Assembly (NCBI GenBank): GCA_003118195.1
Contig: BEXV01000513.1
Location: forward strand, 26,482-90,481
Direction of reading: 5' to 3'
Source of the DNA: Hemicentrotus pulcherrimus
Taxonomy: Eukaryota > Echinodermata > Echinoidea > Camarodonta > Strongylocentrotidae
Length of the DNA: 64,000 nt
A program made the translations under genes and the position numbers. This document shows positions 1-64,000 of the stretch, piece after piece. A model generated the notes under the pieces. That model saw only the letters and a program-made list of their open reading frames with translations, had not been told where the DNA came from and did not search any database. Positions within the stretch are counted from its first letter, which is position 1; each line of letters opens with the position of its first letter.

Positions 1-91
1 CATCCCTAGATTCGCACCCTTCATCCCTAGATTCGCACCCTTCATCCCTAGATTTGCACCCTTCATCCCTAGATTCGCACCCTCCATCCAA
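1..91. repeat. 21-bp tandem repeat, at least 4 copies
   Basis: The unit catccctagattcgcaccct plus one base repeats four times with single-base changes, then decays at about 85-91. It starts at the window edge, so the array may be longer. Confidence 0.9.
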
Positions 92-311
92 GGATTGAGA
101 GTCAAGTGCATGATACTACGATACCTTGAATTTTTAAAAATAATTTGTCATGCTTAAAAAGCTTTCATGTATTCATAGAATAAAAAGAGGGAATCAAATC
201 ACTGTGTAAAACAGTGACTCACCAAGGTATCATTGATATATCCATAATGATGTCGTCATATCTATTTCGGGTTAAGTTTTGAGCATTGGTCACCAGATAG
301 AGAAATGGTGT

Positions 312-760
312 TATATCAAAGATAATAATAATAATAATAGATCACATTTATAACGCGCCTAATACATTGATTCTAGGCGCTGTGGTGCTGTTGTCCCAGC
401 AGCCATTAAGTGAAGCGAGATCCTAACACGAAATAAAAGCCGGGACGACAGCACCACGAATACACAACATTGTTCAGTACAAAATTACAGTATGTTATGC
501 TAAGTTATGTTACAAAATCAAAATTACAGTTTGTTACAAATAAATGAATAAATCAACTTAATCTAACTTAAATTGTGCTAAAGATGGCTTATTTCATAAC
601 CAATAGTAGTACGACATAATTTATTTATTTATTTGTTTGACATGTTTAGAGGAGACAGAATTATCGTATGGATTTGAACAGATGGGTTTTTAACATTACT
701 TTGAAAGTGGATGTAGAAGGAGCATTTTGAATGTAGGACGGGAGGCTATAATTATGATAA
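312..760 (-). mobile_element. 3' end of a decayed non-LTR retrotransposon (LINE), with (ATT)n tail
   Basis: On the minus strand, 759-664 encodes SLPSYIQNAP...STFKVMLKTHLF. This is the pattern that closes reverse transcriptases of CR1/L2/RTE-like LINEs (typically LWNSLP..I+....FK..LK..LF). A non-coding stretch follows, then GCGCGTTATAAATGTGATC and an (ATT)n tail at about 340-315. The open frame extends up to 900, but the N-terminal part is not recognisable. A middle portion (about 370-450) has short inverted segments around CAGCACCAC. Family assignment is by motif only. Confidence 0.6.
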
Positions 761-3535
761 CACCAACAAAAAGTACCAATATTGTATCGCATGTTATGGA
801 ATACTTCAAATTGAATGTTACAAATACAAGAAACAAAATAAACAACAGTCTTCACAATATTTTGGAAATGAAATAATGCTTTCATGAATTTTAATCGCAT
901 ATCTAGGCTTTTTTCTAATCAAAGTGATTTTCTGTGAACAAAATTATTCTTATGTAAAAGAACAGAAATGTCAACAGTATTCATATACATCGTTGAATGT
1001 TTCCATAAACTTAAGAAATAAAAAATGCAATATTTTCTAGGTTGAAAGGAATCTGCTATAGCATTGTAAACCTAATGAACTTACATACATTTCACAATCA
1101 TATTTGGTGATTTAAGAGTGATAAAACATGACATACAAGATTACACTAGGATAATAAATTTTTGAACCTTGATTGTAACAATGTTACAATATAGAAGACA
1201 AGCCAAGAAAGCATTCATGACATATACATATTCCTAGAGATAGATAGTCATCACAATCTTGCATGGCTTGAATGTTTATCTGTTACAACTATCACAATTA
1301 TAAAAACGAATTTAGACATTCAATGTTTTATGTTAGATAAAAACCCTTTTGATCTTACTTAATTCGGAATTTAAAAACGAATTTTAATTTGACGAAAAAA
1401 ATCAAGTTACCTCTCCGAAGGCCATATTTCAATATACCTACATTCAATTCAATTTCACTATCTTTGGTTTTTAAAAGTCTCTTGTTGCCTATTTAAATGT
1501 ATAATATTTTGCCGGAGCAACATATATTCTTAATTTTAGTTCATATAGTATATATTTTCAACAAGTTTTTTTATAACTTTGGAATTGGTTAACAAAATGC
1601 TAAATGTACCAACATTTGCAAAGCCGTTTATGCGTTATCATTGACAAAGCGTAACCATAATCTACCATCTAAATTTGCCAAAAGCAAAAATTATGCACAT
1701 TTGTATTCTGAATATGAATGCACTGTTCTTTTCCGCAGCAATTCGTAATTTCATTAGAACAGTTCTTTTGTGTTTTTGAAATGGATATTCCAGTTATTTG
1801 TAATGTCATCGAGGACAGCTGTTCTTATTAGAAATTAACACTACAACGTAAAATAAGCCTTATTTACATAGTACCTTATGAACATATAATATTGTTGAGA
1901 TACGCGACAAAGTAATGCACTTATTAAACAAACTGAGGTTCTCAGCGATTATGATATCATTTAAAACATGAAATGTGAAGGAAAAACCACAGAAAGCCAT
2001 TGAAATCAGTATCAGTTTATCATACTGATGATAATAACACTAATAATCATTATGATAATCATAGTAATAACAATAATAATAACAAAATTGGTGAGAGTAA
2101 TGATAATTAAAATAATGATTATATTATAATACAATTGACAGTAATGATAATAATAGTAATACAAATAAGGATTGGATTTTCCAGAGAACAGAAGGCTCTG
2201 TATTGAGAATCAATTCTAGGTGTGGGGATGAAAACTACTGAAGAAATTCACACAATACTGGCTAGCTATCGATTTGCATGCTAAATCCTTTTTGATAAAC
2301 TTAAAATGAAAAATAGGCAAACATAGTACGTTGGTTTTCATTTTCCTTGAGCCTAGATCATTATCTCCATCAAAACTATTTCGGCAATTTTCCCATCTCA
2401 ATGAAATAAACAGGGTAAATAAAACTTACATTGAAATGCCATAGGGAAAATAGGATTGACGTGATTAAACATAATAAACAAACATTATACATACGGGTCC
2501 TACACTGTTTATTCATGAACTCTGCTCTATGGTATCATGAACTCTGCTCCATGGTGTAGACACAAAATGAAATTATTGACTCATCTTAAAAATGAAATTA
2601 TATTTAATGTAATTATCTCCAAAACAAATGTTTTGATATTCATGAAAATTCGTGAAATTCATGACGATAATAATTTGGTTTATTATATTAAAAAGAAAGT
2701 CGCAATCTACCATCATAAAGAACAATATTCAAATCATCTTATGTTGTAATTGTGACTAAATGTTGATGAGTTTTTGTTACGACATCGCACAAAATACTAC
2801 AATACGGTTCTTCAACCAACATACTGTCATAAATGCGCATGCCCGAGGAACTGTACCATAACATTCTATCAACTCATCATTGCACCTCATATAAAATTAT
2901 GACAGGCATTCCCTATATCAATCAAAACCATCATTGAATGAAAACCTTTGCCGCATACAATTAAACAAATATATATTTTAAGCTTGATCTTTGTTTCCAG
3001 AGTAACCTTAAGAATATATTATTTGGTGTCAGAAAAGATAATATTTTAAGATCATATCATCAATTTTGGATTTTGTTTTGACAAATCTATTTTATGGAAA
3101 AATTCTTATATTCAGTGTTCCAACGTATTGCTCATATATTTTGTACAGGGGTTTAAATGAGAATCAGTCCCTTTGCCAATTATACCTCGGATTGTTATTT
3201 ATCATATTCTATCTATCTATCTAAGGTTCTTCTCCCGGTTCGGAGGTTGATTGCAACATCTCTCTTCATAATATGGCAATGCAAAAAATAACATTCTGAT
3301 ACGATTTTTCCCATTTGCAGTAGGAAAAAAAAGACGAAATTAAAGGGATGAATAACATAATCATCACATTTTAAGGACCATAAAGAGTAACATGTACAGG
3401 TAAGTGAAGCACAGAATGCAAGCAGAAGTGAAATAAACCTAGATATATCTTTATGTCATTATTTACAAATATTACACAATTTCTTCAATTATTATGAAGA
3501 AGGAACAAAAATATCCTATTTTATGAATCGATCGC
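761..3535. other. Downstream flank, nothing recognised
   Basis: AT-rich sequence without a supportable gene on either strand. A loose AAT/ATG-rich simple stretch lies at about 2020-2165. Short open frames here show no family motif and no splice context. Confidence 0.6.
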
Positions 3536-3541
3536 TTTATT
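3536..3541 (-). terminator. Candidate polyadenylation signal AATAAA for the echinotocin mRNA
   Basis: Reads AATAAA on the minus strand, about 255 bases past the stop codon, and is followed by T-rich sequence. An ATTAAA variant lies at 3703-3698. Either would give a short 3'UTR that includes an 11-base poly-C run (3687-3677). Only the motif is visible; the real cleavage site is not. Confidence 0.4.
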
Positions 3542-3795
3542 TCGCTCATATAGCTGAGCTCACAATACAAGTTGGGAGAATGAAAGTGAATCAAGATAAA
3601 CGATTGTCGTGTGATTTTCCTCAAAAACAAAAGTGTCTGGAAAAGGGCATCCAAAAGAAAGTTGTACGGGTTGACAGGGGGGGGGGGCTTTTTTTTCTTT
3701 AATTGGAGATATTGTATAGTATTGTTTCTTTTTTGAATGACTTTTTCTTATGATATTTTTTTTTGGCGAAGTTGTAAAGCATTCCCCAATTAATG

Positions 3796-3947
3796 TTATT
3801 GATCCTGCATGTTCAAAAGTAAATCGAGAAGTTTAACCCGGAGGTCTTTCCTCGTCGAACCGTTTTCCTCTCGACTCATCTGCTCAAATCTGCTGAGGGA
3901 GTCATCCTCTTCAATCATCAGACAGGATGCATCTTCTGAACAAGAAT
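3796..3947 (-). CDS. Echinotocin precursor exon 3: neurophysin C-terminus and copeptin-like tail
   Basis: The acceptor TTTTATCTTCAG lies just above 3947. The exon supplies the last two bases of a split Asn codon, then SCSEDASC (neurophysin cysteines 13 and 14). Spacing matches the vertebrate CCNDESCVTEPEC block: CC-N-S-N-S-C here. A 41-residue tail follows, first acidic (IEEDDS), then with an N-x-S sequon (N144-G-S), then leucine-rich LRVKLLDLLLNM, ending MQDQ and TAA at 3798-3796. The match to neurophysin rests on two cysteines plus exact phase and frame, and the sequence is open back into the intron only as low-complexity. No other exon in the 2.2 kb below exon 2 fits. The tail has no dibasic site between neurophysin and the leucine-rich part except R148-K149. 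Confidence 0.92.
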
Positions 3948-6900
3948 CTGAAGATAAAATGAAACAAAGGGACAGAGGAGGGGAAATAGGGGGAGAAACA
4001 GAGAGGAGAGGGAGTGGGGAAAAGGGAGGAAGAGGGAAAAGGAAGAGGGAGGGAAAAATAATGGAACAGAGGTGAAGAGAGAGCGAGAGGGAGGGGAGAG
4101 AAAGAGGATAAAGATAGAGGAGGCAAGTTTGTATAAAAGGGGGAAGAAAACGGAAGGGGAGAGGTGAAAATGAGCGGTAGAGAAGTAGATCGAAAAAGAA
4201 GACACAGAGAAATGGATAAAGAGAGTAAGAGGGAGAAAGAGAGAAAAGAAGCAGATGAAAATGTAGAGATGGCAAAGGAAAGAGGAAAGGGGAGGATGTG
4301 GGATGGATCGAACAGCAGGAGAGGATTGGAAAGAGAGAAAGATTGTGAGAGCGGAAGAGTTAGAGAGACGGGAGATCAAGAAAGGAGGATAGGGAGGAAG
4401 AGGAGAGAGGGAACACAAAGAGATGAAGAGAAGAGAAAACGGACAGAGCGAAGAGGGATTAGTGAAGGGGGTGGAAAGGGTAAAAGAAGGAGAGGGAGAG
4501 GATGATAGGAAATGAATCAGGTTTTAGTTCATTGTTTGAAATAGCCAATAAATTGTTATTCATAGCCAATAAAGATACATTTTTCTATAATTTGATGTTA
4601 TAGATTCAATCCATTAATTAATAGCAGATAGTTGACTATCCAATAATTAAAGTGTATCAAACAAAACTGTCAACCTTAAAACAACATTTAAATTCTTTTT
4701 AGAAAAGGAATAAGGAGGGGCTTCTAAGATTTTAAAGATAAATGCAATTACTAAATTTAAAAAATGATAAGGTTGGTTAAACGCAGTGGGTTTATTATTC
4801 ATGCTTTAAAAAAAAATCCACTAGCAGTTTCGTATTCTGGTTTTCATTTCAACATTCCATTTTTTCTCCATCTAAATTCTTAAGATCCACTCTCTGATTA
4901 TTATTCATCGTCTAAGCTAACGGGGTTTGGGATGTAATCCATTCTTTCAATTCCGCTGGAAGTGCTTGATAAAGGCAATTGTTTCCGTATAGCGAGCTCT
5001 GATCATTTCATTTCACGTTCAGAAATTTGAAAAGCTTTATTAGTTGAGTTGCTAGTGGCGCACAAGAGAGATATGACATTTTCTGTCTGACAAATGAACG
5101 ATTCTCATCTCAGATTTTCCTTTCCTCATCTTTCTCTATCATTTAATTCATTGCTTGCTTCTTTTTTCTCTTTATGGACCCTCCATCTATTTTGTAATCT
5201 TCCTCTTACTCGCATTTACATTCTCTTTTATCTCTAATTTTGTGCTTCTACATGTTTTTCCATCTATCAATCGAATCGATAGCCTGTAAAGGTTCTCTTG
5301 TTGTCTCGTATAATCACACTTTGATTCTTTATTTTTCAAAGGTATCACGTCCTGTACCAATAATATAACTATTCCATGTTTCATTTTTCCAAGTGACTCT
5401 TAATCTGCGATATAATTAAATCTGTCAACATTTTTTTCATTTCAGGTTTTCAGTCCCACGTTAAATTATATTAATCTGACGATCTCTTATTCAATTTTTA
5501 AAAAAGTGTATAAGCGTCAGTGCAAGTGCGTAGAAATGTAAATCCCACGGTTCAATGTTTTAATTACATTTGCGACAAGTGACAATTTCAATCCCTTTCA
5601 TTATAGAATGGTACAAACCCACGTGCATAAAAAATGCAATTTCGTCATATTTCGCTTTATTTAATAATTTAATCCTGGTAAATAACCCAAATAAAATTCT
5701 CAATGTAAATTCATGAGCCCTACCGATTATTTCATCTTAGATCTCTCAGTGAGGGATGTTAACAAGCATGTCACTCCCTGGAATCAATCATTAGTCGCTT
5801 ATTCCTACTGTCAATAAAAAGCATTAATCAAATTAATACGTGATTTTTTAAGCCCAATTATTGAAGTTTGTAGGATTGTAAGGATAAAGAGATAGCCCTA
5901 CCGATGAGTACACTTTAGATCTCTCAGTTAGAGGGATGTTAACAAGCATGTCACTCCCTGGAATCAATCATTATTCGCTTATTCCTACTGCCAATAAAAA
6001 GCATTACCGGTAATCAAATTAATATGTGACTTTTTAAGCCCAGTTATTGAAGGTTGTAGAATTTTAAGGATAAAGAGATACTTATATATCACTTGTTTAT
6101 TAGACGGGACCAAGGGTTCAGATCAAGATCTTGCTGCCGATCTTCGCATTAGTTTCTAAAGGTTTCGGTATACTATGGATGGGATCGTATACTTACTACT
6201 ATTGCAGCATACACCCATTGCTCCACATGTCCCGCTTGGGACAGTCTGACAAGGGCTTCCTGGGAGTTCACATGGCGTTGAGATCTCGTTTTCTCGCATA
6301 CAGGACAGTGTGTGTTGTGTGTTAATGTGACAGCCAATAGTTGGTCCGCAGCAGATCCCCGGACCCATGCACCTTCCTACGCCGCCTGGTCCGCATTCGA
6401 GGCACTGAAAAGGAGCACAAATTCTTGCATTATGAATAGAAACAGTTATTAAACATGGGCAACAGGAGGACCTGGACCAAATGAACACCGATATGGGCAA
6501 AGAAGCGTTCCTATGGGGGAACTCTTGCACTAAATATCATCCTCCCACACACACACACACACACACCCACACAACGCCAGTGCGCCTGTTAACTGATATG
6601 TCAATGGTTAGGCCTACATAATAACGTGACTAAAGAGATGTGGAACTCTTTCATAATAGTGTTGACTGTGTAAAATTCGTGACGTAATATGTTACACACT
6701 GTGGACATGAAAAGATAACTGGAAGTGCACAGTGTGACCGTAGATCCGAAACACGTTTGTTTCAGTTCTGGACTATATTGAAATACTGTCGTAAAACTAG
6801 TTTCAAATTGCATGTGGACTTTTAACATTTTCACATAGCGTCCTAGCTTCAGGAACCTTGTGTTTGCTTTGATATTTCACTGTGTGTCTCGCTATGAATG

Positions 6901-9900
6901 CAGTAGGACACACTAATGCATCAAAGAAGGTTACAGAGTGTACATATCACAGTTTGACTCTGAAATAGATTTAAAAAGAGATTTTCAGTATTCTATTAAA
7001 GATTCCGATGAACAAAAATAACTTAGACGTCACACTAACTTCCTTTTTTTTCTCCTGGTTTTGGACAAAAGTTTTTCCAGCGTCGAATATAATCTTAAGT
7101 GGAATACGGGCCAAGAGTTTGCACGCTATTTTCAATGTCAAAGTTTTATCTAGTTTCATTAATTTTGAGTGAAGGATGGCTTATATGAGATGGCATTGAT
7201 TTGAAGCGTCATAAGAAAAAAGCCATAAAAAATAACTAGCTGACGGATAACAAAAGTCTGAATATTTCCGGAAACACAAGCTAGACTATCGTCATACTTT
7301 GTTTCGCCGTTTCCGCAGCGTTATGCATTCCTGCCGAAGAAGATGGTCCTATTTCAATCGCCTAGTCTACATGTGTGTCACTTATTATTGCATTGATAAC
7401 ATCTGAAATGATTGCTTTAGTTTTCAACCCTATAATCTAGATCATTAAATGAGGTAAATTAGATTGAATGTTGAATGTTACCGCAAGCCTCCAACCCTAA
7501 ATGTTGAATGTTTTAACATTCTCTAAAAACAATACCATGTGTATATGATAATATTGTCTTCGTCATATAAGAAAGAATGACACGTTACGTAATACGAACA
7601 AGAATTCTATTGATTATACCACCGCGGTGTTGAAATTGCTTGAGTTGATTTTGCAAAAGTTCTAGCGATTCGTATTACATTAGTCAATGAACTCATTCTT
7701 AACAGCACATCTAAAAACGTTACTCTTCCAAAGTTTTGCGAGCCTATAATTATAAGGAACCACGTAAAATAACTCGAAGGAGCCATATTAGACAAACATG
7801 TATATATGTATAGTGCAACGAAAATCAATCCTGCGGATGGTCCACATCTAATGCGGGACGTGCACCGCGTGCTATCTTCCAAAGTGTGTCTTTTGACGAG
7901 GTGTAATGTGCTTGGCACCCGGGTCATATATATCTTCATCAAGGCATCGACGTCATTCCCAAACAGAACTAGTTTCCCCCTCGGGGAAGGCGTCTTTTTC
8001 AATCAGTCATATCCTAAATATATCGGTTTGTAGGTCATTTACGGCACGACCAGCCAAGCGACCTAAACACATCAGCAGAGGGGTGGCCGAGAAGGGGGCA
8101 TGGTCATTACGCCCCTTCCATTATGTTTATATCAACATTTCAGACCCGGTGAACATCAGGTTTGGCAAATCAGGAGTCAGGTTTGATCAAAGTTGGGGAA
8201 TGTGCGCCGACAAATGTGGGTGGTTTCCGTCAGTATCGTCTACTCCGGCTTCAGTAGAAGACAGTACAATATTTATTGTTGGACCTTTGCGAAAGCAGAG
8301 TATATAGAGGTTGTTGTACGCCATTTCACCTATCTACTCAAAATTAGTTACAACGAATAAAACATACTCCCTTCCATCCCTTTAAAATTTTCGCCTTTTT
8401 GGCCATTATTTATAGGTACCTGGTTTAAATTATAGGATTTACAAGTCGATATTTTTGTTTACACTGACCCCCCATTTTTACGACATTTTGATATTATGCT
8501 TCCTCCCACTTTGGACGATCTACCGCCATTTGACCGTAAATAGGTGACCTGACTTCAGAAAGAATAGCTAGTTTTGACAGTCGAAATAACGATAGGATTA
8601 AATTAATTGAGTTTCGCCGACCTTACACTTCATTAAAGCATTCAGACTTCTATAGTTTGATCACTTGAGTGTGTCAGATCGGGGCGAGGAAAAGATTACC
8701 AAAAGGAACAAGGATGACGTCATACCCAGGTGGACGTGTCGTTGCAGTGATTTCATCCATAAGTTTCGGGTTTAATAGTGGCAGCGTCACAGCAGAACAT
8801 AAGGAGAATGTACAAACGTGCCACACGCTGCTTTCCACTAATCAATCAAAGTGAGGAGCAAGTCTTTAAATAACGTTGTTTCCTGAGGTGCTAAGAGAGT
8901 GGATTGATAGCTCTTTAAAACTCTGAGACCTTTGTGTTTCTGAGACCCTAACTTAAAGTTTACCTTTCACCTAAAAATAATTTTGTGTACAGCTAAAGAA
9001 TGTTTAAAATCAACCTAAGAAAAAAAACTTCATCTGGCTTCCTATATGGGCTAACGGATAAGGAGTTTGATTAAAAAGAATTTAAAAAAGCATAAAACGG
9101 CGCGAACCCAAGTAGGCCTATTTCAGGCAAGCGATTTTACGGGTGCGTAGATTACCGAGTCGACTCATAAATCGCTCTTATTTTACTCGAGAGTGTTTTT
9201 AAACTTGCAAAATGTATTTACAGAATGATGATTTATACCTCTTATTTTGAATATAGTATTACGACGTGGAGCTACTAACATATAAAAAAAAAAAAGATTT
9301 CTTTGTGTGTGACTTGTACATTTTAATTACTATCGACGTATTTTTGTATCACTTCACGTTAAATAAAAGCACTTGAATTCGGAAAAATGTGCATCGTTTT
9401 AAATGTATAAAGGTAAATTCAGATCCATATAGTATGGTGTTTAATAGAAATATTATCGCAGTCCTCTTAATTCAAATTCTAGAATATTCGTTGTTTCTAT
9501 TTAGAAAAGATAACCTTATATATCCATTTTTTCTTTTATCGTAACGAAGAGTTGTTTTTTCCTTCAAATATTTCACAGCCTGCACGTATAGTAAAAATAT
9601 GACTAGGGTAGTATAGTAGATTAATGTTAATTTTTTTTTCGGAAGAGACATTTTATAGAAAGTCGTTCTAGTAAATACATTTTCTAAATTTGGACGTTAC
9701 AAAACATTTTTTAAAAGGCTAATAAGCTATAAATCTACACGGATGTGGTTCGGCCATGTTATGGAATTCAGCAGCAAAAACAGAAGAAGCACCAAACTTT
9801 TAATTAGGGCTTACCACATAATCACCTATCCCTCGACGCAGTCTCCTAAAATCCAACATCAATTTTCTTCCTAAAACCTCAGTGAATGACAGCTGGGAGT

Positions 9901-12900
9901 TTGAGATTACCAGAGAAACCAGTGGGGAAATTAAGAGAAAAGAGACTGGGTTCGATCGTAAAAAAGCTCCCATCAATGCGCGTCATTTTCGAGCACAACC
10001 AAGTGTAAAGTTTTAGGTCATTGCACTGATTAATCTACTTTCAATACTTTATAAAAACAATCAAAACCTATCGCATAAACTGGAGTACTAGTACCAGGGA
10101 TATGAGAGTTATTTGCAGGTTAAAAATGATATTTTGGAAATTCTCTACGGTTTCTGCTTCTAACTTTATTATATTACTATAAATGAACCTCCTGCTACTA
10201 ACCCTGCTGTTACATTGATGCGACTGGATGTACATCCAGCCAGTATTCCTAATTCCCATAACCATATAAATCAAACTTGTTATTCATTCATTTTTCCATT
10301 TTCCCACTTCCCAGTCTGTGGAAGTCTGGTAACACATAGCCAGTCTTCTGGGAAACTAGTTTGAAGTTTCCCTTCGAATTTACAAGAGGCGACTTCTTGC
10401 GTTCGTCGTAAATGAACATGATTCGGCTCAAATTGATGGAGCGACGTTTCAGACTTTTGGTCTTATTAACTAGTCATGTCTGATACTCGTCCTGCAATAC
10501 TGAATGGGACAAAGGTTACTTTCTTTACAATATTCCCTTCTATTTGTCATCAATCGCTTCAATTTAAAGAAAATTTATTCGAACGACTGAAGAAATTTGA
10601 TTAACTATAACACCATAACTATTCGAGGCGATGTTATGGCGTACGTCACATAATTTCATTTATTACTCTAACATCAATTACGGTAGAACAATAGTAGAAC
10701 ATACACGTATGTGTTATATGTATACAGTCACATACATTTACTGATCATGTAAATTTCTGATGTTTTAACAACAAACGTGAGTTATACAATTTCACCTTTA
10801 TAGATAATACCAGAGAAACCTGTCTGTGTAACGTAAAAGCACAACATATCAAACTCTTTGAAAAATGGTAAACAAGAATACAGCTCCAATCGAACTGATG
10901 ATTGTAAAGTTGAATAGAATAAAGATCTTCTGGTATAACTTTACGACAATTTTTTGAACAACATATCAATTAAGATATTTTTATATTGTATAATAATTTC
11001 ATTTTGTTTTTCTTTTTTACATTTTGAGACTCTTATTTTTCAAAGAGTATTCAGCCGAAAGAATTCTGATTTTGTTGTTGAAAAACAAATTGCTTTTTTT
11101 GCTTTCAAGGGTGGTGCTCAAAGAACAATTCGTGTTCGGAATTGAAAATTATGCTCACACTTTAGGATCCAGAATTTTTCGAAAAGTACGAAAACATATT
11201 CAAGCTTGAAGGAATATACACAATAACATACTATCCATGATTTCACTTTGCACCGGAAGAACTGTAGATTAATTTTTTTTAATCATTAATGATAAATGTC
11301 AATCGCTTTTTTAAAACACCGGGCATGTAAGAAAATGACCAACGATGACTGTTATGTTCGTGAATAAATTGATTGTGTTGACGTTCGTGTCGATGACTGA
11401 TTTTGGATGGTTTATCAGGGGGATTCCACTTTAATAATAGGATCTATCGATTGCAAAAACAAATTAGTGCAACGAGGCACACATTATACACCGACAGAAC
11501 GTTTTGACCCATGTGGCTTATCTTGTCAATACACTTTTATAATCAAGCGTGTGTGCGCCAATGTGATGTGCGTTGGCGGTGTGTGGGTGAACCTGAATGT
11601 GTGTCATAAAGATCATGAAGGATTTGCCGTAGCTTTTATTTGCAGTAAAGTAAACAAAAAAATTGAATTTTAAGCCGTAAGTTCATTTCGGGCTCGTATT
11701 TCAATTTCACGAGTATTATTTTTTTAATACTAAATAGACTATGAATCAATATTTTTTACTTTAGAATTTTTACAAACATTCTACATTAAAGTGATCTGAA
11801 ACCTAACTTCTGTTAAGTCCGGGATACATGAATTCTGAAGAACAGCAGTTCTACTCTATTAAAAATATATGCATTTATTCATGAGTACTTTAGAACCGAT
11901 CAGCAGAACGAAATGAAGGGATCAACAATAATTATTGCAATGACTGTATAACTTATCAGATCATAAATCTTATTCTATATAAAAGGCAGTTAACAAATCT
12001 CAAAAAAATTGAACAAAACTTTTGAATAGCAAAGAACAATATACAAAAAAGAGAAAATACAGAGAATAAAAGAGGAAAAAAAGAGGAACAATACCATGAG
12101 GGTGGAAGTTGAGTGGATGAGGTGCGCGCTCACCGAATCCAGCAATTGTGGAATAATAAGTAAAAGTAAGTGCAACATTACAAAAGTGATTTCGTGTTGG
12201 TCTCACGGAAATAGTACAAAAGTAAATGAATTGTGGTACACAACATTGCGTTTTGGTTAATTCTGCCACTGTGGTTGCTACTGTTTAGTCTGCTTGCATT
12301 TCAAAAAATACAAAGATTATGTCGGGATATTAAAAACTCTAATTGTAAAGTACATCGAAGACCGTTATGTAAAAACAGGTGTTACGTGGCCATACTTTAG
12401 TGCATCGGCATTTAATTAAGGGATAAGAGCACAAAGCTACAAACTATTACATTCACAAGAAATTGTGTCAGCCTGATAAACTGGATCGTCTAAATCGATG
12501 TTTGTAGCCCAAAAGCATAGTCTTCAGGTCAGGGTCCAGCTATTATTACGCTGGTCTGTAGCCTTAGCTTAAGCATGTTTGACAATGTTCGTGTTGGATA
12601 ATAAGCGAGTTCGAAAATAGCTCTGGACCGCATGACCCCAAAATATCCACAGATCTTAGACACGATGGATACTTCCCACCTGTGCATTTTAGAATAATCA
12701 CTGCCAAAATGATGGAGGTGCTTCATGAATACATTTTGTTTGCCTCTTGAGAAGAATACTTTTCACCTGTGTATCAGATAAATGTTGATGGTTGATTGTC
12801 AGTTAATTGAAAAATTTATGTCAAATTCCACAATAATTATGTATACACGCATAGAGACTATGTAATGGTATTATGCGTTCGAAGAACTGAATATTATTAT

Positions 12901-15900
12901 TATTATTATTATGAATACTGATTACATAACTTTCATGAGCACGATACAAGTATTCGTCTCAATGGTTTTACAATTTGGGTCCGAATGACCCTTATCTGCA
13001 CATGCGCAAATTCTTATTACGAACTCGCTTATAGAGTTGCAGGGGAAATGATGTAACAGCAGAGTGGTGTAGTATCATAGATACAAATTAATTTATGTTC
13101 AACAGTTGTTTTATATGCCGCATCTTTCTTCAAAAACAAAGTAAAGCGCAATTTATGTGGCATATTAGATAATATTCCTTCAAGTGGGTTTGTATTTCTA
13201 ACTATTTTTTAACGACTTCAAACCACCAGTATAACATCTCAAATCCTCAAACTAGTTTGAAGCTCTAAAACTAATGTAATCATCTTCACACCATAATTTA
13301 TGGAATTTGTCTTGTTTACTTTTGACGTTTTTCAAATGTTATTTTACAGAATAACCAATTACTCTTGGTAGTTGTTTGTTTACCTGGCAGCAGCAGGTAT
13401 TTCATGACTAAGTTGAAGATAATTGTCTTCCTTTATTTCGCCTAAGTTCACACGTTAATATTTGTAATCGATGCACCACTACTTTAAAGAAGAATAACCA
13501 AGTGGCTAGTGATCAACTGTATAATGAATAAATATATATACACATAACCTTTAATACGTGGTACATTAACATGACATCTATTTATAACCCTAAATGGAAC
13601 ATTAACAGGACACCATAACAACTGGTATATTACCCTAACCCAAACCCTAAATAAAAAAATAAAAAATATGAATAATTAAACTAATGACTAATGATTAAAC
13701 CTATTGTTTTTCGGGGAGGCCTTTAAGGTTCCTCTGCCTGCAAATATCCTGCTAATGACCATGTCTACTTAATGNNNNNNNNNNNNNNNNNNNNNNNNNN
13801 NNNNNNNNNNNNNNNNNNNNNNNNNNNNNNNNNNNNNNNNNNNNNNNNNNNNNNNNNNNNNNNNNNNNNNNNNNNNNNNNNNNNNNNNNNNNNNNNNNNN
13901 NNNNNNNNNNNNNNNNNNNNNNNNNNNNNNNNNNNNNNNNNNNNNNNNNNNNNNNNNNNNNNNNNNNNNNNNNNNNNNNNNNNNNNNNNNNNNNNNNNNN
14001 NNNNNNNNNNNNNNNNNNNNNNNNNNNNNNNNNNNNNNNNNNNNNNNNNNNNNNNNNNNNNNNNNNNNNNNNNNNNNNNNNNNNNNNNNNNNNNNNNNNN
14101 NNNNNNNNNNNNNNNNNNNNNNNNNNNNNNNNNNNNNNNNNNNNNNNNNNNNNNNNNNNNNNNNNNNNNNNNNNNNNNNNNNNNNNNNNNNNNNNNNNNN
14201 NNNNNNNNNNNNNNNNNNNNNNNNNNNNNNNNNNNNNNNNNNNNNNNNNNNNNNNNNNNNNNNNNNNNNNNNNNNNNNNNNNNNNNNNNNNNNNNNNNNN
14301 NNNNNNNNNNNNNNNNNNNNNNNNNNNNNNNNNNNNNNNNNNNNNNNNNNNNNNNNNNNNNNNNNNNNNNNNNNNNNNNNNNNNNNNNNNNNNNNNNNNN
14401 NNNNNNNNNNNNNNNNNNNNNNNNNNNNNNNNNNNNNNNNNNNNNNNNNNNNNNNNNNNNNNNNNNNNNNNNNNNNNNNNNNNNNNNNNNNNNNNNNNNN
14501 NNNNNNNNNNNNNNNNNNNNNNNNNNNNNNNNNNNNNNNNNNNNNNNNNNNNNNNNNNNNNNNNNNNNNNNNNNNNNNNNNNNNNNNNNNNNNNNNNNNN
14601 NNNNNNNNNNNNNNNNNNNNNNNNNNNCCCCCCCCCCCAAAAAAAAAAGAAGAAAACACAACAACAACAACATGTTAATCGTATTTAAGAACCATTACAA
14701 AACTCAATTTAATTTCTATAGGAATATCTACCGAGGTGGAATTAGATTTGTATTGATTAAATGGCGGGAGCTGCATGTGAAAGGCACAGTCATTTCAAGT
14801 CTCTATAACGAGGTCTATAATTCTAAGATATCATTTGCACCTTGAATTAATTCCAATCAATTCGATTTCAAAGAAGCTTTTATTAATTAATGACTGGCAG
14901 TAAGAAATTGAATTGTACATGTTTTTGTTTTTTTACAGTGCAAGTAAAATATGATATTTATACAAATTGCAACAAAAGTTAAATAAAAAATTGTTGATAA
15001 AAGCATTATCATTGAATGGAGCTCTTAACTTCGCACTGGCTTACAATCACGAGCGACATCGTATTCGGGTGAATAAATAGATTGCAATAATGATGTTAAT
15101 AAATCTTTAAAGTAAATAAAAGGCTGTTGATAAAACATTATTATTGAATGGAGCTCTTTGCTTATAGCACTGGTTAACAAGTAACAACCATCAGCAACAT
15201 CATATTCGGCAACATGCAATTTTTCATCACGTAGACAACGTTGTATAAACAACACTAAAAAGGTCGTCTCACGTGGTCTTGTGTGTCCCCCATGGGGGTT
15301 TGTTCACCCCCATCTACAATAATCCACGAACCCTATTGATGATATGTATTTAGTGCAATAAAGCCCTCCAAATCCCGGTCAGGGGGGAAGAAATTGAAGT
15401 GGAAAGATCAAATCGCGAAGAGGGATCGGAAATAAATGGGTTCGATCAATATGATAATCCCGGTTTTTTCGTCACGAATATAAACTGGATTTCATATTAG
15501 GGGTAACCCCGTGCTCAGAGATAAAGAACAAACGTCAATCACAGATAGAACCTGTTTAAGTAGATTCTTAGGGCTTAGTATATTTATTGGAAGTGTAGCA
15601 ATACTCAAAAAAATACAGGGTGACTCTTGTAAAGCCATTGTTAAAGAATTAGGCTACAACAACACAAAACAATATGTTGTTTTCGCGACGAGTAGAAAAT
15701 ATCATTTTCTTACTTCATCTGGCTAGCTTATTTCTTTTCACGGCGTAATCTAGTAAGGAAATATTAGACTATTATTAACGGCTTGAGATAACTTGCTGCC
15801 CGTTTATCACAATGAGAAAACATTTTTTTCGAAAGTAATTTTGGGATGGCTGCAAATAACGTACCTACATCAGACGGACGGAAAGATGCATATTCTCGAG

Positions 15901-18900
15901 GTACTTGTATCTTGCATTTGATAATTAAAATGAAAATTTATATTTTGTTTCGGAATCTTCATTAGCAGGGAAGGTACTCTGGAGGATTTGTAGTGGGCTA
16001 GAAGTTATATTTAGGTTCAGAAGAAATAGTTGTTATCAGTAAAACTGTAAAAATCGAGGAATTATTGTCTATTCTATAAGCAGTTGTTAACATAAAACAA
16101 ATTGCAGACTTTTTTTCTTCTGTCCCGTTTTTGGCAGATTTTGCTTCCTCTCGGCAACTCCCCCCTCCCCCCACCCATCTCTCCTCCACCCTCATTCTCA
16201 TTTTCCTTTGAAGGAAACACGCGGTGGGCTTCATGGTTTAGGGCCAAAGGATGTAACAACTGGTTTCCTGTCAATATAAATCCCAACATAGCTTCGAAAA
16301 AGCCAGTGTAAAATGCCTCTTCATGCAAGAGCATCAACATTTCCGTTCCCTTAAGACTACCTTTGCTCGAACACCAAATTTTTTTTCACAGACTTCCAGT
16401 AGAACAGCGTATAGAATATTAAATGTTACTGCTTACTTTACCGTTTACTTCATTACCTTGTCCCTTCATATATTTCCTGTCTCATTCATCTTCCTGTAAC
16501 TATTATGTCTCACGTCTTCTATATCCGTGAACCTTAAACTACTCATATAATCCAGAACAACGAGGCACTGGGTGACATAACATGTATTACTGCTACACCC
16601 CTGCTCAGTAATCATACCCCGAAAAATATCATTAACATCCGCTCAAAAACGTCCTCAAAAATAGACAAAAAGTCCTCAAAAATCGAAAAACTATCTGAAA
16701 TCAAAATATTTTAACTCATTTCCTTACTTTTCGCAATGTTAACAATTCACGGATATAACTTGTAATTTGTTTAACTGTTTTGACGAGTCTTTTGTATATT
16801 GTTCGGCGCCTTGAGGCTTTCCTTTTTAAATTTGTATGTGCGCATTAGAAATCTGCGCTTTTCATCTTCATAATCCATGATTATCATTATCATTAGTATG
16901 TATCGGCAACAATATTTGTCATTACTCATGTGCTTTAATATCCTGCAGGATGTATAAGAGGTCGATTAGAGCCCTAAGGAATCAAACACATAACATAGAA
17001 TCTAATTAGCGATCCCTGGTAATAAAATCTCATTTTCATCCTTCTTTTATCTTTGTCTCGGCATCACATTATTTCCACCATTGTCATGAAATGCACTCAT
17101 CATTTTTTGTTTTCCTTTTTTCGTTTTGTTTACCCTCATCCTGTTGGTGTATTCATTTTCCTATTCGGATTTCATTTCCGAGTGGCTCCCGCTCCTTCAC
17201 TGTTACATATTACATTTATTGGCTCGTGTTATATTTCAATTTGAACCAGATTCTGGAACCAAGTCAAGTTGAACAAAGGGCTATGTCCCAGTCACACCAA
17301 GGAGACCGACCCCCAGCCCGTCTAAAGACCGAACAAATTAATACATTACCCCCTAAATAGCCAATAATAGGTCGATGTGGAGTTGGTTTGGCGGTAAGAC
17401 TGAAGTATCAACTCATATATCGACTCGTCCTCCTTTTTTTAAACTCGACTCATGACCTAGTTTGAACACAGAAGTTGGCGTGGTGGGCTTAAGTATTCAG
17501 TAGAATTCGGGCCTCTGAGGATTACAGTGTTACTTTTAAATATCAATTGGGATTAGTAATGTCATTGCCATAACATTTTCCAGGCGGAGGAACTGTGCGT
17601 TATGAATATTTTATTCAATAACAAACACGTAGGCCCGTATTCACAACGGAGGTTTGTGGACAAACCAGGTTTGATCAAACCAAGGTTTGTACAAACCTTG
17701 GTTTGAGCTCAAACTAGGTTTGTCCACAAACCCATCCCACAAAGGAAGGTTTGTACAAACCTAGGTTTGAGGACAAACCTTGCTTTGTGAATTCGGGCCG
17801 TAGTGAATACAACATCTGAAAGAGGGGAGTTGTGCATGACATGAGGGTGTTTTGAACCAGTCATCCAGGGATTGAAATTGCCCTACGAAATAAATTCAAA
17901 AAGGAAAGCACAGATTAAGAAATGGAACTCATTTTGCGATGGATTTTTCCTCGAAGATTTTTTAATTCAAATTTACGATACGGGTTTTTTATCTTAATTT
18001 ACGATACGGGTATGTCACAAAAGGGACATGTTTCGTGCGTGATTCCAGCCTTCACCCTGTCTCCAATTAACAGATAATTAACTCTCCAAATGATGTAGCT
18101 GTTTGTCAATGGTCAACGGACAAGGGATAGTTGTCAAAGAGAATAATTGTTGTCAAGGCATCGGGGAAAGGCCTGCCGCACAACAGGCGGGAAACGTCGA
18201 TCAAAATGAAGCAATAATGAAGCGATCGCCTGGGCCCCGGGACGAAGACGCACGGGCTACGTTTTGTTTTATCAGAATGTTAAAGACAGCGCTGAATCAA
18301 CAGCGAGGGGCAACTCTATTTCCAGTTGTTGCTGCGAGCTATGAGTTGGTATGTTTGGCCCCAGAGCTAGAAGCCAAACGTTGCAACCGCGAAATGAATT
18401 CTCCACCCAGAGAAACACTCTCAAAGACTATCTTGCAGCAATACGTCATCTTCTCACGCTGGTAATAAGCGTTGACTTCCCTGCGTTCAACACGTGCCCG
18501 TTAATTGTCACATTGAGTTCAATTGAACCGGTTTTATAGCTACATTTTACGATATCACTGATTGAATATGCCTCGGAAGATGTGAGACAGTAATTCAAAA
18601 TATAACAAACCCTTGTTTTTGCTCTCGTCCGTTGATTTGTACAATGGTAAACGGTTTCGTTAGTACTTATACGATGGTGAACTTCAAGTGCTTATCATCT
18701 ATGAAAATGCCATTATCTGCAATGCCCATTGCACGTGAGGCATCGATTGTTTGACGTATAACTGCGCCAGCGACTGCTACAGTATTGACGAGCCATGCGA
18801 AAGAGACATCTTAATTAATGCACAATTAAAAGTGCAGGCATAGCTTTGAATTATACAGGCGTACACTCGCTATATGATAAATCAATGAATGTAAGAACTT

Positions 18901-21900
18901 CACTTTTATTTCACCCTGAGTCCTATTTTTTCAAGTTAGGCCTATCTGCATGTAAAAAGGGATTTATAGAAAGCAATGATGATATCAACAGAAAGAATAT
19001 CAATATTATAATTAAGAAGTGAAGAAAGAACAGTACCAATATTATTTTCTGTGGGTAATTGTGTGGATTTGAAGAAAGAAGAGATTGGAGTTGAAGAATC
19101 ACAGAGGGGCAAGAGTGGTTGAACAAATCGACCAACAAAGCCCTCACCACCTCTAATGGTAGAGACATCTGCTGTTGTGCTCCCAGTAAGCGGTCAAGAT
19201 GGCATGAAGGACTCTTCACCAATCTGGAAGACCATTACACTTCAGGCTGAACCCTACCCCTAAAACCCTGCAAGCATCCTCCACGGGGATGGTAATTGTA
19301 TATTGCTCAACTTTTCCTTCTCAGAAAAAGTAAGATAATAGTTTAAATGACGTTTGAGAACAAAGTTCAATGGCATGATTGAAATTTGACTGGTCACCAG
19401 GGAGAACTGGTGAAAAACTCGCTAAGATTATATAGACCGATGAATGCACTGGCTCACGCCCCAGTACCAAACCCTCCCCCGTAGGGAATGGCAATAGGGA
19501 ACTTACTAATTTCAATGTATTGGGCGCAATAACTCAGGTGGTTGCTTAATTGTGTATTCATACCTATAGACAGCTCTCTCTTGCATCTCTATCATGGTAA
19601 TAATACTTTCCCACTCATGATATGTTTGCTGCCAGATAATTGTTTTAAGATGAAGCAAACGTTTACTTAACTTAATAAATGAAAGCAATGTTGTCAGAGG
19701 TTCATACTATACTCTCAAGATCACAACATTTATACGAAAAGAGTTTAACAAACGTTCAATACAATTGGGTCGTTTGTAAGTTCTAACAAGTACCATGAAT
19801 ACAATATCATTTTGGGAATTAGACTATAGGCGATTCAAATAATGCAAAGAGATAATGAGTGGAGAAGGATGAAGGAGGTTAGTATCGATCATCTTCTTTC
19901 CACGTTACCTTTACACTTCTATCTTTATTTATCTATCTCTATCTCTCTCTCTGTCTCTCTAGTTCTTTCTATCATTCAATTTCTTCGGCGTACACGGAGA
20001 CGGTCATTTGCACCAGTGGCCTTTTGCTACTGCAATGGACAAAATGTATACATTCATAGTCGCACTAATTTCATTTTTGACTAAATCTTTGCAACATAAA
20101 CAGTACTCTGACAGATGTTTGCATGGTCTTATTTTACCCTCGTTTTATGATTTACGACATACATATTTCAGGCTAAACTTATATGAAAATGTTATTCGTT
20201 CAAATATACTAATTATATCTATATCTAACTCGAGGTTAATACATAATCTTAATGATACATGCAAAAGCGTCTGATACTTCAACGAACACTTTGTCGGGCA
20301 TCTCGCATATTTGAGGTGTTTTCCCCCATCTCATTGACACCATAAGGTGATCTAAATCTCATAGTTGTTTGGGCAGACTTGTTCCTTTCAAATACAGTCC
20401 ATTTTTTTGGTCTGTTTCTTCGATGATTCTTTTAAAGTCATATCCGTAAAGAAGAGCGACAACCGAGTATATGGCTGATATATACATTACATGTACTGTA
20501 TAAGGAAAAACTATATGATTTCATTAAACTTTATTAAATTTTAAAAATCCCCACAAGGGCGGTATTTTAGTTTTACCCATGATTAGCTAATTAGGCCAAA
20601 GAAAAGTTTTATTTATGTTCCGAAATTAGATAAATCTGATGGATTGTCTTGTTGGTGCTGTGCCTTGATTATATTTAAGGTAAGGCGATGGAAATTGACA
20701 TCTTTGTTACGAATTCCTTAAACATGTGATGTGACCTTTACTTTTTTATGTATTCAACCTTTTCCATATGCAGCTGACCTACTAAAGTCTACCTCAAAAT
20801 CTACGTCGACAAGAAAACGAATGAATGTTTATGACTTGAAAAACGGACTTCTTAAAAACGCACCCATTAAAAAATCAGAACTTTCTCTGATCACGATCTT
20901 ATCACGTCTCTGGATCTGTTGGTGACGACACGAGGTGATGATTGAAATTCAGGGCAATTGAAATTCTAGCAATTCGATCTTTTAGGGGGCATGATGTAAC
21001 ACAGGGCTTTCCTCCTGGAAGGTAATGTGTCCCAGAAAGGGCCTCCGTATGAAAGTCCAATTAATGGTCATGGACTCAGGGAACTTTGATGCAAGATGTA
21101 TACAGGGTGCTGCAATGACATTGTTTAACATTATATTATTCCACCAGCTTGACATAATTGTATTTGCTGACGTTACTATATCACGTGACAGCACAGACCT
21201 GTTGAAGAGCAGTCTCTGACTGGAACAATTATGTAAAGGTGCATGTATTGAAAAAAATCCGTCAGGGTTTACTCAAAATATTCTTATATCTAAGAGGCAC
21301 ATTCATGGATGCCAGGTTTACAAACCCCCTCACTCTAAAAGGAAATAAAACGTATAACATACAAATAGATAAAATAACTTAATAAATTCGGCAATCAACA
21401 AGAAAGGCTTCAAACAACCTCTCTTTTTAAAATGTTTACAAACGTGAAAGAAAAACAAGAAAGTTGAGAGTTGAAAATATAAATACAGTTATCCAACTGC
21501 GCGACGCCATTTCATTTTTATAATCAAATTTGTATTGGCTGATATGGATTGGACAAAATGGCCAAATCAATCATATCAGCAAACATATTTCGTCAAAGAA
21601 AGGCTTCAACTCTGCAAACGAATACTGTCCATCCATACGCGAATCTTTGGAAGCAATCTGGCCAGAGTTTACATACTTCGGCCTCTACAAATGCTGAATT
21701 CGATTGCCCCTGCCCCTGCCCTTTCATTTTTACGTTCTTCTAACACCATAAGTGCTTGGCTTTGAAGAGCCTGACAGAACTTATGTTAGCAGAACACTCA
21801 TATTTAAAGCCTCTAGAAAAGACAATTGTATTGATATATTTAAACTTATTGAATCTATTAACAGGTTTTGACGTCATAGTGTATGTCAATTGAAATTAAT

Positions 21901-24900
21901 TCTATTTTTTTGTGTGGTTTGATTCAACAAACGTTTAATTTCCCTCAGGGAGACATTTAATCGTCTGTGCTGTGTCTTTCGGCGCATCATCAACGGCTGC
22001 ACGGTTTGGGAGAATATCTTATTGCATGAACCGCTAGCTAGCGAGAGATTGACATCTACATTGTATTAAGTAATATCCTGTTAATTCAGACCTCTACATC
22101 ACAAGTGACAATTCAGTTCTCGAACATTTCCAAAGCATTCAATTTTAGATGGAAAATGGGTCAACCTCAATTTGTGGTAATTACTAGGTCTTATATTTTT
22201 TCAATAACAAGATGATGACACAATAATACACGGTCAATCAATAGCATGAAAGCTAGTGATGGTTGTGAATCTGACTAATTATGTACCGATGTCGAATGCA
22301 TTGCCTGCTGCAAGGAACAGAACATTTCTAACTCGTTTTGAATTAACGACTATAAGAGGTTGAGGTAGAAAGATAGTGGTTCGCAAAATTTGCCGCATCA
22401 TACAATCTGGAGTAGATATTGAACTAGTACGACTTTAATGCGTCGACTTGTTATAATAATTATAATAATCATCCTCTTTTAAAGTCCACTCCAAATTTAT
22501 TAAACCGAAAATGGAAATCCTTTTTGCTCAATTAAATGTGAGCCCGGCAGCCACTGAGCAGCGCCAGATCGACGTTTCTCTATCCCTTATTGTTGAACGC
22601 CAAACAAGGTAGCAGCAACTCCTATATATCCCGTCTTTTAACGTCTTTTGGTATGACGCGACTGGGGTTCGAACCCACGATATCCCGGTTGTGAGGCGGA
22701 CGCTCTACTGGCTGAGCCAATACACCGGCTATTACGAGTCTTACAAGATTAACGGGTATGGCACAACTTGTTGATCGTGGTCTTAGCCTAAATTTTTCTT
22801 TTTTAAGTAAAAGTTTTCATTAATTAACAATCTAAATTGAATCGAAAACTTTACACCATATAATTATTTTTTTGTCCACTAATAACCTAAAACTTTTGTT
22901 TATAATAATTACCGGAAGCGCAAATTTAATCAACGTATTTCCCGTAAAAATGCGACGATGTTAGAGCTAGCAAGATTTGTTGTTGATGATGCATCAAGGC
23001 TCTAAACGGATCATTGTCATGTTTGGTGCAGGGTCGCTTAAAGAATTCCAATTAGCCGGTCAACACCCTCTGTACCGTGTGTGTGATTAGCTAGCCTGGT
23101 CATAATGTGACTGCAACAGTTTTCGCGCTCTAAACCTCCCGTTAAGCCTCGCAAATAGCCGCTGGGTGTGATCGATTATGGGGATCGGGTGAACCTGGTG
23201 CTGATGATGACTGGTTAACCTCTGTCATCATCCGACTAGTAACAGCTGCCTCAATGTCACCGACCCATTACCAATCCTGCTCTCACTTTACACACCATTG
23301 AGAAAGATAGCGGGCGCGCGTATTAGCCGCACGATGAAGGACAGTGGCGTTTAGTTTCCCCAATTACACATCCGTTCAACTGGCAACATGCTTGGTCACA
23401 GAGTAGAAGGGATGAGTCGCACGTGCGCCGCCGTTAAAGAATGTGCCAAGTGTTTTTTTTTTTCCTGTAGCGAGTGGCTGTATATCATGAATCATACGTG
23501 AGAAATCCACTGTGTCCTGAATGTCATGACTAAAAATAGATCCATGGCCTGAAGTGTGAAACTGTCATTAAAAATAATTACATACGGATGATGCGAAGAT
23601 TTTTATAACACACCTGTCAAACTTGACAAAATTCTTCTTTCACAAAATGAAATCAAGTGATAATTCCGAGAAAGAAATCTGTCAAAATTCATTTTTGTGA
23701 GAGATCGAGCAGTGATACCCGCCAACTGCTTTAATAAAGGTTCTGAAACATTGGAATTCAGGGTCATGATTGCCGAGCCACATATCTTTCCTCGGCCTGC
23801 TTATTATTAAAGAGACATTTTGCCACATTAAATTTTTACGACATGTTGACTCTTTTACTAAGGCCGGCTCTGGGTCTTGCCTCTTTCGTCCCAGCTGGTT
23901 CAAGACTTTCACCTTGATCTTGTTCTTTCTACAAGCCTCATGAAGGCACGATGGTCGTGGTCGAGTAGTGATCTCGAAACCAAGTCGATGGGCTAGTGAT
24001 CTTTGTCATGTTTGGTAAAGCACTAACGCTCATTTAATTTAGCAAGACCTTCGGAAAGGACTCAAAGCCGTTATGGTTACAAGAATGAATATGCTTTCTA
24101 AGCAGTCATGTTAAACAACCAACAACAACAAAAAACAGCAAGGTTTTATTATTCCAAGAAATCATGATGTCTCTTAATATGAGGATACTTCCGAATTAAT
24201 CATTACCATTGCCGACACTAGCATAGGTGGTGTTCAGTTCTTTAATTGCTGGTGCTCGTTTGACTGGTATTTATTAATTTCTGACAATCATTTTATCTTT
24301 TCATAAAATAAGCTATTCCTTCTTTTGTTTCTGCTTAATACAAAGCGAAAGTGTTGGCGATATTCATTTCATTTTTTTTTTCCTAATTTGTTTCGTTATG
24401 CATTTAGCATCTACAAATATTATATGCATAAAACGCAAAATATATGTTACACTTTCAGTCTTCATCTTTGTCATATTGCAACCTAAGAAAAATAATGAAA
24501 AGTTTTAGTGTAGTGTAAAACCAAATTCAGAAGATGAATCAGAATTCTTGAAATCCTATTGCTTTCTGTCCAAACAAGAAGCTGTAGATTATGCAGCCTT
24601 ATTACCATATAAATTGATCTTGTTTCTGGGTTAGTAAAAATATCCTTAGTTTTCAAGGAGGACCCATCACAAAGAAGCTGGAACATTCGACAGAAATGTA
24701 GAGAAAGCTGCAATTTGAATTACAAATCCTGTAATTATAGTTTATTGTACTGAGATTAGCTAATATGGATTGCAGTAGTTAGTCAAACGCTTTTTAGGGG
24801 GTGTCCAGAGAATCAACGTTTTTGTCTTCATATCTTCTGTAACCTGTCATTTTGACAACATTTTTCATTAAAAAGTTAACTGAATATCACTGGGCTATCA

Positions 24901-27900
24901 GTCTGAAGTAAAATGTCAACTTCTTCAAATTTCTTATTCCCATTATCCCCTCACGTCTTCATATGCATTACTGTCTTCTTTGAAAATAAGATAAATTTAA
25001 AAGAATACAAAATATATCGTCCAATCTCCCCTAACTAAAAATCCAACTAGTGTTGAGTAGGTAAGGTCGGCACAAATACAAATCGATGGATTAGCATTAA
25101 AGTCAATTCCAGCACGGCGGCCATTTTAAAAAATATATCCAAATATTGAATAATAAATCAATTCATGAAGGATCCTATACTTCCTTAATCCGAAAAACTT
25201 GAACAAAATATATTGAAACAAAATACCGGAGCTTATTTGAGTAGATGAGAATTTGTGGGGATGACGACGTCTCGCCTCCCTCTCTCACCATGTTTGAAAA
25301 TGTACAATAACTATAATAGTAATACAATACGTCGGGGGGGGGGGGGGNNNNNNNNNNNNNNNNNNNATTTTTATTCATCCTGTACGCTACTTGGAAAAAC
25401 CTAGTCAATCATTTAAGGCAGCGATTATCACACTTACGTGTAAATCTTATTGACTGAACAAATAAGAAAATATTATTTGTATTTTCCTTTAGCTTGAGGT
25501 AAGTAAGATTACCATTTGTGTACAGGAATTCATTAGATGGTTACGAAAGCCGAAGTAATACTATGAGTCAAAGCTTTGTGTTCTCAGGAGAAAAAAAAGC
25601 CGCTTCATGCCTTTATCAACCCGAGTTTCAAAAATGATTCGACATCATGGAATGTAGAATGATCCGGATAAATTATTTCGGCTTGATTCTCTTTAGGCAT
25701 TTCCCGATTAGTTATTAGTTATTTCATAATTTCGTTCAATGAATTTCCAAAGATCTTACCAATATATCTCTGTTATATTTCCTGCATTTCTTTATGCATT
25801 CGCCTCTGACGAGGTGGATCATCTTTCAACCTTGATGCACTTTCCAGGCAGCTAGCTACCACATTTCACGGTTATATGCAAAGTTTGGAGCTTTGGCAGT
25901 ATATGATTCAGAATCAATTACGACATTTTTTTACCATACATGATGAATGCTACAAGTGCCATAGGCTGTCCATCTATTGCCCAAACAATTACATGGTCTC
26001 AGAGAGAAAATTGAATTGCACCAAATGGCATGGAAGCTTTAGGTCTATAGAAAAGGGAAAAGAAAAGGAATGGCAAATGCCACTTATCAGAAAAAGGGAA
26101 TGAAAGATAGAGACAGGAAGCTATTTAGAGAAAGCGAAAGAGAGGACACGAGAAAATTACATTCATAATTTCCTCTTTTACTTTCTCACTCTACCGTGCG
26201 TATGGGATTTTAAAAAATAGATGGAAGGCTCATTCGGTAAGGATTTGAGGATATACCGCCTGTAATGGACGTTACTGCTTTGGTTCAGACACTGGTCAGT
26301 GAAAAGACAATCTAACATCCAGTCCGTCCGACATCCATTCAAGAAAAGAAGGTGGTTGAACCAATGGCCCTTAAGGGCCGATCTAGGATTGTCGAATTCA
26401 AGGACAAAGAATGTTTAAAACAGCGTCCTAGATCACCTAAAGGCATAGCATAAATGTCCTTTTATGAAAAGGCACAAAGGCCATTTTCTCCTTGTATTCG
26501 ATGTAGGAAAGAGCCATATGTAGATCTATGTCTGAACCTGATTTAAGACGTAACTACCATTAAGGTGGACAATGTTCCGTATGTGAAGATTTAACATTCA
26601 ATTTGTTCATAACCATCTAACTTCACAATACATTTAACATCAAGGACTAATGCTGTTTATTAGATTAATGTTCTGATATATAAAAATAAGTAATGATATA
26701 ATGGCACTAAATAGATGCTCTATTTGAATAGTAATGAATAGGCGATTTTTTTTTGTTCACAATTTCTATATGATTATCATGAACATTATGATGAAATCAT
26801 TGTGTTCGTCCTCATTTATGCCATGTACTTAAAAAGACCAAGTTGAATTATTTTACAAGTGTAAAATAATCATCACCTCGTGTTTAAGCAGACTGTTTAA
26901 TGGTAACGTAGTTTCATCAGGGTCAACAAAAGGGAGGTAACAATCTTCCTGTATTAAAGTCGTTATACAAAAACGTCATATTATAAGTATCTAGATTTTA
27001 ATTTTAAGTACTAAGAGCTTTATAATTTCAGTTCTATTCCTCTTTTTGTTTCTACTTCAATAAACGTGTTGAGAATTACTAGTTTGAAAGAAGAAGAAAA
27101 AAACGACAGCAGAAAACCTAAATTTATTTTTCTTGTCACAATATGAAGCTTTGAGTGATCGGTATTGTTCAAGTTTAACGTGTTACGATGAGTCAAGCGC
27201 AGTGCCCATCGAGATCCTTAAGCTCGAATGGACAATTTTTCCTGAGAGTATTTTCTTTTATTCAACCGTATGCTGATGCATCGTTTCCACGTTACTGTGT
27301 GTTTGAAAGCATACCAGGTCTAATTCACTTGACGCAAACAATATTCTGGTAATTTACAACACGATACTATGATATTTCTTTGACAGCCTGTTAGGCAAAA
27401 TACAAATTGGATCTTTCAGTGGTTGCTAATAGAGTATATCGTTGAGTTTTTTTTAAAGGGAAGTGTTTGACGTGTCTAAACGTATGCGAGGTCAAAGCTT
27501 GACTTATAGATGAAAATTTAATATAGACAATAACGTATAAGTATGTATTTATGGTATATATGTAGAAAGAGAGAAAAAGAGAGGGTGAGAAAATAGGATG
27601 CATTGCATAATGTTACCTTTCACCCTTATCTCTCCTTCTTTCTTTCTCTCTCTCTCTCTCTCTCTCTCTTTAAGAGTTTTTATTTCTCTTCTTTTCCACT
27701 GCAAGCATGAGACGATATTGATTTGCAAATCTCGTGACAAAAATATCTTTTTTGAAGAATTTCACTATTAATGTAATATGGCATGACAAAAATCATCTTT
27801 CAACTTTCGAAAGAACTACACCTGGACCGGTTTATAAGTAGACAAGAAAGTAGTGACCATCACGACCGACGTGCATCTCTGTAAAAATAACACTCCATTA

Positions 27901-28558
27901 AAATCTTTAAACTTAAATACACAAATAACATCGACCTGCCCGACACCAGGTCGACAATATTAAACGTACGGTAATACATTACTCGCAATACTTTTTATTC
28001 TCTTGTCAATTATCGGTCGATTTTGAGTCGGTCTTGCGATGTGATTGGGGGTAAACTGATTTAGTCAGACCAACCAAACCATCTTCATATCGACAGATTC
28101 TTGGCCAATAAGGGCTGGTCAAACATCACCGATAAAATGAACAAAAAGGAAATATTTGACTAAAGATACACACTACTACGCTTTGTGTACGTTTTGTACC
28201 CTCTTGTAGTAGGTCAGATTTAGCAGGCACCTTTAATTGAAGATTTTGTTATCGTTATGGTGATGTCTGACCAGAACATTAGGGATTATATTTATTTTGT
28301 TCCCGCCTTTTACTTAATTTTATTTGATGTTTATTTATTACAATGAATCAACATGTTTCTTATCTTATAACTTTATAACTATGTTTGATAATCACATGGT
28401 ATATGCAGTAATAAACTTACCTGTCTAAGTGGACGAGAATTTGATCTTTTACCCCCCTTTGGGCAGTTGGAGATAAAACAGGCAAAGCTCCCCCCTATCC
28501 ATAGAGCCAGAACCAGTGACAAAAACAAACAGGTGACTATACTCTTGACGGACATCAT
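3796..28558 (-). CDS. Echinotocin (vasopressin/oxytocin-type) neuropeptide-neurophysin precursor, whole coding locus of 3 exons
   Basis: Coding exons 28558-28421, 6404-6197 and 3947-3796 join into a 165-residue secretory prepropeptide. Residues 1-26 are a signal peptide and 27-35 are CFISNCPKG, with the family's Cys1-Cys6 ring. Residues 36-38 are GKR: the Gly donates the C-terminal amide and Lys-Arg is the convertase site. Residues 39-124 are neurophysin with all 14 cysteines, and 125-165 form a C-terminal extension. The nonapeptide is the echinotocin described from sea urchins, a myoactive neuropeptide acting through vasopressin/oxytocin-type GPCRs. Both introns begin GT and end AG, have good consensus sites on the minus strand, and keep the frame (phases 0 and 1). 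Length and domain order match the family. No frameshift or in-frame stop is present, so the gene looks intact. The strand is fixed by signal peptide, splice sites and exon order together. Confidence 0.96.
3957..4505. repeat. 550-bp polypurine (plus) / polypyrimidine (minus) tract
   Basis: Nearly uninterrupted GA-rich sequence on the plus strand with only scattered T and C, not a clean short-period microsatellite. On the gene's sense strand it is CT-rich and ends about 10 bases above the exon 3 acceptor. Long open frames on both strands here are low-complexity artefacts. Confidence 0.9.
5717..6080. repeat. Tandem duplication, two copies of about 180 bp
   Basis: Copies 5717-5894 and 5895-6080 begin gccctaccgat and end aggataaagagata. 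They share the internal block gggatgttaacaagcatgtc. Differences are scattered substitutions plus small insertions. The duplication lies 115 bases below exon 2, inside intron 2. Confidence 0.92.
6197..6404 (-). CDS. Echinotocin precursor exon 2: neurophysin core
   Basis: 208 bases, encoding 69 codons plus one base. It opens with CLECGPGGVGRC, the family's C-x2-C-GPGG-x-GRC signature, continues GPGICCG and ends GVCCNS. This gives 12 of the 14 neurophysin cysteines (residues 47, 50, 58, 64, 65, 71, 81, 91, 98, 106, 112 and 113 of the precursor). Neurophysin binds the hormone non-covalently and guides it into the regulated secretory pathway. The acceptor is a pyrimidine run ending CTTTTCAG just above 6404 and the donor is GTAAGTAT (6196-6189), leaving phase 1. 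The borders match vertebrate exon B, which starts at the same Cys and ends two residues after the CC pair. On the plus strand the region is antisense with no coding meaning. Confidence 0.96.
6546..6566. repeat. (CA)n microsatellite
   Basis: About ten CA units, continued by an interrupted CA-rich stretch to 6575. On the sense strand it is a TG run about 140 bases before the exon 2 acceptor. Confidence 0.9.
13775..14627. other. Assembly gap (853 N)
   Basis: Unknown sequence inside intron 1, followed immediately by a run of 11 C and then about 10 A. Nothing can be said about its contents. The long apparent open frames across it are artefacts of N. Confidence 0.99.
14993..15209. repeat. Imperfect direct duplication of about 80 bp
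   Basis: 14993-15067 and 15126-15209 share gttgataaaa, attgaatggagctctt, the block around cactgg, and a final catcgtattcgg/catcatattcgg. They are separated by 58 bases. Confidence 0.75.
16780..16896 (+). mobile_element. LINE/SINE-type 3' tail fragment
   Basis: Contains ggcgccttgaggc, then tgtgcgcattagaaatctgc and an ATT/ATC-rich end. This is the layout of 3' ends of echinoderm non-LTR elements (GCGCCTTGAG ... GCGCATTA-AAT ... ATTATT). No coding part is preserved nearby. This is a recognition by pattern only. Confidence 0.4.
17275..17420. repeat. Diverged dispersed repeat, copy A (partner near 47.1 kb)
   Basis: Shares with 47095-47225, in the same order, gaccgaaca, attac/attact, ccccc...aatagcc, ggtcg, ggagttg and cggcggta (here ggcggta). 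This is an old pair of copies of one unknown interspersed element. Confidence 0.5.
17632..17799. mobile_element. Palindromic MITE with 3-bp GTA target duplication
   Basis: 168 bp, almost completely self-complementary. Ends are GGCCCGTATTCACAA and TTGTGAATTCGGGCC. The interior is made of repeated AGGTTTGT/ACAAACCT words on both strands. GTA flanks both sides (17629-17631 and 17800-17802). A second copy lies at 52920-53062. A 3-bp target duplication is typical of PIF/Harbinger-type MITEs, but the superfamily is inference. Confidence 0.82.
22452..22730 (-). mobile_element. tRNA-derived SINE
   Basis: Minus-strand head at 22730-22656 has a Pol III box A (TGGCTCAGCCAG, 22719-22708) and box B (GGTTCGAACCC, 22675-22665). 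The unrelated body includes gaaacgtcgatctggcgctg, and the 3' end is an ATTATT-rich tail (22470-22452). The head lacks a clean cloverleaf and is followed by a body rather than a T-run, so it is a SINE, not a tRNA gene. It lies in intron 1 in the sense orientation. Confidence 0.85.
22940..23430. promoter_or_regulatory. Less AT-rich, non-repetitive patch in intron 1: candidate cis-regulatory module
   Basis: About 490 bp with visibly higher GC than its surroundings and no open frame of interest. It lacks repeat signatures and contains CpG-bearing words such as gggcgcgcg and cacgtgcgccgcc. Such islands in large introns are often conserved regulatory modules, but nothing here proves function. Confidence 0.2.
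25348..25366. other. Assembly gap (19 N) after a poly-G run
   Basis: Fourteen G directly precede the N run. The apparent minus-strand frame through it has no meaning. Confidence 0.99.
27639..27670. repeat. (TC)n microsatellite
   Basis: A pure TC run followed by a T-rich stretch, within intron 1. Confidence 0.9.
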
Positions 28559-28590
28559 AGCGATCGTCTCCAAGATGATCTTCTCTTCCC
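28421..28590 (-). CDS. Echinotocin precursor exon 1: 5' leader, signal peptide, hormone, GKR, start of neurophysin
   Basis: Coding part is 28558-28421 (46 codons). I chose the ATG at 28558, the first of two adjacent Met codons. It has G at -3 and gives a short N-region (MMSVKS), a hydrophobic core and a cleavage site ending S-F-A directly before the hormone Cys. The peptide CFISNCPKG is followed by GKR and SNSRPLRQ. The last three residues, L-R-Q, match the LRQ that ends neurophysin's first segment in vertebrates. The donor after the CAG codon is a perfect GTAAGT (28420-28415, phase 0). The frame stays open upstream to 28672. However, a pyrimidine-rich stretch ending TAG at 28591-28593 looks like a 3' splice site, so the upstream reading frame is probably not translated and a separate 5'UTR exon is expected at higher coordinates. 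The 5' exon boundary is inference; the coding part is certain. Confidence 0.96.
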
Positions 28591-28960
28591 CTACGGAGAA
28601 TGAAGAAAACAAAACGAAAATAACTTTTATTTTAGAGTGGAAAAGAAAAGAAAGCGAAATAGGAAGACACAAGAACAGAAAAACAACGAAGTTATTGTTT
28701 AAGTTGTCTTTGTTTCAAGCGATATAAGAATAAGGACCACTTTGCGCAGGCAATCACAGAAAATGATATTTATCAAAATTTTATATCTTACTTCGGATTA
28801 ATACCGTAAGATCCCTTTGAGGAGAATACACAGGGCAACTGAATGTCTACGCCTCTATCTCTCCTACCGATTCTTCCTCCCTACCTTGTCTTGCAATGTC
28901 TGGATACGCCCCTACGAGAAGGGTAGCAAGATCATAAAAGAGCAATTTAAAGACTGGATG
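28591..28960 (-). promoter_or_regulatory. Region expected to hold the 5'UTR exon or promoter of the echinotocin gene
   Basis: Directly upstream of exon 1. A 3' splice site-like pyrimidine stretch (28626-28591) argues for an upstream non-coding exon. A possible donor, AA|GTAAGA, sits at 28791-28786 on the minus strand, preceded by less AT-rich sequence up to about 28960. This would give a leader intron of about 200 bases. No convincing TATA box is visible, so the start site is unknown. Confidence 0.22.
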
Positions 28961-29800
28961 CAGAATTCCAACTCACTTGTACATAATTTGACTAACGAGA
29001 TTGATTGATATTTATTGAAGCGTAGTAAATTGAAAATCACATTTTTTTTTCTTCTGAGAAATTGCACGATTTGTTCGCAAAATAACGAGTCAATTAAACT
29101 TTGCAAAATGCAAGATGATAAAGAGAACCCCTAAAGAGCAAGGCCCATTTTGCTAAACGTTGTGAACAAATGAAAGGTATTACTTTGAAAATATTATTAT
29201 TGTAATACGTATTTTCTGGTGGATAGTTAACTAAAGGCAGTAGCTTGGTTTTTATACCTCATTAAACTTAGAGAGTACTGAACAAATGAAATAAGTTTAC
29301 ACCATTTTGAAAACGCAGCTAAATAATAAATAAGCGTTTCGAGGGGAAGTTCCCTTTTTATTGGCAATTATGCAAAACAAATTGACTATTGGTATTTTCG
29401 TTTTTAGTCAATACCATTAGTATGATCTTCCTTTCTATTAAAATGATTATTATTATCATTATTAATACTTTTATTATTATCATTATTATTTTTTATACTA
29501 TTAGTATCATTATCATAGTCATCATCATAACCCCCGTCAACATCATCATTAATATCATCATTAACATCATCACGATCAACATAATCGTCGTTATCATCTT
29601 TTATCATCACCTTCATAATTTATTATTGGTATCATCATCATTGAAACCAAGTTTCTGACATATTATTTCATTATCCAGGGTGAAGTTGAAAAGTCTTGGT
29701 GACATTTCAACTTTGGGGAATTAAAATTACATTATCTATGTGGTGCACAAAATAACAAATGCTATCTAACGCTGATGTGAAACAAGTCTTTTTTATATGT
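28961..29800. repeat. Upstream flank with an imperfect ATT/ATC simple-sequence region (about 29440-29640)
   Basis: The first part shows nothing recognisable. From about 29440 the plus strand is dominated by ATT, ATC and TCA trinucleotides. This creates spurious poly-Ile/poly-Asp open frames on the two strands. Confidence 0.8.
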
Positions 29801-29806
29801 AGAGGT

Positions 29807-30095
29807 GTCGTGGTCGAGTGGATACTTCACCGGACTGTGGATCCAAAGGTCCGCGGTTCGAATCCCGCCGCGGCACTAATGTCCTTTGGCAAGACATCGA
29901 CCTACATTTGCCACATTCAACCCAAGTGATGTAAATGGGTACCTGGCAGGAATAAATTTCTTGAAATGCTACAGCGCCGTAAAGACAGCCATGCTAAAAC
30001 CAGGGTAATGATCGGGAGCGCTGGAAGTGTAAAGTCTGACAGATATGAGCGCTACACAAGAACCCAATATTAATAGTAGTATTATTATCATTATA
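29807..30095 (+). mobile_element. tRNA-derived SINE (family 2, plus-strand copy)
   Basis: The tRNA-like head at 29807-29876 has box A TGGTCGAGTGG (29811-29821) and box B GGTTCGAATCC (29855-29865), and ends in CGCGGCA. The body includes tttggcaagacatcgacc and gggtacctggcaggaa. The end is gagcgctacac followed by an ATT-rich tail. The acceptor stem still pairs, but the T- and anticodon stems do not, so it is not a working tRNA. A reverse-strand copy lies at 45551-45845. Confidence 0.88.
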
Positions 30096-33000
30096 CCTGC
30101 TCTGAAGCAAATCGTTAAAGACTATGAAGTGTTCTTTAGCTTTGATCAAATTGTTTTGCTATTCATCATTTACTTTATTGTATATTGTAGGTGTGGGCTT
30201 GCATGAGTGTGTGCATGTATTTGTGTGCGCGCGTTTGTGTGGGTTGGTGTTTGTGTATGTATGCCTATCTGTGTGTATGCTTGAAGGGGCTCGAATGCCT
30301 ATTTCGCTGTAGAACACAGTCTGTAGAAGAAAATAAGTAAAATATGCATAAATTATGATGATAACGAACTTGGTCGTAATTGGTCATCTCGATTTCGCGC
30401 GAATGAGATGGAAGGCGACAACCAATCGATTCGCGACACGTAGCCTTAACATGTACAATTTTGTTGAACTTTAGAAGGTGTCAAAAAGGCAAGGTTACCA
30501 TTCGAAAGACCTTCGTAATTGTGGAGTCAAACGTGCACGGAGACACTTGGTTACGTTGTAAGCACAAGATTTAACTATCTTGAATAGAAGTAGATGCCAT
30601 GTGTACAGACTATATATTGCTCTTTCCGTGACACATAAACAAGTTTAATATTGCGAAAACTTTCTATTTCAGTTAATTTCATTTCCATTTTGATAAAAAA
30701 AAATTTATTGGAAGGAATTTTAAGACAACTATTGTGCGCCGCACGTATATTGATTAAGTCATTTGCATCCATCGCGATGTCAAGCCTCGTTTACTCGGAA
30801 AATAGACGTATCCTATCATGTAAACATTATGACATTATGATAGAGTACGTGCCTTTTTTGCGAATGTGCTTGCTCTTGTAACATAACCTTGGCCAAAGCC
30901 TTGGCAAATGCAAACACGTTTCATATCGTACAAAGTAGGTTTAATCGGATGAACGACACAGCCAAACCTATATCGGTCTGGACAAAGTGTTATAAACAAC
31001 ATAATTGAGCGTATGAGGATGCGTATAAACATCTGTTTTTAAACCTATAACCCTATTGCAACAAGCAAAACAAAATTGACAAAAGCAAGCTGAAAAGCGA
31101 ACTTTCCTCCAATATCATCCGTTGAATTTGTACCTATAAAAATATATCCTTAACATACGATAGTGCCTTCTTTCATTAATTATACTTAAACCGATTTTGA
31201 TTATGCTTATAAAAAGAGATCTCGAGGCATGAACACTTACCGTTATTGAAATCGAGCCCTTTCCATGTTCATTTTATAATATGACATTGATGTAAAGTCA
31301 CAACATTTAGCAGCCAATTCATTAGGCAAAAAATTGCTTCGGTTATTATGAATATTTCATTTAAAAGTAAGATTAGTTTTCCTGTTTAAAGTTTATGGGT
31401 GTTTTTTCTTTAAAACTGATTATAATGACAATTGTTAGTCAAGCAAACATCCACATCTACAATTACATAGAGTGAACCAAGTCTATTGCATTGATTTGTA
31501 GAAGTTTTGCTACTGGTTTTCAAAGTTCCTTTTGGGAAAACAGGCCCTGGTCTTTAGAAAACAATGAAATTTCATTTGATTTGAATTGATTTACTTTTTT
31601 TTTTATATATATCACAACAAATTATGACCAATAGCATAAGTTATATTGAAGGAAAAAACGTTTAGAAGAACATATACATACAGGTTAGATGTAGACAAAG
31701 ACACAAGAAACCAGAGAGAAAATCAATTACTCAAATAGCGATAACCGAATTAAACAAATACCAAAGGGGACATCCCTGCCGCCTTCGCCTATCGTCAGAC
31801 GAAGTTAAGGTGTCCTCGTGTACATCTGTAAGCGGTATATAAAATCACTCCTGAATCAAACAAAGCCTAAGGTGGTTAATTTTCAAGGATGTAGGTGGAA
31901 TGGCATAAAATTAAGTTTTCATGTCATTTATGAAATCAAGGATTTCGTCACGTAACTTTGACGCGCTACGCAGATAGGCTAAGACCCGATGATAGGCTAT
32001 TGAAATCAATGGCAAAGAAAAGAAAAAGAAAGTGTAGCATTTGGAATAAAGAGGAATTTCGCTTTAATACAAATAAAATGTCATTTGCTATATCAAGACT
32101 TGAATAGAAAAATGTTAAAGTGAGCTACTCGGCCAAGTTACATGATAAGCTGTTGGAAACAAAAAGGGTGAACAAATAAACGTAAGGATGTTAACATATC
32201 AAAAAATCCGAAGAAAAATTCGAGCACGAATGTATGTATGTTGATTGGAGGAGCGGTTTGAGCTATCAAGATATTTTGCATGTATTTTGTAGTGTAATGC
32301 GTCCATAATTTGAATAAACGGAGCAAGGTAAATAATTGATATATCCATTTCACCATTGTGGTATCGAACTGTATATTGCACTGAAAGACAAACCTACTTT
32401 TTTACATGTAACATACGAATGGGGTTAGATTCGAGTGGAGGTAATGTCATAGGCTCGTTGTGAAAAATCAATTTCAATCAGCCACACGGCAACCGTGGGA
32501 AAAGGAATGCTTTTTATAAAATGCCGACAGTCAAGAATTCCCCATTTTCATTATCAAGTCGACAGAGAGAGAAAAAGACAGAGAGAGAGAGAGAGAGAGA
32601 GAGAAAGATGGAGTGACGAAATGAGAGGGAAAGAGAGGAGGAGAAGAGGATGGAAGAGAAATAGATCCAGAGATAACCTAGTTTCACATTGGACGTGATT
32701 CACGGCAATAGAGTCAAATGTCGTTCATTTATCACTATTCATTAGGACTTCAACCCTATTGGTCCTACCTATTCACTTTGATGCTTTGAAGTCGAAATTG
32801 ATTTCGGGGGGTCATAGCAGACAGCAATTCGGGAAGACAGATTAGTGGTCGATTAAATACGTAAAAAAAGATGTTACTAAAAAAAGATTCGCAATATTGG
32901 TGAAGGCTGCCTCTCGTTAAGATAATCGTTTTGATCATCCGAACCGGCTTTCTTCAAATAGATGGAAGTTTCTTTATTTATCTTAAATACACTTTCCAAG

Positions 33001-34079
33001 GAAAATGTACATCGTAGATGGAATCGGTAAACAAAATGCCAAATAGATTTATTTGATGGTTTGCTGGCTGCAAATGGCGAGTGATCAATTCTTTTTTCAA
33101 GGTCAAAATATATTGCAAATAGAAGCAGCTTTGATTTCACTATGCTTTCTTACCTATTTGGTTTCAAAGTTCTCAATGTCATTCAGAAAGACGTAACCAA
33201 TGAGCTTTATGCCTGCATTGTTTGATATTGATTTATGACTATTATGGGTAGATGAGAATAAAGAATCATCAATACATTTGTTATCTTTATGGAAGTAAGA
33301 ATGTAGCTGAAAAGAGCTGGAGCTCAAAGAAATAAACGCACCAGGCGGCGTGTGATGAGGTACAGCAAACTGAGTTTCCCATTCCCTTCTTAGAACAGTA
33401 TATACGTTCTAAAAATATTTTAAAAAGGGAAAAGAATTACATTACCTTTGCATTTAATCACAAATTATACTCAGTCCCCTTGCGAAGTACCTACAATATT
33501 CAACCTCGTGGCATTCTGCCGATACTCAGAACCCATGACCTTTTTGTTAGTTGTTTTTCTTTTGCGTAATAATCATGTCGCATTGAGTTTATAACACTAA
33601 CACACGCATTTGAGGAGGTATGATAGCCATGCTTGTCGCACATTATCTTTTTAATTGCGTCATTTTCTGCTTTAATTCAGCATATTATGCAAGTAATTAA
33701 TGTCTGCGCCAGTAACCCAACACAATTTTTGCACTATTAATTTGCATTCACATTTTTTTTTTCGATGTCGCCTTCAGATAACGACTCAAAGACTGCACGA
33801 ATCGCTGACGCAGTCTTAAGTCAATAAAATGGCGCTTCGTTAGCAACGAGCATAAGATGAACAAGTCAGTTGAAAAGGATCAGGAAAATGTTGATATAAA
33901 TAGAAGTAGCTGTCATTAATTGTGATATAAAAACAGAATGATTATCTCACTGTTTAGGTGCTCACTTGAGCCGAAAGGAATGAATCAATTACGCTGAAAC
34001 TGTGTATTGCGCATCACTTTATTTTTAAGGCAGGTATAGGAACGGTGGGTGAGGGAGAGAAATGTGGGGAAAATGTGAT

Positions 34080-34110
<31 letters not shown>

Positions 34111-37080
34111 AAAAAATACAAATAGAGATAGAGATAAGAAGATGTGTAGAAGGAGCGATGATAGATGTATAATAATGATAAATAAATAGATAAATACATA
34201 CATGGATGAATAAATAAAAAGGCATATATATAATTATATAGATATATTCTACAGTAAATAGAACTGGTAGATATATTTGGGGGTGAAGATAAAATTTTAA
34301 AAAGATAGCAAAAGAGAGAGAGAGATGGGGGAGGGTAGAGAGAGGGGGTCTGTTCGTGCAATTTGACATGGGTTACCTATTGAAAAAAAGAAATATTGAC
34401 AGTGCGAGAAGGAGTTGAAGAAAGAGACAAGGACAAATAGGAATGCATAGATGCAGACATAGACAGAATGAGAAATAGGAAGACTAAAAACAGAAAGCGA
34501 GAGATGGATAGAGCGAAGATGAATGAAGATGAGGGCTATTATCGATTCGTATTGCGCCTATCATTGTTCATGTTCATGACTTGGTCAAGGTCATATTATT
34601 ATGAAGGACTATTAAAGTGCGTAAAGCCCTACGTCCTGTGGGATAACTGGTCTATTCGCTATTCCAAAGTCCATAGCTACAGGCTGCATCATCCGTCTGG
34701 CGTCTTCAGTCAATGGTAATCTTATAAAGGGAAAAAGAAAGGTCGTCTGAAAAAGAAGAAAATAGGGAATTGACAAGGTAAAACCTCAGAAGACAACCTC
34801 AAAGCGGCTTCTTGGTTTCCAACCGCTTTCCAAATACCCAAACACCAAACGTCAAAGCCAAAGAGTCGGTTAATAACAAAGCTAGATGAGTGACAGAGAA
34901 ACATCAAGGGCGGTTGAATCAAACGGATTTCAGATGCCCGTAGGAATCGATCCCCTGAGAATGTAGACTGGACAGGAGGAAATCGTTGCTGAACAACCAC
35001 GAATGAATGAAATGCTATTAATGTCATGAACACTGTGGCATTAAGAGGTATACTTATCAACAGCTTTCGAAATTATCAGCTATTTTTCAAAAACAAGCTA
35101 TATCATCACCCCATGTGACTACTGGCATGGTTTATTTAATTCAAATGTCATCGCTCATTATCTTTTACCCAAGTCAGAAAGAATTGCTGCTAAAATAGAT
35201 TCCAAGGAACAGTGTCGTCATCGTGTCAGACGAGATTGAAACAACACCCAGTGACTGGGGTAGGTTATGCATTTGTGATAAGGATTTGGTCAGGGGTTCC
35301 AAATGAAAAGTTAATATACTAGTATAGCATTCAGGTTTGAAGGGGGAACAAATCTTATGTTACACAGAAACGAAATTTCAAAGCATTTTAAACGAATAAT
35401 GATGGTGATGATGTTGGCAATGCATTCACCCCGTCAATAACATGATACTGATTTTATGTTCCTATTTCTATTTTCCTTGGAGCATATAAACAAATTATTG
35501 GTTAAAACAGTAAATATTTTGATTCAAATTAAACGGATACCTTTTAATTAATATAATTATCTAGTTTCAATTGCAGTCAGAGTTTATTAAGAAATGAAGG
35601 TTATTTAGCATTGAAGAAAAGAGATCTAAAATAAATACTAAAGGAACCCCAAAAAAGGTTTTAAAAAAAGACAGAACTCATGAACTGCAGCTTCGAAGTT
35701 TGACCGCCAAGCAAATTAAACGACGGACAGTGTCTCGCGACCACGCCATGAGCAGTGAAGTAGTTCAAGCGAGATTGCTTTCTAAATATTTGGGAATTGG
35801 TTCGTCAAGATGCAACAAGTGTGAAATGCGCCCAATATTAGACTGCGTTTATACAACGTTATATTTTCCTGACTCAAACTACGAACTTCAATTGCAGATA
35901 AGGAAAAAAGAAAACATGCTCTCAAACTAAATCAGTAAATAGGGTGCCAGCTTGCCAGACATTTATCTATTTCCTCTTCTAAATATGTAGTTTCTTACTG
36001 GAACACAACATTTTTTACCAGAGCGTGCAATCTTACATTACCTCTTGTATACGCGACAAACCAAATCTATAAATTCTCAATCTCACATTGCTCCAACATA
36101 AAATATATAAATATGATGGATGATTTTATACCAATGTATGAATCCATCATTTTATCTAATAATGATGTTACACAAGATTTTATTTATTAAAGAAAATCGC
36201 ACATTTTGCAAATAATTAGTTAAGAAGTATAAGTTTGTCCATGTTGGGTACAATATAAAATAAAGCAAATCCCAATTGGAAATGTTGTTCTCTCTAATAG
36301 TAAAATCACGATTTCATTTAGTGTAAATGACAATACTCTACTTAAAAGTTCTTTATCCGATAAATTATTACGTTCCCCATGATTAAGTAGGGCTAACCAA
36401 GCTATGTAGGCCTAAAGTTAAACTTTGTATGAACACACACTAAGATGAGTATTAAGGTGAATGACTTCATGGCTCCTCGATTAGACCCGACGCAGTGGTT
36501 GAACGGAAAGCGTGTCAAATCTTAAAATTCGTTTTTAGCGCGGGCTTAATTTCACCTCCCTTAAACCGAGCTGAAAATCATTCTGTACGGGGCAAGCATA
36601 TTTGCACCTGTCAAATTAAGAAAGGGATTTTATTCCACTCGAACCTCATATGGAGTTTTAGATCACATCTAGAGGTCATTGTACTATGGTAAGGTCCACT
36701 CACTAAAAAAAGATCGTAGGTTATATTTCACAACTTACTTAAAAAATTAGCCACTGTTAAAACATTTCTATAATACACTCAAAACAGTAATTGAATTGTG
36801 TGTGTTTGACATCCCTACGTCTACGTTAACATGAATATTAACCGTTTTTCTATCCGTTTTCAGTATTTGCTGAATGTAGTAAACGAAAATTATATCGATA
36901 AATTATCAAGAAGGATCACTCTTTAGATGTCATTTACTTTTTATAGCTCTATTCATTGCAAGATTTGATTTTAATGTGAATTTAATTGATTTGAGCTATT
37001 CAACATACCAAACATCAAAATACAATAATGGAGGTATATTGACTGCTATGACAGGCATAGCTGTTTTTCTATTTCTATAG
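30096..37080. other. Upstream intergenic stretch, no gene recognised
   Basis: AT-rich. Contains a degenerate TG-rich run (about 30190-30290), a GA microsatellite at 32575-32602, a (GA)n run at 34079-34106 within a purine-rich stretch to 34350, and another GA-rich piece to about 34520. Open frames of up to about 110 residues here are either low-complexity or lack any family motif and splice context. Confidence 0.6.
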
Positions 37081-37156
37081 GCTCAAGAGGAGGTTACATC
37101 TTGCTAAGACCCGGAAGCGCGCCGCGGCGCTTCCTCGAGAGACAGTCTAGAAACAG
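37081..37156 (+). CDS. Possible internal exon of an unidentified plus-strand gene
   Basis: 76 bases between a pyrimidine-rich acceptor (ctgtttttctatttctatag, ending 37080) and a donor (CAG|GTATGC, 37157). One frame is open throughout (phase 1 in, phase 2 out) and reads SRGGYILLRPGSAP then RRFLERQSRN. The other two frames have stops. GC content jumps sharply over exactly this interval, helped by an 8-bp hairpin (ggaagcgc ... gcgcttcc). I do not recognise the peptide and see no linked exon nearby, so chance splice motifs around a GC-rich hairpin remain a real alternative. Confidence 0.25.
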
Positions 37157-38394
37157 GTATGCCTCGAATATTAAAGCAGTCCATATATCTTTTGTACCCG
37201 AATTCACACAAAAAAATCTACAAAGAATTCTTGACTTATCCTTTCCTTGAATAAAGATTGCCTAAAACATTACAGAAAATCTGAGACACTGTCGGTCCAT
37301 CTTAGCTGGAAAGCTGCCTGAATGTTACGATCATTCGGGAATCGCACACACACACACACACACTGTATGGTATCCGCGGTCGCACAAATAATTTTTTACA
37401 CTTAAACTGATGAGGATCTCAGCAAAATTTAACTATGGGGCCCGTTACCCGGGGCAAGGGGATTAGTTCGTTTCTTGCGGGCATGGCTAAAATCACGATC
37501 CCTATTTAGACCAATCAGATGACTAGATTTATTCGACATACTAAAAACGAGTATATAAACTTGATTACATATTACACTAAGCAATCTTTTAAAACAAGGT
37601 CTGTATTTGAAAAGCACAGGTAGCAGGTAAACCCGGTAAATTTTGTTCGAAATACAAAGAACAAGTTTATTACGATTCACGAATCACAGTACTGTTTGAT
37701 ATTGGTATATTGCAGGCGTTACGAACCAATAGAAAGGGAAGACAGTGATAAAAAAATTGGTGCAAAATACCAGGAATTCAAGAGGAGGACGAAGCCGATA
37801 GCAAGAATATAACACCTATACGTGCTACATGCAAACAGTTTACTGCGTAATCAGGCTACTTATTAAAGCTAACCCACTTTCCAATATCTGTCAATCGAAC
37901 GTGTCTCTATAATAGGGGCGTCAATTCATCTCTCTGATGGGGTGTATTTTTGTTCATTAAACGTTCAATGGAATTGGCCTATACACTCTAATTTCAAACC
38001 CTATTCCAACCCGGCGTGGAATCGAGGCCATCACAGACATGCCTCCACTGTAGAGTCTTTGCCATGAAACTGAACAAAAAAGATCGAGAAAGGAAAATAG
38101 AGTATGGAGTAGGAGGGGGAGAACGAAAAGTTTCTTCCGACAAGGAGGGGAGATCAGAAGACGGACTACTAGATGAAGACGGAAATTCAGAGAAGAAACT
38201 GGTTTTAATATGAAAAGGGAAAAGGTTAGATCAGCTTGTGAAGAAATCAAAATCTCGTCGCAAATCCGATAATTGGGATGTGAGCTACAGGATCGGACAC
38301 TTATTTTTGCTTACTAAACACTAGCTTTCAAAACATTAGAGAGGTTTAAGTAACAGGAAAATACAGAGACAATAACAAGTGAAGACGAAGTTAG

Positions 38395-38585
38395 AGAGGG
38401 AGATGGGAGGAAGAGAAGAGATGAGAGAGAGAGAGAAAGAATAGCAGATATAGAGAGAGAATGGAGATGATGAGGAAGTAGGGGAAAGACAGAGAAAATG
38501 GTGAGAAAAGAGAAAGAAAAGGTGAGTATCAGTGACATTTTGTATAAAGAAAGAGAGCTGAGATAGAGAGAGAGAGAGAGAGGAT
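38395..38585. repeat. GA-rich purine tract with short (GA)n runs
   Basis: Plus-strand purine-rich sequence with pure GA runs at about 38424-38436 and 38563-38582. It is responsible for a Ser/Leu-rich spurious frame on the minus strand. Confidence 0.85.
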
Positions 38586-39543
38586 TGAAATAGTGAGAAT
38601 TCTTATTGTTCCTTTGCATTGCTTGATCGGAAAGGACAGGTGTAAGAAATGCACGACGCTTGTGAATTCTCACCTATTTTTGTTACATAAAAGCGTTGGA
38701 GCTTATTGATGTATATGGTAATTGTCTACCTCTTAACGTAAAATTTTGGTGATGTTTGGTCATTATTTTCGTAAGTGATGAAACGAGGGAGAAAACCATT
38801 AGTATTCGCTTTAAGTTAAGCATAACAAAGAACCATGTTCTAGTTTAATATAAGTAGCTTCACTTTTAATGCTATAGCCCTTCACCGTTCGCTTTTTACG
38901 TCACATGTAGTTAGCCTCGTTTTCCATAGTAATGACTTTACCTATCTGTGTTATTCTTTTTGATTGTTACATAGTGTGTTTCCCTGTAGGGTTCGTCATT
39001 AGTGAAATCATTACGGGGAGTGTCATTAAGAGGCACATTGCTCCCATTTTAGCCTTGACATCTAACACAAGTGTCAAAAGAAATTGGCAAACTCGGACAA
39101 TAATCAGACTTGTAGAGCGTGAAGTTGTCATCGTTCAAAGAAGAGGAAGTCAGCCTTTAAATGTAAATGAAAATTAACATGCAACTTTTCTGTGAAACTT
39201 AGTTAACTTCTTTTAAAGTCGATACATGGAATAAATATCAAATAATTGATAAGTGCTTTTGCAAAATACCGATTAGAGCGCTAATACAACAAAAAGAGAA
39301 AATTTAACTGTTACATTAACATATAATTATAGCACTTATCAGTAAACATAATATTATTAATATACAATGCTTAAGCATTATAATGATGACAAAAATAATA
39401 ATCGAAGTACTAACAAAGACATAAAGGAGAAAATTATTTACAATGTCCTCTAGTCGAAATATGTATCATATTTTATGATTTTTTTTAATATAAAATTCAT
39501 AATGGAACGATAATACCAGGGTTGGCGTTAAGAATAATTCTAA

Positions 39544-39930
39544 TTTTAATTTTGTGACGTCACTTGCGAGCTGCTCTTCCATATGTTGTGTACTGTAATT
39601 CCCATAAATTGCCCCCTTTTCATGGTTCTTGGTGAAGGAATGGATCTATTTCATAGAGGCGTGAATAAAAGCGTGTGTCTGATAATATATCGAATGCACA
39701 GGTAAAACAATAATTATTTTTTTCCGAGAAAATGGCAATTTATGGAATTTACAGTACACAACGTATAGGAGAGCAGCTCTCATGTGACGTCACAAAATTA
39801 AAACTTTAAAAATTCATAACTTTTGTATCCTTTGTCGGATTTTCGTCAAACCTTCACTGTTATGTTTCTCTCACTGTTCTGCTTTTATTAAAAACAACTT
39901 AAGTTCAGGGTGGACTTTCCCTTTAATTAA
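39544..39930. mobile_element. Fold-back MITE with 70-bp inverted arms
   Basis: Arms 39544-39613 and 39734-39803 are reverse complements over 70 bases with few mismatches, around a 120-base loop. Each arm carries gtgacgtcac, a palindromic CRE. The right side continues to a terminus-like tggactttccctttaattaa at about 39932. The left outer part is missing or diverged, so the element is probably truncated on that side. Confidence 0.8.
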
Positions 39931-40624
39931 TGAAATGAAGGGTAGCAATGAGCCGTCGTATGGAAACGTGGTGCTACGTCCAGTAGACAATGATTACGCT
40001 CGGTAGTCAAGTTATATGTCGCAACCCTGCCTGTTATCTCGTTCCACTTTTTAAAGGTTTATTATTTGCTCTCTTAGCAGCCAGTGAGCCCCTGGAACGG
40101 ATATGTTCGACCTCGATTATCCATTTCAAACAAATATTATTATAAAATTAGGTCTAAGCTTTTAATGGCTATGAATTGAAATGCTTCCCCGGCATGCCAA
40201 TAATAATTACGACGACAAAAGGTTTGCCTGGAAGAGTAATAGGTGTACAATAGGCGATGAACCGTGAGTGATACATTCGGAAAGTACATGCCATCAAATC
40301 CGTTAATAGCTAGTATTGTGTGTGCATTAAACGGTGCGAGAGGGAAATAACGAGAAAAGATTGGCATTGGTGACATTTCAGAGTACCATTTAAATATTCT
40401 CCCTGTATAATAATCCCGTGCTCTTACTGTTCATGAACCTTATTTAAAGTAAATTAATACGGTTATACAATAAAGAACTATAAAAAAAAAATCACATGAG
40501 CATTACGGAAATAATAGTAAGTAAAGTTCGAGTTGTTATTGCTACAAATAGCAATATTGGAGGAAGTAGAAGAAAATAGGAGTAGTTGTAGCAGCAGCAA
40601 CAGAAAAAACATCAATAAGCGGCG

Positions 40625-40734
40625 TGATAATGAATAGCAAATGTAATATTCGTCCAAAATGTTAAAAACGAAAAAAACATGATAATGAATAGCAAATGTA
40701 ATATTCGTCCAAAATGCTAAAAACGAAAAAAACA
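40625..40734. repeat. Perfect-length tandem duplication, 2 x 55 bp
   Basis: 40625-40679 and 40680-40734 (unit begins tgataatgaatagcaaatg) differ at a single base (atgttaaa versus atgctaaa). This is a very recent event. Confidence 0.95.
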
Positions 40735-41400
40735 TTCTTTCAAAAATTCAGAAATCAGGGAGTATGCTATAAGACAAATTTTTGAAAATAGTTCAAAATG
40801 AAATTAATAGTAATTATTGTTTCATATTAAATACTTTGTGTATTCATTAGCCTCTATCATAGATAGATTAGATAGTTTCTGGGAAATACGAATATTTAAT
40901 TGGGAAGACCTATGCAAGTCAATTCGATTCTACCTAATATGAGTTTATATTGCTTTATGATAATCACCATAATTATTTCATAATCATAATCATGATGGTA
41001 ATATATTTCCAATTTACTAATGGAGCACACACCATTGGTACAGTGCAGCTATTTCTCGTGTTATGATAATATCTTTCAAAATGAATTACTTGTGTTTTAG
41101 CCCTCTATTGCATCAGCCCTCATAATACACTAAAAATATTGCTCCATTGCCCGGTGGCTTCATCCCGCTATTGTTCATCAATCAATTAAATTAATTATAA
41201 ATCGACTTTATTACCCCATATCACATAACCTAGTCATATCATGTAAGGATGACAAATGAATGTTAAAAAATAGGCTAGCATTCACTCGTGCATTATTGAT
41301 GAGGAATGTGACCGTCATTCCGACGCCTGATTGGACGAACCATCACACTGCCAATTCACGCAGGCGGTAATGCTAAATCGATACCAATGATCGACCCCCC

Positions 41401-41401
41401 N
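41401..41401. other. Single ambiguous base after a poly-C run
   Basis: One N follows a run of C, probably a homopolymer length uncertainty. Confidence 0.95.
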
Positions 41402-41760
41402 CCTTGGGATCCGATCGCACTGGTTGGGGAATTAAAATAGGCGGGTTTTGAAATGGATCCAACGATCTCATATAAAACAGAGAAAACATGCAAACCCAAA
41501 TAAAAGGTTTGACTACGAACCATGCCAAGCACACGGTTGACAATGTTTATTTTGTATAAATGGCATCACATTGAGAGGAGAGCTGATAATCATGTTTCTA
41601 CCGATTTGTTCTCGTTATTTCCCCTCTCAAAATGGCAGGAAATGCAAATGGCGTGACGTCTTTTAACCTGATAAAAGTACATTCCTGGTCTCATGTTCTC
41701 TTGCGAAACGTTTCTGTCAAGTCTGTCAAATAGTTTGATGAATTTTAATTTTGTCCACCT

Positions 41761-41905
41761 TTCTCTCTCTCTCTCTCTCTCTCCCTCTCTCTTTCTCATT
41801 CTCTCTCTCTCTCTCTCTCTCTGTCACTGTCTGTCACTCTCTCTCCCCCTGAATGTTAATTTTCTCTGTATCTCTCTGTCCCCCCCCCCTCTCTCTCTCA
41901 ATCAC
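41761..41905. repeat. CT-rich microsatellite tract
   Basis: Several pure CT runs joined by TCTGTCACT words and a run of about ten C near 41881. CT-rich sequence resumes at about 42035-42065. Confidence 0.9.
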
Positions 41906-42809
41906 CAATACTCCTCCAGCCCACCCAACCCAATCTTTCTTTACCAGCTCCTTTTTTGCCACAAATCTATGCGTCCGATAAGAATAACCAGTTAACTCTA
42001 TTATTCATCAAGCCAAACAAATTTCGAAAATTTCTCTTTCCTCCTCTCTCTCTCTCCCATTTTTTGTTTTCCTCTCATTCGTCATGTGCCTATTACCTGT
42101 ATCTGTCTCTGCGCTATGTCTGTATGGTAATGTGTCTGTATTCCATTTTCTCAATCCCCTTTTCTTTGAACGCTTTCTTTAACCAAGAATAATTTATTTT
42201 GCATCGTATATCTTCATACATTATACACAATTTGTTCGAAAGCTTTTTGTTTTCCTTCGCACAAGTCCTTGTGTAAAGATCCTTCCCCCTTTCTATCATA
42301 AACGATACATAACACAAAGTATATCACAGTACTTACTATGGATATTTTTAGGGCTTTTAGCTCTTAGATTTCAGACATATTTATGAAAGATTGAAACTGA
42401 TCTTGCTTAGACGTAAATCCTGTAACTGTTTGTGGGTGTTAAGTGACAAACGTAATATATATCACTGAACATGAAAATAAGGTCGGTGACTGCATTTGTG
42501 GATGACGTATTGCGGATCATGACAGTTTCTATGTTTCAATATTTTACCGTTGCCATATATGAATGGAACATACACATTTCTTCGAGGATTTTAAAGCTGA
42601 TTCGATTTTCAGGGAAAAGAATCGTGTATTGAGTTGAGTTTTCAAATATAACGCACTAACCACACCCACCATCCATTCCCATCGCACTCCCCCTTCTCTA
42701 GCTCTTTTTCACTTAAACAAACACACACGCGCGCACACACACGCACACATAAACTCTTTCTAAATATCTACTTACATCTCAAACTTTATTTGTCTTTGTT
42801 TCCCAGGGT

Positions 42810-43303
42810 GGCCTTACACTGAAGGTGTAACTGGGCAAATCAAAGTTGGACAAAATTTTCCCAATAATTGGGTTATGTTCTTCCAACCATTTACCATTAT
42901 GAAGTTACCCATAAAAGGTAAAAAGAACTGGTTGTGTAGGTGTCACTTGGCAAATCGATTTTAGGCAAATGCTGTCAAACAATTAGGATATTTTCCAGCA
43001 ACCATTGTAGTTACCGATGAAATGATTGGGTAATGTTATTGGGCCATTAAAGTTGGACGATTTTCGTTACCGATTAAATAATTTGCCCAACTGATGTCTA
43101 ACATACTACACAGTATGGTTAGATTGGGGTGAATTTATAGGAGCTAAATTTTTATTGGGAAAAAGTTGGGTATTTTCTTTTAAGCCAACACTGGGTAAAT
43201 CATGCAAAATCTTAATTATCCAATAAATTGTCGGACACATAATTGCCCTCATGTTAAGTAAAAAATTAGGCAATTTTTGCCCATCATTTTTTAGAGTGTA
43301 GCC
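42810..43303. mobile_element. Non-autonomous element with degenerate TGGGCAA/TTGCCCA repeats
   Basis: The ends are imperfect inverted repeats: GGCCTTACACT...TGGGCAAA on the left, and GGCTACACTCTAAAAAATGA with TGGGCAAAAATTGCC on the right (read inward on the minus strand). Between them, words like ttgggtaa, ttggcaaa and ttggac recur on both strands. The cactctaaaaaat terminus is common to abundant DNA-element families in marine animals. The superfamily is not determined. Confidence 0.5.
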
Positions 43304-45550
43304 AGTGAGCAAACTACTTGTATACCTTACACAAAATTCTGAAAATATATATATTTCAAAAAAATCATGATGGGTTTTTGGAATGATTAGATGTTAAAAA
43401 GTAACAAACTTACGTAAGTTAACAATGGTTGATGTTTCTATGATGAAGGTATGATTTGAACAGGGTGGAGTAGTAATAAATAATCAATAAGCAATATTCA
43501 AAAAATAGTTACATAAGTATGCTTTAATATATACAAAAAAATAGTGGCTCATGGATTTCCATGGTCTTCATAAACTGTACGTATACTGTGTGTCTATTAA
43601 TGCGTTTGTCATCAGCACTAATGGAGGGGAACTGATTGAGGAGGCTTTCAAAATGCCCCCTCCGAGATAGATTCATGAAATAAGAATTTGTCAGAGGGGA
43701 GTTTCCTCTGATTATCTTCAAATGAAAGTCATGGTAATTTAATCTCCTTCAGATGCAAGATTAACTACCATCGTGATGACTAGAAATTATTCCCCCGGTT
43801 GGTTCTGAAATTAGCCTTTCACGTCATAGCTTGGCTGATACACAAACACATGAATACCAGCATACTTCAGGTAATGAGATAAGAATGTGGTCGTATTGTC
43901 ACTTGTCCCCAAAGAATTTCATGCCACATTAATGGGGTAAAATGGGCCAATTACCATGCTATTTTGTCATGCTAAATCACTCAAACACAGTTAATAAAGA
44001 CCCATGACTAATTAATGCAATGGATATGCTGTCGTAGTTTTAAGGAAGAACAAACTAAGGAAGATACGAATGTACATGTGATGCGGGTTTGTTCATCAAT
44101 TTGCTACAATGTACATTAAATAGAAACAAAGCTTTTGAGGTACAAAAACATGGATCAAAATACTTTTATTACTAATGATAATATTGATATATCAGCTAAC
44201 GATTTTGTTCATATCATACGTGGAACCAAAATGATTTGCGATAAACATTATTGTTATTGCGAGAAAAATATGGTTTCCAATGTGCCAATGCTTTGATGAT
44301 GATATGCCATGGTGCACTAAATTGGTTGTATTGTATAACTTGTTATTACGCAAACTATTTAAAGAAAACCCCTCGAATGGAATTATCGGCATTTGAATCA
44401 ATCCATGAGCTTCGGCGGAAGAAAAATCGTGTAGGTAATTATCGCCCATGTAAAACTAACTGTAACTGGCATTATTCAATCGTTAATCAACGATACGAAT
44501 TATTATTATTTCATTCAAAAGCATAGATGGTACTGAAAGAATCAATAAGTCGTTGCCATGGTTAATCTACCGTTCTATACTGAATTTAACTAAGCTTACA
44601 TCGACTCTCAGGTGGCTGATTAATGAAAGGAATTTGAATAAACCTGCTTCCTTGTGCCTTGCAATATTTTAGTTTGTTTGGTATTTCAAAAAGTATGCTG
44701 ATGTAGCTCACTCAGTGAAACATATACATAAACTAAACAATAGACATATACATTTTTTTTAAATACACAAACGAGAAACATGAGCTAGAAGACCTCGTAC
44801 ATGGACGCAAGAGTCTAAAATGGCATTTCGTCCCACATCTTAAGTTAGTAAATAACATAATGACTGAATAAATTTGAAACTTTTAACATGATGCGTTTCC
44901 TACTTTTACAGAATATTAATAAGAATTCAGTTGCACAGATTGTTCAGGTAAACATCGGCAACTTGACACAAACATGCTTTTTTTATTTCTTATGCTTAGA
45001 GTTTTGATGATTGGAAACCTAGCTCGATCGCATGTTTTAAATAGTTGTCTGTTTGTTCATTTTCATATGCTTATAACACACAATGTAATATAAAGAGCAA
45101 ACAAATCCGCAATGTAATAATCTCGAAAGGCTTTTAGAAATTGGGTTTGTCTTGATTGATGGTGGAAATCCTTCTCTAAAGTCTCTACCCAACCATAAAC
45201 CATTCGATTTTGACAGCTTACCGGAATTATGAGAGCAAAATGCCGCCTTTAAAAAACGCATTGAGCTGCCTGAAAATTAACGATTCTGCTCTGAATGCAC
45301 TGAGGAATAACAGTTGGCGTTTGGATCAGCAAGAAGCCTATTAGATTGTCTTCGGTTTATTGAATATTCCTAACAGACTATTTTTGTCCTACGCTTTTTT
45401 GGATTATTGATTTTAAAAGATACCCGGTGTGGGATTTGATTTTAATAGGAAGCGATAAAATGCCAGGATAAGGTTACCTCATGTATTCTAAAAAACATTT
45501 TAATCTGATAAAATTCAGAAAGCAACAAAAGGAATGAAAGCAAAATAAAA
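43304..45550. other. Intergenic stretch, nothing recognised
   Basis: AT-rich. Short open frames on both strands have no family motifs, no repeats stand out, and no convincing exon structure is visible. Confidence 0.55.
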
Positions 45551-45845
45551 ATGATAATAATAATAATAATAATACTTAACTTTTGCAAAGCGCGAATTAC
45601 AAGCGCTTGCAAGCTTGAAGATTATTCCCGGCTTGAACTGTGTTGCCATTACGGCACGATAGAATTTCAGGGAATTATTTCCTGCCAGGTATCCATTTAC
45701 ATTATTATTATTATTATTATTACCTGGGTTGAGTGTGGCAAATTTAGATCAATCAATGTCTTGCCAAATGACATTAGTGCCGCGGCGGGACTCGAACTAC
45801 GGACCTTGTCTGGCGACATAACCACTCGACCACGACAACTCTACT
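45551..45845 (-). mobile_element. tRNA-derived SINE (family 2, minus-strand copy) with internal ATT expansion
   Basis: Same family as 29807-30095. Box A is at 45832-45822 and box B-like GTTCGAGTCCC at 45797-45787. The body shares ggcaagacattg and ggatacctggcagg, and the 3' tail is ATTATT at about 45575-45553. An extra ATT-type run at about 45700-45722 sits inside the body and is absent from the other copy. Confidence 0.87.
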
Positions 45846-47094
45846 AAAAAAAGCACGGAATGACAGAACATGGAACCTTGAAATCAAAAAAGTTTACCGG
45901 ATGTCTTGCATGACAATTTAGTTCTTCATTGGACTCGGTGTACAGTTGATTTCATTAATCCGCTAGGTATTGACTTAGATGCTTTAATCCCTCGTTTATA
46001 TCAATTTCTTGTATAGAATCATTCTGGAATATGATAATTTGTATATTTTGCTAAATTCCAGCAGCAGGCCATGCACGATGACCGTATAGCGCATTTCTGA
46101 GGTACAAGTCTTCTTCTTTGAAACTTAAGATTTCCCAAATATCAGCTCCTTGACCCTGAGTGCGCAATATCGAACCAAGTAGGATATATTTCTGATACCT
46201 TTTTACCTAAAAGGATGCAACTTAAACTATTTCAGCCATCTTCCAACCTTGTAAAGGAGGCAATATACTTCAGAAGGTTCAATGTAACCAAGCGCTACCG
46301 ACATCTATTTTTTGGAGCTGACAGCGACTTCGAGATTGTGAATTGCTGATCGACCGACAGGAACTGTTCATCGATCCTGTCAAAGACATCGCGATTGACT
46401 GACACAAATCTATCAAGAGCGTTCATGTTTCTAATAACTAAGAGCAAAATGTGGGTTTCCTATTTTTTTAAAGGAGGACGCTGAATATGGAATAGATATT
46501 TTGTCTTTGAAAATGCTCTCGTTTGTACATTAATTTTATAACGTAAAAAGCTGAACCACTTTCTCTAAGATTATGGTGACAAGATGATATTCAATCAAAC
46601 ACGAAAATGGCTTCTGCTTACAGTCGAAAGTCTAAACAAGATCTTGTCTATTCCCATGACCTGTTTTGGCGCAGCTAAAGACTCACATTAATTTTTTCTC
46701 TCGGAATTTGGTTATCAGTCACTGCAACTTATTCTAATACGATGAAATCAAACTTTAACAAAAAGATTCCTTCTGTGAAAAAATATAAAGCAACTACTAT
46801 TACTTCGAATTTAGGCTTCGATGCTCCATTGCTTAGCATACCTCGTATTATCATACAGATTTTCTACACATAGCGGTCAGACAATGTTAAATCAGTTGAT
46901 TATTAAATATATATAATTAAAAGCAGTGTAAATGGTCCTTTAACTTTTTAAGACTTAAACAAAAATTTTAAACATTCACCTTAAAACTTTATCACGTTAT
47001 TTCAAAGATAATTCAACCATTTGAAAACCTCAAGAATATCTCAAAATACTTTCTTTAAGGTTAATAATTATTATTGAGGTCCACGCGGTACGGC

Positions 47095-47225
47095 TTTCAG
47101 GGTAGAACGGATGAACAAGACAGACGCCAGTCCAACTGAGGACCGAACAGTCAATTACTTTACTCCTCAATAGCCCCCAATTGGTCGGTTAGGAGTTGTT
47201 CCGGCGGTATGGCTGAGGCATGAAT
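47095..47225. repeat. Diverged dispersed repeat, copy B (partner at 17275-17420)
   Basis: Shares gaccgaaca, aatagcc, ggtcggt, ggagttg and cggcggta, in order, with the copy in intron 1. The element type is unknown. Confidence 0.5.
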
Positions 47226-47249
47226 CAGACAAGGTTACTTAAATTCATG

Positions 47250-47560
47250 AATATCTATATAACGCATTACATGATTACATTTTAATGCGCTTTACATTAG
47301 GTACGATAATAATACATAAGTATGAAATATTTGTTATCCATACGGGAAATACCTGACAGAAATTATACGACACTATAGTATTTTTAATAGAGCAGAACAT
47401 TACAACTAAATATAAACTACATTACAATAGGAGTACAGTTAGGTATAGGATGAAGAAAGGGTGTGACTTTAATCTACACTTAAATTAATCAAGGGACAAG
47501 GCATCGAGGACTTCAGACAGGAGATTATTCCAGAGTTTGGGCGCAATTGAAATACGTTTT
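47250..47560 (-). pseudogene. LINE reverse transcriptase C-terminus and 3'UTR, decayed
   Basis: Minus strand 47556-47452 reads RISIAPKLWNNLLSEVLDA, then LSLD, a stop, and FKCRLKSHPF. This is the characteristic C-terminal block of CR1/L2/RTE-like reverse transcriptases (+SF...LWNSLP.E+......FK..LK..LF). The in-frame TAA shows decay. The tail runs to about 47255 with aagcgcattaaaatgtaa, resembling the other LINE-type tails in this window. No upstream RT domain remains. Confidence 0.7.
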
Positions 47561-49500
47561 TTCTATTGTATGTTACTGCCCCGGTGGAAGAAATGCTTCA
47601 GGTAGAACTTGAAATTGATCGTAATACTTCACTCACACCGCCAAACCAAAACCTCATTGATTCGGAACCGACTGATTATTGGCCAATCGAGATAAAAAAA
47701 TAAAATTTGGTTGGTCTGTTGTTGGTCTAGTTCTAGATTACGTCATCATTGAATGACTGATTGAGATGTTGTTTAATGATCTCAAGTTATAAATATGCTC
47801 ATTATTTTGTCAGATTTCCCCCTATATTTTCACAAACTCGTGTCTCTTATACCCCCTCCCCATATTTCACCAAAATTTAACTTTAATATGAGAGACAGAG
47901 AGAGGGCTAATTCATGGGCTAACCTTTAAACATACTAAACTTTAAACCTTTCCATCACCGATTAAAGAAGTTTTTTTTAATAAGATGAAAGCATTCAGTC
48001 AACCAATCGTAAACAATAAAATCATACCAGAAAATAAGTGTAACTACGTGCCCCTTACCTACAGGTGATTCGACATTTTTCTCCGGTGACGATAGTTTAG
48101 GACTTATTTCTTCAAATATATAGAATTAGGCTCAGAGCTAAAATTAGCTTTGAGTTTGGGTTCATAGGTTTCGGGTGAGGGTTAAGGGTTTTTATAGGTA
48201 TACTATCTGGTAAAGAGTTAATGTGGGAACGTAGTATAATAGTAGGATATTGACCTAGGAGGAAATGTCGCCACATGCAAGATACAAACAGCATTATAGC
48301 AGCATTTGTTTCTCCTCCACGATGATACATTCATAGATAAATGTCAAATTCATGTCGTATACGTGTCGATGCATTCACTTTTCAGCCACAGAGCAAACGT
48401 CTGGTTTGATAGGACCCAGCGAATGGAAGAATAATCAAATGAAGATATATATACTTCAGACAAATGAGATTTTGTTTTGATATTGATAGCTAGAGTACCT
48501 TTTTCACATCAGTTTATGATTTTGTTTATCTGTAAAGCAAAATTCTTTTCAGGATGTTGATACTCATGCTGTTTTTGTTTGTTTTTTGTTTCAGTTTTAG
48601 CAATAATCATTTATCACAGACAAAAGCCAAGGAGCTTAGGATAGTTTCGACTTTTGAGCTTTGTAACAGATAAAAAACAAAAACAAATATGACCCATATT
48701 TACATCTTAAGGTCTCTTGAGTTCAGAGACGGCTGAAATATCCACGAATATAACGATTTCGTACCACCACAAATATTAGATATTTTGAAAAATTTGAAAA
48801 AACGACATAACGGCTTTTACGTTGTATTTCTGAGCCAATGCCGATGTTGGCATGTTTTGTTGGCATTTTGTGTTGCTTATATTACGCACAACTAGCCGGA
48901 CAATGTATTTTTATTCTATATAACAAAATTAATTAACTTTCTTTTGGAAGTGGAGCTGTATTGGTATGATCGTATTGGCTAAATTCACATATTTTGGGGT
49001 CTAAAATTAACCGTTCATAGCAATGTTAGGTTCTAAAAGGGCACTAGAAATGTCATAGATAAGAATAAGAGCAATAACCATGCACTTTGAAGGCATTTGC
49101 GGTCTGAAAACAGAACTCAACTATCCCTTTAATTTCAAAAATTACGTGACACTCCGAAATCCTTAAATTTCAAACGGATTTTGTGTAACATGATTCGAGG
49201 AGAACTCTCAATGCGTTTTGCTTCGGACGTGAAACAGAGAAAGTTTCAAACGCTAGACAATTATTGTTCTGACCACGGTTTGACTCCCCGCATATACCTC
49301 GGAACAAATTAACAGGCTGTTCTATATTTCTTGAGGGGCTTACGGATCGTATCTATTCCCTCACCTCGAGAGTGGTCAAGATTCATTTCATTGCAGCTCT
49401 TGATTTCCAACCCTTCCATATTATTCTCTTAAAAGGATCCAGGAAACCACTTATCTCAAAGTCCGTGCAACCACGTAGCGCTAATCCGATCTAGCACGAT
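47561..49500. other. Intergenic stretch, little recognised
   Basis: Segment 47630-47720 has paired words (ccaaaccaaa ... tttggttggtc, attggccaat), suggesting a small decayed inverted-repeat element. The remainder is AT-rich with no recognisable feature. Confidence 0.45.
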
Positions 49501-50147
49501 TTGATCCTCACACATATTTAATCTTTTTGACGAATGTCGTTAACAAACGTCAAACGGATAGAAACTTTGCAAAAAAAAATAATAAAAAAAAAAACTAGCC
49601 TCTGTTGCTGCACGAGGCTCTTACAAACGCCAATGTAACGGTCCCAGTCGCACGAATAACGGACAAGAACACGGCAAAACGAGAGAGTAGCAAAACATCG
49701 AACGACAAAACGTTTATCGAACGCATATGTAGACAAAACGGATATAAATAGTCAGGTGAATCGAACACCGGACGCACATTTTCAGGTTCGAAATGATTGA
49801 CCATCTTCAGGGCAAGGTTTGGACCTGGAAGAAGGCTGCCAGGTCCCCAACTCCTTCCTCTACTAGTGGAGCCAGAGGTGCAGCACAGGCTGTCATAGTG
49901 GTAGTCGTGGTATCAGGAGAGGTTTTACCTCCATAACTCCTAAACTGTCATGATGAGCCACAGGAAGCAGTCATTTCTTTGCCCCAACAAATCCATCAAA
50001 GGTAGCCTTTCCTTATCCAACTCATTCAAAGTACAGTCACAAGTCGATTATATATATTTTTTTAAAAAAGAAATAGCCCAAGACTTACCGCCACCAAAAA
50101 GAGGAGGAAGAACGCCAAGTTCTGAAATGGGATGCGGAACATATACC

Positions 50148-50392
50148 TGCCTGTGGAATCCGGAGAACATGGATTTCGTAAACAAAGCCAAGAAGGACAG
50201 GCTCTGGGAGGACAGGTGCTTGGCGAATCTAGGACCAATCCGTTCGAGGATCTCATCAAATATCTCCGGAGGCATCCTCATAGAAAAAACAAAATAATGA
50301 CTCTTTGTCTTCTCTCGTCGCTTCTGAGAGTCCATCCATACCCTAAGCCACCATGTCATCCGCACCCTTCCTCTTCTGTTCTTCTTGTGCAA
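50148..50392. pseudogene. Collapsed PIF/Harbinger-type element: transposase start (minus) joined to MADF/Myb-like fragment (plus)
   Basis: Minus strand 50392-50216 reads ...WWLRVWM...FSMRMPPEIFDEILERIGPR, the N-terminal block of PIF/Harbinger (HARBI1-like) transposases (R.WWVR.WL ... RMPPE.FD.LL.R+.P+). Plus strand 50148-50234 reads CLWNPENMDFVNKAKKDRLWED, a MADF/Myb-SANT core as in the second Harbinger protein. The two overlap at 50216-50234, where each loses similarity. The catalytic DDE part and most of MADF are absent, so this is a deletion derivative. Flanks from about 49.5 to 50.9 kb carry several cggac/gtccg words, but I could not fix the terminal repeats. Confidence 0.65.
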
Positions 50393-51223
50393 ATGGGCAT
50401 AAATATATGTTCAGATGGCCATGTAGGGGGTCAGCCTGTGCCTGGATCAGGGCCACTTTATACTGCAGATTGAGTCTCACATGAAACTAAAATGAGGGTC
50501 CTCAACGGTCCTCATCGATGTCATGCAGGGAGTGTAATAAGGGAGTGAGACGAGGTCCCAACGTTTATTTACCCATGAGGATGTACATCGTTGTCCGTTT
50601 ATACCGTTTAAAGACCGTTACTTGTACAGTTATTATACCCTACCTATTTCGAAATCATCAGTATGTGTCTTTTAGACCCCGTTACACATCCTTTATTTAT
50701 CAGTTCCCGTGCATTCCTTGTCAATTTATGATCCGCTGTCAGGTCCATTCCAATTTTTGTGCATGCGCAAAACCAAGCTTTCACTGGACGGAACGGACGT
50801 AACCTGACATTATATACATTCGCCGAGCAAGAAACGGACCAAAAAACGCATGGGATCGGAGACGAACGGATAAAAAAAAATACTCTCCCTTATAGGCTTC
50901 CGTTAACGTTATTAGGTAATGGGTGACAGCTGCTTTAAGATTAAGTCTACCATCAACGTAAGAATAAGTCTTTCATTGAATTCCCAAACCCCTTTTTTTG
51001 TTGTTGAAGAATTTCTATTTCAATGTTGTCTTTAATCAATAAATTTACAGGTGGAAACATTAATAGGCTTCAGTGATTCATAAGAGATTCACTCTTTCTT
51101 GTAAGCTCACTTAAGACGGTTCAGATGTAAAGTCGATCACTTTGGATAATGAAGCATGGTTTGGTTTAATGATCATTGATGAGAATGTGGAGTTGCTTTG
51201 ATTCGTGCATACAAAAAAAAGAC

Positions 51224-51770
51224 GCTTTACCGTTCCCTTTGTCAGTTTGTATCGAAAATTGGCCACAAGATTTATTGATTAAAACGATAATCGATTGCCT
51301 CAGGGTACGTGAGCTTGCAAAAACTCGAGAGGTAACTCAATGGCGACCAGCATGACTAATGCAATATTGTACACAATCCCAAATGCTTTAGCCACAAATG
51401 ATAACAATTTAAATTGTATTATGATTTTGGTCGAATTTCCCAAATGTGGTATCATAATTTGGAGATGTGCTGATATGCTGATACTGGATGCTAATGGGAA
51501 AACTTTTCATAGTGAGAGGATATTATAATGCATAAATGAAGGAGTAGGCTACCAATAAAAAGCGATGGATGGAATAGCTCCACGGATTCATAGGCAATAC
51601 GGGGCGAATATTGATTGTATAGATCATTGAAAGGAAAGGTTACACCTCCAATGAATGATTGATGATTTGTGAACAAACAATCAAAGGTTTCAAACAATCT
51701 GGAACAAACAATCAGAAAAGGAACAAACAATCAAAGTTTCGATACAAACTGACAAAGGGAACGGTAAAGC
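51224..51770. repeat. Perfect 34-bp inverted repeat enclosing about 480 bp
   Basis: 51224-51257 (begins gctttaccgttccctttgtc) and 51737-51770 are exact reverse complements over 34 bases, with identity ending abruptly on both sides. A cluster of gaacaaacaatca words precedes the right arm (51671-51736). Confidence 0.85.
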
Positions 51771-51895
51771 TAGGGTAATTGGTACGAACAAATACAGTTC
51801 ATGATTTTAAATTGATCGTCATTGTTATGATTATTTATCATGTTATTAAGCAGAAGAGAGGTTTTTATTATGTTTAATTCATCAGGCTTTTTCAC
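51753..51895. repeat. Dispersed direct repeat, copy 1 (copy 2 at 52711-52848)
   Basis: The two copies share aaagctagggtaattggtac, atcgtcattgttatgatt and gagagaggtttttatt in order, with small indels. Copy 1 begins inside the right arm of the 34-bp inverted repeat. Confidence 0.88.
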
Positions 51896-52333
51896 CCGCT
51901 AATTACAGATGCCCTTTTCGTTGATGCCAACCTTCCCATTCCATACCCCCTAATATTTCATCTGGTTCTCTAATTCTATACACGCGTATCCATATTCCAT
52001 TGTCTTTGAAGTGCCAAGAATATTTGGTAAGGTATTCCAGGCACATAATTGGCAACGACGACCATCGAGTTACCTGCAATTGGTGCCTAGGCGGTACTTT
52101 ACCTTTATATATGACGTTATTTTTTTCAAAAAGTGTTGAAAATAATCTAAATTTCTATCAATATGTGAAACTTCATTAATGTCAATCAAAGCTATAATGC
52201 AATACCCTGACCCCTGCAAAAGGAAATACAATATCACACATTCACCCACCCACACACACGCCCACATCATGTACAGATTTCAGCTAGGAGCTCTACAGCG
52301 CTTTCTCTCCCTTAGCCCATTATCGACACCATT

Positions 52334-52439
52334 AGGGACTTTTAGATTCGCACGAAGACAATAGGTCTATGCTACGATCGACGTGCACTGTCTTGAATGG
52401 ACGTCACACGTTTTAGTCCACGCAAATCTAAAATTCCCT
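52334..52439. mobile_element. Small MITE (106 bp) with 21-bp imperfect TIRs
   Basis: Ends are AGGGACTTTTAGATTCGC and, on the opposite strand, AGGGAATTTTAGATTTGC. ATT flanks both sides (52331-52333 and 52440-52442) as a possible 3-bp target duplication. No coding capacity. Confidence 0.65.
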
Positions 52440-52710
52440 ATTATATCAGCGTCAGCAACGTCAACTGGCACTAAAACGATACCAGAATAGACAGAAGAGC
52501 CATTTGGAAGAATGTACGAAAGAAAGTGGATTTTAAAAAAGAGACAAAAGCTGAGAATCCACTGCGTCTTTAGTAGACAGAAATAATCTCCTGTATTTAT
52601 TTTAACACATAATAATATGTCATAGCTTCTCAAGTCATATTGAGAGTATATGATTGGTTTCTTTAACTCCCATGTAATGGGTGTCGAATATAAATGGATC
52701 TAACTTTAAT

Positions 52711-52848
52711 CAAAGGGAACCTAAAGCTAGGGTAATTGGTACGAAAAAAATACAATTCAAGATTTTAAATTAATCGTCATTGTTATGATTTATTATCATG
52801 TTCTTTAGCAGGAGAGAGGTTTTTATTTTTCATTCATCACGCTTTTTT
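52711..52848. repeat. Dispersed direct repeat, copy 2
   Basis: Partner of 51753-51895, about 960 bp away and in the same orientation. It lacks the cggt that ends the inverted-repeat arm in copy 1. Confidence 0.88.
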
Positions 52849-52919
52849 ATCAAAATGATTTTTTTTTTTCAAAATGACTTTGTAGAGGTGGTCGTAAAAA
52901 GCACTAGATCGTACATAGT

Positions 52920-53062
52920 GGCCCGAATTCACAAAGGAGGTTTGTCGACACACCGAGGTTTATCGTTTCGACGCGTTTTTTTTTACAAAGGTTTGTAAAA
53001 ACGCGTCATATGACGCACATAAACCTAGGTTTGTCGACAAACCTCTTTTGTGAATTCGAGCC
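52920..53062. mobile_element. Second copy of the AGGTTTGT palindromic MITE
   Basis: 143 bp. Ends GGCCCGAATTCACAAAGGAG and TTTTGTGAATTCGAGCC match the element at 17632-17799. The interior has diverged, with an acgcgtttttt/aaaaacgcgt inner palindrome instead. No clear target duplication remains. Confidence 0.82.
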
Positions 53063-56000
53063 ACAGAGTTTTGTTACATGGTCTTACATTTCACTGTTAA
53101 TATTCATTAAATATGTTATATTGATGTTGGTTTCTCCGCCTGCCTTTACAAATATCTAAGGAGCGGGAATTAAGACATAGTTTAATATGTAAATGATATA
53201 ATGTTCACCTACAAGCAGGATATACTCATTAAGAATTGGGAATTGAAATGGTTCTGATAAAAGAGTGGGATATCTAGTGTGCCACAACGACTTGCATCAT
53301 AGCCAATGCAACGGAAGAAGGATTACATGAAATTCTTCTCCGTCCAAGCTCGTACATGTACTTCTCATCGTTACCTTGAGTGAATTGTTTGTTCAATAAT
53401 TGGAACACCTTATGCCACAGCTTTAAAGAAAACAAAGTGGAATCATGTTTTCTAGGTTTGTTTAATTTGACTGAGGGTGTAACGAATGCAGGAAGCGCAC
53501 ACGTGTAACCCATACCAAAATCTTCGGCTTCGTTGCCAGGATTAGAGCAGCATGAGAAAATCTAACCAGGTGAAATTGACTTGATCAGTTCATTGAGCAG
53601 GACGCCAGAAGAGCTTCAAGGGCCTATTGCTAATACGACTCTCCTCCAATCCGCATATTGGGTGCGTGGGTTAAACGGGGAGGTAGTTTGCAGGCCACTT
53701 GTTACGGCTTGAGATGGCCTCTTAGCTGGCCGGCTCAAAGCCTTAGGGTGGTAATCCTAGCACACCTAGCCCCTCCCTCGCGGTGCCCATGCCTCACGAA
53801 TTAAGAACCCGCTTAGCCAGAGTTACAACCCCCTGGGCTTATCCCCATGACATTAATTTCCGTGAAAGCAATGAAGTAGTAGCCAACTAGCTCGGATTTC
53901 TTAATTTTCTTGGTCACTTCTCAAGAAAAAGGTTGACGCGACACTGATGTTTTTACCTTGACGTACAGACAGCGCGTTATTGTGCTCTATTAATAGTTCA
54001 TTGTCACCTATCTAGAAGCGCAATGAATCTATTACGAATGTCTTCAACTCGCTTTCACGCTGTGCAGCGGTGTGCATGCCAACTGAACAAAAGAATCAAT
54101 TTCCTGCATAATTATGCTGACTTGAACACAACCTTTTTTCATGTCTAATGAGGTACATCGATGGCATGCACAAGGACTTTTACAAACGAATCTTTTTTGC
54201 ACATCCCAGTCTCCTTCTATGAATATAATCTTCGTGTTGTGAATAAAAGTCTTTATTTTAGTACCGAATTACCAACATTTGCTTAATTGACCTAATCTAC
54301 ATTCCATTATACTAAGTTCACATCTTATATAGATCGATAGTGTATGATACTTATAATGTAAACGATCCATACTCGCTTTATAGGGACTTGGTAACATTGC
54401 TCAGATGAGAGAGGAAATGGTGCTAAGGTAGTGACTTCAATATTCTGAAAGTTTGAGTGAAAACAGACTATTATTAATGATAAAACTTTGGGGAAATTAT
54501 CTGATCGATTCCTCGATTTTTTTCATGATAGAGTGTTAGTACAGAAGGAATATAATAAGTAACATTTTTTTACAAAAATCATGCATTTTTGTCATCAACC
54601 TTCAACAATATTGCCGATTCACTTTAATGTGAACAGTACTTCTTTGAGAGCTAAAATGGTGTAATGTGCATAAAAAGAAAAAAAAAGTACCAGCTGATGA
54701 AGCCTTTTTGGCTCCTAACATAGACTGCAACTGATAAATAACGATACATTTTGCATTAATATCTTATGTTTGATGCGGTTGTCTGGTAACAAATATGTAC
54801 AGTAAAAGGGATAGCACTCTAAAAACATGATTATAAAAAGATTTGATCTCTGATCGGAAATACCATTATACCCCTGCAGGTGATATTCTATTTTTATTCA
54901 TTCAACAGAATATCGTGCTTCACTCTCAATTTTTACCAACTACTGGTATTTTACATGCCTGAATAGAAAAAAGTGATTGATGTACAAAGAATGTCTCTTT
55001 AATGCCAAATGAGATTTCTATTGATTAATTCATCCTTGTCGGTATCGCAAGGTTAAAGCATCGGAGATACTTCATCTGAATAATAATATAATATCTGGAA
55101 ATTAGTGTCACCGCATGTGGCCTCGCCTAGATGATATGCCTTTATCATGTTAATTTGCAAGGTTAAGATGAAGAATTTTGACAAGAGCATGGGCAGAGTT
55201 TCTGGCAGGCATTTTTTATCTCATGTCGGCGTCTATTGTTAAAGACAATATTGAAATGAGACCAAATGCCTATTGGGTTGCATTCGACTGCATTTACGCA
55301 TGTCAGGTAAAACTGTTTTTAATTTCCTGATGAATACTTCAAAATATCCTTAATTGGTTGTGTTGCATAAAGGTGGCTAGTTCTAAAAACGTTTCTGTTA
55401 TATTCGTATTCCTTATTTTCTAGTCCAAAATACTATCTTATTTTCCTGGTTTCTTTTTATTTCAAATCTCTCTCTCTCTCTTTCTTTCTCTTCCTATCTC
55501 TAAAATTACATCAACTATAAAAGCATTTTATCGTTTCTCAAAACGATTCCTTTATGGTATATTCAGTTTACCATTCAAATATCAATAATATCACGAGCAA
55601 AATAACCAACCAGATGAATATACGTGTATGAGATTGATATTTTTGAGAGTCCGTTAAGTAAGGTCAGCTTAAAGATAAAGACCAGATATGGTCATGCGAT
55701 TGCATTGTGAAAGAAACGTTGTGGAATCAATCAGAAAAGGTTGATCATCTATCATCTAGCACTTGCAAGGTTCTGGAATCATCAAAATGATAAGAAATTT
55801 GGCCCATTCTCCGTAAAGTTACAAGCACTATACACAGAAAGATGTATATGGGACTACCCGATATCTCTCACAGACCATGAGAGAAACAAATTTACCAAAT
55901 ATATGAATTAGTAGGCGGTTTCCCGGCAATTTTTTTATCATCATGTATTAGTCAAAACATATTCTTTCGCATGATTGGTAATGAGAGCTTCCATTTCATT

Positions 56001-58090
56001 TTTTGAAATTGGGACGTTTCCAATACTGGTCTTTACCTTTAAAGTGATAAATCAAACATCGGCATGACCAAGGACCTACCGAGTGAGCTAGTATATCTAT
56101 TTGGGCATATTGACCTATTTACCACCCTTGTCTACGGGAAGCGGGTGTATCAAGCCTTTGGTAATCGAACGACTTACTCGATGGGTTATGTTGTGTGACC
56201 ACTGTGGTAGGCCAGTTCTATGCGGGAGCTATTAGCGAATTATAATAAATGATTTTAAACTATTTATAAGATTGCATGGCTCCAACTTTTTCTATTGTCA
56301 CGATCTTTACCTATAGTTAGTATAAGATCATATAATGCAATGCCTACTACAACATTTTTGGATAGCATTTATTTGACATGAAATATTAAAAGGCTGTCGG
56401 ATTTGGAATTTCCAGGAGAATTTGACATAGTTTGTTTTCCTGCGCGCTAAGAACATGATTCTAACTCTCTATAATGTAATCAATTGGTTTATGAAGAAAA
56501 ATATGACCTTTATATTTGTGATGAAAACAATTTGAGTAACAAATAACCAAAGTGCAGATTTATTCATATTTCATTTTTTCCCTATATTGATTCATGAGCA
56601 ATACCTGCCATAAGTACACTGGCACCTCAAAAAATCTAAAAGTGTAACAATAGATTTTACAAAAAATATGTTTAAAAGAATGAGAGAGAAAATTTGCTCA
56701 ACAGTTGAGAAGAGGGAATTAGAAACAAGCAGCTCATGTATACTAAGTGCTTGTGTATATCGGGCATAAAACCATGTCAAAAATCATTTTTGATTTGTCA
56801 CTGTGACGATGATATAACATAACCAGTCGCTGAAATCACGCATCAGTCATTACATCACAGCACGGCAAAGATGCCGCCGATTCCATTTGATCGAGCACCA
56901 GACCCAATTAGAACGAACATAAATCAGTGTAGTACGTGTAGCGCAAATATCCTTTGAAATGGAGAAGACCGAGAAACGTTAATGCAATTAATATTCCACT
57001 AGAGCCCTGTCCTCGACACAAATCACTGCTCGGCACTGTACTTAATTCAATGAATGTATGTCTTGGTTGTTCATGCACCTAGTCCCTATCACTTATCATT
57101 TGCTCGGCCACGCCGTTGACATTCGCAAACGTCAATTGTACTGTACCGACACCGAAACTACATGATCATTTAGGAGTTCTTTAGTTAAACAACCGGAAAT
57201 GAATCGTAAACGAAAATGAATTGACTTCAGACACGCATATTAAAAACTGTGGCTCGTGTTTTATCAATGAACAGAGCACTTATAGCTGCGTTTGCTGACG
57301 TGGGATTGCGTCAGCGACTGAGGCGGTGTCTGGCGCACCGTTTTAACGTGACACCACACAAAATATGAACACGAAATGAACAGCGTAACTGATCATTTGA
57401 ACTAATGATGCATCAACTGATTACCTTCAATGGATTAATAAGCGCGGGCAATAATGCAATTGTAATCCAGTCTCATGTGCAGTGTAACAGACGTTAACGA
57501 TTAGGCTTAAGATGAAGCATCTGATTAATAAATTATCCAGCAAAAAAGTACAGTTGTACTTGTCTTTTACTTGTCTTCTTGCGTTCTTCTTCGTAAAAGA
57601 CATTTAGAAATTACTCAGAACAAAGTAATAATCAAACAGTCAAAGTAATACAACAACCGATAATGATTTTGCTTGAAGCTTCCGAAAGATTAGATGCTAT
57701 CAATTTACTTTCAATGTGTTCTGAAAATATTGAATAGGCCTATTCCATTAAGATCCAGCGTCAAAGTATTTTGGTTTTACTGTAATACTGGCATACGAAT
57801 GTCTTTTGTCTCAAGGCAGAGATAAGCGAAGGCAAATAAATATCAAGAAAACAAACCTAAAGAAAAAAAATCTATGAACTGATGGTGTCTGGCGGCATCC
57901 CCGTCTTCATGAACACAACAAATGAGAAGGATAGGTCATTTTGTCTGTCGGTGGTTTATTTAAAACAATCGAGGGTCCTATCATGACAGGTAATGTTTTA
58001 CGTTGATCGTGAGAGGAATAACGCTGAATCTTATGCCATTATTGCAGGGGGAAATATTATAAAAGATGAACCGGCAAAGACGGCTCGAAA
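53063..58090. other. Intergenic stretch, no gene recognised
   Basis: Mostly AT-rich. Two less AT-rich patches stand out without open frames: about 53630-53830 and about 57090-57400. A short TC-rich run lies at 55468-55500. No protein family motif was found. Confidence 0.55.
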
Positions 58091-58099
58091 ATTTGTCAC

Positions 58100-58810
58100 A
58101 AGGACAAACACCTATGGTCGAGCTGCGTTTACATTATGCTAAAGTTTGATACACTTTGCCACATAACGAAATTACAGAGTGCATGCGTCCATCACATTTG
58201 ACTCGACCAGACTGTCGCTATGTTGCGTATGCGAAAACATTGTGGTCAAATGGCGTTGCCACTGGGTGTCACATTCAGACCAAATAGTTGCTGTGGAATG
58301 TTTTCACAGTGTTGACACTGTGGACAAACTTTTAAAATACTATTAAACACGGAATTAATATACACTTTGGTCTGAAAGGGAATAATCGGTTGCGTAATAA
58401 GTCAGTTTGACCACAGAGATTGGTTGAAAAACTTTCGCCATGTTGACTATGACAAAATGGGTGTTCTCCTTGCGTCCTACTGTCAAAGGCTACACTGATA
58501 TCCTCTGTAGAGGTAATGACGGGGTGTACGTAGCGCACACTGTGCCTTATCGACGATTATTGACGATGTCAAACTAGTGTGTCCACACTTGTTCCCACTA
58601 CGACACAAGGCGTGACACAATCGAGGCATTTCGTGTTGACACAATGTGCTTAATGCCTCACTATTAAGGATAACACATTTGAAGTAACCATTTTTTTCAC
58701 ACTGCGTGACAGAGCGTGACACACAGTAGCTGCATTGTGTTCAAGTTTCTTCTAGACAGAGTGTATCACTGACGTCTTCACACTATTTCCACACTCCGTA
58801 AAACTATGTT
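58100..58810. repeat. Region dense in TGACAC/GTGTCA and CACTGTG words
   Basis: Includes a perfect 18-bp palindrome (cacagtgt-tg-acactgtg, 58305-58322). TGACAC or its complement occurs at about 58267, 58313, 58613, 58638 and 58719. Such repeated short words on both strands are typical of transposon subterminal regions, but no terminal repeats were located. Open frames here are not convincing. Confidence 0.35.
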
Positions 58811-59186
58811 CATTCAGACAGAGCATAAGGCCTATAACTTTTATATCATTCGATGCGTCACGTAGGACTTTACTTACTCAACGCACATTCTAGAATTACA
58901 TTAATTTCCTGTCCATCAAACATATTATACTTCCATCATCTTGACCGAGCATATTAGATTGTCTAGCGTACCTGGAAAGGCTCTCGATGGTTTATTTGTC
59001 GCCTTTTTTCGTAAAGGTTTTGTAACAATGCACTTGAGCAAAAAGTTGACACCAAAAGACAAACATTTACACTGTCCTTCCTCAGAGAAACTGAAAACGG
59101 AAACACTAACTTCCAAAATCGATTGCATATGGTGTCGAATCCTTCCATTCCAAAGCCACAAAATAAGCGACAATTAGGAGGCTGAT

Positions 59187-59292
59187 ATGTCCCGGCATTC
59201 CGCTACAGCCCCAGAATTTATCAAGAATAAATGCAAATCAATCGGTGCGGCAGCTTTCGTATATTATTTTCTTCTCACCACGCAATCAGAAG
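59187..59292 (+). CDS. Possible first coding exon (signal peptide-like) of an unidentified plus-strand gene
   Basis: ATG at 59187 opens MSRHSATAPEFIKNKCKSIG, followed by a hydrophobic AAAFVYYFLLTTQSE, and runs without a stop into a strong donor AAG|GTAAGTG (59293, phase 1). The basic-then-hydrophobic pattern fits a signal peptide or membrane anchor. The open frame from the next candidate exon (62257) joins in phase. No family is recognised. The tandem duplication at 59475 lies in the presumed intron. The frame is short enough to arise by chance. Confidence 0.28.
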
Positions 59293-59474
59293 GTAAGTGT
59301 ATGAAGATCAATTTGTTTTCATGGTAGGTTTTGGAAAACAGATTGCCATGATGACCCACAATTTGGGTTCCTCATGTCGCTCATGTTCTGTCTCCAAGGG
59401 CAATTCAAATCGTATGTATGCCGTATAATTTTTGTTTGACTTTAAGAAACTTATGGAATCTTCTGTTTGCTTCT

Positions 59475-59913
59475 GCTTTTTCCACTACTCTCCGTGTGAA
59501 AACAACCTATCCCCCGCCCGCTAACCCTCTCCCCCTCACAAAAGTCTATTGTAATCAACATTTCTTTGTAGATACCTTGCGTTACTTAGATTTATGCAAC
59601 ATATTATTTCTTACTTCATTACGAATCTTGGTTTTATGATAATCATGATTATTTGATTATGCAGTCGTCCAATGTCATATTCTGCTGATTTTAAGGCTTT
59701 TTCCATTACTCTCCGTGTGAAAACAACCTATCCCCCGCCCGCTAACCCTCTCCCCCTCACAAAAGTCTATTGTAATCAACATTTCTATGTAGATACCTTG
59801 CGTTAATTAGATTTATGCAACATATTTCTTACTTCATTAAGAATCTTGGTTTTATGATAATCATGATTATTTGATTATGCAGTCGTCCAATGTCATATTC
59901 TGCTGATTTTAAG
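59475..59913. repeat. Tandem duplication, two copies of about 220 bp
   Basis: 59475-59695 and 59696-59913 are nearly identical (both begin gctttttcca and contain tatcccccgcccgctaaccc). They differ by a few substitutions and a 3-base deletion. Confidence 0.95.
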
Positions 59914-60504
59914 GTTTTTTTTAAATTAGAAAAATTCCTAGATAACATTCGAATTCTTGATTTCTCTTTATGGGAGGCTGTCTTTTTTAAAGATTGACAT
60001 GATAATCATGAATTAGTCGTTATCGTTTTAGAATAGACCACTAAATTAAAGGGAAAAACATATCAAATCTAAATTCCCTAGTTCGCCACTTTCAAACATT
60101 ACGAGTACTAGTGTTTTAAAGCATCTATTTTTACCACTATTACTTAGAAACTCATAAGAAAGAAACACGAAAAGTTGTACTACCTCGACAAATTGAATAC
60201 TTCAGGTATCAGTTATTCATTCTATTTCACAAGAAACTAAACTGGACATCTTCGGTTAACCAGCCAATTTTGATCATTTTGCAAATTGAATTTGAAGCAG
60301 ATCAATGAAAAAAGACGTTCTCTTCTAGTCATAAGCTCTAGGAGGAAAAACATTTACATGTAAAAGAAAAAGCTTTTACTCATAGTACCAAGAAAATTGA
60401 ATACAGCTGAAACATAGGAGTACCATAATACTCCCAGTGCACAACACGAAGAAAAATTCACAGTATTAATCTACTTGCCTGAAGCAAGTCGGTGGGATTT
60501 TGTG

Positions 60505-60537
<33 letters not shown>

Positions 60538-62220
60538 CTTCCTCACCTTGCTCACCCCAAATTAGCGCTCCTTTGAAAAGTAAAAAAGCTGCTTAAATGG
60601 ATTTCAACGCGTCATTAATCCTGCGGGACATTAACTTGAAGAGCAACATTAGGAAGCGAATTACTCGATTGACAACACGCATACCATGATGCTTTCCCAA
60701 GCTGAACATGATATCTCAAGACCAGGTCAACCCTAAAAGGTTCCCGGCCTTGCGGAGAAGCTACGATACATATGATTTGACAAAATATGAGATGACAAAA
60801 TTTCATAGAAAAGACCTTGCATTAACCAAATATTGGATTACACTGGAGATACATGTTAATATAAAAAGTTCACGGCCAGGGTTTGTCTTCACAAAGACTA
60901 AAATCGACTGTAAGTTAGACTTAAGTATGGCAGGCTATTAATGACACTGGTTGATTTAACCATCGGTCTCTCGATTATGATCTTTAGATAATATTTTTTC
61001 CTTCAATAATAAACTATAACAAAAAGTCAAATTTGTAGATTTGTCACCAAAATATGTACGTCCCTTGTGACATGAAGGCCTGCCGCGGTTAAGTCCAACT
61101 TAAAGTCGATCTTAGGCTTTGTGAAACATCCCTTGACGTCATGTTTGTCCATGTTGATTTGACAATTCAGATTAGAATAGTCCTTCCTTCAGCTTTTGGA
61201 AAAAAAACATGTAACCATTTCCGCTTTCCACTTTGCATCAATCAAGAGAAGTTCATGATTGAATTTTGTTAATAGAATGATGTAAAAACTTGATAAATTA
61301 AATGTTTTTGTTCAAGGGACAAAAGTTAATGAATTGGAATTTTCGCACTAAAACAAGTAAACGGTTATTGCCCCTGACGTTTATTGACGTATTCTTTTCC
61401 TGATTATGAAAGCATAGCAAAGACAGGAAATGAGTTCCCCGGCAGATTACCTTTCAAGTAAAGGATTTTCGGTATTGTTTTAGATTAAAATAGATTTTTG
61501 TATCCCATTAGGTCATAATAACATCATAGAAGATTTGTTTTTTTCTAATAGTTGGATAAAATATTTTCAGTTATAATCGTTACAAATTATTAAGTCTATT
61601 TTCTAGCGGACCACGTTCAATTAGGAGCTTGATGTGACGTCTATTTTCTTACTTAAAATGTAACTGATAAAATATTTTATCATGTATTCCGACCTCAGAT
61701 TCTATAAGTTTAGTAAATTTTACTTACAAAAGAAAAGTATTCAGTTCTGTTTCTGTTGATTTTAGTCCTGTTTCTATTTCACATGACTTTGACACTTCAT
61801 ATTTTGATAAATATACACAGTTTAAGATTGAAAAAAAGAAATGGCGCCTTAAAAACTAGGTGACTCACACAGAAAGGACATTATTTAGGCAAATGTATCA
61901 ATTTGCTAAATAATATTTAAAAAATCTTCTCTTTTTTAGTATACTGATGATAGGGCATATTTTTTTTTTGCAAACTGTTAGACCAAGGAAGACCTTGAAA
62001 GTCTGAAGAATAATATCCATCAAATGAACGAAAGATGATGTTAAATAAAAAATTCTTCTTCCATTATGATGATTTCAAAAAAGCATAGTTATAATAATGC
62101 ATTTTAGCCATTGTTTGGCTACGTTGGATAAGGCCTAACAATGAATAATTGTGCGATTGACTTTTACAATTTATATTATTGGTCACTATCATATAAATGA
62201 ATCGTTAACAAATCAACCGT
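59914..62220. other. Stretch with one (CT)n microsatellite, otherwise nothing recognised
   Basis: AT-rich. The microsatellite is at 60508-60532. Overlapping open frames at 60615-60941 on the two strands show no family motif. Confidence 0.55.
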
Positions 62221-62256
62221 AATGTCAATTGCTATAATATAAACTTTGTGTTACAG

Positions 62257-62507
62257 GATCTAGATGTCATTGTTCCCTTGCCCGAGTCCCTTGTCATAGA
62301 TTCAACTACAACATTGCTCCAAATGACCACAGTCAGTCCAAAATATCACATCACATCTTTCCCCCTCACCCTATTACAAATCACTTCCAATATTGCCCTC
62401 AAAAGGCGGTGGATTCTTTGTGGGCGCCGTCGAATCGCAAAAACATGAGGGCAATCGAACTAATTACGTCAATAATGATTTATTTATCTAGAAATTCTTT
62501 CAAATGA
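62257..62507 (+). CDS. Possible second exon joining the 59187 candidate
   Basis: A tolerable acceptor (actttgtgttacag, ending 62256) precedes an 82-codon open frame that completes the split Gly codon of the 59187 exon and stops at TGA 62505-62507. It begins SRCHCSLARVPCHRFNYN and contains four cysteines, compatible with a secreted protein. The joined product would be 118 residues. There is no strong donor inside, so it would be a last exon. The hypothesis rests only on phase compatibility and an open frame. Confidence 0.2.
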
Positions 62508-63595
62508 CACCGAAATTGGGTCTTTAAATCCCTCCCCCATTCTCTCTAAATATAGCGTTTAAAACTAAACTTTAATTAGATGGAGAGAAGAAGAAAACAG
62601 GCCAAATGCCATATCGAATCTCAATCAAATTAATATAAAAAGAAATCACTCATTTGGAAACACAATGGCCAAGAAAATTTAGTTGCGTTATTTAATTTAT
62701 TAATTTTGCCGAATTCGAGTATCGGGAAAAAGGAGAAATGTATCGTTAAATGACACTTCATTAGGTTTTTCTTGTATTACAATTATCCTGATTGTGGGCT
62801 ATGTTCTGAACATTGATTCAAGGTACATAATGGGATGTGTAACACGAACATTCAATGTATCGGCTTACAGACAATAATATGGACAAAAATAATAATGAAT
62901 AGCAATGCGTAAAAGATATTATTAATATTTTTGTTTTTGTCGTTTGTGTTAGTGTGCGTTGAGTGTGTGTGTGGCACTTAAAAATAAGGAAAACTAATGA
63001 TAAAAGTTTTTAAATACAGTGGCCAGGAAACAGTGATGTTAAAGTTTAGCTAGATATACTTTTAGCCAAAATGTTTTGCAAAATATCCAACCACTTTATA
63101 TTCCCTCAAAAATTGTATTTCTCTTGATTGAAAATCATCAACAAATCCGTAACAATACTGAAATTTAAACGAATATAGCGATACATAACCCTTTTACGTG
63201 ACGTAATAATGTGCACCCACATGCGTAGGCATATGCCCCGTGCTTCATGTTACATTACTTTGAATATCATTAAACTAACTTAATGATAAATAAATTCATC
63301 TTCTTATCGATCTATATTGATATATATAGTTTATCTCACATGTCATAAAAATCCCTACGGATTTGAAATCATTGACTATAAGTGACATCTATAAGCCTAA
63401 ACTGAGCACGTCAAATGATCCTAAGATTTATATGATAATTGAGTATCCAAATTAATCCTGTTAAGATGCTCTTAATAATGTCAACATCCAGATACATTTA
63501 TACAGTTTTTTGAGTACTGTATTTGCAGTGCTAAAACTAAGTGTAACTATAATCACAGTGTATCAGACAGTGCATCCTTTCGTAATTTGTATAAG
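62508..63595. other. AT-rich stretch, nothing recognised
   Basis: No repeat, RNA gene or convincing open frame was seen; a short GTGT-rich piece lies near 62960. Confidence 0.55.
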
Positions 63596-63762
63596 TAGTA
63601 TAAGTAATAGTAGTAGTAGTAGTATAAGTAGTAGTAGTATAAGTAGTAGTAGTATTAGTAGTAGAAATACTAGTAGTAGCAGTAGTAGTAGTATAGTAGT
63701 AGTAGTAGAAGTAGTAGTAGTGGTGGTTGTAGTAGTAGAAGTAGTAGTAGTAGTAATGTATG
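63596..63762. repeat. (TAG/GTA)n trinucleotide microsatellite
   Basis: Long, slightly interrupted AGT-period repeat. It produces poly-Ser, poly-Val and poly-Thr/Tyr frames with no coding meaning. A short (ATC)n piece follows at 63781-63797. Confidence 0.95.
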
Positions 63763-64000
63763 CCATTAATTTTAAAAAGGGTCATCATCATCATCATTAT
63801 TCCAAATGAGTTTCATCCAAATTCTAATTAAAAAAAATGTTTCCTACAAAGCTTACATAATCTATTGCGTCACTTCCAAGTGCAACGAAACAAAAGATGT
63901 ATTTTTTTTCTCTTTTTTTTTTTCTTCACAATTTTCATCTCGCATTGATGCTACGACCTGACGTTTTGACAAATCATAACATTATGAAAGATGCAGAAAA

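What the first reader, a model, noticed from the sequence alone, without database searches (positions are those of the whole stretch)
3796..28590. Complete echinotocin gene with both introns at the vertebrate vasopressin/oxytocin positions
Seen: intron 1 falls between Q and C of LRQ|CLEC in phase 0, and intron 2 falls two residues after the CC pair of GVCCNS in phase 1. Known: vertebrate AVP/OXT genes split neurophysin after residue 9 (LRQ|CLPC) and near residue 76 (CCND|E). Conservation of both positions across deuterostomes means the three-exon structure is ancestral, not vertebrate-specific.
Basis: partly seen in the sequence, partly recalled or inferred. Interest (0 to 1): 0.75.

Follow-up and report, generated by a model that had tools for sequence, protein, structure and literature searches.

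The report
Sea urchin oxytocin/vasopressin-type hormone gene
This is the ordinary sea urchin gene for echinotocin, a relative of oxytocin and vasopressin; its coding part is cut into three pieces at the same two places as ours, as has already been published.

Summary
On the minus strand lie three coding exons (28558-28421, 6404-6197, 3947-3796) that join into a 165-aa precursor: signal peptide, CFISNCPKG-GKR, a 14-cysteine neurophysin and a short C-terminal tail. Intron 1 (phase 0) follows Q46, which aligns with Q9 of neurophysin II; intron 2 (phase 1) splits codon 116, which aligns with E77. Of 1,050 GT/AG combinations within 45 nt of the four junctions, this model scores highest against both known relatives. 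The precursor is 163/165 identical to a predicted Strongylocentrotus purpuratus protein and 136/165 to a Diadema one.

PMC10532012 (2023) reports three exons with a phase 0 and a phase 1 intron for S. purpuratus itself and four other deuterostomes; PMC2656470 (2009) reports amphioxus positions and phases identical to vertebrates; PMC3308954 (2012) reports intron sites in a beetle and an ant identical to human OT, so the structure predates deuterostomes.

Ordinary gene; low interest.

The parts
28421..28558 (-). coding exon 1: signal peptide (MMSVKSIVTCLFLSLVLALWIGGSFA), hormone CFISNCPKG, amidation/cleavage GKR, first residues of neurophysin up to Q46
   Evidence: donor CAG|GTAAGT; 97.9% tblastn identity to residues 1-47 of P0001. 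The signal-peptide limit is by eye.
6405..28420 (-). intron 1, phase 0, 22,016 bp including 853 + 19 N
6197..6404 (-). coding exon 2: core of neurophysin, CLECGPGG...GVCCNS + first base of codon 116
   Evidence: acceptor ctccttttcag|TGC, donor A|GTAAGT; 97.2% tblastn identity to residues 46-116 of P0001
3948..6196 (-). intron 2, phase 1, 2,249 bp
3796..3947 (-). coding exon 3: end of neurophysin (N-SCSEDASC) and C-terminal tail ending KLLDLLLNMQDQ, stop TAA 3798-3796
   Evidence: acceptor atcttcag|ATT; tblastn to residues 111-165 of P0001, E 5e-24
3536..3541 (-). candidate polyadenylation signal AATAAA (starts at 3541, about 255 nt after the stop)
   Evidence: 4 AATAAA/ATTAAA matches in the 1,200 nt after the stop; consensus match only, not evidence of use
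28591..28620 (-). acceptor-like pyrimidine tract and AG (ttttcgttttgttttcttcattctccgtag) directly before 28590: likely end of a 5'UTR intron
   Evidence: by inspection, no transcript

Best explanation
The locus is the echinotocin precursor gene of a sea urchin, S. purpuratus or a close relative; no second neurophysin gene was found in the window. It is transcribed from the minus strand and spliced from three coding exons, and probably from one further non-coding first exon. It is translated as a prepro-hormone whose signal peptide is removed and whose nonapeptide CFISNCPKG is cut at GKR, amidated and carried by the 14-cysteine neurophysin. The peptide would then act through a vasopressin/oxytocin-type GPCR on muscle. 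The two coding introns are inherited from a bilaterian ancestor. Shown here: exons, frame, junction consensus, family. Inferred: splicing in vivo, processing, receptor action, the 5' exon, common descent of the introns.
For: Exons, splice consensus and open 165-aa frame. PF00184 full-length match. Solved neurophysin chains matched at E 2.5e-20 to 4.1e-18; all 8 distinct sequences listed at E up to 0.001 are named neurophysins. 2 proteins found at E up to 0.001: P0001, named by a source 'PREDICTED: oxytocin-neurophysin 1 [Strongylocentrotus purpuratus]' (163/165 identical), and P0002 from Diadema antillarum (136/165). Model best of 1,050 splice combinations against both. Published three-exon, phase 0/phase 1 structure in S. 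purpuratus and four other deuterostomes. Passages in PMC9793003 and PMC10532012 say that echinotocin contracts tube feet and oesophagus of the sea urchin Echinus esculentus (the original, Elphick and Rowe 2009, was not read).
Against: No transcript was available. P0001 is a predicted protein and may derive from the same genomic locus, so it is not fully independent; P0002 is from another genome. Intron 1 is long and holds two assembly gaps, so exons 1 and 2 are joined across a scaffolded stretch. The 5' end of the gene is not determined. Conservation is not universal in insects: in Locusta only the first exon of about 6-8 vasopressin genes is well conserved and the third exon could not be identified (passages of PMC4237046).
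Confidence: 0.97

Rival explanations
1. The exons belong to the paralogous NG-peptide (NGFFFamide) precursor gene, which also carries a neurophysin domain.
For: NG-peptide precursors share the neurophysin domain (passages of PMC3316597, and PMC8557429).
Against: The peptide after the signal sequence is CFISNCPKG-GKR with both hormone cysteines and no NG motif; both matching named proteins are called oxytocin-neurophysin 1 or 1-like.
Confidence: 0.01
2. A pseudogene or assembly chimera: exon 1 joined to exons 2-3 across gaps in the 22-kb intron.
For: Intron 1 contains 853 + 19 N and is much longer than the vertebrate introns quoted (75 bp to 5.57 kb; passages of PMC2656470 and PMC2315648).
Against: All three exons are open, carry intact splice sites, are near-identical to one S. 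purpuratus protein and co-linear with the Diadema protein; all lie on one strand in order.
Confidence: 0.02
3. The shared intron positions arose by independent (parallel) insertion in echinoderms and vertebrates.
For: Parallel insertion at preferred sites is known in principle (recalled).
Against: Both positions and both phases match; chance about 3e-5 under a uniform null; amphioxus, tunicates, starfish, sea cucumber and two insects are reported with the same or a matching structure.
Confidence: 0.01

Closest known systems
S. purpuratus echinotocin / oxytocin-neurophysin 1 (XP_003724490.1, P0001)
   Same: 163 of 165 residues, same length, no gap at either exon join; published three exons with intron phases 0 and 1 (PMC10532012)
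   Different: Two substitutions, S96N and S134K (window residue first): an allele or sister-species difference
Holotocin (Apostichopus japonicus) and the VP/OT-type (asterotocin) gene of Asterias rubens
   Same: Three exons, phase 0 and phase 1 introns (PMC10532012)
   Different: Hormone sequence (holotocin CFITNCPLG, PMC6586643); the gene sequences were not compared here
Vertebrate AVP/OXT and amphioxus [Ile4]vasotocin genes
   Same: Both coding introns at the same neurophysin positions and phases (the vertebrate intron 1 position is recalled)
   Different: Vertebrate introns quoted are shorter; the hormone differs; the C-terminal tails were not compared

Membership tests
vasopressin/oxytocin-type precursor | signal peptide followed directly by a Cys1-Cys6 nonapeptide and a Gly-Lys-Arg amidation/cleavage site | tested here: met
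   ...GGSFA-CFISNCPKG-GKR (signal peptide judged by eye)
vasopressin/oxytocin-type precursor | neurophysin domain with 14 cysteines | tested here: met
   16 Cys from the hormone onward, 2 of them in the hormone; PF00184 E 3.5e-21 over 79 of 79 positions; solved neurophysins
vasopressin/oxytocin-type precursor | coding introns: phase 0 after LRQ and phase 1 after CCN-x | tested here: met
   vertebrate intron 2 position read from a human AVP primer in PMC8440291; vertebrate intron 1 position recalled
vasopressin/oxytocin-type precursor | spliced transcript, processed amidated peptide, GPCR activation | not testable with these tools
   no RNA or peptide data at hand
NG-peptide precursor | peptide with NG motif after the signal peptide | tested here: not met
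   the peptide is CFISNCPKG

The most novel reading that the evidence does not exclude
The gene has four exons, with a non-coding first exon upstream of 28591, so the transcription start is separated from the hormone exon by a further intron, unlike the three-exon vertebrate genes. PMC8081664 describes the VT-like gene of three of four invertebrate species as having '3-4 exons' (passage), which would fit.
Probability: 0.5. Interest if true: 0.15.

Novelty: already known. Interest (0 to 1): 0.1.

Why it matters
It confirms from raw sequence that the hormone/neurophysin gene keeps two coding introns in register between a sea urchin and vertebrates. Because the same structure is already in print for S. 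purpuratus, other deuterostomes and two insects, it adds a confirmation, not a discovery.

Tried and rejected
Considered and rejected: the NG-peptide paralogue (peptide differs), a second neurophysin gene in the window (tblastn with P0001 and P0002 found none), and alternative splice sites (the other 1,049 combinations score lower against both relatives). Ten ORFs out of the 44 of at least 80 aa overlapping 31,000-64,000 were scanned with Pfam: 9 of 10 had no match at E up to 0.1, and 1 had a sub-threshold GPR158_179_EC match at E 0.054. So no neighbour gene was identified, and synteny with the published echinoderm neighbours was not tested. ARAGORN found no tRNA.

Gene structures of other species were not compared by my own computation. 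The DNA collections offered are, by their descriptions, viral, metagenomic, prokaryotic, phage, plasmid and E. coli records, and I searched none of them; those statements rest on passages of papers. Seven identical requests to the genome search (own genome, PF00184) did not complete because the machine was busy, so whether the NG-peptide gene of the same genome shares the introns stays open. Van Kesteren 1995 (PMC6577683) is not held, and the paper searches aimed at conopressin and octopressin led me to no statement of lophotrochozoan intron positions in the passages that I read. PMC6586643 marks the sea cucumber intron positions in figures, which are not held.

Full report
What is there. On the minus strand of the window three open segments join into one reading frame: exon 1 28558..28421, exon 2 6404..6197, exon 3 3947..3796. 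The donors are CAG|GTAAGT and A|GTAAGT. The acceptors are ctccttttcag|TGC and atcttcag|ATT. The 165-aa product reads signal peptide, CFISNCPKG, GKR, a 14-cysteine neurophysin and a short tail. That the name echinotocin belongs to this peptide sequence is recalled (Elphick and Rowe 2009, cited in PMC9793003 and PMC10532012, not read).

Is it real. Pfam Hormone_5 covers its whole profile at E 3.5e-21. All 8 distinct solved-structure sequences listed at E up to 0.001 are named neurophysins (that they are bovine is recalled). The protein search returned 2 proteins at E up to 0.001 from 20 candidates: P0001, given by a source as XP_003724490.1 PREDICTED oxytocin-neurophysin 1 of Strongylocentrotus purpuratus, and P0002 from Diadema antillarum. 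The window product differs from P0001 at 2 of 165 positions (96 and 134) and is identical to P0002 at 136 of 165. tblastn of both places the three exons at E 2.2e-17 or better, and the 4 other hits listed have E 3.3 or worse.

Junction test. The GT donors and AG acceptors within 45 nt of the four junctions give 6 x 5 x 7 x 5 = 1,050 models. In the alignment with neurophysin II Q46 aligns with Q9, and the codon split by intron 2 (N116) aligns with E77. Positions and phases 0 and 1 therefore equal the vertebrate ones. For intron 2 the vertebrate side is read from the human AVP primer in PMC8440291 (passage); for intron 1 it is recalled. Under a uniform null over 246 positions the chance of both matching is about 3e-5, a crude figure.

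What is known. PMC10532012 (2023; passages, section 2.1) reports three exons and a phase 0 then a phase 1 intron for A. japonicus, A. rubens, S. purpuratus, B. floridae and C. intestinalis, and discusses this as evidence of deuterostome orthology. PMC2656470 (2009; passages) reports amphioxus intron positions and phases identical to those of vertebrate genes, and three exons in Ciona and Styela. PMC3308954 (2012; passages) reports identical intron sites in T. castaneum, H. saltator and human OT. PMC8081664 (passages) finds a structurally similar gene with 3-4 exons in three of four invertebrate species, amphioxus being the exception with three copies. On the other side, PMC4237046 (passages) could not identify the third exon of the Locusta genes.

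Corrections. The range given (3796-28590) runs from the stop codon to the base after an acceptor-like AG. The sequence before it (28620-28591, ttttcgttttgttttcttcattctccgtag) looks like the end of a 5'UTR intron. If so, the gene is not complete within the range and 'three exons' refers to coding exons only. This is inspection, not proof.

Against and open. There is no transcript; P0001 is a prediction; intron 1 contains 872 N; the whole-genome tool did not answer in seven tries. The species of the window is inferred from 163/165 identity, not shown. Intron 1 (22 kb) is longer than the vertebrate introns quoted.

Verdict.

Noticed in passing
28591-28620 (-): Acceptor-like pyrimidine tract and AG 32 nt before the start codon: probable end of a 5'UTR intron.
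   Followed up: partly
22654-22726 (-): tRNA-like match (Rfam RF00005, 32 bits against a cut-off of 29, E 0.0092) inside intron 1; ARAGORN calls none. Possibly a tRNA-derived SINE or a decayed tRNA.
   Followed up: partly
29855-29865 (+): Exact tRNA B-box-like GGTTCGAATCC upstream of the gene (3 matches with up to 1 mismatch in the window against 0.59 expected); may mark another tRNA-derived repeat.
   Followed up: no
5751-6080: Direct repeat in two parts, spaced 180 and 186 bp, 91-97% alike, inside intron 2.
   Followed up: no
59475-59920: Direct repeat spaced about 220 bp, 98% alike.
   Followed up: no
39527-39820: Inverted repeat with 87-nt arms, 85% complementary, 120 nt apart: looks like a small inverted-repeat element.
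   Followed up: no
13775-14627 and 25348-25366: Assembly gaps (N) inside intron 1.
   Followed up: partly
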